Shown here one piece after another: positions 1 through 64,000 of a stretch of 64,000 nucleotides of DNA. Both the position numbers and the translations under genes were made by a program. Source of the stretch: Peltaster fructicola (lineage: Eukaryota; Ascomycota; Dothideomycetes); assembly GCA_001592805.2 (NCBI GenBank), contig CP051142.1, positions 1 through 64,000 of the forward strand, given 5' to 3'. The notes under the pieces were generated by a model. It ran no database searches and was not told the origin of the DNA. It saw only the letters and a list, made by a program, of their open reading frames with translations. Each line of letters begins with the position of its first letter. Position 1 is the first letter of the stretch.

Positions 1-95
1 CCCTACCCTACCCTACCCTACCCTACCCTACCCTACCCTACCCTACCCTACCCTACCCTACCCTACCCTACCCTACCCTACCCTACCCTACCCTA
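1..95. repeat. Telomere, 19 tandem CCCTA units
   Basis: Nineteen perfect 5-bp CCCTA units start at the first base and end at a sharp junction with unique sequence (GATCCTTTTC). The C-rich strand runs 5' to 3' inward from the left end, the orientation of a true chromosome end, so the complementary strand reads TAGGG toward the terminus. The unit is a pentamer; the usual filamentous-fungal unit is the hexamer TTAGGG, and no CCCTAA occurs in the tract. Confidence 0.93.
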
Positions 96-989
96 GATCC
101 TTTTCAGGTGGTCTAGGCCATCAACTTCTTCCTGCGATCAGCTGTGGCTCCCATATGACGATCACTGCTTCGTTGCACTCACGTGTGCTCTGCGCTGCTA
201 TCGGAATCAACATCATCATTATGACGTCCCTGCTGGTCGAGACGTCTGCTCAAGAAGACTACAGTATGGCCTCGATGCTGCTCAGCATGACCACAGTATC
301 GCCTCGCCGCTGCTCAAGATGATCATCGTATCGGCTTGTTTCAGCAGCTTGCCAATGATTGTGTACAACTGAGGCTCTTGCAGCACTTGAAGGAACTCTG
401 AGCTCTCGATTGCATCTAGACTCGCCGGACCAGCATTTCTGCTAGACGAGACACTCTACTGCATAGTATGGTCAAGGACGTCACACTATCTGGCTCAATG
501 CACATGTCAGTACACCTCTCATGCGACAGCACTTCACTGCAAGGCTCACAGATACTCTGCGCTTTCAGTCACGATCAGCTCGGTACAACGACGGATGTGC
601 ACGTTCAAGGAGGTCTCGTAGTGCAGGAGACAGACTGCTCTCGTTCCGCCAACGCTCGTGATGTATCGATCAGCTCATTGCACAGTCGTACAGTCAACAT
701 GATGTCCCAGACATCACTACTTTCTGTACAAGGACTTGAGCGAGTGGCCTACAAGGTCTGTCCAGCGTTCGCTGCCTTCAGCTTCCTCTCTGACTAGCAA
801 GCTCATCAACACAGCAAGTAGAGGATGTCCAGCGGCTCTGTAGTCTTCATGACAGAGAGAAGCGCTGCTCGACGTGAGCACATGTGCTGCGCCGCTCATC
901 ATGAACCATGGCGACATCTTGTTCTTTATCGACACGATGGGTGATCAGAAGAACACGAGCGCATTGTAGAGAGAGTGGAAGCAACACAA
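96..989. other. Telomere-adjacent non-coding DNA
   Basis: Mixed-composition DNA with no protein I recognise in any frame. Short phrases recur imperfectly, for example gctgctca(a/g)-type segments followed by atgat or atgacc around 235-330, which suggests decayed repeats. Open frames here reach only about 110 codons, lack domain-like composition and lie in DNA where the neighbouring arrays produce such frames by repetition. Confidence 0.6.
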
Positions 990-1060
990 CTACCCTGCAT
1001 ACCCTAGGAAATATACCACTACCCTTCGACCCTACATCCGACCCTACAACCCTACTACCC
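990..1060. repeat. Degenerate interstitial telomere-like tract
   Basis: About 70 bp with at least seven CCCTA-like cores (ctaccctgc, ataccctagg, ctacccttcg, gaccctaca twice, aaccctacta, ctaccca) separated by a few bases. It ends in AGATCCT, and the terminal telomere also runs into GATCCT at 96. This fits an old telomere end or junction now buried 0.9 kb inside, or telomere-like DNA added during repair. The cores follow a CCCTA rather than a CCCTAA pattern. Confidence 0.7.
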
Positions 1061-1079
1061 AGATCCTGCCCTCTACGCT

Positions 1080-1118
1080 GGACAGCATACATTGCGACTA
1101 TCGTCGCAATGGCTGTCC
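1080..1118. repeat. 39-nt near-perfect inverted repeat (hairpin)
   Basis: Outer arms GGACAGC (1080-1086) and GCTGTCC (1112-1118) pair. Inner arms CATTGCGAC (1090-1098) and GTCGCAATG (1103-1111) pair. There is a 3-nt bulge (ATA) on one side and a 4-nt loop (TATC). Sixteen base pairs with no mismatch are unlikely by chance in DNA of this composition. It lies 20 bp inward of the telomere-like tract. Its role is unknown. Confidence 0.8.
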
Positions 1119-1289
1119 GCTTCGGAGAACGTGTGCTCATGGCTATCTCTGGTGCGCATTTAAGCCTCGGTGAGCAGTACCCGTCTTCGCTGGACTATCG
1201 CCCAGGCAAGGACTCTGACGAGTGCGCAAGACTAGCGACTGACGACTTGCGACCGACGAGCGATGAGCGATGAGTGCCGAGCGACGAGT

Positions 1290-2080
1290 GACGAGTGACG
1301 ACAGCGAAGGTCTCCTGCGATACGCTGCTGATACAGCAGAGAGTGGACAGCCCTCGGCTCATGCAGCTCGACTGACGACGACGTCGACGCCAACGATCCT
1401 CTCTACTCTGCTCATACGACAGCAGGGTCTCATGGTTTGCGGTAGAACTGACGACAGCAAGACCCTTTCGCTCTCCCTGATGCAGCAGATGTGACAGACA
1501 ATGGACAGCTCCTACCTCATCCAGCACCACTGACGACAGCCGCGCCCACCTACTCCTACTTCTGGTCTGCTCAACAGACAATGGATCCCAACTCGTGAGG
1601 GACGACTGACGACTGACGACAGTGACGCTTGCTTGCTCACTGAGCTGGGCTGTTCCGACAGACAGCGCAGAGCTCTCAGCTTGTGAAGCACCAACGTCGA
1701 CAGCGACGCCCTGCTGCTCTATCACGCGCTGCAACCACAGCAGTGAACCGCTCTCACCTCGTGAAGCATTACTGATGACAGAGAAGATGCCCAGCTCTGC
1801 AACATGCTGCCACGAGAGACAGCGGATAGCTCGCAGCTGATGAGACACCACTGAAGACAGCGAGGCACTCTTGCTCTGCGACAAGCTGCTGTACAAGACG
1901 ACAGAGAGCCTGGACTCGTAGAGCATCAGCAAGTCCAGAGAGGATAGCTAGGTCTCTGCTGCAACGACAGGGTACGGCTCTCGGGTTAAGAAGCACCACT
2001 GACGACGGCAATGGTCTCGCACTGCTGCGATACTGCCAACGACGCTCTCTGCGCGATGTTCAACACTGCAGGATGCGCAG
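1290..2080. repeat. Diverged tandem repeat, unit about 78 bp
   Basis: A recognisable anchor, gaagcaccactgacgacagc and variants, recurs with its gacgacagc-like core at 1297, 1374, 1450, 1532, 1615, 1696, 1774, 1853 and 2001. The spacings are 77, 76, 82, 83, 81, 78, 79 and 148 (two units). Between anchors, phrases such as ctctgctctgcgacaa and cagagagctc recur. A 78-bp unit is 26 codons, so the array stays open by itself: about 245 codons on the minus strand encode nothing but a 26-residue degenerate repeat. I treat that frame as a by-product of the repeat. Confidence 0.8.
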
Positions 2081-5000
2081 ACGTCGATGTGTGCTATATG
2101 ACGATGGTCAGCCACTTCTGTACACCCTTCAACGTCAGTTCTGCTCCAGGAAGATCACCACTCAGTGTCGAAATATGCTCCGTTGTGATCGTGGGCGACT
2201 CACCAGACGTGCTTCTTGACGACGAGGACCACTCGTATACGAGTCTCACTTCACAGACCAGCTCGCACGGCGATATCGACTCAGCAGACGATGAAGCTGG
2301 TCTGTAGGCACCTCCATACACGAGGGAGCTCTGGAAGTGCACTCAGACCTGCTCGCCTTGCTCTTCCTCATGTGCTGATCCTGGATATCGATGTTGGAGC
2401 AGGTTGTACCAAGCATTAGTTCTTCAGACAAGCTGAAGACCATCCACAGTTGACGGGATCATCCCCTAGGACTCACCGCAGACGTAGGCGAGCTTGTCTG
2501 ACACTCGGCACTTTTCGCGTTCGTCTTTGCGCTGTGTAGCACTCCAAGGCTCATCGCAAGAATCTGCAAGCTGGACTGACATTGCGGTAGTTCTCACATC
2601 CGTTCTGGCGCTCTTTCAGCACTATGACAATCGATCTATGCGTGTCAGCACTTCTCTGACATCGTGGTACGCACCACGGCTGTTTCCTGGCTCATCTAGC
2701 CCTCATGGCATGCGTCTTCAAGCTCTTCCAACGCTGAGACATCCAACACGGTCGTCTCGTGGCTCTTCTAGCTCTCTGAGACTCGCCACTTGCGTTTGTA
2801 CGCTCGGTCAACATCAGCGCTCATCAGGTATGTCTTGTCGTTCTTCTTGATTACCTAAGACTCGAAGCGCCTCACAATCGCTGCTGCAGCCGCTCTCGTC
2901 ATCGCACAATGACTATTAGGACTCATCTACCTGCTGTGCTCGTCGCTGCTGTTGTCTCGGCTGCTTTGAAGCTGTCACACTCATCGCTCGCTCATGCGAT
3001 GTACACGAGGTGTGCACGATCTGGACGCTCGAGGATCGGTCGATCTGACACACTCTCGTAAGCATGTCTCACCTACGCATCGGTCTGGCAATCGTGCAGG
3101 CGTTAGCAGCTCCAGCCTGAGCTTCACACGAAGCGTAGTCGATACACCGCTGGACAGTCATGTGCTTCAGCTCCTGCAGTCGTCGCATGCAACGCACTGT
3201 GCTCGCCGGTACGATGCGAGACGATGATCTGCTCCGTCAGCAACCACCACTCTGTCTTCACATGCAGCTCTTGAGCTTGTCGATGTAGCGCGCTCTGTTG
3301 GTCGGTGTCGTGGGAGGACAGTGATCTCCAGCTGCAGTCAGCGTTCTGTGATTCTCCAGCCCCTCACCTCTGCTGTTCAAGTCGCCACAGAGAGTAATGC
3401 TCGTCGATGTAGCGCAGAACGACAGACCCTAGCTGCGATCAGCAGTCTTGATTCTTGTGTAGCTCCTACACTCTTCTGCCTCGTCGACGGAAGCATGAAG
3501 ACGATGAGTGGTCCGAATGCATCACCTCTCCCACTCCTTTTCCGATCGACGAGCAGCAGTATCCCAGCTCTTCGCAAGCCATGGCGAAACGCAAGACTGC
3601 TGAGCGTACAGCCTCATCCACTGCTCTCTTGTCCGACTCCTGCTCGTCTTGTATCCAGCGATGCGTTCTCGTTGTCCTCCTGCTTCTCACGTCTCCTGCA
3701 GCGCCCTCCCGGCCTTCTCTTGCTCCCATGGGTTCTCTGATAGCTTCTCGCTGCAGCAATGCCCTTCTTGAGTCTTCCCACAGCCTCAATACGTTATCCT
3801 CCTCTTCTTGAGTCCTGCGGCAGCTCAGGTACATAGTCTTGCTTCTTTTGTATCTCCTTCGAGGTCTTCCATTATTCTACTGCTCCTCCTGTATCCTCCA
3901 GGTCTTCCCGTTGCTCGCCTACTCTTCTTGTCTTTCCGACATTCTCCTCTGACTTCCGTGCTCTTGCGTCGTTGTTTGTGGTGCTTCTGGGTCTGCAGCT
4001 CGTCTAGGAGTCTAGAGATCTTCGTCGAGAGCTGTCGGCGTCTCGGACCATGCGATTGAGGTTTGTACAGGATCGAGAATGAGGATGTGGAGCTGCGAGT
4101 GTATGTGATAGATTCGAACGGCGTCTGGCGGCTCTGAGCTGTGAATGATGGCGACGAACAGCGAATACAGTGAACGAGCGAAGTCGAAGGCTATGGCGGG
4201 TGGTGGATGACCATGGACAGGTGAGTGTCTATGGACGACGTAGTGGTAGGCTCTGGAGGTGGAGGACGGCCAGGCAGAACGAATTGCCCATGAATGAGTG
4301 CGGTGAGTACTGCGGAGAGTGTGCGATCGTGATAGTCTTCGAGAAGCGTCTAAGCATGAGTGTAGTCGGCGGTGATGGAGACATCACTCGTGATGGACGA
4401 ATGCGGTGCTCCAGAGTCTGCAGATGAGTGCGGTCGATGAACGAGGAGGCGTCGATAGCCATGGACAGTCCTGATGTGGGTGATCGTGGCCGATGGCAGA
4501 GGTATGGACCTCGCTCTGTAGCCGCTCAACTGTCAGCTGTGCTATAAGGCCGTCGTCTGGCCTGCTGTCTGCTCTGCGTCTGGCTTGCTCGATTGCTTCG
4601 GGACTGACCTATACAGCAGGCAGAGTCAGCAAAGCGTATATGAGGTGTTGGCAGCCATAGACCGACCGCACACCATGTCCGGTCGTCGTCGTCGAACCAT
4701 GTATGAGGTGCTTACTGCTGCAGACTCACAAGCAGCATGCGTGGTTGTTGACGAGGTGTCCAAGGTGCTGCTGATAGCTGACAAGTACCCTGGATCAGAT
4801 CATCTCCAGTATGTCTCTGAGCTGCTGAAGATTGGCGAACGTACTCAATAGCATGTATGAGTGTCGATGTAGTGTCTGTGAACTGGTGCTAAGATCAGCT
4901 GACAGCGCGGCATGCTTGGGCATCGTAGACAGTGTGCGACTGACTATCAGCTCTCTCTAGGGGTGAGGACGACGAAGGTAATGGTAGCAAGACCTGTTCA

Positions 5001-5969
5001 CTCATCAGTACATATAGCTCGCTGCTTGCAATCACCCGCAGCAAGAATCAGCTGTTGACATTGTGTAGTCGTCGGGAACCAAGAACCGAAGTCCAGTTGT
5101 TCGACGTGCTGCAACACCAGGCGCTCGCTGTCCTTCCGTGGCTGACAACAGTGGGTGGCGCATGAATAGCTCTAGGATAATACAAGAATGAGGTCTTCAG
5201 CATGCATAGTCGTGGAGTAATGACTGCCAACACTCTGTGATCAGCGGTGAGGTCTGCAAACATCAGCTGAGTCGAACCCATCAGACTCACTCACCTGTAT
5301 CCTGGTGGCTCCAACGCTCTGTCGATTGATAGTCTCGCCTCCCATCCCTTCGTCGGTTGCAAGAGCGCTGTCTTCCTTGCTATGATCAACTCAGCATAAA
5401 TTCGCAAAGTACTCGACTCTGTGGAGGATCTGCTTCTCGATCGAGCCGACCTGTGGCTCTGCGCACTCGTTCGTCCTTCATATGGTCGTACAGAGTGCTG
5501 ATGAGTGTCCAGTAGAGAGGTCGTGCGTCTAGCATGCCACTTGCGTTGACAATGGCTGTTTGAAGCTCGTCCATCGACCTACAGCCTTGTGCTGATTTGA
5601 GTCAGCGATGAGGATCCGTCCCATTCACTATTGTCCTTTGCTTGTTTTGCTGCTCTGACGCTGTTCATCTAAGCCCCAGCGGTGTCTCAAGGTGTCCTGT
5701 ACGATGTGCAGCGCGCACAGAGACGGGCGCGAGTACGACGCTTCTCTTGTCTGTCCCCACAGCATCTGTGTATTGCCTACTCTTATACACTCGACTGAGC
5801 ACTCATCGTACGTCTATGCTTGCATTTCGATGACGATCGAGATCGGTTGTCGCTCGGTGTGTTGTATAAGTGCTCGGTCGTCTGTGGTCGTCGAGGGTAC
5901 TTGGAGGACTGCGGAGTGCTCAAACGAGTTGTAAAACTTCTATAGCTGTCAGCACTTGACAGATGCGAC
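2081..5969. other. Repeat-derived subtelomeric DNA without recognisable genes
   Basis: No protein domain was recognised. From about 2,490 to 4,055 the plus strand is strongly pyrimidine-rich, with CTC, CTT and CTG runs and repeated phrases such as tcctccaggtcttcc. From about 4,060 to 4,900 it turns abruptly purine-rich. A phrase tatgaggtg(t/c)t occurs at 4,638 and 4,698 with similar 3' context, and gtcgatgtagcg occurs at 3,279 and 3,403. These point to old tandem repeats eroded beyond easy alignment. Confidence 0.55.
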
Positions 5970-8900
5970 TTCATAATCTCACCAGCTCTGTGGAAACCTC
6001 TCCAGCATGTGCGACGGCAGTACAATGGCCTAGCGGGTGCGCTCCATGGATCCGAGGGCAGACCGACGACACCACGGCATCGCGAGCTGAGACAGCTTCA
6101 ATCTGCCTGAGGTGGTAGTGCTGCTTCTCAGCTACACTCTCGTCGATGAGTCATAGCCATAGCAAGTGTAGTCGTTGAGGAGTGGCTGTCTGAAGCTGAT
6201 TATGATCGAGACGTCTCAGGTCGGCGCCAGCAACCGGTAGTCGTGATCATGCACACTCGATGCTATCTGATGCCCATTTCCATGCTTCTGGAATTGTAGA
6301 TTCATCATGGAGGAGCCTCCTGCAGTGCAAAGTCGTCTCCCGGTTGATCGAAGCTGAATGTGCTTCGACCCGACGTTTGTGACGAGATCACTCCTCAATC
6401 TGCACTCTCGACGATCTCCTCTGCTCAAATTGCTGCTGTTGCGCTTCGCTTTGTGTCATGAACGAGCCTTCTATGAGGCGTGGCCGTTGAGAAATGATGA
6501 ATGGAGCTGAAAATGCTTCGGACCGTAGGCCCAGCGACGAGGTCAACCCTCCTTTCGCACACTCCAAGGTATCCTGTGTTCACTTTCATGCTCTTGCGCT
6601 CCACTCTGTGTCATGAGTGAGCCTGCTGTGATGTGTGCTCGTTGAGGAGTGGTTGAGAAGCTCAGAAATGCCTCACCTCGCGGCGTCAGTGACGAGCTCA
6701 ATCCTCTTTCTGCACACTCTAAGTTATCCTTGATCCAATCTCCTACTCTTGCGCTTCACTCTCCATCAGGAATGGGCCTTCTGCGATGCGTGGTCGTCAA
6801 ATGATGTGCTCATCTCTCCGGACAGCCTCACTGCCATCTCGACGTGCCGTTTGCCATTCTTTGCTTTTTTGGATGCTGGCGCCCTGCCCTCAAGGCTTCC
6901 TCCTCTTACTCTGCTACTCTGCAGCAGTCGGTGTATCGATTCGAGATGTGTAGTGTCTGTGGTGGTAGAATTAGTGCTGTCGTAGCGGCGACTTCATCGG
7001 TCGATTGTATGAGCTATGCAGCTTCAAGACTCCCGATAGCTAACATAGTCGATAGCGCGAGCGTCTGAGAACTCCCTGTATAATTATCAGCTGTCCACAG
7101 GGCGTGGTCGCTACGTAGGCGCAATCCTGCTGTGGCTGTATAGTACGAATCCAGCTCACCTTCTGCGACAACACCACAGCCTGCGCAACCGTATCAACCT
7201 TGAGCAAGGCATACATGATAGCGCGACTCTGTGGCTCTCATTCGTTCCATCAGCAGGCCTCCTGTAACGCAGGTGCGTCGAGTATTTCGCATTTCTCTCA
7301 CAGCTGCTCTTGTAGCATACCCAATCATATCCTGGCGTATCGATGTAGCAGTACTCTTCGACACCTCCTTCGTTGTTCCGATTGCTCTATACTGCGGTAT
7401 GATACGTCCCTCGACGCTATCGATACGTCGTTGTGAAGCAGAGGCGTAGAGGCTGTGCTGCGGTGCCAGAAGGTCGTCCACAGATACGATGTCTCTGCTG
7501 CTCAATACTCCCTCACTTGTCCATTGTACTATCTCTCTACTCTTGCGCTATCATCTGCTGACAAGATGAGCCTCCCAGGATGCGTACTCGTCGGGCAAGG
7601 TGCGTATGCAGTGACGCAAGTGTGCTTCGATAACGACTGTATTGCAGCACTCAGGCACTTCCTGTACTGCTCTGGTCACTCCAGAGGTCTCGATCTCCGA
7701 TATCATAACTCCTTGGAGGCTCCAGCGTCTGTGGTGGGTGAACAATGATGCCCAGTAAGGTGGACGCTATGGCGACATTGAGATGTATTGTGAGCGAATC
7801 ACGACGGTAAGACTCCCGAAATGCATCGCTGGCAGTCAATTGCAATCTATACTCTTATTAGCATCAAGGATCAGCTGGGATGAGACACTTCCACTGTTGA
7901 CTCAAGCCCTTTGCAGAATCCACTCACTTTGACCAGCACTTCAAAAATCTTCAAACCAGCACCGGCAGCTGCGACATACCCATAGGATGATAGCGGACGC
8001 TCTGTTGAACTTCACACGCCTTCGATCGTGGTTGCAGCTGCTCAGGTCGTCGTGTAATGGCTGTTTGAGTTTCAGTGAAGCTCGACTTTGTGACCACCAC
8101 ATCGAGCTTTTGAAGCTCACAGAGCTCAGACAAACCAGTGCGGAGTATAGTACAGATTCAGCGCTTTCGAAACGTGTCTCGAGCATCGTAGCAAGTGTCC
8201 TGTGTGGTCGACAATCACACGTTGAAGTTGACTGACCTTCTGGCTACCCACGACCATCATGGGCGTGTTGCAGCCACGGGACTCCCGAAACGCAGCGCAG
8301 AGTAGACTGAGAACTCGCCACTGGCAGTGAGCACAAGAGCGAGTGCTACAGCGGAGTTCGCGGTATTCCGTAACACTGTTGTCCTCGCTATGCCTGCTTC
8401 ATGCCATTGACTCTTGCAACACCACAGTGATTAGATCCCTTCTCTGCTCTTGCTAGGTGCTCTGAATACGTATCGTGTCGTCAATCGGCTCTGTAGCATG
8501 GCTTTCGCCGAGGGATAAGCAGATGAGCATTTGTGAGGACGAGCGACTGGCATGCATCATGCCAGGGTTGTTTCGACACCAGAGTATCTGGGATCCTCCC
8601 CTGCCGTTGATGAATGCTCCCTGATACTCGGTATATCGTCTCTAGGCTCTGAGACGTTGATTGCGGTCTGCGCGACAGGTAGGCGTCCATCGACATCGTT
8701 CCAGCTTGCCTGCATGATACCGACTCTTGCAGCACTACAATGCCTCATACCATTCTCTGCTCTTTCTCTGCTCTTGCTAGTTGCTTTTGAGTACTCGTCG
8801 TGTGGTCTGTGGACTTGGATGGGATCGTGGTTGAGGACCGCTGGCGAGTGTGAATCTGTATGATCTCGGTCTTGAGGTATATCAGCGCTTACAAGGGTAC

Positions 8901-9900
8901 AGCAAACTCACAGCTTGTCGAGCATGCTCTGGAGATATCCTTGCAGCAAGAACCTGCTCAGCAGTATGTATGAGCGTTGAGTTATCCGCGATTGTGGTGT
9001 CCTCCATATCTTTGCTTTCATCGCTTTTTCAAGCACTTGCGGTGCTGACATACTTTCTTGCCCCTCGCCAACTCTTTCTGTAGGCTCTGTAAGGCTTGCC
9101 AGTGCTTGATGCGTGGTCTTGTGATGCACAGCGGCCAGGGAATCGCTGGAGGAATTCGGTAGAAGTGCTTGAAAACTTCGCTCGTGGATCGCTGGTAGGA
9201 CTGTGAGGTGCACCCGAGTACAGCCGGCGTGATGCGCACTCTTGATGCTTTTGATTGATGCAGGAATGAGCGTGCTGACTGCCTTCAGCGACGCGACATT
9301 GCGACCTGCGCTGTCTGTGTTGTAGGGGCTCTGTGGACGAGCGCCAACCATGCAGTGATCGTGAAGACTGACCGATGAGCTCATACGATAGTGTAGACTC
9401 ACAGCTATCGCCTCGTGCTTCTATCGTCGTGCAGAATGCTCTTGTCGTGTTGCGATCGTCCCTTGAAGTTATCAGTACATCTCACTCACCTGCCACGACC
9501 ACAACTTCCTACTGCCGCAAGACACTCGCTACTCATAACTGTCGGTTGCGCATGCCTCGCTCTACTATCTCATAGTCGAACGAAGCCCACAACTGCTCTG
9601 CTTGTCTGGGTACAAGCTGTCGAAGTTTGCGTTGCAGAGTCTTCAACACGTCTGCGCGGATGTTGTGAATGCTCAAGATTCCCGATACGCATAGCAACAG
9701 ACAGCGCACGCGCAAAGCTCTCGACCGCAAGAAGAACGAGACCTTCAGGACGTGTTGTCGTGGAGGAAAGATAGTATCGTGGTCTGTCGCGATGCTGGAT
9801 GTTTTGACAACAAACACGCACTTCCGTCTTGCTCAATACCACCCAATACAGCTGCGCAGCTTCAACACAGCTACAAGACTCCCGAGATCTAGCGCAATAG
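5970..9900. repeat. Diverged tandem satellite, unit about 155 bp
   Basis: The phrase cttgcgct(t/c)(c/g)(a/g)ct...tcatgaatgagcct recurs with its gcgct at 6441, 6596 and 6751, spacings of exactly 155. Weaker copies appear near 6130 and 6285 upstream and at about 7,226 and 7,545 downstream. A second marker, gactcccga, lies at 7028, 7811, 8280 and 9677; the spacings of 783, 469 and 1397 are close to 5, 3 and 9 units. A third phrase, gactcttgca(a/g)cac, is at about 8,411 and 8,726, two units apart. The whole stretch therefore looks like one array of about 25 heavily diverged units. Boundaries are approximate and no gene was recognised inside. Confidence 0.7.
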
Positions 9901-12900
9901 AAGACGGACACTGTGCACGCTCTACAGAAGCTTTCATCAGCTCTGTACGACGTGTAATCGTTGATCCTCTGTACTCTTCCTCATGCCCTTCTGACGACGT
10001 CCGGGCGTCGTTGGCACCGGCTTCTACTTGTGTCAACACCGTTTTGGCAACGCAACACTCTCACAACTCATCTTGATAGACTCCTCAGCCTATAAGCTCT
10101 CGATGCAGATTCGAACGAGCTCTATAGCATGGGTGGTTGTGTAGATGCAGAAGTTGTGCAGTGCTGCTAAACGCTCAGCTGAATTCTCGCTGCATGCTTG
10201 CCACTTCACGACGAAGGCACAAGGCTTGATACAATTTGCGGCTCTATGACACACATTCAACCACTCCCAAGGTCTCGCGCTCTCGATAGAGGCAGCAAAG
10301 AGCTCTTTGCGATGTGGTTTCGTTGAGATATGGTTATTCGCGCTCACCATGCGATTTCCTTGACTTGTGAACCTAGCTGCACATTGTGTGAGCCTTCGCC
10401 CTTTGCAATGACTACATCGACACACTCAACATTTCTCTGTACTTCTTACCTTCGCATGCTGCAGCCAATGACTCCCTACTGATGCCGGCATCGTTCATCT
10501 GATGCGCAAAGCTCTCTTGCAAGCAACCACGATGCTACGCCTCGCTACGCTGTGCGGCGAACGCCAGTGCATACATGTAGTCGAGACACTCTCAGAGGAC
10601 ACTCTGCTGCCTGCTACGGTATAGCAATGACCAGTACCGATCAGATAGCGCTATACCGACGATGATAGTACTCAGGGGCGCTGTTGATACCATCTTTGCG
10701 ATCACAATGCTACGCTCTCTCGCGCTGTCAAGATGGTTGCCGTGGACAGTAGACTCTCACAGACACTGTGCAGTTGTCTACCACGTTGTCGATGCTTCTC
10801 TTGATCCGTAGCCTGTCCACTAGCGACGCTGTGGTTCGTATGTGCTGCAGAACCCCTGCTGGCGACCACGATACTGCAACTTCCGACGACCACAGCGCTG
10901 CATAATGGACGCTGTTGGCTTCTGCAGGCTCCGCATTCGCTCACAATGCTGGCTCAATGCTTCATTCTGTGCTGCTCGCAACAATGATCAGGACTGGCAA
11001 TATAGCCTCCGAACCTGCCCAGCTCTGCGAGAATGGCGGCATGCTGTCAGTATCTTGGACGACAACGCCAGTACAGCACTGCGCATGGCTGCTACAATGG
11101 CCACATCCAGTAGCGCGGCCCTTGACGATGATGGTCATGCCATTGATGCACCGGGACACTGCCACAGTGACTGATCCACGACACCCTGCTCTTCTTGCCT
11201 GATGGGCACACTGTCGATTCGCTCTGGAGCTCTGCGCACGATGACACACCGACAACAAGCTCTTGATACCTGTCTGTGGTCAGTGGCAAGCTCTCCTGAT
11301 GCTATGGTGGTCAACGACCTATCATACATGAGACGTACTGGCCGAGTCACGAGGCTCTAGTATGGACGTGCCAGCTCTACAGGCGCCCTGCAGACGCTTA
11401 GCAACCGTGGATCGCTGAGCTGATGCCACGCAATGAATGAGCAAGCAGCGATTTGCCTGCCAAGACCCTGCTGCAATGGCCAAGGTGTCTAGCACCTACG
11501 CAGGTGTTCATCTGCAACAGCGAATCACGCTTCGTGCAACAACGATTTGGCACTGCTGTACTGACAGACACGCAATTCCTTCTGCGGTTCAGGCGATGGA
11601 TAGCGACAACCTGCACTGTGGACATCGCTGAGCTGGTACGACAGCATCGACGACCTAGCCAATGCAGCAGCTATGCAGCAGTCCACCGGTATCGATCTCT
11701 CTTATCCACTACATCGCTAAGGCGATGCTCCAGAGTCGATAGATAGGTAGATTCAATACCTGCCCAGCTGTTTGTCGGTCCGTAGAATACTATACACCAC
11801 AAAGGGACACCGACCCTGCGAGCAGTATCAGGACACTACTCTGTGGCTGCTTCTGGCAATGAAGCAACACAACTGACTAGGACGAGCCGACGACAGCCAT
11901 CGGCAAGGGCGATGCTTGTTCTTGTCCTATCAATCATGATAGCAGTGGCGTCTCTGCTCATAGTGCTGTGCGCTTGTTCACGACAAGCCTTACGGAATGT
12001 TTGCAGCACGGATGCCCTCACTGAGAAGTACGCTCTTCCGCGGTCTGTACCTGACGACGAGAAGCTTGCTAATAGGAGAGATAGATGATGCTGGAGTTTG
12101 TGAACGACGAGGAAACCGCTTTGCTACTCGGAGATGTTGACGTCGATTTGCCAGTGAATGTTGGTTTTCACAATGCTGTCCTGGTCGAGCTCAATGCATT
12201 GACACTGCTGCTGGAGAGTGACAGACCAACAGACGTTGTGGAAGACGCAACGATGAGCATCAGCTGCCACTATCGTCTACCTATAAGACCTCAGCTGCAT
12301 GTGTCAACAGTCATGCTGTTTGTACAGCAGGTCGTTGTACTGATGGCAGTCCTGTTCTCTGTGCGACAACTGCATAGTGTGCTGCAGGTATGCGGTTCAG
12401 TCAGTGCAATGCTCTTGGTGCCATGACAGCGTCGTCCGTGAAGCTGATGGGCATCGTAGTAGCGGCAAGCTAGAACACGATGAACGTCTGCTCTTGCTGT
12501 GTTAGCAGACGATCGTTGAAGAAGTCGACGCCTTGTATTCAACGGAACTCCAGCAACATTTCAGTGGCCTGCTCTTCTCGGACCGTGACAAGATCGTCAC
12601 TGAGGGCGATGTCTTCGCAGACAATATCGATCTAGGACCCATGTCGACCGCTTGATGTCGCTGCAGTCCAAAGAAGTGCGTTGATGATCATGATGAGATC
12701 TGTAGGATATCGTGCTGCACTGCACTGTACCGGCGGCCTGAGACGTTCTGCAGTTGCTCGTACGGTGCAATGCTGTCACGAGCTATACTGACGTGGATTT
12801 GGTGCCGAAAGTTGTGCAGCATCGAGGAAGGATGAGCTTGTCATTGCCGATGATGGTGCTGATGCTTGGATTGTGTATAATCGAGGCGTGCTCTGATGTG

Positions 12901-15755
12901 GCTTCCGTATTTGCTTCGAAGCGATTGAGACTGTTTTGCACTGGCACGACTGGCGGGAAGCCACAAGGTCGCATCGGTACGGTACCCGACCACATCTAGC
13001 TGCTTCCTCTGTGATCAAGCTCGAGCCGTTCAGGTCCTCCAAGGTGATGGTGAATAACATCGCTAGCGGTAGTCCATCTGTCGGTTCGTCGATCTGTCCA
13101 TGTTGACTAGGCGACGGGACATAAGACCCACGATGCTGCTTGTGACCATGATGATGATCGGCTCGACAAGCCTGTGACGATGAGGGAACGCAAGAGCACC
13201 GAGCTGAATGAGCTTGCTGTCGAGGATGAAACGGAATACACTAAAGTGTTACTCAAAGTCCTCTTCGGTCGCTAGATGTCAGTCCAGTGCTCTGTGATGC
13301 TAGGAGGTTGCAGCACGGAAGAGGTCTAGACTAGAGAGCAGGATAGTTCACCACGAATCTTCCACTCGTATAGCCACGGTCAGTATCGATGCTGATGAGC
13401 CCGAATGTATGCACTAGAGACAGCTATTGTCAATAAGAGTTGTTAAGAGGACAGCAGAAGACGGCAATGCTTCGATATGAGCTCTTCGTGGAGGCGCAAG
13501 TATGAAGACCCATTGTTAGAAGCTCATGACAGCAACGCTGAAGCGTCACAGCTGACATCAGTCAGTCTGGTTGTGCTGCAGTGCCATCGACTTGTCGAGA
13601 GAGTGCTATGATACGAACGCTGCCTGCACTACTGGGGACTTGTCGAGGCAGTGATAGGAGCCAGACGATGCAGTAATGCTGACTTGCTATGATAGTGATA
13701 GATCGCAGAAGCTGCCTGCAACGACGTCGACTTACAGCATCAGTGAGAGAACACAGGAGATGCCTGGAGCGTTGCACACTTGCAGGAGGCCATACCCTCG
13801 CAACGATGGTAGTGGTCATAGGATGTGTGTCTAGTGGCAGAGTGGCTCGTAGAAGTAGGCGATCGTTTCGACGGCATTGATTTGATGATCTTGGATACCA
13901 GATGCCATACCGTAGTATGCCGACAAAGGGACGACAGTGAGAGTGTTGGAGAGCGAAGCTGAAAAGGATCGTTGTAGCTTGACCGCCATGTTAGAGGTAG
14001 ACGTCGTTGCGACTACCGCATGAGTGTACTGTGCATTGGTGATCCTACAAGGGTATGGTGAGATCAAGATGCTAGTGTGCAGACGTTGTCTTGCTCCTTG
14101 AAGTTGTCGGATGGTCAGTGGCAGCAGCGTACACCACCTTGTACGGCGCCCTAGTCGTGTAGAGATCGACTGTAGAGGAAGTAAGCAATGGACGGTCAGA
14201 CCTGCGTCGAAGGTCGACGAGGGCAGAGACGACACTGCGGATGAAGCATTCGAGGGTCAACGGAGTAGCGAGTGAAGGACAACCGACGAGCAATAGCGAC
14301 AGCTAGACGCCACAGGAGCATCGCACTTCTCCTTGTATGGAGTGACAGTCGAAGACATGGTATGTAGCGAGAGCGCTGCGATGCTGGTGGCTGTACCATA
14401 GAGAGGCAGAGTCTATGATCTATGCCATTGAAGTTGCTGGCGTCCAGAAGACTGTGATATAGCGGATGATGGAAAGTCTGTAGGGCGTCAGTGAGTATCT
14501 GAAGGGCGGCGTGATCAGCGTGGTCAGAGAACGCCACAAAGAATGCGTAGGTGTAGGAGAAGGACGGCGTCGAGGTGACGGTGAAGGCTGGCAGGCCATG
14601 GACTCTACGATTGAGACGTTGTAGCATGTCGTCGATAGCCTTGTTGACGGTCGTGTCGTGCTGAGAGTGGTGAAAGGGCATCAATGGCGATAGAGTTAAC
14701 GGCAGTATCGATAGATTGCACAGGCTTGAGCTGGGCGTGCAGCAGGAAGTCCGCTGTTGTGACTGCACCCAGAGCGACGAGGATGCTGAGATCGCAGACT
14801 TTGAGCATATTCGAGCGTAGCAGCGAGAGAAGTTGCTGTGACTGCATGGACCGTAACGACGGTGAACGTCGCAGGTAATGAGGTTGTTCGAGCTTCGCAA
14901 GCCGACGAGCTTGATGCAGAGAGTTGAGCGAGTGTGAGAGGTACTCATGTTCATGTGGCCGGTGATCACAGGGCGATGCGGTTTCAAGCATCCGCAGCCA
15001 TCGGGAGTGCTGTTGCAGGAGATGGTGCTATTCATGCGATGCTCGTTGACGAGGAACCTCGCTAAGAGCTCCGCAGATGGCAGGCTCTGGAGCGATGAGC
15101 GAGGGGATGGCGTACTTATGTAGACGGCAACTGAGAGATGGATCACACCGAGTACTGGTCGTCGAGGCCTGTGCAAGTGGAGCCCTCAAAGGCTCGACTC
15201 GGACGACGGCTGATCTGGAAAGATATCATTGCTGTTGCAATCCGTCCGTATGCATGGAAGGCTTCTATCGAGTGAATGCCGAGGAGTGAACTGCATGTGG
15301 GCTCAACGAGCGACGGAATCGATGTAGCTGCAGGCCTATCAGGTCCGAGACTCAGATGGGCTGCTGCTGAGCTGCAGGTTAGAATGCTCATCAGGCTATG
15401 TGCTGATATGAAAGGATTCTCTGCACGGCTCGAGCTCTTCGAGACGCTTCAACGATGAATGTGTCCTGACAGACTCGTGTGTGTGGAGGTGATGTGAGAG
15501 ACTTCCGTCTGGTAGAGCAGCCAGGGAGGACAACACGATGGATTTATGTCATCTCTGGACCAAGTTCTGCAGTACGTCGTGGTCCGATGGCTTCGGCTTG
15601 AAGGTGCAAGAGCTTTTATGAACGCTCGAAGGTGCGAGAGTTTCCAGGTCGATGTGCGGAATGTCAAAGACTTCGGATTGATAGTCGACCGAAGGCATCA
15701 AGGCTTGCAGGGAAGGGAACACTATGAGGCCAGCATGATTGATTGGCTAGGGTGA
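9901..15755. other. Subtelomeric DNA without recognisable genes
   Basis: No family-level match was seen in any frame. The longest open frame is 326 codons on the minus strand (14,196-15,176). It is rich in Ser, Arg, His and Leu, has no domain, and lies in a G-rich block where minus-strand stops are rare, so I do not call it a gene. Short in-phase phrases such as cgacgacagc and ctgctgcgcaat around 10.6-12.5 kb resemble the 78-bp repeat family. The plus strand is G-rich from about 12.6 to 16.5 kb. Confidence 0.5.
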
Positions 15756-15759
15756 AACC

Positions 15760-15925
15760 TTCGTGTCGAGGCTGAGAGTACAAGAGCATCTTGTGTCGAG
15801 TTGAATACATCTCGAAGAGCTTGTGTCGACTGCAGGAGGTGTATTGTGTCGATCACAAGGAGATCTCGAAGGCATGCATCGACCGTGTGATGATGCAGAA
15901 GGCTATGTGTCGAGGTACCGAGGTG
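15760..15925. repeat. Minisatellite with a TGTGTCGA core, about 25-30 bp unit
   Basis: The core (t)gtgtcga recurs at about 15,763, 15,794, 15,824, 15,846 and 15,907, with tcgaccgtgtga near 15,878 as a decayed copy. It is often followed 15-20 bp later by ctcgaag or aagagc. Spacing runs from 22 to 31 bp. This is a short imperfect array inside otherwise non-coding subtelomeric DNA. Confidence 0.6.
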
Positions 15926-18900
15926 TCAAAACCATCTGCAGTCGACAAGCTGGTGTAGTGGCGAAGGGAGACGTGGAAGGAGGCAAGAGCATTAGGCGTT
16001 TCGTAGACTTGCTGATGAAGGCGAAGTGGAAGCGCTCGCTTCGAGGACAGGCTGACTGGAATGTTGGTGTACGAGAAGGAACGATGTTGTTGATGAACAT
16101 CGTGTGTTCCTGACAATGACAGATTGTAGCCCGTTACTGTCAACACTGTCGTACAGGAAGATGTCTCTCACTATCGCTGTGGTGCGTGCGAGATGCAAAG
16201 TAGAAGTAGGATGAGTAGAGTGACAGTGATCCTGCCTAGCAGACGATGCGCCCTCGATGGGTCACTGGTGGCATTACAATGCAACAGCAGTTGCGGCACG
16301 CGAACACAACACGTTGATGTGCGTAAGAGGCAGCTGCAATGCTTTCGTGTAGCCGAACTGTGGCTGCAGTCGAGGCTGCATTTGAGACTGATTGCGGTCG
16401 AGACTGAGGGTCTTGGGTAGCAAAGGCTGAGATTTGCACTCCTGATAGCATGATTGCTTGTCTGCCTCGTTCGGGACAACTCTATACGTATGAGGTGTGA
16501 TGTATAGGCTCTGCATAGATGCATTGAGCCATCGCGATGTGGCGAGTCGAGTCTGCAGGTCGTTGCTGATCGTGAGTGATCCAGTCTAGGCCTGAGCAGA
16601 CACCCACCTCATGCTCCCGCTTGTACATATACTGCTAAAACGCAGTGTAGATAGATAGGAGCCTGGAAGTTCCAGGGCGAGTGCAGGACGCTGCTGACTC
16701 CAGGAGCTCACCGTTGTTGCGCAAACGATTCCGGAAGGTCATAGACATGACCGCGGCATCGAAATGCAGTCGAAGCACTTTGCGATCCGCCTTGATCGAG
16801 TGCGACGTCGCAGAGGTGTCTCGAATGCTTATAGACACTCACTGACGTTGTCACAAGTCTCGGAAGCTCCTTGTGTTGCACTCATCGCTTTCAGGACGCT
16901 GCTGCATCGAGTCCAACACCACTGGACGAAGCACGGCTTCTGGCCATCGCCAACATCCCCCCAGTTGTCTCCAATCTTCGGAAGTCGCTCAACGATCGCT
17001 GTTCATCATTGGGTACTCAAATACATCCTCACAGTGTATCCAGATCTCCACTGCTCTTGACGACTCTAGGAGTCTCCTCGGGATCCGACCGTCGCATGAT
17101 CAGCTTCGATGTCGTGCTATGAGCCAGCGTACGAGCCATGCTACTCGAATATGCGTCTCAGGGTGGCTTTGCAGCTGCGAAGGGTGGGTTGTGCGTCGGC
17201 GTTTGAGCAGAGTGCTTCAGATTCGAAGGTGAAGCAGTAAGCATAGTGACGATGCCGTATGATGCTGCAATGGACATCGCACGGTCGCCAGTGACAACGG
17301 CAGCAGTTTTGGATGTCAATAATGATGAAAAAGTAGTTGTGCTGGCGAAAGATGATGAAGAAGTGATGAATGACGATGGTCGTCGAACTTCACATGCACT
17401 TCTGCAACGCAACTTCCTTCAACAACATTACTCACCCCTAAGGTCCACGTTTTGCACTCGTCCAATGCGATCGATGAGCTATCGACTACAGTCGACTATT
17501 GGCTGCAGCCATAGCGACCTTCAGTAGCTTGAGGCTGCAGACACCGTGGGATGTGCCTCGTTGCATGAGAAGTGCCTCGTCGCGATCTATACAGCAGCGT
17601 CGCGAGCTCGAACATCACAAACAACATCAACACTCGCACTTCAAGACTTCTTTGCCCTCTTCAGAAACGTCTAGTAGCCTCAGTGGGTCTACTGGAATCT
17701 AGACTCGTCATCCTACTGTCCTTCACGGTCATACTGTGGTCTCCTCCAACCTCGAAAGCACCATGTCATGGTGGTCATAATTGCGAACGGTAAGACTCTG
17801 ATAAGAGCTATTATGAGCCTCACGACAGCACGTGAGTCCAGCCGGTCGCCAGCGGCTACAGCAGCATCGTCAGAGAGAGGTCAGTAGCTCGGTGATTGAC
17901 TGATGAGAGACAGCGAGCAGAAAATCTCATCACGCTCGATCTCATCTTTCAGCAGCATTTCGGCAAATCCACTTCCACCATGCTGTAGCGCGTATGCAAC
18001 AATACTCGCATGTGGTTTGTTACATTCATCCTACTGACTGGAGGCTCACAGCAATAAATGGCGTGAGTCGATGGAGATCTGCAGCATCAAGCTCGACAAC
18101 CACCCTGGTGCACCACACCATTCTCGATGTTATCTTCGATCCCGCCATCTCATAGCGCATAGACAGAGATACACATTCGCGCATCTACGGACCCTCAGCC
18201 ATCGTTGTTGCAGCATAGCAATAAATCGCGGCGAAGAACAAAGCGAACGACATGAATGTACTGCTGCCTCACGCGCAAAACTCTTCGCAGATCTCACAAC
18301 ACAGCACACTCGCACCATACGTACACCTCACCGATGCGCCTCACCTGTGTGCCATACGATCAGTGTTACTGTCCTCGCAGCGGCACCACAAAGACGAACC
18401 CTGGCGAAAGGCCGTACACCGACGTCAAGAGCAGAGCACAAGCGAGCAGACGAGGACTTTTGGAGAAGCAAGAGCAGTGGAAATAGGCTGAAGAGTAACA
18501 GAGGATACACAGCGAAGCACCACGAGGCATACAGCTTCAGTACCGCACACAACGTATGACGACGTTTCACACAAGCAGACCGCTGCAGCACCGCACGACT
18601 CAGCTTAGTGATGTCGTTCTTTCTCCCGCCATCGTCGCCATGATCAGCAGAGTCCAGAGCACAGCAAAGACATCATACACTGCTGCTCGCTCGCTCAAGC
18701 GACTTCACTTCGATCAGGCCATTGACAGGACGACACAGTAATGACACTCATGAGACACTTAGAGACAGAGCAGCGCCTTGCCCCGGGCCTTGCATTCGTC
18801 ACTGTCAAGTCAACAGCATGAGGCGCGAGCGACAGTGACACCCTAGCATCAAGACATGGCTAGTCGTTCCAGCAAGATGGACGCAAGTGCAAGTATGCAA

Positions 18901-19838
18901 GCGCTCGGTACAAGAGATGGCTAGATATACCTTGCAGCTACGAAACGGACAGGCTCGCTGGACACCCTTCGTCCTATGTGGTCGTACATCACAAGGCGGG
19001 CAGAGAAGCCAATACTGTCGTCATGGCCGCGGCGTAGAGCAACAGGGAGTATCACCGTGCTAAGGAGCAGCTCAGGACGGACCATCGGCACGACAGCAGG
19101 ACAAGAATACAGGAGCTGATTCGAGTACAAGCTGGTCATCGACACCGCAAGTAGCTCACCGTCACCCTTGACCTTCGAAGGTGCGAATGCTCTTCAAGCT
19201 CATCGTCGATAGCACAAGTTACTCTCTCTCACCAATGATCACTAAAGCAGAGATGTACTATTGACTCCATCGTCGCTTGTCGGAGTGGAGGCCCTCAGCA
19301 CCGCATGCGAGCCATGCCACAACCAGGTCTGAGCATCACCAGTCCAGCAAGACCAGCTTGCCGTTGTGCATACAACAGCTCACCATTCTCGAGAGCAACA
19401 ACGTCGTGTCCTCCTCGTCACCAGCAACAGCTCCTCACCACCAACAATGTACCATCCCCATGAGCAGAGCGACACTCTCTCTCAATCAAGGCAGATCTCC
19501 ACAGCCAGGTCGGGAAGCGATAGCCATCGTCCACAAGATGGAGCGTCTGCATGCTATCCACACCTTCAGGAGAGGGCAGAGTACACTGTGTCGAGAAGCT
19601 GCACACACAAGCAGAAGCAGTAGAAGCCATCATCCTGTGTACTATCCACTATGAGAGGCACCGTAAGTAGAGGCAGCATGCCAGGACTATCAACACGCAT
19701 GTACAGCTCATACAAATGATACATTGACGGTCACGTAGCATGTCCATGACTGTATGCTCGCTCTTCACCTTGGATGCAAGCTCCAAATCGTCCAAGATAC
19801 TGCGCCGCTCATCTGGAAATGAGTTGCTTCTTTGCAGC
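15926..19838. other. Subtelomeric DNA without recognisable genes
   Basis: I see no domain, transposase or reverse transcriptase motif. Strand composition flips near 16.6 kb: G-rich on plus before, C- and A-rich after, up to about 19.8 kb (for example 19,381-19,440 has 26 C and 9 G). Open frames of up to about 160 codons occur on plus in the C-rich block (18.07-18.56 kb), but overlapping frames in the same block are equally open, which argues against coding. Confidence 0.5.
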
Positions 19839-21660
19839 TTAACTATGAGGATCGATCCCGTTCCTCAAGCTCGCAATTCTCTTTGTCTTCGTCTTAGGAG
19901 TCATTGATGTGTCCGTCGGTTCTTGCTCGACCACAGGGACCTCATCTACCTTGGCACACTCTCTGCAGACCTCGCTGATGAGCATGCCATTGAACAGCGA
20001 ACAATAGCCGACATCATCCAGGTCGACACATCGCTTGCATACGTCGTCCAGGAGGATACCATGACCGGACGAGCAAGAAATCACATCCCCCAGCTCAGCA
20101 CATCTCTTGGAAATCGCAGCAATAAGCAATCCATGACAAGAAGAACAGTGAATCTTGTCGTCCATGACACTCATATATCTGTAGCAGATGTCACTCTGTA
20201 CGGGCTTGTCTGATCCCGAGCAAGCAGCTACATCAATGCGCCTGGGCTCACATTGCAAAAGCTCACTGCCACAGTGAGAACCATGACATGCTGCCCTCAG
20301 ATCTGACAGCGAAGGCGTCCCCATGGTCGAACAGATGTATTCATGAACGGCGTGGGAAGGATCGGCAATGGCCAGTCCCTGTCTGTGCATCTCCTGCAAC
20401 GATGAACCATACAACACATTCTCACTGTTGTACGCCCACAATTCAGAGTCGTCTTGACGTAGAAGTAGCTGCATCAGCTGCGACGAGAACACTCACAGAT
20501 GCTGTGAGGTCGGGGGACCAGTATCCTCCATGAGGACTGAGCTTGCAGGGAAGATGCCAGTGACACAACGATGTGATGTCCGTACTGTGATCAATCCAGA
20601 AGGAGCACTCTCTATACCAAGATTCCTTGCCCATCTGTATCCTGTCCAGCGAGCCTGTCCCTTGAAACGTAACAACGCTCAGTCTAGTTCTGATGTTCAA
20701 CCCCTGATGTCGTCGGTAAGTGTCTTGAGTGTGTCAACCGGTGGGACCAGTAGGCGTGGCTACTCTGTGAAGACTATCTCGACAGCATTCTCGCTCCTTA
20801 CACTGCTTGAGCGTGTCGAGGTGCTGCCGGAGGATGTCATTGGCGTCAGGCTATCGTCCTCTACCCTGCTGTAAAGAGGCTGTAATCTATCATTGACAGA
20901 TCATGCTCTTCGAAGATAGCATCTAGCGATGCATCAGTATCCTCACTTGGCATGTCGAACGGCGAAACTCCAGTCAGAGAGCTGCAGCCCTGTAGTGCAC
21001 AACGCCCTTGACGAAAAGCGGCTCCATGGGCGCTACATACCTGTCAGTCGTCGTATCGTGGACAGCGAGACCAGTGCCTCTCGGACAGGCCACTCCGCCA
21101 AAGCTGGTCGGTGAAGGACGTGCAATCGAGGAACCCAGGCTGTCTTGTCATCGAACGCAATGTGCTCTCTCATATCGACCTTGTCCCACTCGTACGAGCT
21201 GCATTGCACGATCGCGAAGGAGACCATCACCTCCGCATATGCTGACCACTGCTCTTGCTTGATGTTCATACTTCACGCATGTGTGACAGGTCATGAGACC
21301 GCACTTCGGTGTGTCCTGAGTGGAAAGACAGCAGTCGATCTTGAGTTGTGACTCTTCACAGCTCTTGAGCCTCACCTTACAGCGCCCAACAGTGCACCCT
21401 ATCGTCTGCTGTGACCCATGCACGATTAGTGCTGCTTGCTCGTGCATCTCACTCATCAGAATGCAGCTGCGTGAAGGTGACATCACTTGCTGAGAGTACC
21501 TTCGAAGCATCTTGTACGTAAGGCTCTGTGCTGTACCATGTCCCAGGCTTCAGTGTTGCTACGACTGTCGTTCGCCGTGCGCCGAAAGGTGTCTGAGGAG
21601 CTTGGCGTCTATCAGCCTCCGTACTGTATGCTTCTCTAAACTGTCTCGTTGCTCTGCCTT
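19839..21660 (-). pseudogene. Relic of the trypsin-like gene (paralogue of the 28.3-29.9 kb gene)
   Basis: Translated pieces in several minus-strand frames follow the intact 541-aa gene in order. A CHTC...ARAVVS..GGD piece (about 21.2-21.3 kb) matches CHVC...ARPTVI..GGD. FVKGVVHY...LTGVSPFD (about 20.9-21.0 kb) matches LVKGEPYF...LTGESPFD and is followed by SE...LDAIFEEHD against SE...LAELFEDDE. VTGIFPASSVLM (about 20.5-20.6 kb) matches LSGRFLPGSIIM, and RQDDSELWAY (about 20.4 kb) matches RPGDSGLWVA. The nucleophile motif GDSG has become DDSE, two G-to-A changes. Frame changes and stops separate the pieces, including a TGA near 20,493. One open stretch of about 211 codons remains (from the ATG at about 20,474 to 19,839); its 3' half is a cysteine-rich repeat absent from the intact paralogue. 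I judge the gene non-functional as a protease; a small product from the open stretch cannot be excluded. Confidence 0.75.
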
Positions 21661-23029
21661 GCACTCGTAGACTGCTGAGAGGTATCTGGGAAGCATCTCC
21701 TACACCAGACTAAGCACTGTATGCCATTCAAGGTTCGGTGTTGCTATGCTCTTTGCTAGTCGAGCGCTCAAGGGTGGTAAGAGCATGTCGTACATCATGC
21801 TAGGTGATGGACGTCCCTCCGCATCTTGGTGTAGCTGATTGTCGTGGCTCCGGTGTATCGTGGCATTCTTGTCCTGCGGCAATGCTCAGCATTACATATA
21901 CAGGTGATCAACGTCTAGGTCTGTCTCGTTCCTTTGCTAGCATCGAAGCTGCGGCTACAAGGTAATGTATGCCACAATCGAGAAGATTGAATCGGAATGT
22001 GACGACGATGAGACTAATGCTGATCCGATTGTGATTTTGAAGAGGCTGCGCTGCTCACGAGACTCCGTTGTTGAAGACGCCGTGATGCTAAAGACTGTAA
22101 TGCAGACGATACCGTGATGTTGATGACGCCGTGATCTTAAGAAGACAACAGAGAGAACGCCCAGTATGGTCGAGGAGCTGCAGGAACGATGGTTGGAGGT
22201 CAGGATCGCATCGAACTCATCAGCATCAACATCCGGTTGACCCTGCGAGCGTCTGCGAGCTGACTGCCATTGATCTGCGAGGCTTCCTCCACCATCGTAA
22301 GGATGGGACGAGTGACAATGGAGAGGAAGATTGTGCACTCGGGTGCAGAAAGGTTCGTCTCTGAGCCTTGCAGCAGTCGTGTGCGCATGGGTGAGGCTAC
22401 CATGACTGCGATGTGGTGCATTCGTGGATAGATATTCGACTTGTCAGCTTCGCATTTGTTGCACGAGAACTAGTCAGCCATAATCGAAAGGCTGTACACC
22501 TGCAGAACCAAACGTGGCTTGCTGGCTTTGTTATAGTATTGTGTCCATGCGAGAGTTGCCCATGATTCACAGCCTGTACGACTCCGGGAGCAGATGTGGC
22601 TTGCCATTGTTGCAGTAATACCTCGTACAAGTCGAAGTCAGTATCTGATCGAAGGACTGTACCTTCAAGGCTACAATGCAGTCAGTGTCAGCCAACAGAG
22701 TCCAATGCTGGACAGATCTCATGCTTCCGTAGCACAGGCGGTTGATAGCGGCCTCGAGATTGAGATGAGTCAATGCACAGCGTACGAACAGTGGACAAGA
22801 TCCAGTGCTGATAATCTGTTGTGGAATGCTCATTGAAGAGCCTCCAACACTGCGACGCTACATCGCAGTCGTGCAGCAACGAGGGCTCATGCCGGCAACG
22901 ATGCAATGTATAAGATTCGACGAGCTGAACGAATCAATGTCCTTCTTCGACGCAGCGATCGACCAGTGAAAGCAACTCAAACGTATGAGAAGAGCTGGAC
23001 GACGTTAGAGCTGCAAGCTGTGTGTCGTG
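21661..23029. other. Spacer between the two relic genes
   Basis: No gene recognised. The intact module has only about 300 bp between its two genes, so this 1.4-kb spacer has probably gained DNA. A small direct repeat lies at 22,074-22,140, where gacgccgtgat, gataccgtgat and gacgccgtgat recur about 25-30 bp apart. Confidence 0.45.
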
Positions 23030-24100
23030 GCATCCATTGGAGGGTTGAACATCTCGTCGACCTGCAGACTCGTTAGCATAACCCTTCTTCGAAGGCCACC
23101 CATCTGTGTGCCTGCAGCGCACCATCGCACTCCTTTGCGACGATCAAGCCAACATCGAGAGAGCATAGCTGGTTCACTATCATCATATGCTTGCTTCAGT
23201 AACGCCAGTCTTTCCGCCAGAAGTGTCAGTGCTTGATCTGTCGCTGTGCAGTGCTCAGCCTTCCACACTGCAGCGCCCGTTCGTCCAGTATATACTGCTC
23301 TTCCTTCTGTCGCTTGTGAACCACACTGGAGTGGCGGAGTTGCGATGTGGAAACAGAAGAGCATTTCGAAGATCAGTCCTGCCTGGATTACAATGTGCAC
23401 ATCAGCCGGATCCTGCTTTGACCTCTTCTGAAGTGCTTCCAAGAAGCCAGCATGATGAAAGATGTGAACACTCTGCTTTGCTTCTCGATGATGTATGCGC
23501 AGGTGGTCTGCAAAGTGATCAGTCTAGACGATCTCAATGCCTGCGATCTATTGAAGAGCAGCGATATCATATAGCCGCTCAAGTCTGACAATAGCGTTCA
23601 GGTGAGGACGGTAGTAATGATCAGCCAGACAGGCTGAAAGCAATCCCGTCTTCCACTCTAGATCGTGCATCGTCAGCAGTCGTGCAGCCAGTCTGAAAGC
23701 AATCCCGTCTTCCACTCTAGATCGTGCATCTTCAGCAGTCGTGCAGCCAGTCTGATCGGCCCAGTAAGCTGTTTGTCAGTACGACCAACATACTTCCCTT
23801 GCATGTGCAGCAGAAGGTCTTCGAACCGTTGCGAAGCTCCAAGGCAAGAGCATCGACGAAATCCTGATGCACCTGCCGGACAGGCACTCCCACGCCCTGC
23901 CAACGAGTCCATACTATGGCGAGGACAGTAGTACGCAAGAACACCGGCCTTGATGGCCTCTCATACAGCAACTCTTGCAGAAGATGTATATCAACATCAT
24001 CATCACGTTCGGTTGTGATGGAGGGTTGCGCCGTGTCAGTCATATCCATCTTGCTCCTCTCTTGCATTGATTCCTGGATCATGCTGGCGCTGACCACCTC
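23030..24100 (-). pseudogene. Relic of the small membrane-protein gene (paralogue of the 30.2-31.3 kb gene)
   Basis: Minus-strand pieces align in order with the intact 332-aa protein. VRQVHQDFVD (about 23.9 kb) matches AGRVHQDIVR. RFEDLLLHMQ...IRLAARLLKMH (23.7-23.85 kb) matches TFEKILLDLQ...IELAARVVTMH. ERLYDIAAL...FADHLRIH...SVHIFHHAGFLEAL (23.44-23.58 kb) matches ERLFDISAL...LAEHLAIH...SVRVFQHATWLNAV, here with two in-frame TAG codons. RLALLKQAYDDSEP and LDRRKGVRW (23.1-23.2 kb) match RLVLLKEAFDDTEP and YDRRKSVQR. The frame is lost several times and the C-terminal membrane segment is not recognisable. Gene order and strand relative to the trypsin-like relic are the same as in the intact module. 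Confidence 0.85.
23628..23758. repeat. Tandem duplication of 59 bp inside the relic
   Basis: The segment beginning caatcccgtcttccactcta at 23,641 repeats at 23,700, 59 bp later. One mismatch is visible over the second unit (gcatcgtc against gcatcttc). The flanking agcca(g)tctgaaag is shared on the left. Near-identity in a region where everything else is strongly diverged points to a recent event. Confidence 0.9.
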
Positions 24101-27100
24101 TTGCATGAACGATGGATCGTCCCCTTTGTAGAGTCTGCGTTGTCGGAGGACTGCGAACGACCTAGGCGATTGCTGAGGTGGCTAGCAAGGCTGACATAGG
24201 AGGTACTGTACTCTCAAGGGGCTGTCGCGTGTGTATGAGGATGGCGATGCTGGATCCTTATTCGTTGCAGGCAGGCTGTGAGCCCGAGCGAGCATGGTGG
24301 TCTCGCTGAGAGTTCGGACATACGCTGAAGTGATCGTAGCTCGTATGGTTGAACGGCTGCCATCGCAGTCTGATGAGGATGCTGAGGAAGGACCTAGAAT
24401 GTTATAGGCTTTGCACCATGCACACAGCCGTGATCGATAGGGATGGTGAGTGTGCTTACCAAGGTTGAGTTCGTGATGCTACTAGCAGTCTGGACAGTCT
24501 CTAGATGCCAACGACAAGTGACATTGGTCAAGCGTTGTCCGTCCTGTTCAGTCGCAACGCTACACATCACGTGTGCTTCTGTATGCTCTGAGTACGCTGG
24601 AAGATGGTGCAGTCGCTTGTTCGAGATCGTGTTGGACTCGCTCGTAGCTTGAACGCTGGCAGACTCGAGCAGAGCCGATGTGACAACAACAGCATGCCTT
24701 TCATGGATCGTATGCGCTGGACAGGCCTCGAGATCGATGGAGGGTGTTGCAGTGTTCTAAGCGAGCTTGTGTCAAATATGCTTGTGACTTGGGTACTAGG
24801 AGGCTTGCGATAAGATGGCGCAGCAAGTGACTCAGGCCTCTGCACGACTTTCAAAGGCTACAGCCCACGATCAATGCAGCCGTACTTGAGAGACGATGAG
24901 TATACTTGAGTCGAGCTTGTGTTGAACGTACTCGCAGCTTTGAGGGTAGCATATACCTTGGAGCGAAGAAGGATTCGTTCTCCAGGGTCGGTCTGCATGT
25001 TTGCGCAAGGCGACAGCCTTTGGTTGATGAGATTGAATGTCTAGCTGATGAAAGATAGTAAATATAGTGAGCTGTACACATTTATTGAGGACTGCGAAGC
25101 CGGAGGTGAGGTCTGTGCGGATGTCACTTCTGTTTTGCAGAGAAACTCTATTCCACATCTTACTCCTTCAATCAGCATGATTGGAAGCCATCGTGACGTG
25201 CAAGAGTTGCGCCACAGTGCGACGATACCACAGGCTCGATCTGCATTCCTACATCGCACCATCGCATCCTCATCGCCTCGATTGCCTCAGGAAAGCAGTC
25301 CTCCATCACGACAGCAAGACGCGTGTCTACACCTTGGGCATGATCGCCATGAGCCTCAAACGCTGCTTCTACCGTCACATATGAGATTCTACCTCGTCGA
25401 CTCATCTCGCACATGTCCTATCGCCCAGACAGTCCACCATAGGCACAAGAAGAGCTGACTCATTGGGAAGGACAAGCACAACTGCTTAATGTCATGATAC
25501 ACCCTCGTCAACGTACTCTATGGCCCGTATACCGCACAGTCAGATGGCCTTGACAGAACCAACGTACTCGCTCGTAAGCATTGTGCATGTCGAGATGCAG
25601 GAGAAGCGGAAGAGGCTGACGAACAAACTATGAGATGTCAGCATTGCTCGCTATTTCAGATTCAATGCCTTGCCCGTATCGTAGGAACACAGGTAAGAGC
25701 TGTAAGATCCTCGATGAGTGTCACGATTCAGGACCCTACATTCCGTTCATTGTTCTGTTCGCTCTTACTCATCTCGAGACACAGGCGGAGATGGAGAGTC
25801 GGCCATTCGCACCACTAGATGCAGCAGCTTCGTGAGCGCACGACCTTCAGCGAGGATAGAGTGAGCACCTCTTTATCCTAACATCACACCTTCTCTCTTC
25901 CGTTGGTAACATTGGTGATATCACATGCCGAAGACGAATCGAAGACACCTCTACATGGCGGAGTTCCCAAGCATCAATGAGTACATGGCGCTGTGAACAC
26001 GCGCAGGCCAATACTGCTTGACGATTGGCGACGACCGCATTACACAACAACAGCCGCACTGGCTCACACATCACGACTACTCCTCAAATGCTCGTGGACG
26101 ATTTAATGAAAGCAATATGGTCAAGAGCAGGACATAGCAGTTGCACGAACGATACACAGACGGCATCAGCGTGAAGTGCATACATGAAGGAGGAGAGGAC
26201 AGCTACAGCATCAACGTCTCGTAGGAGCAACTCCTTCACTGCGCTGCTACTTCGCAGGCATCAACACGAGTTCATTGCAAAACCAAGAGAAGCATCGATC
26301 ACACACCGTCAGTGGTAGTCATACTGTCAGAAAGACAGATATCCAGCAACTAGAGGCAAGGTGCTATCATCGAAGACCCATAGGCCGAGCATAGACTCCA
26401 CATGCAGCAACATTACACGCACATGGGCAGCAACACCATCTCTCTCAAGCAAACACGACTGCCTCAATTGGACAGATATCGGCAGTGTAGTTGTCACAAA
26501 GACAGGCATGTTGCCTCTTACACACAGACGGCTATACTAGAGTCAACGTACCAGAAATATCGTCCTCAACGTACGAACGTAGCCTATACATCAATAGGAG
26601 GGTCGACAGCTCAGAGACAGCGATGTCGTCCTTCTATCGCACTCAATCTGCCTCTGTGTCTGGGACTGCAATCGGGTGTCCGCCTCAGCTCGGTCGCCCG
26701 TCTTTGCAACATCTAGAGCGCTAGTATGGCCCCTCGATTCACTCCATCAGATCTGTCACAAGGCCTCGTCTCGCTTATCCTTCATCCCATGCTCACAGAA
26801 TCCAGCAGAGCATCTGTTCTGTACAGGACTACTGGCCATCTGTCGGTGGTCGAAGTGCCTCGCAAGGCTTACAGACAGCGTATTACACCTACAAAGCTCC
26901 TATAAGCATCGGAGCACCAGCAACAATCCGCCATGCAAGGAAAGAGCATGAATACAAGGAGTATACTCAAGTCGTCGCTCGCTAGACTGTCAGTCTAACA
27001 GAAGCATAGAACCTGTCGCCACAACTATACATTCGCCCTGCAGGCACAGCTCTTGAGACTCCATGGGACGCCTTCAATGCTCGTCTACTCCCGCTGCTTG

Positions 27101-28315
27101 TACAGACGTCGACCTCTTCATACCTGGCCACTGACGAGCAGTACAAAGCCACTGATTCGCAAGACGGCTACTTGCTCTTCTGACAAGGTGACTGAGAGCA
27201 TTCTAATCACAGTCGTTGCACTAGACCGTAGTCGTGGACGGCACGACCTCGACGACGATGATGGTTTCTCTGACCTTCCACAATGGACTAGATGTCGTGG
27301 CGCACATATACTTCGTCCCTGGCATGTCAGCTTACTCTTGACAACTGCATAGAGCACAGCTGTCGACGAGACGAAGTTTGTGATCATATCCGTGGGCTCG
27401 ATGGATCGAGGACTCAGTGCATCATACCACCACAACCACCACGACCACTGGTCGCGATCATCGTCTCTAGTACCGTCATATCGTCCACGCCATTGGCTTC
27501 TCTGCGTATCTCCAATCACCTCTTGCTCGGGACAAGGCAGTGAGCATTGTCACAGACAGCATGATCAACACTATGGAGGGCCTGGACCTGGCAAGCACGG
27601 ATTCAGCGTATGTAAAGCATCATCCCAATGCTATACTATCTCTGAAGACTGTCGAATGCAGCCGTGGAGCCAATGCGGACCATGCAGCTGCTGGAGAGGT
27701 CAGACGGTGCAAGAGGAGTACCGTCTGCCTCGCGTGCTGCTATCTGGGCCTGGCATCGATCAACGGATCGATATCCTCTGACACCTCTGAGCTCACTCCA
27801 TTTGATCATGCAAATCGTATCCCATGTATTACTTTCATTCCTGCATATACTTGGGCCCATTCTTCAGCTTCGCATCTTGCTACTCCTCTCTGTAAAGCTT
27901 CAGGTCTGGCCCTCAATGACAAGCGACAACACAGTGCCGCTGCCTGCAATGTCCTGTACCAAGGCGAGATCATCATTAGTATGAAGACATTTACCCTCTA
28001 GCTGACTCTGCTGGAGCGTCCGGACAATCCACATCCACTATCGTAGGTGCGAGTGGTTGTCCAGAGCCTGAGTAATGCATGCCTATGCTTCCTAGGTCCG
28101 ATAGCAGAAGCCAATGGACATATGGCGTCGATCTCGCAGTGTACTCATAGTACTTCATTCAGCAATACCAACGTCGCTGTCGTGACCACTTCGTTCGGGT
28201 TCCTTGTCTTTTTGGCCTAGTGAAACATGCAACCTTGGCGTGTCGTCCAGTCTCCTCTGCTCCCTTGCAGCCTTTTGGTCATGACCGATGAGGTACAGTC
28301 GTGGCATGTCATACT
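24101..28315. other. Subtelomeric DNA without recognisable intact genes
   Basis: A phrase like gagcttgtgttgaac.tactcgcagctt recurs near 24,630, 24,762 and 24,908, spacings of about 130-150, so a relative of the 155-bp satellite may continue here. From about 27.5 to 28.0 kb the plus strand has overlapping open frames of about 100-150 codons. One includes a hydrophobic stretch (IMQIVSHVLLSFLHILGPI) resembling a transmembrane helix. I could not tie it to a family and do not call a gene. Nothing else was recognised. Confidence 0.45.
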
Positions 28316-29941
28316 CTAGTAAGCGCTCATTTCCCGGATCCACCTCGTTGCTCGACCGCCAGCCTGCACCACGGTCCACGACTGGAGAGAATGGGTTTCC
28401 TGATCCGATGAAGCCTTTCTTGTGGCTGTAAGCTGACGACGATGTGAACAGCCCACCGCGCTTATGGTCCCCAAGTCAGATCGCCACCCATTGAACCCCA
28501 ATCTATTCGAGTGAAAGCGTCCAGTATCGTTGTCAGCCGCACGCAACTCGTCTTGGTCACTGCCAGGCGCCTCTTCGTTGTGGAACCAAATCGAATCCAT
28601 GATTGCAGCCTGGACAGGTCCGAATCTTTCGTCGATATCCTCGCAGGTCCAGCATGAAGGCATGACCAGGACGCGCCCCGTCTCTGCATCGCCAGCGACT
28701 ACGTGGCCCCATATCTGGCAGCTTTGACGACTAGCTACCCACAGACCAGAGTCTCCAGGGCGTAACGGGGAGGTGGTCTCTCCGTATGGATGTGGAGCGA
28801 AGATCCAGATATGCTGTACAGCAGGTTCGTCAGCCTGTTTCATGATGATAGAACCAGGCAAGAAGCGTCCACTCAGGATGCCTCGATCTGGTAATTCGAT
28901 GAACATGTCGATGGACGATGGTGGCGGAAAGAGCGTTTGGATAGCTTCAGACACTCGACCCTCCCTTTTAGATGCCATCGTGGCATCTTGCAGTTTCGTC
29001 GGCAGTCTTGCGAATGTATAGTGGGTACCATACACGGTGTCACTGCGTGCAATCATCGTCCGAGGAATCGGAACAAGGGCATAGTCGAGATGTAGAGGGC
29101 CGCAGAGGATCTCTAACTCTTCACTAAGCCATCCTACGACTTCGACGAAGCGAGATGGGTCATAGTCGTCTTGAAAAGGATTGCCCTTCAATTCTGGTTT
29201 CAAGCGGCATTGCAGGTGATCTTGTTCGTCATCCTCGAACAGTTCTGCCAGTGCATCGCCCTCACCGGACAGACACTCTTCGCTGACGCTGTCGAAGGGC
29301 GATTCACCAGTCAAGACATGTGCTGAAGTGAAGAAGTATGGTTCTCCTTTAACGAGCACAGGTCCTGATAACGTCCCGATACTCAGATTCGTGGCTGTAA
29401 CTCGGATAATAGAAGGCAACTTGCCCTTGGCACTCATCAATATCTTGAGTCCATGTGTCGAGATCTTATGCTTGCCACATGTCAGAGCTAGTGCTCTCGG
29501 TTGTTGCAGTGCTGGGTCTCGGACCATCTCGCAGAAAAGGAACGTCGAATACTCCTTCTGGTCGATCACATTCTCCTCTTTCAACAGGCGTAATGCTTTC
29601 CTTCGAGTCGGCTTGTCGCCGCCCCAGATGATGACCGTAGGTCGTGCTTTTGTTTTGACCTTGCCACAAACATGACAAACAATGCAGACAGTCGCCGCAA
29701 ATTGCTGATCTGACAGGAACTGGACGATGTAGGTCTGCAAAGCCTCCCACAGACGAAGTGCTGGTCCGCGAAGAGCCCAGCAATACACCTTGCCTGTGTC
29801 GGCCAGCAGAGGACCAATCGAATCATCAGTACAGTAGTCTGTGGCCGGCAGGACATGGCTGGACACTCTCTGGATGAAGGACAAGCGCTGTGTCAGCGGC
29901 TCTTCGACCATGGTTGTCGAAGGATTCGTTGTCGATGCCAT
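28316..29941 (-). CDS. Uncharacterised protein with a trypsin-like serine protease fold
   Basis: A single-exon frame of 541 aa. The frame is open 63 codons further upstream, but the ATG at 29,941 begins a plausible cytosolic N-terminus (MASTTNPSTTMVEE) and I prefer it. The N-terminal 180 residues hold a CxxCxxC motif (C86, C89, C92) of unknown role. The C-terminal part has the marks of a chymotrypsin-like domain: His in TSAHVLTG (H208), Asp in HLDYALVPI (D286) and Ser in GDSGLWV (S398), followed by IWGHVVAGDAETG as the substrate-side strand. No signal peptide or membrane segment is seen, so it is probably intracellular. Proteins of this layout recur as uncharacterised genes in Pezizomycotina (from memory, unsearched). 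It lies 300 bp downstream of a membrane-protein gene on the same strand, and the pair is repeated as relics at 19.8-24.1 kb. The protease activity is inferred from the triad only. Confidence 0.82.
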   Translation of the reverse strand: MASTTNPSTTMVEEPLTQRLSFIQRVSSHVLPATDYCTDDSIGPLLADTGKVYCWALRGPALRLWEALQTYIVQFLSDQQFAATVCIVCHVCGKVKTKARPTVIIWGGDKPTRRKALRLLKEENVIDQKEYSTFLFCEMVRDPALQQPRALALTCGKHKISTHGLKILMSAKGKLPSIIRVTATNLSIGTLSGPVLVKGEPYFFTSAHVLTGESPFDSVSEECLSGEGDALAELFEDDEQDHLQCRLKPELKGNPFQDDYDPSRFVEVVGWLSEELEILCGPLHLDYALVPIPRTMIARSDTVYGTHYTFARLPTKLQDATMASKREGRVSEAIQTLFPPPSSIDMFIELPDRGILSGRFLPGSIIMKQADEPAVQHIWIFAPHPYGETTSPLRPGDSGLWVASRQSCQIWGHVVAGDAETGRVLVMPSCWTCEDIDERFGPVQAAIMDSIWFHNEEAPGSDQDELRAADNDTGRFHSNRLGFNGWRSDLGTISAVGCSHRRQLTATRKASSDQETHSLQSWTVVQAGGRATRWIREMSAY

Positions 29942-30240
29942 ACTGATGCACCGTAGAAGAACCCAGGTTTGCAAGTGGTGATCGCGCTTATAGATGTGCC
30001 ATGTATCATGATATGGAAAGCGTGCAGACTGCCAGGTTAGCTGCGCCTCCGCGGGCGGCTTGTAGCTCTCCTGCATGTGCAGGGATAAGACCGGTGAGGC
30101 TGAGAGACGAATCGAGGACTGCACTGCCACGAAGCTTGTTCTCGCTCATGACACGGAGTGTTGACAACGCAAGGCTACGACGAGCTTGATGTGCTGTTGA
30201 CGCATGCGTCCAAGAGCTGATCTGTCATCGCGACACAGCA

Positions 30241-31277
30241 TCACCGAGGATAGTACGCTTTGTACACTTGCAGAGCGCCCTCGATACTCTGCACCAGCCC
30301 GAAGAACACCGTAAGGACAAGAACAAGGACAGCAACCCAGAACGTCGACCTCTGTACACTCTTCCTCCGATCATACCACCACTCTTTGAGCGTGACAGGC
30401 TCCGTGTCGTCGAAGGCTTCCTTCAACAGCACCAGTCGATCATGCCAATAGTGGAAACTCTCGATATGTCGATCTTCAGGAGACAGCCTTCGTATTGAAA
30501 GCATCCCTTGATCACTTGGATGCTCATGCTGTTTTGACTTCTTTTTGAACCACTTCACCACCGCTGGTCGACGAGAAGGTAGCAGTAGTGCAAGCGTATC
30601 CAGTGTCTCGTCAATGAAGCCAACAGGAAACAGCTCCCTGCTCAGTCAGCGATGTCTGCATACTCTGAAACATACTTATTGACAGCATTCAACCAAGTAG
30701 CATGCTGAAACACTCTCACACTGTGCTTGTCTCCAAGATCGTGAATCGCCAGGTGCTCTGCAAGGTTCGATGTCCATTCAAGCTTGAAGCCAGCAACTCT
30801 TTCAAGCGCTGAGATGTCAAAGAGTCGCTCGAACTTGACCTCGCCGAGCTCAGGATCTTTGTAGAACGCTTCTAGGGCATCAGATAGTCGACCAGTTGTC
30901 CAATCGAGTCTCCGTTGTCCAGACGCACTCGTCTTCCACCTGCCGACCTCATGCATTGTGACAACTCTTGCTGCAAGCTCAATAGTCTGCACGAGAGCTG
31001 TGTCTGACACTCCAGGATGCGTCTCTTGCAGGTCTAGCAGGATCTTTTCGAAGGTATTGGTCTTGAGTTGGGCTACAAGACGTACGATATCTTGATGGAC
31101 ACGCCCAGCTATGTGCTTGGTCGATTCTGCAGCTGCTTCTTCGCATAGTCGGGCATAGACCGAAAGGTAGGCATCGAGGTGTTCGCTTCCGCGATCGAGG
31201 AGGGCATGGGAGAGGTAGCTATCGGTACGACTGTCTCTGTGCTCCAAGATCGAGCACTCTGCTGGTGTGTTAGCCAT
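30241..31277 (-). CDS. Uncharacterised fungal protein with C-terminal membrane segment
   Basis: Two exons, 31,277-30,676 and 30,637-30,241, joined across a 38-nt intron (donor GTATGT, branch GCTGAC, acceptor CAG). The product is 332 aa. Splicing restores the block NKELFPVGFIDETLDTLALL, which is otherwise split over two frames, a strong sign that the intron is real. The first ATG (31,277) is used; the frame extends four codons upstream only through a GTG. The N-terminal two thirds look helical and soluble. After RLVLLKEAFDDTEP and WWYDRRKSVQ comes one strongly hydrophobic helix (VAVLVLVLTVFFGLVQ) and a short tail ending YKAYYPR. I know this layout from many uncharacterised Dothideomycete proteins; no function is established. 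Its gene precedes the trypsin-like gene on the same strand in both copies of the module. Confidence 0.87.
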
Positions 31278-34200
31278 GTTGAAGCTCACCTCGAACTACA
31301 AGCTGTTGAGCGACAAGTTCTCAGGCTGCTGCAATGCTAAGCGCTGCATTGCTCAGCCTCGCAAGCGCCAGTGCGCCGGCCTCTCGCATGACATGGCGTC
31401 AACGATGCAGGTATGCCAAAGGCTATGAGGCCTAGTGAGGAAGTGTATGTCGAAGCGTCAATAGCAGGATGTTGAAAGAATGATAGATTTGCAAACGCTA
31501 GATGGAAGGAAGGCGCCATTCCGGAGGTGGATGTGCGAAGTTTGTTTACTTACACAACAACTACGACAACCTCTTCCGAGGTCGCGTCATGTTCCTACAG
31601 AACGCCTTCGAAGCTCACATCTGCTGGAGACATCCTGGCGAAGACGGTACAGAAGTCTCGCAAGCCATGATGTTCGCGCGTTCGCCAACAACGACGATGC
31701 TCGCATCGCAATGCTCACGAGCAACGAGTACCACTTGTTGTCATCCCGCCATCGCTCTGAGGCCATAGCAGCACCAGCCTTCCTCGTTCCGAGCGTCATC
31801 ACCTTCAGTTGCATCCTCGTTGTCGCACAAGACCTTAAGCCGGTCGGGAAGCTCAAGAGGAGTCGAGACGTCGAGGAGTGAGAGAAGCGCATAAATGCTA
31901 CAACGGCGTCAAGCTGCTATGACACACAGCCTACAAGCCATCGGCCTTGTAGAGTCTGTCCGCGCAAGGTCATGCTGTTTGAGTAGTACGCCTGGCGAAA
32001 TGCTAGCATCGATGACAAGCATCATATGGCGAAGGTGAGGATATTCGATTCACAATCTCTACTCCATCTTACAACCTGTTTTTACGATGTGTCACTATTC
32101 ATCACACCAAGAGTACTGAACAGGAGCTGCATAGAACAAAGGACAAGGTCACAGTCATGGCACGTACATACAGGAGACGAATACATCTCACATAGTGAAC
32201 AACCACGTTTGCGATCACAAGCCAAGGTCGAGGATAGCTTCACCTCCTTCTTACAGTAAGGCAGGTTGCAGAGCGTTGAACAGCACCATTGTACTGCCAT
32301 AGCACGTCCGCATTGATGCCAGCAGTCCGAACATCAGCATGCTCACTGGTAAGCACAGTTCAACCACTGCCAGTGAGGACTCTTCGCAAACGATGGGCGG
32401 ACAGCGACGACGACCTCCGCACACCTCCATCTGTGCCGGCGACCTGTGTCAAGAACAGCATCACTGCAACAAGATACAAGAAGCCTCTGCGAATGACGAC
32501 ATGGACTGCGACATTCGTGTGTTGTAACCGTGGGTCAGACAGCAGAATACCAAGGCCGCAGCAGCTGCCATGACCACAGGAGCACAAGTGCCGGTGTGGA
32601 AATAGTAGAGGTTTCACACGAAGCTGTCGACGACGCTACGCTTCGTGGAATACTCCTAAAGGCTTCACGAGTCTCTAGTCAACAGACGAGAACACCTCAC
32701 GACTCTCTAGGACGACACTAGCATCAGGTGATGGGTGTTGGGCTGCAAGACCTTGTCAACAACAAGACTGTGCTTCATCGTCAACTCAATATAGTGGTCC
32801 AAGTCTGCAGCTGGGCCTAGCCACCGTGAGGCAAGAGACCTTGCTATATCATGCCCTTCTCTGCAATTGGCATATGGGCAGGCTTGATTCATCTCTCAGG
32901 CAACCGCCTTTTGGTCACTCCGGTTCAGCGGCTTTGATCAAGCACAGAGCGAACGCATGGAATCTGACCTTACAACTTCATCTACTTCATCAGAGAATCG
33001 TTCAGCTGCAGTATACCAGGACCACGTCAGATGTGCTCCTCACAACCGAGCATACATTGGACGAGGTCGTCTGTATGACTGCTCAATGGACGTGGGTCAT
33101 GCTGGTCAGATTCGCAGTCATGACTGAATACCGCAGAAGCAGAGAACTTTCTCTCCCAAAGACGACCATGGGAAAGGAAGTCACTCGATCACTACACTCC
33201 CTTTCGAATGAGTCCCTCCCGAAAGGGACGATGAAGACGCAATCACTCGGGACTCACCTGAACAGCTCAGCTGTGGTCAGGTCACTGTCAAGAGCTCAGC
33301 TCAGGCGGTGAGCTCTCGGAGCTCTCTCGCGGTTTCCACGATCACTCATGCTGGCTTCATGATACTTCTCGACGTTGAACCATACATTTATGACACCTTC
33401 AGGCTATCGCTGAACAGCATTCTTGAATCAGCTACAGGGCTAAAGATCAGCCTGTGATCATTTACTAGAGCCTTGCGATGGTCAAGCACATACCAGAGGA
33501 TGGCACTGCAAACTGAAGATCGGCACCACCTAAGCATCACAGGCATGTGGTTTATGAGGACTCTTCACTCGTCAAAGCTATCAGAGAGCTACTGCAGCTC
33601 CTCCCAGCATGACGACCATACGCTGGCTGTCAACGCCCTGAGACTGTGCCATCACTTGTACTGACCACAGCTCGAAGGACAATGTCGTAATAAATCTACA
33701 TTACAGCACAATCACCCACGATCACACTGCTTGATACCAACGAGAGGCAATGCGAAAGGTGGCACGCAACACGACATGGCCTTCGCTGCTACGTCACGGC
33801 CTTCCTAGGTTCACGCATCAGTACACGCTGAAGAGCGACTCGGCGACCACCTCTCAACCTGACGACCCTTTGTGGCACGTTGTGCTCAAGATGCGCTCAT
33901 AACGGCATGATGCTGGGACTGGCAGCTAGCAGCCGCTAGATGAGCATTGCAGCTGTGCAGACAATGTAACAACTACGACCATGCACTCGCTCGCCTCTCA
34001 AGCAAGCAGATCGACTTCCACCAGCAACAACGCCGACAACGAGCTCTGCGGGCTGAAGTGCTCATTGGGTACACTCTTCACTAGACATGGCTGCTCACTC
34101 ACTTCAAATCGCTCGAGAGAAAAAAGTTGAGGGTATCTATACGCTTGTCTAAAAGCTACGCCGTCAGCTCACATTTGCTATGCCACCTCTGAGACACACG

Positions 34201-34663
34201 GACGACAGATCTGAAACCTGATGGAGATACTTCATAGTAGCTTTGTGATCCTGGAGGTCATCCTTGACGGGATGCTGCAGTAACTGACTGGTCTCAAGCT
34301 GCTGTACAGACCAGGACACTGAAACAATCGCAGCATCGTTGGGCCACAGACCTGGCACATCGCCCGCCCTCATGCCAGGCTCTGATCTTGGGGCTATCGA
34401 TACCACCCAAGAGCGGCTGAACAGGCACTCAAGAAGCTGGTCGATACGAGGAGTGTCTGTGGTGTGTACACCTTCAAGGACAATTCGAAGGCTCGAAGAC
34501 TGGCGATGGCGATGGTGAGTCCGTCTCGCTATGTGGCATCGTAATCGCTGAAGCACCATCCTGTCGCATCAAGCTCGCAGACCACATCTCGCATTCATCT
34601 CTGACTGCTCACAAACGCTGAACCCGGATCGTGATGTTTCAAAACAATGCAATGCAAGATACA
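31278..34663. other. Gene-poor region
   Basis: No convincing gene. A minus-strand stretch at 34.2-34.56 kb translates to LLECLFSRSWVV followed by AGDVPGLWPNDA, faintly like the middle of a HET domain, but too weak to call. Open frames at 31.5-31.9 and 32.8-33.3 kb (up to 161 codons) match nothing I know. An inverted repeat lies at 33,199-33,229. Confidence 0.45.
33199..33229. repeat. Inverted repeat with two alternative stems
   Basis: CCCTTTCG (33,199-33,206) pairs with CGAAAGGG (33,220-33,227). Alternatively GTCCCT (33,212-33,217) pairs with AGGGAC (33,224-33,229). The two stems exclude each other. TCACTCG also occurs on both sides, at about 33,181 and 33,243. No surrounding gene gives it a role. 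Confidence 0.55.
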
Positions 34664-35994
34664 TCATGTTATCTTGTCATTATTCGCTGGCAACTCATGA
34701 ATGGTATGCTGGCCTTCAAGCTCATAGTGATGATCTCCTTGCAACTCGGCAGAGAAAGCACCTCCAGGCAGCTCTGCCTTGTGTGTATCCGGACTCATTT
34801 CGCTCACATAGTTTGCACTCGGCGCCTCAGAGTACTTCCTGTCCATTTTGTGCTCCTTGGTGTAGATCTCAACAGCTTCAGGCTCCGTCTCTTTCGTTGC
34901 TCTCCTTCTTCTCCTGAAGAACCAGATTGCTCCCAGCACGATAAAGATAATCGCCAGGACGCCAATGACAATACCAGCTATGGCTCCTCCACTGATACCT
35001 GCCGAGGGTGTAGCTGTAGCTGTAGCTGAAGCTGTTGCTGACGCCGTAGTGTTGTAAGGCGTTCCAGCTGGTTGAGCAGGCGATACTCGACTTCCAGGAT
35101 TGTAATGATTGATATGTAAGCAAGTGAGATCGGTCTCCGGCGTGGAGATGATGGCTGTCTCCTTCGTGTTTAGCGGCGGTGTGAATACAGCGAAGATAGG
35201 CCAGATAGCAGTCGTTACGGCATCGTAGGTCGAATCGGAATATCCTCCAGAGAGCTCAGTGTTGATGTTATACCACAGCTCGTATCCGTTAGTCACCGTA
35301 CAGGACACTGCAAGCGCCGATTCGTTGAATCCGTTGTTCTGAGATGCTGGCAGCTGTGAGATGGGAACATTGCCGACAATCAGCTGGTTGCTCGGGTCGA
35401 AGTACACCTTGCAGGAGTTCGGTAGACTCTGCTGTAGTTGATCTTGTATACTCTGACACATCGACGACACAGACCCCTTCCCGAGAGTGTTATTGTACGC
35501 CGTAGCAGCAATAGCGTTTGTGGTAGACTTCAAGTCGTTTATGCAGCCATTACTCAACATCGTCGCGCATGTGCCAGTATCGTTCTGCCCAAGCAAGATT
35601 GTGTTCTCCGATAGTGCGCGGACGTTCATGGCCAGCGCACAAACTTCGTATCCAAGATTCTCGTTCGTCAAGTACTGTTTAGTGCCAGGGTAGACCATTA
35701 ACGACGCTTGCAGACCAACGCCTTGACTGGCATACTTTGTGTTCTGCGCAAGTCCGAATCCCTGATACATCAGCGACGCCATACACAGGTCGTCCAACTC
35801 ACCACTCCATAGTTCGCTGTCTTGTCGAAGCTGGGCGTGGTGTAGTACAGACCGGTCGCGTTCGCAGCGGCAAAGGTGGTATTACAGAGTACCAAGCCAT
35901 TAGCAAACTGCGCTGTACTCGACAGACTTGCGCTGTAGTTGTATGAAGCCGCCGCCGCTGTGCCTACAAGGCCGAGCACGACGATAGCAGCCAT
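34664..35994 (-). CDS. Secreted-type membrane-anchored protein, single transmembrane helix
   Basis: Two exons, 35,994-35,803 and 35,761-34,664, joined across a 41-nt intron (donor GTGAGT, acceptor CAG). The product is 429 aa. The ATG at 35,994 starts a signal peptide (MAAIVVLGLVGTAAAA). The ectodomain of about 280 residues has many Asn-X-Ser/Thr sites and several cysteines. It is followed by a Ser/Thr/Ala/Pro stalk (TASATASATATATPSA), a transmembrane helix (GIVIGVLAIIFIVLGAIWFF) and a basic stop-transfer sequence (RRRRR), then a cytoplasmic tail of about 80 residues. This is a type I membrane protein at the cell surface or in the secretory pathway. I do not recognise the ectodomain. The two open frames overlap around the proposed intron, so a sequence error of one base is the alternative to splicing. 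It stands alone in a gene-poor region. Confidence 0.82.
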
Positions 35995-38900
35995 GGTGTG
36001 TGTATGAAAGAGAAGGAATAGAGCGCAGATTGACACTCAGGTGTCCTCATTAGAGTTCGACCATAGCCTGTACGGACGAGAAAAGAGTTTTGGGGGCCAT
36101 TTACCTTTCTTGTCATACCGCACAGAATTGGTTGCTGCCCATGATTGAGCTTGGAAGATGGTGGCATGCTTTGCTTGCCCAGTGAGCGATGGGCATAGCA
36201 CGTTCAGACTGACCATCTTCGCATGTGTTGATCCTAGGATGTATGATATCGCATGATCTTCCAAGGGTCGCATGCAAACTCTGGTACGGCAGAGAGCGGT
36301 AGAATGCTCGAGCCCTCATGGCGAACCTTATTGTGCCGGCTAGTGGTCGCTCATCCTCTGGGATTGGTAGATCATTCGTATCCCGAGATCAGTCGTGGGA
36401 AGTGATTTATCCTGTCAGCATCGGGAGGGGCGTACAGGATGCTGACGACGGCCATGCAAGGCATAACCGCCAGGGTGACGATATCGCTCCTTCGCAGCAT
36501 GCAGACCATAAGGCAAGTTGTAAGGTTTAAGATTCCAAAGCAATGATGCTAGGAATTAGAGCGCCGAAAGATGATCAATCTTAGTTGAGCCCTGGCTATT
36601 TTTGCGTCTTCGCATCGTAGACAGCAGAGCCAAGGCATGGCCAAGCAAGCAGGCGCTTCGTGAGCAGAGGATATGCATCCCGCTCGTGGGTCGTATCGCA
36701 TCTGGGAAGCGTGTCTGTCCGCGTGCGAGAAGATCTCGTATCATGAGGATTTGCATGTGGGTGCAGCTCAGCTTTAGCACAGCTTTCTAGACTGTGCTCC
36801 CACTGATAGCCGGGCGCATGGTGAGCTGAAGCGCTTGCATAGACATGACGAGTTGGACGGTTTGTTCTTAGCACAACAACACGCTTGAGCAACCTGCTGA
36901 GTTCGATCGTCTGCGTGACCTCAAATAGCCATGGTGTCAGAGCCAGGACTATCCTACGATGTGTTGCTGCGCTTGCTATCCGTCTGGTATCGACAAGATC
37001 CAATAGCAGCAACAACAAGTCTAGCAGACGACCTCCCTAGCAGTGCGTAGCGTACAGCGTTGACACAGTTCGTATGCTGACTCCCAGCTCGTACCTCATG
37101 GCTCCGCGGAATGGACTTGGATCTGAGCAGAGCTACAGCTGAACGACATCACGGCTCTCATTCGTTGTGGCGTCGTGCTGATCCCATTCCCGAAGCTGTC
37201 CTGTGGGCGACAGGAACGCTCTATCGTGCCGTACTGTTGCTCTGCTGCTCCGTCATACTGCTGTGTACAACGACGAGGCTCTGCTTCTGGCAATGCTGAG
37301 CTGCCGAGGGGCGATTGACGACATCGCTGTACGACTGCTTCTACTGGCGAAGGATCGCCATGCTGCTTGTTATGATTCAAAGCGCTGCTGTGTTGCTCGG
37401 GAGCTTGCTCTAACAGTCCCTCTCAGCTCCGTCGCTGATAGGAGTTCGTAATCGAGGACAACGGCTCTCTGCTGCAAGGCTCGTTCAATGGTGTAAGTCT
37501 GATGACTCTTCAACTTCCCATGCTACATCCGTATGATCTCATGAGCTGCAACGCAGATCTTGCAAGGAGGACAGAACGAGGTTCGTGATGTCGTGATGCC
37601 AATGACGAGGTTTGTAGCTCGGTGTTGTGACTCTAGGTCCAGTCGACATAGCAGCCTTCTCGGTAAGCGATCAAATGAGTTTGGTGATCGTGGGAGACAT
37701 TTTGAAGTGCTGACATCCTGCTTTCGTATACAAAGCTTGTGAGCCACCCGAGTTGAGAGAAACACTGTATAGATGACTACATTAGACCATCAGTAATCAT
37801 AGCGTATCAATGCCCACCAGGCTTGAATATTAGACAGTGCTGGTGCGCCATCGGCCATGGTGGCACTCGTTGTAGGTCTTAGGAGCACTCCTCTTGGACA
37901 ATGTCGGATGATAGCAAGGCCAGCATGCGATGGACACATGCATGCTTGCGAGTCTCAGCTGTACGAAGGCTCAAGTATGCGTTTGACTCGGCCAACAACA
38001 GCCAGGTCTCATCTCTGAGGTATCATAGTCTTCCAGCTCTTTCAACTGCATGGACGATCGTATGATATCGAAAGACTGAATGCAGTCATCGTTTGTGCAC
38101 AAGAGATCCTGTCGGCGACCAGTACGTGACAGGAAAGGCGCTAGAGGTGAAGTTGCATATGATGACAAGAAGGTTGATGAGGTCTCTGGCGAACAATGCT
38201 TGTACACGACATGCCAGAGGCTCCTAGATTGATGGATCGCCACCAATCTAGTGTCTCATGTATGCTCAAGCAACGCATTGGGGGTATACTATGAGACACA
38301 GTCAGTAGCAATGATCGATCGCGCGCAAACGATGCCATCCCACAGCACTTTGCCAATGCTTGAAAGCTTTACCTCGTTGGCCACATACCGTAGAGTCATC
38401 AGGGCACCTAGTGAGTGGGAAGGTGAACGAAAGGCTGCTGCAATACTGCTGAATTATTCTTAAGATGCCTTGGTGAAGAGCGGCAAGGACGAGACACTTG
38501 TAGTCGCACACACAGATCGACGGTGTAAGAGGCTGAGCGTTTGTAGTGACTGCTGTGAGGAGTGCATGCAGCATCGCAGTGCGCCGTTTATTGCGTTCCT
38601 TATAAGGTCTTCAACGAGTGCTCGAGCTGTCTCTCACACACTCGATAACGATGTCTGATCTCGAAGACGAGCCAAATCGCGAGTGTCCATCATTGATAGC
38701 AGCTCTAGATTGTTACTGTCGCTCACGAGCATCGGAACGAATGCGGACGGTAATTGAAGGAGTATGACGCGGTGGCTAGGTGATGTTGTCGATGATGTAG
38801 GAAGTGAAGTCAGAGTCGAAATTCAATTCAACTTCAGCATCGCGCAGACACCGCCTCACGACTTCACCAAACACGCCCTCCAATAGCCATTTCGTCTCTG

Positions 38901-41315
38901 ACGACGTCTCTACACATCTGAGCACGTAGACAGTCATAGTCGTCATCGTTCACAGCTTCAGGACGATCCGCTCGCCGATATCGTCCACCCATATGCACCG
39001 CGTCATCTGCATGCGTAGCCTCTTCCCTGGACAGCCAGCACGGCGCAAAGAATGAGCAGTGGATACGGCAGCAGCCCGAGACCAATATCACTCTCTCCCC
39101 AGACGATGCGATACCTGGCTCGGACATCCGTACGAGTGCTCCAGTGGCCACACTTGATCATGTATAGAGGCTAGTCTGCCCTCAACTCATGTACCATACG
39201 GATCCGAGGATGCATGACCGTACAACGAGGTAGAGGATCAGTCTCCACGCATATAGGACGGCTGCTTGATCACGAAGTCATGGAAGGCTTGGGATGGTGA
39301 GCTCTCACAGAGCAGTACAGCGACACAGCTGTTGCAGCAGTTTGAACCCGATGAGAAAGCTCTCAGTGTCACTTGCAAGGTCGGTACATGTCAGCAACAA
39401 CTTACGAAACGCATCTGAAGGACGCTTCCAACCTCACGGAGCAACAAGACACAACGATATCAAACCACCGAAGCGCAACAGCCACTTATGACAGAGCCTA
39501 CCTTCATCGTAATGCGGCCATACATTCTATTCATCTGCACCATACCAGCGCAAGCCGAGTAGGACTACTCAGCTACCGGTGTGTGGAATACATCTACAGC
39601 GTTCTTGAAACGATGCGAGCTCAGCATCAGCGTCTGACTCATCTGCAGCTACGAGCAGTCGCACGCTTGAGATATCACGATCGTTGTTGAGCATAGGATA
39701 CAGCCAACCCAAGGCGGCACAAGAGGAATATAGGTGCACACCAATGCTCTGGCTCTCGATCTCCTGCTCACGGATAGCATGAGAGCTTGTCTATCAGCCA
39801 TGTCGCTTTACATCGCACAACTACCTTCAAGCTATCGTCACAACTTGCGATTCCGGTATACCCTCCGAGCAGCACCATCTCTTCAAAGACCCTTCAGTAC
39901 CCTACGCCCTGGCTAAAAGGATCATTATAACGACTGAAGAGTACTAACATGACGATGACACATTCAGCTTTTCTCGTCCAGTATCTCTGTGTACACAAGG
40001 AGCAGCTCCCATGAGAGACTGGTACACGCAAGACTCACACCAAGGCGTACTCATTCTACTTGCTGGGCTAGACTGCACTACGAATCCGTACGCTGAGATG
40101 TCATGCGCTTCAATGATCGTGCATCTGCCTGCAGACCATCAGAACCTAGATCGTGCCCACTACCGACTGGTTCCACCACAGCAGTGCCTATCGATCACAC
40201 ACCTGATGAGCAAACGTGCACGTCAGAGCTGACACTTGCTCATCGAGGCTACTGGCATCAGTTCCGCCTCTGTGATGGTGCGCCGAGAGAGCCTGTGTCC
40301 TCGTGGCCTGGACAATATCAACGAGCAGCTTCCAGCAAGCAGAGCATTGGTCCGCGACTCCATTCTTTCCATCACTGGCCACATCACACCCGACTGCGAC
40401 AAGACTAGGTGCTCCCCTGGATCGCGCCCAACAGCCACCCTACCAGGATTGAGCCAACTTTGTGTTGACCACTCAGACGTAGCTCTGTCGCAGCAAAGTC
40501 ACCACTCTCCTGGATAGGACGAAGTCGACTGACACATGATCACTGCTAGAAACCACTTGATGTGTTTCCTGACATCATAGGATGACAAGACTACTATGCA
40601 TAAAGCTGGAACCTCCCGGTGGAGCTGTATGAGGCCGCTCTACTACTGGCCAAATCTCACCGTTGAGGTGTATCTCTTGCACAAAGGAACAGTACTGTAA
40701 AGTTCAACCTGAGATGTTGGCATCTGCAACTACAAGTCTAGATCGTTCGATATATGCGCCAACCAGTGGTTCGTACCTGGATCTATACAAGAAGAATGCT
40801 GCTGTCGAGGAAAGCAAGCAGCAAGCATCGGCGGACGCAGCCATACACGCTTCAGGAATACTGCTACACCAATACAACGAACCTCATTGGTGCTCAAGAT
40901 CGCTAGAAGTGACACGCAAGTGTCTGGACGATGAGATCGGCAGCTACAATGACAAGACGATACCCGCTTCACCAGATCGACCCTTGGCATCAGTGCAGCT
41001 TGACAACTTGAGCATTACATCCCAGGTCATTACTGAAAGCGAAGAGAGTGCTGGATGGTTGCTATAACATTACTGGTACCGTCCCTTCAAGAAGGGATCA
41101 ACGGACAGCCACTGGAAATCACCTCTACCCTCCTACTCATGCTCCTATCACTGCCAGCACCTCCTGCTCGACCGATCACCTCCAACACTACCCATCAATC
41201 GGCTTCAACACCTCGCCAGTAGCCAATGGACCACACCATCCATACACATCACAGCGACACTGCTCTTCTCGAGGACAACTACCAATGTCAGCACGATCAG
41301 CAGGACGTCCTCCAC
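35995..41315. other. Gene-poor region
   Basis: More than 5 kb without a recognisable gene. At about 37.1-37.45 kb, phrases such as cgacgaggctctgcttctgg and gattgacgacatcgctg resemble the telomere-proximal 78-bp repeat, so subtelomeric repeat DNA may extend to here. The longest open frames are about 140 codons (36.6-37.0 kb minus, 40.66-41.07 kb plus). They carry no domain. Confidence 0.5.
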
Positions 41316-42193
41316 TTACTGTACAGGATCCATGCTGAAGACGATATGCCAAATCTTCTCGAAAGCCCACCCTTTGGAATGACTTCCATCACTCTCCGAT
41401 TCAATCAGCCACTTCATCAGTCTTTCATAGTCACTCTTCGGTCTCTTCAAGATCTGCTTCTTGGTGACGATGAACTGCGCACAGCAGACATTACCAATCT
41501 CCTTCGGTACATTCATCTCCGGCACGCCGAACAACTCCTGGTAGATACCGAGGAAACGAGCCCTTGTTGTGTTCAACTCCACTTCGTCCTCATGTATCTC
41601 AAAGGGCGTAATCTCCACCATACATCCTGGACTATGCACACATCTCAGGTTTGTGAAGCCCATCGTATCGATACCCTGCCATCTTACAACCGGCAGGACC
41701 TCATCCTGGTTGCGACCACCAACATCATTATGCCATTGCTCTCGATTGTCGTGCATGAAGATGGTGTAGTCAGGGAGGTCGTCATAGTAGTCGAGCACAA
41801 AGCTAAGGTAAGCACCAGCTTCATTACCATTCCTAGTCCGTGGGAGATGGCATTCTGGGCGTGTGGTGTTATCGCCCATGCAGTAGATGAACGTCTGAAG
41901 CTCCAATGGCCTGACAGGTTCAGCAATGCAGCGACGTGATAGTATTCTTACTTCACTACATCGTAGTCGATCCATTCGATAGAATCGATGTCAATGGTTG
42001 GTAAGACAAGCGCTTTCTTGCCTCGAGGGACTTCTGCTGGTCTCCATCTCGGAGCTACATCCGTCAGCGCTGCAGGTTACTCATCTGACATCGTACCTGT
42101 ATACGAATGCGTGCCAAGAAGAATGATTAAACAGAGGAAAATCGAGACTAAGATAACAATCCTGGAGGATGAAGACGAGGTGCTGAACAGCAT
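41316..42193 (-). CDS. DUF3431 family protein, type II membrane protein
   Basis: Three exons: 42,193-42,097, 42,054-41,952 and 41,910-41,316, with introns of 42 and 41 nt. The product is 264 aa. The first exon supplies a signal anchor: MLFSTSSSSSR, then a hydrophobic helix (IVILVSIFLCLIILLG). The body shows the family pattern: GNEAGAYLSFVLDYYDDLPD, then YTIFMHDNREQWHN and, near the end, ERLMKWLIES...KIWHIVF. DUF3431 proteins are fungal, mostly Golgi or secretory, and look related to glycosyltransferase-type enzymes; none of this window's evidence proves activity. The usual N-terminal block reading like VVARYNEDL is not obvious here, so that region may be diverged. The gene is divergent from ATP11 across 584 bp. 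Confidence 0.85.
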
Positions 42194-42777
42194 TGTTGAA
42201 GGAACAAAACACACTCAACCTTGCAAGATTGTCATGGCATGATATGCAATAGACAAGTCGAATGCAGCACTCTCGAACCGGTTATCCGCATGGTGAACAG
42301 GGAGCATGAACGCGCATGAACCAGTAAAACCTACGAGACAGATACGCAACATCGACGTACGCTCTCCACGTACCACATCATCGACTTCTGAATGTGTGCG
42401 GACGCCGCGGCGGCACAAGTGACATGGCACGGAGATGCCCAGCGATTGGTTGACACCCCAGAGGAGGAGGTTGAGAAGATTCCCTGTGCCGTGCCATCTG
42501 GTTCCTGACGCAATTGAGATCCGATAGATGCAGTGTTCGGCTGAGCATGCCGCTCCGTGTTGAGACACAAAGGCAGCGCGCTCACGGACGGGTACAAAGA
42601 GCGATCTATCGTGTCAGCAATGTGTCCGTCCACGTACCGTATGGTATCTACAGATAGGAAAGTGCAGTGAAAGAGGATGGTTCCAACGAGGCTCGCCACG
42701 ATGACTTCCGGCGGTCTGTGCTCTGTGATGAAGTCGACCTTCACCTCGTGCGCAACACAACGTCCACATCCATCATC
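42194..42777. promoter_or_regulatory. Shared divergent intergenic region, DUF3431 gene and ATP11
   Basis: 584 bp separate the two start codons, so both promoters must lie here. No TATA box or repeated operator was identified. The frame of ATP11 is open for 37 codons upstream of its ATG, but that stretch does not resemble a mitochondrial targeting sequence. Confidence 0.5.
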
Positions 42778-43704
42778 ATGCGCTCGACCCATCAGGCTAT
42801 AAGCCTGCTTCGTCGCTCGCAGCGGCTTATCGATGGTTCACGAATCTGTCAACGAAGATGGGCGCAAGTCCACGACGTCCGATTCCTCGTCACCCACCAG
42901 AAATCATCAGCGGTTCTCGACAAGTATCAAAGCAAGCTTGAACAGAAAGCGAAAGAGCAGGGCAAGAGCATAGACGAGCTACGAGATACATACAAGGACA
43001 AGATTCAAGAGCTGCGCAACAAAGCTATCGTCGCTGGAGCCAATGCACCATTCCCGGCAGCTGAGCCTGGTCCTTTCCAACCACCACCTCCCCCAAAACC
43101 CAAGGTCGAAGCTCAACGAAAAGACGGGCTCAAGACTCTCGACAACTTCGTCAATGTCGAAAAGGTCTCGACATTGCCAGAGCAAGAGATTGAAGCGATA
43201 TGGAGACTACGACATATCAAAGATGCACAATCACTGTGCGCTCTGATGAAGACAGACACATTCAAACGAATCTCCGAAACTGCCCGCAGACACCCGCAAT
43301 TCATCCTACCGATACCACGAGAGGATCAGGGAGCTGAGATACACTTCATGCAATGGACGTTCCCTTCGCCAACGACAGTCACTGTTCTCTTCACTCACCT
43401 CGCCGAGTTCAAGCTACGAGGAGAGTATGCACAACCACACACCACCGTCACTCATCACACCGACCTCAGCGATAGCAGAGGGCTCGTCTTGCTGGAAGGC
43501 AGAGTACAAGAGAACCGTGGTATATCAGTAGATGAAGCAAAGTGGCTATTGATGTGCTTGCAAAAGTTTTACGGCTTCGAAGCACACTCAGACGCTGCGA
43601 AGGAGAGCCTGCAAAGGCGAAGACGACTGATGGAACAGTTCAGTGGTGGTGATGCCAATTTCAAGGTTGAAGATCTGCTCGAAGAAGCAGAAAAAGTACC
43701 TTGA
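42778..43704 (+). CDS. ATP11: ATP synthase F1 assembly factor Atp11 (ATPAF1)
   Basis: 308 aa from the ATG at 42,778, no intron. That start gives a typical mitochondrial presequence rich in Arg, Ser and Leu and lacking acids (MRSTHQAISLLRRSQRL). A coiled, charged segment follows (KYQSKLEQKAKEQGKSIDEL), then a proline-rich linker and the Atp11 domain: LDNFVNVEKVSTLPEQEIEA, IWRLRH, RHPQFILPIPRE, MQWTFPSP, FTHLAEFKLRGEYAQPH and HHTDLSDSRGLVLLEG. In yeast and human the protein binds the F1 beta subunit in the matrix and guides hexamer assembly. Length and motif order are normal for fungi. A longer start in the same frame is possible but would bury the presequence. Confidence 0.95.
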   Translation: MRSTHQAISLLRRSQRLIDGSRICQRRWAQVHDVRFLVTHQKSSAVLDKYQSKLEQKAKEQGKSIDELRDTYKDKIQELRNKAIVAGANAPFPAAEPGPFQPPPPPKPKVEAQRKDGLKTLDNFVNVEKVSTLPEQEIEAIWRLRHIKDAQSLCALMKTDTFKRISETARRHPQFILPIPREDQGAEIHFMQWTFPSPTTVTVLFTHLAEFKLRGEYAQPHTTVTHHTDLSDSRGLVLLEGRVQENRGISVDEAKWLLMCLQKFYGFEAHSDAAKESLQRRRRLMEQFSGGDANFKVEDLLEEAEKVP

Positions 43705-44069
43705 TTCGTGGGAACACCTAAGTTGAACAACACCATGAGCACAAGAGAGAGCCCTCGATAGCATGCAGAGCTTATGCCTCTACCACAAAACGGCAGAGCT
43801 TCAACTAGCGACACTTCAATCTGCTCGGACACCGCCAGCAAGCCAGCAGCACCGTCAACGATGAGATGCTGTAGCACAGCCTTACCCATCATGCATAGAC
43901 ACATAGCTCTTTGTAGCGACACCCCTGTCAACAACACGCCGAGCGTCAACTTATCGCCCGTAGCCTTACTGCACGTAGCAATACTTGTTCCCCGCCAACA
44001 CACTGGACAATCGCAGCATACTCAACATCTTAGTGATGAAGCCACCACTCTGCATGCAACTGTCACAAT
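43705..44069. other. Intergenic region between ATP11 and the MATE-like gene
   Basis: 365 bp, tandem arrangement. It must hold the ATP11 3' end and the MATE promoter. No distinct element was recognised. Confidence 0.4.
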
Positions 44070-45616
44070 ATGGCTTCGATCAAGGCGCCTAGAACAGGCA
44101 ACGCAGCTGTTGTTGCAGATGAATGTATCGAGCACGAAGCGAAGACTGTGTCCATGTATCGCCAAAGGTACGGATTGACGTTGATGACACCACGATCAGT
44201 GCCACTGTACCATATGACTTACTGACCTTTTAGATTCACCACCGCTCTGCTCCTTAACCTCCTCTCCTTCGCACTACCAGCTCTATACAACACTCTCTCC
44301 TGATTGTGGGTCGCAGACATCGACAGCTCTCTTGTCGTCACAGTTGACGCTTACACATACATCGGCGTCGTAGCAGAAGTCATCAATGAAGGTCTTCCTC
44401 GCGCGGCCTGGCTCATCATAGGTGATCCTTCACGGACAGCCTCCCATCGCGCTTCTCTCTCACAAACACTAATCACTTTCCAAACAATACTCGGCCTCAT
44501 AGTCAGCCTCATCATCCTTTCAGCTGCGAAGCAGTTTGCTGGCGTATTCGTCCCTGCAGAGGTCCGCGATGTCAGTCTCACCTATGTCAGACTCAGCGCT
44601 TTCACAACTTTCAGCGGCGCACTGGAGTACGCCATCAGCAATGCTACAAGAGCACTCGACTATCCAGATGTACCACTCTTGATCAACCTCGCCAGGTTCG
44701 CCATCAACATCATACTTGACTTGTTGCTCATCTCGCGCTTCCACGTAGGCAGCATCACTCCTACGGTCAACATGCAAGCAGGGATCCGTCTTGCCTGCGA
44801 CATGGTGGCTGCTTCTGCTGGTCTAGCATATTTCCTCTTCCTGACCTGGCGACAGCTTTCGAAGCCAAGTCTCAATGCACTCAAGATCCTCCTTCGTCCT
44901 GGCATCATGACCTTCGTAGAGTCCGCCATACGCAACGCTCTCTACCTGTGGCTTGTATCGAACATCGTAGCGATGGGTGCCGAGTACGCTACAGCATGGA
45001 GTATATTCAACACAATCCGATGGGGTCTCGTCATGGTACCAGTACAGACTCTAGAGGCATCTGCCCTGACATTTGTTGGTCATCGATGGGGACGTTGGAG
45101 GCATGCATCTGAACCGAACAAAGCAAGCTGGAAGGACATTCAATGTAAGTCTCAAGTGCTGTGAAAGCGCTGCTGACTTCTGCAGATATCACACGCCCAG
45201 CTATCATAGCAGCAGGCATCGCACTGATCGTAGAGATTCCACTCGCAATCGGACTCTCACTAGCAGGAGCTCAGTCTTTTGCCTACTACTTGTCACAATC
45301 AGCAAGCGTAGCTAAGATCACAGCGTACATGTGGCGCACAATCGATTGGTGCTACATATTCTACGCCCTGTCAACACAACTCGCTACCATCTTGCTGGCG
45401 ACAGTGCCTAGATGGTATCTGTATCAATCGCTAGTCAGCAACATCTTCTACGTTCTGCCATGGGCTGTGGTTTGTCAGACTCGTCATCTGAACGCAGACA
45501 ATGCCTGGACATATCATGCACTGGTTTTCGGCGGCAGTCTCGTCTTTAGTTTCTTCGACATCGTAGTCTTCCTAGTAGCATGGTCACTGCGACTTCAGAA
45601 AGGCAAGATGGCATGA
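44070..45616 (+). CDS. MATE-like multidrug/toxin efflux protein, interrupted by one in-frame TGA
   Basis: Three exons: 44,070-44,167, 44,234-45,144 and 45,186-45,616, with introns of 66 nt (branch TACTGAC, acceptor TAG) and 41 nt (donor GTAAGT, branch CTGAC, acceptor CAG). They give 479 codons of a polytopic protein with about a dozen hydrophobic helices, including [47 protein letters not shown] and [14 protein letters not shown]. The block [20 protein letters not shown] and GLPRAAW are what I associate with fungal MATE-related transporters, which exchange drugs or metabolites for H+ or Na+. A TGA at 44,301-44,303 sits inside the first helix region, between YNTLS and LWVA, where relatives have Lys or Arg; CGA to TGA would be a single transition. 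Everything after it is open and well conserved. It is either a recently broken gene, a base error, or uses a downstream start. Confidence 0.72.
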
Positions 45617-45701
45617 GCGGAATGACGCAGCAAGGATAGCAAGATGCGATAGCATGAGGTAGCCGAGACTACTCTACAGCACTCAAGACTGTGCTCTCTC
45701 G

Positions 45702-46316
45702 TTACGGTGCAGCACCACCAGGAACAGTATCCAAACTCCTTGGTCCACTCGCTGGACGCTTCTTCAGACTTCTCTCATCCTCTCCTGATCGTATACGCTT
45801 GATGAGGTCTTCCATCTTGAAATCGACGCCAAGAGGATTCATGTTATACTCTGCGCCTATCATGTATTCTGCCGCCTCTTTCACAGTGTCAAAATTGTCC
45901 ACCTGATTCTCTATGATGTTACCATCCAGGTCATGATAGTATATGCTTGTAGTCGGACCGTGGTTGATGCACCAAAATGGCTCAATGCCATGCTCTTTCC
46001 TTTGCAGATACGCCATGGCGAGCTCCGTGAGCGATAAGTAGGTGAAGGCAATGTGCTCGAGGCCGTTGGTGTTGGGATTCTTTGGAGCAATACCGTCAAC
46101 CTGGACGATTCCAAGCCTGTGATGCTCTTCGTCGTAGCTGAGGAGGGACATGAACTCGTTCTCGTAGTTGACAGTTGCGCTCAGGAAGGTCTGGTAGAAG
46201 GCTGATAGACGCTTGTAGTCGTTGGTCCGAAGGACGAGGTGTGCAAGCTTGGAAGGCTTCTGGACAATCTTACCAGGATTATCCCAGGTTGGCGCTGCCG
46301 TACTAGACATGTTCAT
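45702..46316 (-). CDS. VOC-fold glyoxalase/extradiol dioxygenase-like protein
   Basis: Single exon, 204 aa. It is a two-module VOC domain: KLAHLVLRTNDYKRLSAFYQ, then GLEHIAFTY and YYHDLDGNIIENQVD. The positions H26, H88 and E136 match the facial metal triad of the family. The relative length and DPDGN-like loop resemble biphenyl-2,3-diol 1,2-dioxygenase III-type fungal proteins, but substrate cannot be read from sequence. There is no signal peptide, so it is presumably cytosolic. A second ATG lies two codons in. It is convergent with the MATE-like gene (85 bp apart) and divergent from an MDR oxidoreductase, which suggests shared use in detoxification or aromatic metabolism. Confidence 0.88.
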   Translation of the reverse strand: MNMSSTAAPTWDNPGKIVQKPSKLAHLVLRTNDYKRLSAFYQTFLSATVNYENEFMSLLSYDEEHHRLGIVQVDGIAPKNPNTNGLEHIAFTYLSLTELAMAYLQRKEHGIEPFWCINHGPTTSIYYHDLDGNIIENQVDNFDTVKEAAEYMIGAEYNMNPLGVDFKMEDLIKRIRSGEDERSLKKRPASGPRSLDTVPGGAAP

Positions 46317-46963
46317 CAGGCTTTTCGAATAGCAAGATGGTGTGCTGGCGCGAAACTGCTGCCGGGAGATGTGCTGCTCAAGACAAAGGATACGAAAGGA
46401 GCCTACCTTGCCTTATACTACTGACCCGTCTCAGGTGCCTCGACTGCAGCACATCCGCCTACGGGCGATGCTGTCGTTGTCCGTTTCGCTCTCCGTGTAG
46501 CCACTTCGTCATGTCGATCGTTGACTCAGCTTCACGCAGGCTCATCCGCTGGCGAGCAACTGCACGCTTAGCTGTCGAAGCACCAATCGTGCTGAGGCAT
46601 GGCACGCTTGTCGCACTTCGAGATGAAGTGCGAGTTGACGAGGGCGAGAATGTGAAGCTTCTAACACAAGAACGCTATCTTGGTAGTACGTCGGCCGACT
46701 TTCCCACCAATCATGGCATTCAATCTCTCCAGCTTCGGAGCCGTATTGCTGAATAGTTACGCCGCTGCTACGATCGTCCTCACACCTGCAGGTCATCAGC
46801 ATTCGCCATGAACCCCGGCGTGGGCCTGGCTGATATATGTGCATCCTCGCCGCCGGTGAGTGGGCGCACCTTTGCTCGACATATAGCTCCCACAGCAGCT
46901 ACGATAGCACTACAAGTCGCGCTCCTTCAAGAACCACCATAACAGCACACAGAACTATCTTTG
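46317..46963. promoter_or_regulatory. Divergent intergenic region, VOC gene and MDR oxidoreductase gene
   Basis: 647 bp between the two start codons. Open frames here are short and overlapping and I call none. A shared bidirectional promoter is likely from the arrangement; no specific binding site was identified. Confidence 0.45.
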
Positions 46964-47887
46964 ATGACTAACAGCACCACAATGTACTCGGCACAGATCA
47001 CACAATGGGGACAGCCGCCAATCTATACTTCAGTCCCAGAGCCAACACTCGCTGAAGGACAGATCAAGGTCAAGGTCATTGCAACGGGCATACACAACGT
47101 CGTTCGAGCTCGTGCTGCTGGCAAGCACTACTCTGCATCGACACTACCACATACTCCAGGCATAGACGGTATTGGCACAACTGAGTCTGGACAACGAGTC
47201 TATTTCACCTCGTTCACACCAACTGGCGGATCCCTCAGCGAATATGTCAACGTCTCGCAGGTCACACCACTGCCAGAAGGACTCGACAGTGTTCAAGCTG
47301 CAGCGCTTGTCAATCCAGCATTGTCAAGCTGGATGTCCATGCAAGCACGAGCAAGCCTACCGCCAAACTTCACAGTCTTGATCATCGGAGCAACTTCAGC
47401 ATCTGGAAAGCTTGCAGTCAGTCTAGCACGAGCACTAGGAGCCAAGAAAGTGATTGGAGCCGCCAGGAGTGCCGTGGAAAGCGTCGACGAGTCAATCGTT
47501 CTATCGGACCACACAGACTTCAGTGCTATTGAGGTGGACATCGTGCTGGACTACGTCTACGGCAGAGTCACCGAGCAGCTGTTCAAGACGTTGAAGACTC
47601 CACGCCCTGTCCAGTACGTCCAGATAGGACAACTGTCTGGCAGCAGCATCAGTCTACCTGCTGATCTCTTAAGATCCAAGGACATCACAATCAGAGGCTC
47701 TGGACCTGGAGCCTGGTCGCTGACAGATGTTGGCAAGACCATGCCAACACTGTTGCGAGCCTTGGCTTCTATACCTCCTCAGCCAGTACGTACAGCACGT
47801 TTGGAGGACGTGAGCAGTGAGTGGATCAAGGAGAGCAAGGAGCGCTTGGTGTTCGTGATGGACAGTGTAAATAAGACCACGACATAG
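46964..47887 (+). CDS. MDR-family NAD(P)H-dependent oxidoreductase (quinone oxidoreductase type)
   Basis: 307 aa, no intron. The ATG at 46,964 is preferred over a TTG one codon before; a further ATG at 46,982 is possible. The GroES-like N-terminal half reads EGQIKVKVIATGIHNV and PHTPGIDGIGTTESGQRVYF. The nucleotide-binding half has VLIIGATSASGKLAVSLARA (about residues 138-157), the quinone-reductase variant of the Rossmann glycine motif, then GAKKVIGAARS and IVLDYVYG. Zinc-ligand cysteines of true alcohol dehydrogenases are absent, so it is a zinc-free member reducing an unsaturated carbonyl or quinone. Length is normal. It is divergently paired with the VOC gene. Confidence 0.92.
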   Translation: MTNSTTMYSAQITQWGQPPIYTSVPEPTLAEGQIKVKVIATGIHNVVRARAAGKHYSASTLPHTPGIDGIGTTESGQRVYFTSFTPTGGSLSEYVNVSQVTPLPEGLDSVQAAALVNPALSSWMSMQARASLPPNFTVLIIGATSASGKLAVSLARALGAKKVIGAARSAVESVDESIVLSDHTDFSAIEVDIVLDYVYGRVTEQLFKTLKTPRPVQYVQIGQLSGSSISLPADLLRSKDITIRGSGPGAWSLTDVGKTMPTLLRALASIPPQPVRTARLEDVSSEWIKESKERLVFVMDSVNKTTT

Positions 47888-48213
47888 AGCTTGATATGAA
47901 GTCTTCCCGCAATGTTGTCTACCTTGACGTCCTGCAGATTGCAATGCCGAAACAGCATCTTGCTATGCCATTGGTGAAGTCGACAAGTAGCAAAGAGAGA
48001 CCTCGCAAACCTTCTCCTAACATCGAAGCACCGTGCTTCGTGTCCATCTTCAGGCTCGCTTTCACACGCAGATTGCCGACGTCCACGCAGCAGGCGATCG
48101 CAGTTTTCGAGCTACACCTCCTAGCGAAGACATCAACGGCTGAAGCACCACTATCGCGGTACGCTCACATCTTCGAACCAACATGAACGTCGACGCTTGG
48201 GCTGAAATAGCAT
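47888..48213. other. Intergenic region
   Basis: About 325 bp between an intact oxidoreductase gene and the 3' end of a broken NLR gene. Nothing recognised. Confidence 0.4.
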
Positions 48214-51200
48214 CTAGTCGATGGTCTCATCTGCGCCTGCTCCTCGATGCAGGCGCACAATGCTTTCCAGATCGTACTTGGTGAGCAGATAAGCCATTTG
48301 TAACGGTGTGCGATGCTCTGCGCAGACCGCACCAACATCCACACCGTGATCCAATAACAGGGAGAGGGCAGTCTTGTTATAGCTTCTCTCAGCCTCGTGG
48401 AGAGCCGTACAGCACGAGTTGGCTTGGGCATGAGGATCCACACCAGAACAAGGAGCATTCGAGTGAGGAAATCATGTCCGCCGGTCGTGCCTTTGTCTCT
48501 CCCTGGTTTATGACAACCACTGCCTGTGCTATCTTCCATGCCCGGTGCAAGGGCAGTGATACAGTCGTCTTGGAGTGTGTTCGGGTCTGCCCAGCCTCCA
48601 GTAGAATCTCTACAGCCTCCTCTCGATTGTGCCATGGTTGACGCGGTCGACGAATTGCCCTGCCTGTCTGTTGATTCCACTGTCTAGATTCGACCACAGG
48701 GCCAACGAGAACTTCATAAGTCGGACACCTCCAGCTTCGGCAGAAGGCTCGAGCTGGGTACAGCCTTCATCATCCTCGACATCTGAACCTGCGCCATGCT
48801 GAAGCAGAAGTTTGCACATATCTGTGGCGACTACGCTGGGCTTCAGCTTGTTCCAAAAGTCCTGTATATGCAGCCTGTTGTCGAAACTGCAGATGGACTG
48901 TATGAACCCAAGACTTGCATTGATCTGCCTGTTCACTTCTGATGAGCAGTGCGAAGACTCGAAGTCGCTGTGAGCCGTTACGATTGTTTCCGCTAAGGCC
49001 TGGCGTGCGGTCTTCGTTGGCGGCCGTTCGTCGTAGAGGCGTTGAGGAAAATCCCATTCCTTAAGCTTGGCCGCTTCTACCATTGCATGATCGTACAGAG
49101 ACATGCCGTCAGGATCATCCTCAGAAGACGTCGCGAGATGACATGCGACATCTCTGTTGCCACTCGCCATAGCGCTTTCAACAGCTGCCATGGAAGCAGG
49201 ACGCCCAGGCGGGTCAAAGGATGAGATCAAGGTCCGGAGGCCGGAGTAAGCAGTCAACAAGATGTTTGTGTCCGTAGTGAGCAGCTGCTATAAGACAGCA
49301 AGAGAAGTCCGCCATCCCATCTTGACTTGTCCGCAACAAGAGGCCGACAATCTCGTGGATCAAGCATCTCAAAGCTATCGTCGTACGAGAGGAGCCAGAG
49401 GTGAATGAAAGCTCGAGAGAAACCTGTGATTGCCAGCGCAGAAGTGCCGGCGGCTCTCTGGCCTACTCAGGCACTGTTGGATGCATGGAACGCGCAGTGT
49501 TCGTTTCATCATCGAGTATGAAAAGGTTGCAGCAGCAGTCCAAGATGACTGCGACAGATGGCTGGCCACTTGCTGCAGCCAAGAGTTCATCGCCTGCGAG
49601 AGGCCTCTGCAGATGTGCCACCCAGCGAAGTGGCGATATTGCCATCCAGCAAGCTGCGTCTCTCATAGCTTGTATCCTCTGATATGAAAGCTTGTAAGAT
49701 GCTGATAAGGTCGTCGGATTGCTTCACAGGTCTTGTGTCACTCTCCATCTGTTGTGGTATTTTAGATGCTTATCTGTAGCTTCACCAAGAGGAATCCTGA
49801 TCTGTCAGTCGACTCTTCAGATGACAAACCAACATACATTCTGTGCGTACCACTTGTCAGTGCTTCGGTCATCTGTTGCTCAGGACCAATCGATGGTTCC
49901 TGTACACCGAATCCATTCGTCGATGAAAGCACGAACATGATGCTGAATGTACTTGTCGAGATCGTCCTGAGTGTCCCCCTGGCTGATACATCTGTGAGTG
50001 CTTCGCACCATGCTAGCACGGATGTCGGCCCCGGTCTGCTGATGATGAACAGCTTGACAAGCTCTCTAGACTGGGAGAGCACTTCTCTGGGTGCTTGAAG
50101 TGGTATGTGACGCTGTGCAGGCTCGCATTCGTCCAGACCGTCGATGACAATGGTTGTTGGCATGAGATTTCACCATCTTACCATAGTCCGGACGGTGTCA
50201 GCAACTTCATGAGAGCCTCTGGGTCAGGAAGTGAGCAGTCGATACTGGCTGGCTGACGGTGTAGCTGTGTTTTCTAGTAACAACTGTGCGTTAAGGTTTC
50301 CAGTATCGCTGCAGCCGACCGGCGTCCAGGCTCAGATACCGCGCTCGAGCGATAGAAGAATGCGACTACTTCTGGTCATCGTAAGCAGTCTTCAATGACG
50401 ATATGTCTTGACTCTCTAGCAACGAAGCATTTCGATTAGATGGAAGCTTACGCCAGTGTCGTCTTTCCATGACCAGCTTCACAAGGTCAGTCGTCATACA
50501 GGTTATCCTCACTATACATACCGTTGCCATTCAGTCAAAAGCACTGGGACGTGTTGGATAGCCGCCGTTGTTCTGGCAGTCTAGTGCCGGCGAGCAATCA
50601 ACGGCCTGAGCCTTCGAGTTTCGACATCCCTGCAGCTTTTTGTGATCGAAGAAGATCTTGAATGCGTGAGTCCTGTCCAGAGCCAGCATCATGCTGCCGG
50701 AGCAGAACCTCTCTCAGCCTATCGGTCAATGAGGCGTCGAGTTCATTGAGCTTGCGAGTCATGCTCACTGTGCTGTCAGGTCAATCACGAAGAGTAGTAG
50801 AGATACTGACCAGCCAATCCTTACATGTCACCTTCGAATTGGGTAACAGCTCGTTCGACAGTACAGGCGATTGCGCTCGTGCGCCAGATTCCTAGGCACA
50901 GTCAGTGCTGAGCAAAGAGCCATCCACGAGCCTTACATTGCCCGTTGATGATCGATTTGTGTTTCTCCGCTGTGTCGTCTTTGTCCTTGATGGACTGAAT
51001 ACTCGCCGTCAATTCCAGGCGTCCAGCCAGACTCTGCAAGAACTGCACTATGTCGGGTCCGAATGGTTACCCATCAAGGTGAACGCCGTGCTCGAGATGA
51101 ACTTCTCACAGAACACCTTCGCCTGGAAAAGGAAGTTCAGAACAGCTGAGTACACGCCGAGCATGCTCTCAAGCAACGCTTGTTGTGCTTCGCCATCATG

Positions 51201-51450
51201 CGTGAGGTGCAAGAGCTCCATGAAGATGTTACGCACGACTACATTTGTCGCTATGGCTAAACCTTCGACGGTGGCTTCGAGTGTTTCCTTCTTGTCGAGT
51301 GCCAACCCTGAAGGGTCAGCGATAGCAGAGACACTCTACTCTCCTCACCTTCTAGACCAAGCGTATATCGGCACACGGCAGGGCGGCATGAATTGGTTCA
51401 GATTGGACCGCGATATCTCTTGCTTCAACAGAGACTTGAATGCTGTTTAT
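48214..51450 (-). pseudogene. Broken NACHT-ankyrin (NLR/STAND) gene
   Basis: Minus-strand pieces run in the usual fungal NLR order. The N-terminal helical region with VEGLAIATNVV and GVYSAVLNFLFQAK lies at 51.05-51.3 kb. A P-loop EAGHGKTTLA is at about 50,452-50,480. Walker B TTIVIDGLDECEP and VKLFIISRP lie at about 50.05-50.16 kb. The post-NACHT segment with PLRWVAHLQRPLAGDEL and NLFILDDETNTARSMHP is at about 49.46-49.6 kb. Ankyrin-type repeats follow from about 48.9 to 48.21 kb (CKLLLQHGAGSDVEDDEG; LSLLLDHGVDVGA..HRTPLQMAY). The pieces lie in different frames and no intron set joins them, so the gene looks dead through several disruptions. Intact relatives are intracellular receptors linked to heterokaryon incompatibility and immunity-like responses. 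It is flanked by intact genes on both sides, so the decay is local. Confidence 0.8.
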
Positions 51451-52315
51451 CATGTTTCGATACAGCTTTCGTAGGTTAATCTCCTTGCCGTTGAGCTCTT
51501 GTACCTTCTAGCGTCCTCTCTTGCTTTGTCCTAACTGCTTATTGAGTCCTGTCGGTATCTCGTGCACGAGAATCTTGCTATCTCCAGTGGTTCTGAACGG
51601 TGAGCGTTGGGAGCCGTCAAGTTGAATGACAGCTTGGTCCCATAGAGTAGACGCGCTTCTGCATGAGTAGTAAGCTGCACGAAGGTGAGGATGTGACGGT
51701 GGGAGAGCATTCGAGGGACATGGGCAGGTGTAGAGGTAAGACGGGCGCAGACTGAGGCTCATCCATGCAGATCTGCGAAATGCAAGGGCGTGTACGAGCC
51801 TCAAGACGATTCAGAGCTTCCAGTAGCTTCTTCATAGCCTGATGGTAGGCTTTCGGCCCTATTGATGGCTCGAAAAGATGCTGCTGATGGGCCCAGGTGA
51901 CATGGCTGGACTTCGGCGGTATGAGATGGTTGAACATCGATGAGACGACAAAGCAATACGGCAAGTACCATCTCGATGACCATCAGACCTTGCCCGTAGC
52001 ATTTTAGCGAGCGTGGGTCTTCATTGTGATGATGATGGCTGTGCGCGCAATGTTGTTGGAGGAAGCTTCGCGACACAGAAAGCGAAGTTGAAAGTAGTTC
52101 TAGAGCTTCATCTTCTCTATACACCTCACTGTAAGCAACAACAATACCACACCACATATCATTGCTTCATTATTGATGCCTTCTCTCACTTCCATTGTCA
52201 CTCTCCTACCATCTCGATCGGTCGGAGGACACCACAGACCCAGCATCATGGCGGCCAAGGCTCGCAAACGGATCTCCATCAAAGAACGTTTCGAGACTGT
52301 CTCACATCATTGCAG
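51451..52315. other. Unassigned region between the NLR relic and the peroxiredoxin gene
   Basis: Overlapping minus-strand frames at 51.5-52.16 kb read protein-like in parts (LLEALNRLEARTRPCISQIC; HQQHLFEPSIGPKAYHQAMK) but switch frame and match no family I can name. A plus-strand ATG at about 52,250 (MAAKARKRISIKERFE) has a good context but closes after 22 codons. It may be an upstream reading frame or an exon of the next gene. Confidence 0.4.
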
Positions 52316-53140
52316 ATGACGACACAAGAACATATAAATGAGCATGATATCCCTTGGTGGGTAAGTCGTATACACCACAGAATGGAGCCAGAACGAGTGA
52401 GAGTAGGTCACCTTGCACCTCAATTCACCTGTCGAGCGGTCCTCGATGGCAAGATCAGAGAGATGTCACTCTCATCCTTCAACGAAAGCGGCTACTGGAT
52501 CATCCTCCTCTTCTTTCCAAAGGCATGGTCCTTCATCTGTCCTACAGAGATACGGACCTTTTCGAAGCGGCTTGACGAGTTCCTCCATGATCGCAAGTGC
52601 GCAGTCATGTTCGCCTCGACCGACCACGAACTCTCCCTTAAAGCATGGACAGGGACGCCTAGAGTCGAGGGAGGTCTGGGTAACGTCAGAGTGCCTCTCA
52701 TCAGCGACTGCGATCATGCTATAAGCAAGAAGTACGGCGTGCTAATCGAGGATGAAGGCACTTCCGAACGTGCGTGCTTCATCATCGATCCTCTAGGCAT
52801 AGTGCGAGGTATTGGCATCAACGATGCAGACATAGGTCGCTCAATCGACGAGTGTCAACGCTTGCTCGACGCATTAATCTGGAAAGATCAGTACGGCGAG
52901 GCGTGCCCGGTGGACTGGAAGACCGGCGAAAGCGGGCTTGTCATGGCATCAGTAGAGCCAAATAAGCTATCAGTCGGTGAATATCAGAAGCTTGAAGCAC
53001 GTCGAGGTATTGAGGAGTCGCAAGAAACACTGCCTATGACAGTGACAAGGTCGCACACAGCTTCGGAGAAGACCACCAAGCGTGGGAAGTTCTCCGCGCT
53101 TGGTTTCAAGTCAAAATCAAGACAAGGGAGGAAGAACTGA
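52316..53140 (+). CDS. Typical 2-Cys peroxiredoxin with basic C-terminal extension
   Basis: 274 aa, no intron assumed; the frame is open upstream, but the ATG at 52,316 is the first reasonable start. The AhpC/TSA domain reads VGHLAPQFTCRAVLDGK, then FPKAWSFICPTEIRTF with the peroxidatic cysteine C75, then WTGTPRVEGGLGNVRVPLIS, GVLIEDEG, RACFIIDPLGIVRGI and GRSIDECQRLLDAL, and GEACPVDW with the resolving cysteine C197. It reduces hydrogen peroxide and organic peroxides using thioredoxin. Two points are odd: Trp replaces the usual Phe/Tyr-Thr before the peroxidatic loop, and after W201 there is a tail of about 70 residues ending in a Lys/Arg/Ser-rich stretch (KRGKFSALGFKSKSRQGRKN) absent from canonical family members. 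The stop is 6 nt before the next ATG, in the same frame. Confidence 0.92.
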   Translation: MTTQEHINEHDIPWWVSRIHHRMEPERVRVGHLAPQFTCRAVLDGKIREMSLSSFNESGYWIILLFFPKAWSFICPTEIRTFSKRLDEFLHDRKCAVMFASTDHELSLKAWTGTPRVEGGLGNVRVPLISDCDHAISKKYGVLIEDEGTSERACFIIDPLGIVRGIGINDADIGRSIDECQRLLDALIWKDQYGEACPVDWKTGESGLVMASVEPNKLSVGEYQKLEARRGIEESQETLPMTVTRSHTASEKTTKRGKFSALGFKSKSRQGRKN

Positions 53141-53146
53141 AACACA

Positions 53147-54035
53147 ATGGCAAAGCGCAAGACGACAAAGCGTAAGAGGGAGCCAGATGACAGTGAGCAG
53201 GGCGGCAATATATTGCGAGCCGATGAAGCGACTACAGACGCACGCGAATTAGATGGCGATGCATCACAAGCCGACGCAGCTCTACTAGCAGGTACCAACA
53301 AGCTAGATCGTCATGAACCACTAGCCACTGAAACTGCAGTCGAAGTAATCGAAGTATCATTCAAGGATAAGACCATCCACTGCGAGAAGCGTGGCACAGA
53401 CTCAATTCAGCTGATCTTCACTCATGGCGCAGGCGGTACTCTGGATAGCCCTGCGATCAAGGACTTTGCCATCGGCTTCTCCCAAGCTGCTGCGATCACC
53501 TGCTTCAAGGGCAACATGAATCTCAAGTCAAGAACAACCGCTTTCAAAAGCGTTATGGAGAACCAGCAGTTCAGCGAAGCACTTGGAGGTCGAAGCATGG
53601 GCTCTCGAGCTGCAGTCATGGCCAAAGACGATAACACACAGGCTCTAGTGCTTGTCAGCTACCCATTACTTGGCGAGAAGGATCGTCGAGACGAGATCTT
53701 GCTTGAACTCAATGATCAGCATGATGTCCTCTTTATCATTGGAGATAACGACAAGATGTGCCCTATACAGGACATCAAGCAGCTGAGGAACAGCATGACT
53801 GCCAGGACGTGGTTGGTCATTGTTGAAGGTACGATCTGATCTGACTATGAAGTCGTAAGCTGATTGTCTAGGCGCTGATCATGGCATGAACGCAAAACCA
53901 AAAGCAGCTACACAACCTCTATGTACTCGCACAGGCCTGTTGGCAGCCGAGTGGCTGCGTAAACGTGATCCCAAGAGGACTAGCATGTCTCTGCGTTGGC
54001 AAGATGATCAGGTTGAGGCTGATGACTGGAGGTAG
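53147..54035 (+). CDS. KANL3/Tex30-like alpha/beta hydrolase
   Basis: Two exons, 53,147-53,828 and 53,872-54,035, with a 43-nt intron (donor GTACGA, acceptor TAG). The product is 281 aa. The N-terminal 65 residues are basic and acidic low-complexity sequence (MAKRKTTKRKREPDD), nuclear-signal-like. The hydrolase domain follows: IQLIFTHGAGGTLDSP, the nucleophile elbow GGRSMGSRAA (S150), VLVSYPLLGE, IIGDNDKMCP (D202) and, only after splicing, VEGADHGMN (H231). Splicing thus completes the catalytic triad. Members include bacterial YcjY-type esterases and eukaryotic Tex30/KANL3; the substrate is unknown. It starts 6 nt after the peroxiredoxin stop. Confidence 0.9.
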
Positions 54036-54284
54036 CTCGTCATGATGGCCTTTGCCCGCCGGTAAACCGCTGGTCTTCGTAGTAATATCGCCAGTGTACC
54101 TTCTCGACTTGCAGGGCTTCATGGGCTCCCTCCCTGTGCTCGTTGTGCTCGAAGTTAGCCTGGCCCTCCTCGTCACTTTGCAGGGATGCTTTGACATGAC
54201 TTTCGTTTTGAGCGTCTTGGTTGTATGGTTTCCTTGTCTACATGTACCTGACATGACGCTTCGACATCCATGCCGAGAACCTTC

Positions 54285-54430
54285 CAAGCACACTCTTCAA
54301 CACACTCTCCAGTACGCTCTCTGACATCCTCCCTGAAATCCTCTCCGGTGGCATCTCTGGCGACCTCCCCGGCATCCTGCATGGCATCCTGCATGGCATC
54401 CTCTCTAGCATCCTCTTTAGCACCCCATCA
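54285..54430. repeat. Minisatellite, 12-bp unit, between convergent genes
   Basis: About twelve imperfect 12-bp units run through the stretch, best at 54,371-54,418, where gcatcctgcatg, gcatcctgcatg, gcatcctctcta and gcatcctcttta are consecutive. Upstream units are more diverged (tgacatcctccc, tgaaatcctctc). Because 12 is a multiple of 3, all frames stay open and give tetrapeptide repeats, for example ASCMASCMASSLASSLA on plus. I see no gene needing them. It lies in the 526-bp gap between the hydrolase and the Zn2Cys6 gene. Confidence 0.8.
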
Positions 54431-54561
54431 TCACACTCAACTTCCACCTTCTGGCAACCTCGTGAATGGCACTAGGAATCGAGCCATCAATCGAGACGTA
54501 TATTCGCTGTGTCCATCACGCATAGGATTCGATATCTCCATATGCTCCAAGTACGGCACTT

Positions 54562-56686
54562 TCAACTGTCAGCAGAGTTCATCAGTGACAACAAAGACTC
54601 ACGCTTGGCATCGACCAACTGCCTCAAACACCTCAAGAACTCAATCGAGGCACCATCCCGACATTGAGGAGTCTGATTGCCGAAAGATCCAGGAGACGTC
54701 CACTTGTCAGACCGATACTTATGCTGAAAGAGCACCATCATCAGCTTGATCCCATCATCTATGCGTTTGCACGCATCATTAGCTTGATTTGTAGCAGCTT
54801 CAGCTTCCATATGCTGCTTAGCGATGTTACCGAGGGCCTGAAGATGAAGCACTCCCTGAATCTCCTCAGATACCATAGCTAGGCCAAGTATAATGACAAA
54901 AGCCTGCAACCATGTTTCATCCTTGTTGCGTGCTCTTAACGTATTCTGTCCCTGCCTCAACAGCTCCGTATACACTTCATGTCGTAGCATGGAGAAGTAG
55001 AACTTCAACTGTCGATTCGCGAGGCGTGGTGATGTGTGCGGTTGTCGTGCAGCTTCGGGCGGCACTGTGTTGTGACGAACCTGTGAGAGTATGGACGGCA
55101 GCATCTGCTGTGGAATGGTCAGAGTATGCCCCATGATGAAGGTCAGTATCATTAGTCGAAGCAAGTTCTTCAGTATTCCTTGAAGCTATTCAAGTCAGTA
55201 GTCTTCACCGCAAGGTCACTGCGCTCACCGTCGCATCACGAGTATCCTTATGAAGAATGACAAGTAGATTCAGCACCTCCTCAGGAAATGGATCTTGATC
55301 AATCTCAGAAGCATAGGCTTGTCGAGCATAGCCCTGTAGATGAGGAAGACTGGGATCCAGCAGCGTGTCCATGTAAAGACTGAAGTCTCTGTCCTCATGG
55401 CCGATTGACTTGACTCCAAGCGGCGGCGAGTATTTCTCACGATGTACCATCTTTCGAGTGTCTTTATCTGTGAAGTACTGCAGTTGTCGAAGGAAGTTCT
55501 GCGAGCGAGGGACAAACTCGTAGACAGTCCATGTGAAGTCAGGTCCAAAGCCAGGACTAAGACTGAGCACGGTACGGTGGCTCTGCCACGATATGACTTC
55601 CTTCTTGACGTCGTCCATGATAGATTGCTTGTGGTGGATGTTCTGCATGGACGCTGGAGTTGTCAGTGTCGTCAACAACCTCACTCGCACGACTCACGTG
55701 GCAAGAACTCGATGATCAATGTCGGCAATTTGGTGTTGTTACAGGGCAGCCCAAGACTTGGAGTGTCTGCAGCTGCTCTTATACATCGCTTGCAGCAGCC
55801 ATTCTCTGTACGCACACACTGTGGTGGTCAGTCCACAAGTTTAACCAAGCACTCGCTTACTCACAACATCACGCTGTAGGAAGCAGCGCCAACAAGCACC
55901 AATCTTGCGCGTCTCTGCAGTGTTCTCACGCTGCTGTGAGCTCAATTTACCGTTACGAACACCTCTCCTGGTCAAGCTTGGCTCTGCTTTGATCATAGGC
56001 AGACCAGCTGGCAAGAGACGTGCGGGCCTGACAGGACGCTGCTCACGCTGGTGCGCCGGCTGCACACTGCTCTGTATGGGTTGTTGCACGAACTGTTGAT
56101 GCTGCACCATTGACGGTGCAGCTTGCTGCAGCATCATCGGTTGCATAGGATGGAACGGCATAGCATAAGCGTATCCGTTGCTGTATATGTACTGTGCATG
56201 CGGTACCACAGTCATTGGTTGAGCAAACTGCATTGGCTGGACGTGTTGATACTGCATCAAGTCCTGCTGCGCCGGCTCGTCGAAGACATCGTGCATGGTG
56301 GCATCGCCGTATATGATGTTCTCATCGAAGAGCTCATGTATCGGGTCCTGCGCGTTCTCCCAGGCGACCGGTGGACTGAGAGATTGCTGGCCATACTGAA
56401 TAGGCGATGCCAGGTTGTACAACTCATCCTGTTCGTCCTGTGGGTTCTCGGACTTGGGCGTATAGATCCTATCCCCATCGCTCGAGGGAGAGTTGTACGT
56501 CTGGTTGACGAAGGCCGGCGACTGAGATGGTTTGATAGGCTGCAACGCAGCCGGTGCTCGCATTGCTGCAGACGCATCGAGAGGATTGAGCTGATCTCCA
56601 GAGTCGTCTATACGTTCCGGCTCAATGAACAAGGAGAGATCAGGCTCCTCATAGTGATAAGTGTCAGACGCCATGCTTATATGCAT
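54562..56686 (-). CDS. Zn2Cys6-type fungal transcription factor
   Basis: Four exons: 56,686-55,865, 55,818-55,698, 55,653-55,229 and 55,185-54,562, with introns of 46, 44 and 43 nt, each with a CTGAC branch and AG acceptor. Phases agree throughout and give 663 aa. Residues 1-250 are a Gln/Pro/Met-rich, probably disordered region (QPMQFAQPMTVVPHAQ). The cysteine cluster follows: ACWRCFLQRDV, interrupted by intron 1, then CVRTENGCCKRC and a last Cys in SLGLPC, followed by NNTKLPTLIIEFLPP. The spacing C-x2-C-x6-C-x7-C-x2-C-x13-C is close to Zn2Cys6 but the last gap is long (6-8 is usual), and the domain lies mid-protein rather than N-terminal. The C-terminal half (FTWTVYEFVPRSQNFLRQLQ; DPFPEEVLNLLVILHKD) is helical. 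Start at 56,686 or, with better context, 56,674. Targets are unknown. Confidence 0.86.
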
Positions 56687-57285
56687 GCGCCGGTGTACAG
56701 GACGAGGCTGGGCGCCCTCCGGTGAGCTATAGTATTGTGCTACGCATCCCTAGTCAGTGGATCGGTGAAAGCACTGTGACCGGTGAGAAATAATGTCAGT
56801 GCAACTGAGACGTAATTTCGAAGTGTAAAGCGACAGATCATGCTATGGTCTCATCGAGAGTTGCGAGCAAGGCTGTAGCCTTGCGTTTCTGCATTGCCAG
56901 CTGAGAGGAGGGGTCACGACACGTCCATCGAAGGACTTCGTGTTTTACCTAACTAGTCGTTGTTCGCAGTACATTAGGATGGGTCGACATGCTGGCAGCC
57001 GCGCTTACAGGTTGCGAGACGGCGAGTTGCTCAGAAGGATAGTGCACCAGCGCAAATGGTATAATAACAGCTGTGGTCGGCAGCTGTCGGCCAGCACAAG
57101 ACTCAACGTCATCGCTGCTGCTCTGCACATCACACAACAAACCTGCTCCTGGTGGCTGCGAAACAGGCATTCGCACATTCACACTTCTACAAGGTAGTAT
57201 CGTTCGTTTTCATACTCTCGCTTCCCTACACCATGCGCGTCACCTCATAGACTTGCAGCAGCTGTCACACAACGGCAAAACTATC
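56687..57285. promoter_or_regulatory. Divergent intergenic region, Zn2Cys6 gene and Mug190-like gene
   Basis: 599 bp between start codons on opposite strands. Both promoters lie here. The frame of the downstream gene is open for 71 codons upstream of its ATG without resembling the protein family, so I treat it as leader. No specific motif was identified. Confidence 0.5.
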
Positions 57286-60200
57286 ATGGACGACTACGAA
57301 GCTGAACAACGACGACACCATGAAGCTCCATACAACACGAACCATCCAATACCTTCGATCCAGCGCTTCCGCCATGCAAAGGAGGTTCGTCGTGCACACG
57401 CTATCGACGATTCCGAAAGCGAGCATGGAGTGGAACGAGAACAGAATGAGCTCTCCCGAGTCGACAATCCTTCAAAGGAGGACACCACGAACGGCGCTGA
57501 CGATGACAACGACGATGGCATGAAGGATACTTCTGAGCTCAACGCACAAGGTAGTGCAAAGGATAGGAGGAAGACGCTACAAAAACGAAAGGACGAAAGA
57601 GCTGAGCGTATCGTCACCGATCCAGTCACTCATCTACCCGTCAAGATCCACGATTTCACCTCCGAAGCGCTCGAACAGGTGGACAAGAATGAACCAGCCT
57701 ACGGCTCGACGCCGCGAACTGCGACTGGCGTTGGCAATAAGGAGAAATCGGGCGATCAGCTCAAGGCAGAGCTGGAAGAGATAGTGAAGGGACAAGCAGC
57801 TCTACAAGCCGAGTTTCCACCTCCTGCCTACGAGCTTGTGCATAAAGAGCTGGTCAAGGTCTCATGGCACAGCACTCTAATAACTACCGCTGGTCTTACG
57901 CTCTCTGTTGGACTAGCGATCACCCTCGTGTACGTGTCCTCAAGCTTGGGTCTTTCGTCGGACAACCAGTACTTCAGCATATCAATCTATGCCTTCATCG
58001 GCCTACTCATATGCGCCCTTGCTGCTGGCCTCATCTACGGCACCACACGATGGGCTGATCGTCGAATGCAGTCCTTGTGGGATGCAGCCATCTGGCAGAG
58101 CAAGTTCAGAGGCATCGAAAAGGAAGCAGAGCATCATGAAACTGAGACAACCGTCTGGCTCAACTCTCTGCTCGCAGCTGTCTGGCCATTGATCAATCCG
58201 GATCTGTTCACCAGTTTGTCTGACACACTCGAGGACGTCATGCAGGCCTCTCTGCCTAGCGTAGTTCGCATGGTCAGCGTAGACGACATTGGTCAGGGCA
58301 GCGAATCGCTCAGGATTCTCGGTATACGCTGGCTACCGACTGGCGCGGCAGGTCGTGCAGTCTCTGAAGACGGCAAACTACAGAACGCAGACCCGAAACG
58401 ACAGAACAGCGCGCAGAGCGAACAAATGGAGTCTGACGATCAGATGACACAAGGCATGAGCGCTGAAGAAGGTGACTTCATCAACCTTGAGGTTGCATTT
58501 GCATACAGAGCCAGCAGCAGCGGCTCAACATTCAAAGATCGAATGAAGGATATGCATCTTTACCTGGCGTTCTATCTCCCCGGGAACATCAAACTCCCAG
58601 TCTGGGTTGACCTACGAGGAGCAGTCGGCATCATGCGTTTGCGACTTCAACTTGCTCCTGACCCACCATTCTTCGGCCTGTGTACTCTGACCTTACTTGG
58701 ACAGCCGAAGATCGAGCTCAGCTGCGTACCGCTCGTCAAGCACGGACTCAACCTCATGAATCTGCCAATCCTCAAAGGGTTCGTACAAGGCTCGATCGAC
58801 GCAGCAATGGCGGAATATGTCGCACCCAAGAGTCTTACTCTCGACCTCAGAGACATGATAGTTGGCGATGACTTCAAGAAGGATGTCAATACCCAAGGTG
58901 TACTAGTAATCGAGGTAATACGTGGCTACGACTTCAAGATTGGCGATATGGGCATTCCTTTGATCAAGGACGGTAGTGCTGATCCATACGTGACTGTCGG
59001 TTGGGCGAAATTCGGTAAACCACTTTGGAGCACTAGAATCCTCGCAAACGAAATGGAGCCTATCTGGAACGAGACGACATACGTTCTGGTCACACCAGAT
59101 GAGCTCAATGTCGAGGAACGCCTTAGACTGCAGCTGTGGGACAGTGACCGCTTCACAGCTGATGATGATCTTGGCCGCATCGAGGTTGACATCAAACAGC
59201 TGATGTCGGACTCCCAGACCAGATGCAAGATGGCCACACGGACAGATGGCTTCAAAGCATTGGACGGAGGCAAAGGCATGCCGGGCAAACTCCAGTGGCG
59301 AGTTGGTTACTTTCCAAAGCTATCGATACAGAAAGATCAGCTGAACAAGCAGGACTTCGACAAAGACACCCGATCAATGGAACAACTTGAGGAGAAAGTT
59401 GACAAGATCAGCAAGGACAAGCTGCGAGAGACACAGATCAAGAAAGGCTTCACTAAGGATAAGTCTGAACTGGAACAGCAGAAACGGATGGAGCTGCAAC
59501 GACAACAGGAAGAGATAATTATCGATGCTCCTCCACCTGACAAGTACCCAAGTGGCATTCTCAGCATACAAGTACATCAGATCACAGGTCTAGAACTCCA
59601 CAAGCTGCACAAATCAGACAAGGCAGCAGAGAGTAAGACCATTGACGACGAAGACGAACAGGACGACTTGCCATCAGCATACTGTAACATCATTCTCAAT
59701 CACACGAAGATCTATAAGACGAGGACTAAGCCAAAGAATGCGCGACCATTCTTTAATGCTGGGACTGAGCGATTCGTCGGCGACTGGCGTAATGCCGAGC
59801 TTCATGTGTCAGTACGAGACTCTCGGGTACATGAAGACGACGCCTTGCTTGGTATAGTGCATCTACCACTGGCCGATATCTTCAAGGAGCGATCGCAGGT
59901 AAACGGCTTCTGGCCGCTCGCTGGAGGTGTTGGCTATGGTCGGATCCGTCTATCACTCGTATGGCGAAGTGTACAACTCCAAGCCCCGCGAGAGCTTCTT
60001 GGGTGGTCGTTGGGCACTCTGGCGGTCAATTGCGAAGCTCAGGCCATCGACCTGCCCGATGATCTCAAGAACATGAAGCTGAAACTCCACACCAAGCTCA
60101 GCACAGCCAAGATGTATCCTAACCAGAACAACACATGGCACTCGAAGCGCGACTGCACCATACGACTTGCAGTGGAGGATCGATATAGCACCTGCTTCTC

Positions 60201-60884
60201 GATACGTTTCAGAACTAAAGGACTCACAGGCAGCAAGACAGAGGCATTTGCTGTCTTGTGGCTGCGCGATATCCCTGACGAGGAAGAAGATCAGGAGTTG
60301 ACACTACCGGTTTGGAAAGGAGATTTCAGCAAGGCCCTGAAGTCGTCACTCGACGATTGTGGTGACAAAGTCGGCTCCATCAAACTGAAACTCACCTTCT
60401 GGAGTGGACTGGGCGCTGCACACAGTGCATGGGCTATCAAGCATGCCAACATCCGAGATGTCGTTCAGGTCCTGGAGACAGCTCACGATAATCTCGAGAC
60501 GTCGAGAGCTGAGAAGCAAGCTGGCATTGTGGACGAGAGCGGTAATACCGACAGCAGTGACAGTGATAGTGATGCCGAGGACGACCTCACGAAGAAGACG
60601 ACCGAGGAGAAAGACAAGACAGACAACGAAGAGAAGTCTGGCGGCATTGCACAGCTCGCCGACGAAGTGAAGGACTATAAACACAACTACAAGTCAATCC
60701 ATCGCCGCCAGAGGGGTATCATGACTTGGAAGGTAAGTATTATGCTTCGTTGTGACTATGCTGACAGATCTAGGCTCCTAGGACTGCTCAGTGGGCATTT
60801 CACAGTGCTGAGAAGGTCGAGCATAAGCTTGCTGGTATCTTCAAGCGACACAGCCGTGGTATTGATATCGAAACGGAAGTCTGA
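57286..60884 (+). CDS. Mug190-like SMP/C2-domain membrane protein (tricalbin-related)
   Basis: Two exons, 57,286-60,732 and 60,774-60,884, with a 41-nt intron (donor GTAAGT, branch GCTGAC, acceptor TAG). The product is 1,185 aa. The order is: an acidic, basic disordered N-terminus; two hydrophobic helices near residues 200-265 (TAGLTLSVGLAITLVYV; IYAFIGLLICALAAGLIYG), likely a hairpin in the ER; an SMP-type lipid-transfer region (VWLNSLLAAVWPLINPDLFT; LRLQLAPDPPFFGLCTLTLL; QPKIELSCVPL); a first C2 domain (GVLVIEVIRGYDF; SADPYVTVGWAKFGK; EPIWNETTYVLV; DDDLGRIEVDI); a charged coiled segment; and a second, more diverged C2 domain (GILSIQVHQITGLELHKL; DALLGIVHLPLADIF). Splicing replaces a nonsense tail by APRTAQWAFHSAEK...IDIETEV, the family's usual end. 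Relatives act at ER-plasma membrane contacts; S. pombe Mug190 is up-regulated in meiosis. Confidence 0.93.
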
Positions 60885-61413
60885 CGTACTGGCAAGCGGA
60901 GTGGTCTTGGTACCATCTGTCACAGTATAGCTTATGTGGCTGCGACAGTCCGATCAACCTCTCCTAATGATGGAAGACCAGTGCAAGCACGGCAGCATGC
61001 AGCGGGAGGAAGAGCTGACGCTGTCCCACAGACAGAGACTTTTCGAATGCGCATCCTCGTCGCCAAGGACAATACATGGGTGGTTTCGAATGCTGTCGCC
61101 CGTCGCAGTATGTTCACCCAAGTATGCGGTGCACTGGTCGTGAGTGTGCGAAGCTTCCTCTGGCTGGCCTCCTTGTCCGGCACGGTACAGCATGTTGTCA
61201 AGGACGTCGCAAGCTTAGCGGCTACTATTAAACTCATGTATGAGCAGCAAGCTGCTGTCGGTGGACGATATGTGCTGTTCATAGGGTGTGCTACTGTTCC
61301 TGCAGAGGAATAGACAGTAATGATGGAATGTTGTACGCTAGCCAATTTGAGAGGATATTGAGCTTGAAACTTCGCCATCGCTACTCAAACAAACTCACAA
61401 GTCTACAACAAAG
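60885..61413. other. Intergenic region
   Basis: 529 bp between tandem genes. Both strands carry open frames of about 125-148 codons over the same bases, neither with a recognisable domain. I call no gene. Confidence 0.4.
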
Positions 61414-61848
61414 ATGGCACACCTCACACAGCGGCCGCAACCATATACCTTTGACCTTGGTCTTCTGCTGTGTAACGACTCAAACGCCATACCACCGTTA
61501 GGCGACGACAAAGAGGCTGCTCTGTCCGAGATTGCGAGGGAAACCGCACAAGCTTTAATCAATCAGCTTCTCACAACATGCACTGTCGCAACACCATCAC
61601 AACAACTACTACAATTCACATTACCGCCTCCAGTGACTCATCTACCGCGTGAGAAGCCTGTACCAAAAGAGCGAGAGAAGACAACATGGGAACGCTTCGC
61701 AGCGAAGAAGGGCATTACGAAGAAGAGGAAGGATGGCAAGCTGGTCTTTGACGAGTCTACTGGTGCTTGGAAGCCAAAGTATGGCTACAAGGGCAAGCCG
61801 AGCGAGTCGACGAAGGGCATCCAAGAAGACTGGCTTGTAGAAGCTTGA
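61414..61848 (+). CDS. RRS1: Ribosome biogenesis regulatory protein Rrs1
   Basis: 144 aa, single exon, starting MAHLTQRPQPYTFDLGLLL. Family blocks in order: YTFDLGLLLCNDSNAIPPLG; ARETAQALINQLL; FTLPPPVTHLPREKPVPKER; KTTWERFAAKKGITKKRKDG; KLVFDESTGAWKPKYGYKG; and a closing QEDWLVEA. Rrs1 is nucleolar, binds Rpf2 and brings 5S RNP into the pre-60S particle. The protein stops soon after the conserved core, so it is shorter than the yeast protein (about 200 aa); the variable Lys-rich tail is missing or in an exon I did not find. It lies 156 bp upstream of the MFS start on the same strand. Confidence 0.93.
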   Translation: MAHLTQRPQPYTFDLGLLLCNDSNAIPPLGDDKEAALSEIARETAQALINQLLTTCTVATPSQQLLQFTLPPPVTHLPREKPVPKEREKTTWERFAAKKGITKKRKDGKLVFDESTGAWKPKYGYKGKPSESTKGIQEDWLVEA

Positions 61849-62004
61849 CAAACGAATTTATGTATATAATGTCGGCCGTCAGTGCCACCTCCGATACCCT
61901 GAAGGGACTACACCGCGCTAGTCCTGCCCATGTACTTCTAGAGTACACTTCCATGTATTGGCTGCAAGTCTCTGCTTCTTCTCCTTACTTTCAATCTTGC
62001 AACA

Positions 62005-63732
62005 ATGGGTCTCGGAGTGTTGGATGTCAAGTCGACGACACATGTCCCAGGGACAGCTGCCATTGAGGACCTGGACGAACTCAATGTTGCGCGCAAAAAC
62101 ACCAGCGGCAACGTGAAGTACAGCGCGAGTGGCATCATTCTCGTACCACAGCCCAGCGACGATCCAAATGGTGCGGAAACACGATATCACGCGCACTGTC
62201 ACTGACACAATCAGATCCGTTGAACCTCCCACTCTGGCGACGAGACCTGCTCACAGGCGTGCTCTGCTTGTGGTCTGTCATCGCATCCACTCTTTCACCG
62301 CTGCTCGCCGCAGATTCCATCGACCTCCTCTTCTACTACAAGCCGTCACAGACCTTCACGGGCATCGCGTTGCTCACGGGATACCATTTGCTAGGAGTCG
62401 GAGTCGCTGGGTTCATCTTCGTGGCCTCAGCACGCGTTTGGGGCAAGCGACACCTCTATCTGCTCGGCACGTTCATCATAATCATCAGCTCAATATGGGG
62501 AGGAGCATCGGGACAGAACTACAAGTCTATGGTGGCGGCACGATTCTTTCAGGGTGTTGGACTGGCTCCCTTCGAAGCTCTCGTCAATGCGAGCGTTGGA
62601 GACCTATACTTCGTCCATGAGCGTGGTTTGCGTATGGCAGTCAGTAATCTTTGCCTGTTCGGTGGAGCCTTCTTCACGCCAGTCATTGTCGGAACAATCG
62701 CGTACAACCCAGCACTCAAATGGCAGTGGACCTTCTACTTCATCGCCATCTTCGGTGCTGTACTCTTCCCACTGGTCGTCTTGTTCGTCCCAGAGACAGC
62801 CTACCGCCGGGATGATCGTACTGTCGAGCTTAGCCAGAGCACAGACAACGCCGTTGAGTCGAAGGAGGCTCTCACTTCAACAGAGTTGCCATCGACTCCA
62901 GAGTCGACTACAGCATATCAGCCACCCACACCGCCAGGCTTGATCTCACGACGTACCTTGGCTGTCTTCACAGGCCGCAAGACAGATGAGCCGTTCTGGA
63001 AACTCCTCCTTCGCCCATTCCCACTCTTCTTCCACCCAGCTGTCTTCTGGGGCATGCTCATCCAAGGTACCTTGATCGGCTGGACCGTATTCATTGGTAT
63101 CATCGTTGCAGCCATCTACTTTTCACCACCAGTCAACCTCACCGAGCAGCAGACTGGATACCTATACACTGGCGCATTTCTTGGCGCTCTGATCGGATTC
63201 GCCATTGCTGGTCTTCTATCGTACATCCCTGTCTGGATGGCCAAACGAAACCGTGGCATTTACGAGCCTGAATTCAGACTCATTCTTGTCATTCCCATGC
63301 TGATCTTCGGCTGTGCCGGTCTTTTCGGCTTCGGAATGACTGCAAGAGGCCACGGACTCATCGTACCTGACGTCTTCTTCGCCCTTGAGGTCATTGGCAT
63401 GGTGTTAGGTGCCGTGGCATCTGCGTTGTACATTGTCGACGCTCACAAGGACATCGCCGTGGAGGCATTCACATGTCTGCTGATCTTCAAGAACATCTTT
63501 TCCTTTGCGTTGACATTCAAGGGCTACGACTGGCTCATCCAGGCTGATATCGAGCCGTTGTTCACCAAGCTTGGTGGTGTTCAGGTTGCTATCTGCTGCA
63601 CGACTATCTTTTTGTGTATGTCGAGTCTCTTCGCATGCTTCTGCCTGCTAACCTCGTGCAGATATCTTTGGCAAATGGAACAGGGCATTCTTTGCTCGAC
63701 ACGATATCTTGAAGATGACAGGTTTGAGATGA
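62005..63732 (+). CDS. MFS transporter
   Basis: Three exons: 62,005-62,170, 62,215-63,615 and 63,662-63,732, with introns of 44 nt (branch ACTGAC) and 46 nt (branch TGCTAAC). The product is 545 aa. The cytosolic N-terminus ends in DDPNDPLNLPLWRRDLL, completed by splicing and characteristic of a large fungal MFS group. About twelve helices follow. The loop-2/helix-3 region reads ARVWGKRHLYLLGTF, and GGASGQNYKSMVAARFFQGV fits helices 4-5. A long charged central loop (VELSQSTDNAVESKEALTS) separates the two halves. Exon 3 encodes YIFGKWNRAFFARHDILKM, a common C-terminus in this group. The substrate is not evident. The overlapping unspliced frame runs on to 63,851 but lacks this conserved end. Confidence 0.92.
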
Positions 63733-64000
63733 TCTCGGCCAATCCTCAGGTTGATAGTGTTGGGACGATCATAAGCTTACTACTTAATCAGTTATTGAGA
63801 CTCGTGGGTATCAATGCATGCGTCATCCTCTTGACGAAAGAACTCCTGTAACATCATGCTACTGCCATGCCTCTATCGTCCCATACAGACCAGCATGGTC
63901 AGCGTCGTGCTTATTGATTACGTGCTGCTTGAGTGCATGCTGTTCGAGTGCATGATGCTGCTTCAGTACATGTTGCTGCTTCGATACATGCTTCTGTTTC
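63733..64000. other. Intergenic region with an imperfect 15-21 bp repeat at the window edge
   Basis: From about 63,920 to the window end the phrase tgctgcttgagtgcat repeats imperfectly (gctgttcgagtgcat, tgctgcttcagtacat, tgctgcttcgatacat, gcttctg...). This is a minisatellite that runs out of the window. The preceding 190 bp hold the MFS 3' end and nothing else recognised. Confidence 0.6.

Follow-up and report, generated by a model that had tools for sequence, protein, structure and literature searches.

Two adjacent, co-oriented genes of Peltaster fructicola, a fungus living on apple surfaces, here called A and B, were copied jointly long ago close to the telomere; one pair survives and the other has decayed, a conclusion that is well supported at the sequence level. 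The window (the whole stretch analysed, 64 kb) is a telomeric end of the genome (contig C4) and begins with (CCCTA)19 at positions 1..95 of the plus strand. Intact A (AMS68_005382, 548 aa, 28155..29911) and intact B (AMS68_005383, 332 aa, 30241..31277) are both on the minus strand, with 329 bp between the stop of B and the annotated ATG of A. Our preferred explanation of the whole locus adds a function to this old joint duplication: A would be a protease acting at the membrane on B or together with it. We put its probability at roughly 0.4.

Relics of A and B and the age of the duplication

A tblastn search with B gives two matches besides the intact gene, 23691-23125 (-; E 4e-22) and 23825-23685 (-; E 3e-5). 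Together they delimit a decayed B (23125..23825, -) with 2 stops in 189 codons (23691-23125) and a 59-bp tandem duplication of 2.2 copies (23626..23755, +); the membrane helix was not found in this relic. With A as the query the same search yields a match at 21577-21190 (-) that is split in two and has a joint E of 9e-5. This decayed A (20377..21577, -) is frameshifted, contains stops and matches A from the N-terminal domain to just beyond the GDSG motif, and the alignment retains the second and third cysteines of CxxCxxC. In frameshift-aware local alignments the relic of A scores 123, against a maximum of 49 with 25 dinucleotide shuffles and 56 with 78 other stretches of the window; the relic of B scores 333, against 51 (25 shuffles) and 57 (142 other stretches). 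Four overlapping parts of A, aligned separately, each exceed all 100 shuffles; for one part the margin is small (57 vs 52). The relics are separated by about 1.5 kb, lie 7-8 kb from their respective intact copies and keep the same gene order and strand. The earlier note had proposed a decayed second pair in this arrangement, and had named as an adverse outcome that only one relic be confirmed; by alignment both are supported, far above chance.

Not all results speak for the relic of A. A 217-codon open frame (19842..20492, -) starts within the relic of A and runs into three clear repeats of 24 residues, each with cysteine (20162-19947); this tail is missing from intact A, and no other copy of the frame is listed in the genome at E <= 10. 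A genome search with whole A does not list the second copy at E <= 1e-3. Plain Smith-Waterman alignment of A with this last open frame of the relic is not significant (86 of 500 shuffles equal it), nor is that of its collinear part alone (372/1,000), but with frameshifts allowed A residues 331-545 score 87 against 20650-19800, for a maximum of 60 in 100 shuffles. From these alignments we take the match to be real up to the limit given above, and the tail of the 217-codon frame not to be common to A.

In the tree the relic of B is sister to intact B with a support of 99/92. Branches in this tree are long, so that long-branch attraction is possible, and the relic scores about equally with intact B and with other B proteins, intact B ranking 2 of 120. 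These observations would fit two independent ancient B loci, the second pair having come by introgression or transfer and never having been a copy of the first. We nevertheless consider such an origin highly improbable: besides the sister relation, the relic has 12 of the 43 unusual residues of intact B, more than any of 57 other homologs (at most 9/49), and our searches found no A outside P. fructicola. The joint two-gene duplication put forward earlier is upheld, by the collinear relics as well as by the kinship of the B copies.

The duplication is old: the two pairs retain no DNA similarity that can be trusted, and relic and intact B are identical at 98, 108 and 52 of 163 first, second and third codon positions (0.60, 0.66 and 0.32), compared with 0.46, 0.55 and 0.30 in 187 unrelated matches; the first two positions are above this control and the third is at background. 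This lends no support to the "fast-turning subtelomere" of the earlier note. Given the common order and strand, the sister relic and the shared residues, the pair stayed linked while B lost its similarity at third codon positions down to the background level. For A the corresponding values (0.50, 0.57, 0.34) are nearly those of unrelated matches (0.45, 0.54, 0.29), and a reading of this signature as lasting selection on the second copy of A was dropped for that reason. The relic region has a TpA/ApT ratio of 0.53 (0.54-0.67 in five other stretches) and a slightly raised (CpA+TpG)/(ApC+GpT) ratio of 1.42 (1.28-1.34 in other stretches); no RIP is claimed.

Gene B and its family

B has two exons (31277-30676 and 30637-30241, -) separated by an intron of 38 bp (30675-30638, -), and the spliced product is identical to AMS68_005383. 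Its hydropathy profile contains one strong stretch (mean 2.48 at residue 298; runner-up 1.23), corresponding to a predicted membrane helix at about residues 298-318 (30286..30348, -) inside the region that is best conserved among family members. The predicted fold is confident (pLDDT 92.6), with a helix at 291-329 in the model. A single hydrophobic helix at the C-terminus, with no second, is what characterizes tail-anchored proteins, and it agrees with the membrane-tethered partner of the earlier description.

Among 7,997 candidates scored, B has 196 matches at E <= 0.01, itself included. The best 120 of these 196 were examined and 58 of the 120 (57 homologs and B) aligned; identity to B is 34-42%, and the homology extends over the full length, including the conserved membrane helix that all have in common. 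The family is spread over filamentous ascomycetes (e.g. IFR05_013105, FB567DRAFT_480974, HBI55_126130 and NW768_001005). Within it the terminal branch of B is long, at 0.88 changes per column compared with a median of 0.24 over all rows of the tree. The family has no Pfam match and no sequence relative in the PDB. Foldseek gives no match at E <= 0.001 for B among 50 PDB hits and the best 50 of 95 viral hits; gasdermin is absent from these hits as well as from the Pfam hits at E <= 10. The B profile confirmed no relative on viral contigs (116 pattern matches) or on prokaryote genome contigs (64). We know of no described function for this family. On the sequence and the model, B is predicted to be a tail-anchored membrane protein of an unnamed fungal family.

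Gene A, a protease-like protein

The database model of A joins exons 29911-28543 and 28432-28155 (-) across an intron of 110 bp; an alternative, unspliced open frame runs from 30076 to 28316 (-). The C-terminus differs between the models, and codon-position GC is atypical both in annotated exon 2 and in the read-through. In the 548-aa model A carries CxxCxxC (CIVCHVC) at residues 76-82 (29666..29686, -), followed by FTSAHV at 194-199 (29315..29332, -), DYAL at 276-279 (29075..29086, -) and GDSG at 386-389 (28745..28756, -). The last three are the His, Asp and Ser motifs in the order of chymotrypsin-like proteases, with residues typical of that fold. At the level of motifs this bears out the protease-like protein with an N-terminal CxxCxxC suggested earlier. 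A composite His-Asp-Ser pattern, which was composed after the motifs had been noticed, matches 0 of 200,000 shuffles and 0 of 120 B-family proteins. A itself lacks any hydrophobic segment strong enough to span a membrane.

It is unlikely, but conceivable, that A is inactive. Its motifs would then be vestigial or fortuitous, and the protein, a fast-evolving orphan, would bind or scaffold B or some other partner. At E <= 10 A matches no Pfam family, trypsin families included; two Pfam Trypsin_2 matches listed in the genome search sit elsewhere. Its best sequence match in the PDB has an E of 0.65 and falls outside the part with the motifs, the single-sequence structure model (pLDDT 35) is unusable and gives no confident fold, and the motifs are widely spaced (residues 198, 276 and 388). 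Against inactivity stand the correct order of the three motifs, their residues and the result of the shuffles.

Searches for homologs of A returned its own record only, both with the whole protein (scoring the 7,999 candidates with the most words in common) and with residues 228-525 at E <= 10 (3,890 candidates scored); they depend on shared exact 5-residue words and their sensitivity is limited accordingly. Hypothetical proteins of filamentous fungi presumably exist with a motif order resembling that of A, which we treat as a lead only.

Possible joint action of A and B, and known systems

In the mechanism we favour, the N-terminal 290 residues or so of B would be cytosolic and its conserved C-terminal helix would lie in the membrane. 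A would be a cytosolic serine protease of the chymotrypsin type working at that membrane; it may cleave B, or may be held there, in a logic like that of fungal two-gene units where a protease controls a membrane-active partner. Proteolytic activity, cytosolic location, a partnership of physical or functional kind and a role in self-recognition or defence are all inferred.

There is also a substantial chance that A and B are unrelated neighbours spanned by one duplication, of which one copy later decayed in a gene-poor subtelomere. The tight spacing (given as about 300 bp) had been advanced as a sign of joint action, but the published median intergenic distance of P. fructicola is 463 bp (PMC7181583), of the same order as the 329 bp observed; the spacing is therefore ordinary and no evidence for cooperation. 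The same paper describes the first 25 kb of the chromosome ends as gene-poor, with 30 genes in 250 kb (PMC7181583). Tandem duplication would keep neighbours together, selection being unneeded, and B has many relatives elsewhere while A is found nowhere else; that no A is recognisable outside P. fructicola at the sensitivity used, for 196 B matches including itself, counts against partnership. On the other side, the A-B linkage outlived the third-position similarity of B, and the second pair lost both members, not one alone. Gene order in Dothideomycetes reshuffles (mesosynteny), which we also count against mere adjacency.

If A acts on B, fungi would have a protease-controlled membrane system besides the gasdermins; if it does not, the locus clearly exemplifies an old duplication in a subtelomere of which one copy has been lost. 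In either case the B family deserves a name: it is large and widely shared, and has no Pfam or PDB sequence match, yet its fold is confident and its membrane helix unusually conserved. No description of the A+B pair appears in the titles and abstract openings listed for topic searches, and the accessions retrieved no paper.

Pairs of protease and membrane-protein genes are established cell-death units in fungi, and S8 subtilisins accompany about 63% of fungal gasdermin genes and CHAT proteases about 19% (PMC10197012). As in these clusters (HET-Q1/HET-Q2, Q2L), a protease-like gene adjoins the gene of a membrane-associated protein, here at the distance given above and on one strand, and one copy kept with one decayed would fit birth-and-death evolution. 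By this analogy A and B may possibly cooperate. In contrast to these clusters, A has neither S8 nor CHAT by Pfam (E <= 10), its motifs being chymotrypsin-like, and B has no gasdermin match in our searches and a single C-terminal helix. We regard as improbable, though worth stating, the stronger proposal of a further death or self-recognition unit, in which a chymotrypsin-like protease outside S8 and CHAT would control a non-gasdermin, tail-anchored B with its conserved helix as the active part, and in which the Cys-repeat tail on the protease of the lost copy, different from that of A, might be a swapped sensor part.

With clan PA peptidases (S1, HtrA/Trypsin_2) A shares His, Asp and GDSG in order; it differs from them by the lack of a Pfam match, a long insert between His and Asp, and an additional segment at the N-terminus that carries CxxCxxC. 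Gasdermin operons that include proteases are also reported in bacteria (PMC10197012). Like the A-B locus they combine neighbouring genes for a protease and a membrane protein; the likeness is one of logic. Some of the proteases in these bacterial operons are trypsin-like.

The intact pair and its decayed copy

The intact pair lies on the minus strand. The gene for the tail-anchored protein B (31277-30241) has one 38-bp intron, and its spliced product is identical to the 332-aa database protein AMS68_005383 of Peltaster fructicola. The gene for the protease-like protein A (AMS68_005382) lies downstream on the same strand, with an annotated start at 29911, a 110-bp intron and an end at 28155; alternatively, an unspliced open frame of 586 codons covers 30076-28316. 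GC at the three codon positions is 0.58, 0.44 and 0.56 in the main part of A, similar to B exon 1 and to other genes of the window, whereas the candidate C-termini give 0.55, 0.64, 0.43 and 0.53, 0.60, 0.56. Because these values are atypical in each case, we give the C-terminus of A as candidate ends only.

Broken copies of both genes lie on the minus strand in the order of the intact pair, separated by about 1.5 kb. Tblastn located the B relic in two places, 23691-23125 (minus strand, E 4e-22) and 23825-23685 (minus strand, E 3e-5), and the A relic at 21577-21190 (minus strand, two pieces, joint E 9e-5). By frameshift-tolerant alignment the B relic scores 333 (maximum 51 in 25 shuffles and 57 in 142 other stretches) and the A relic 123 (maximum 49 in 25 dinucleotide shuffles and 56 in 78 other stretches). 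Overlapping parts of A were also aligned alone with the relic, and 0 of 100 shuffles did as well in each case: residues 1-166 score 99 (shuffles ≤54), 167-586 score 100 (≤52), 331-545 score 87 (≤60) and 167-330 score 57 (≤52), a narrow difference. Thus the earlier note's description of a two-gene module present twice holds. Two results speak against it: with A as query against the whole genome at E ≤ 1e-3, no second copy appears among the matches listed, and plain alignment of the last A-relic frame with A is not significant. The B relic carries 2 stops in 189 codons and a 59-bp tandem duplication, and no membrane helix is recognisable in it.

An open frame of 217 codons (20492-19842, minus strand) starts within the A relic and continues into a repeat segment. 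Its tail has a period of 24 residues (the strongest lag is 24, equalled by none of 2,000 shuffles), with three clear, Cys-containing units at 20162-19947 (minus strand) that have 9-12 of 24 residues in common, identity being mostly at codon positions 1 and 2; by eye, two weaker units may precede them. Intact A has no such tail, and a search of the whole genome with this frame gave no other copy among the matches listed. From the open frame alone we infer that the repeat tail was part of the lost A's product.

Age of the duplication

DNA comparison of the intact and relic regions gave nothing better than E 0.05. Over 163 codons, B and its relic are identical at 0.60, 0.66 and 0.32 of codon positions 1, 2 and 3, against 0.46, 0.55 and 0.30 for 187 unrelated matches. 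With third positions at background and the protein sequence conserved, we read the duplication as old and consider it probable that the second B functioned for a long time before its decay; this does not agree with the fast turnover previously proposed for this subtelomere. For A (204 codons) the values of 0.50, 0.57 and 0.34 are barely above those of 146 unrelated matches (0.45, 0.54, 0.29), so they allow no inference for the second A.

In a tree of 59 rows (the relic and 58 of the 120 B proteins among the matches listed, trimmed to the shared part) intact B and the relic come out as sisters (support 99/92), a grouping that may reflect attraction because the end branches are long (0.88 and 1.92) and the letter make-up of the relic is odd. 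Intact B differs from most of the family at 49 columns, of which 43 can be read in the relic. There the relic has the intact B residue in 12 and the majority residue in 15, and the 57 other proteins share at best 9/49 of the departing residues (median 4/49). By plain tblastn score against the relic, intact B ranks second of the 120 listed B proteins.

Elsewhere in the B family, two proteins of Zymoseptoria tritici strains (P0049 and P0053) are 68% identical (237/346), diverging in the cytosolic part while their last 56 residues differ at 2; they would be divergent alleles or paralogs. In one Alternaria alternata protein (P0115), TPR_12/NPHP3-type TPR repeats come after the B-family part; this would be a genuine fusion or the product of a merged gene model.

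The chromosome end

Bases 1-95 are (CCCTA)19, at the end of contig C4 (3,523,331 bp), of which the window covers bases 1-64000, in an assembly of 5 contigs (18,987,130 bp). Excerpts of the genome description report five telomere-to-telomere chromosomes, 18.99 Mb, TAGGG telomeres, a median intron of 50 bp, and a mere 30 genes across the outermost 25 kb of all ten chromosome ends (250 kb total; PMC7181583); the fungus blemishes apple surfaces, according to part of another account (PMC4786788). A diverged repeat occupies 6371-6806 (6381-6642 versus 6536-6797, 71%; 6371-6499 versus 6681-6806, 73%).

Ordinary genes, seen as frames with Pfam matches, begin about 41 kb into the window: DUF3431 (41319-41990, minus strand), ATP11 (42658-43701, plus), MatE (44304-45161, plus) and MFS (62067-63848, plus). 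Below 40 kb the Pfam scan covered A, B, the 217-codon frame and a 405-codon open frame with Cys residues (34667-35881, minus strand), for which every match is under cut-off (best Stevor, 22.7 bits against 25.4). The NLR remnant suggested further in comes down to one 135-codon frame (49765-50169, minus strand) with a weak match above cut-off to NPHP3_N, presumably a NACHT-like family (28.1 bits, cut-off 24.8, E 2.8e-6); six further frames at 48.2-52.2 kb gave no match above cut-off.

Possible joint action of A and B

Along A, FTSAHV, DYAL and GDSG come in the succession known from chymotrypsin-like proteases. Their combined His-Asp-Ser pattern, composed post hoc with the motifs already known, is found in 0 of 200,000 shuffles of A and 0 of 120 B proteins. 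No Pfam family matches A at E ≤ 10 (the two Trypsin_2 matches listed in the genome are both away from A), two protein database searches gave no homolog except its own record at the sensitivity used, and the structure model built without alignment was unusable; the name "trypsin-like" therefore applies at the level of motifs only. A has no membrane-spanning hydropathy stretch (maximum 1.2).

With this anatomy, A could be a putative protease acting at the membrane on its tail-anchored partner B. Linkage in two copies suggests such a partnership, to which we give a probability of roughly 0.4. Almost as probable is a passenger adjacency, in which a single duplication covered two unrelated neighbours. 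The 329 bp between the B stop and the annotated A start, formerly read as tight spacing, are ordinary beside the median intergenic distance of 463 bp given in the genome description (PMC7181583), and no A is recognisable beyond P. fructicola at the sensitivity used; both points favour the adjacency.

The tentative partnership has a similar logic, a protease with a membrane partner, to that of fungal gasdermin clusters. About 80% of fungal gasdermin genes are clustered with protease-activator genes, about 63% being next to S8 and 19% next to CHAT proteases, often repeat-fused (PMC10197012). A has no S8 or CHAT feature and B no gasdermin match in the searches made, so by the tested features the pair falls outside this class; at most, it would resemble these clusters in its working.
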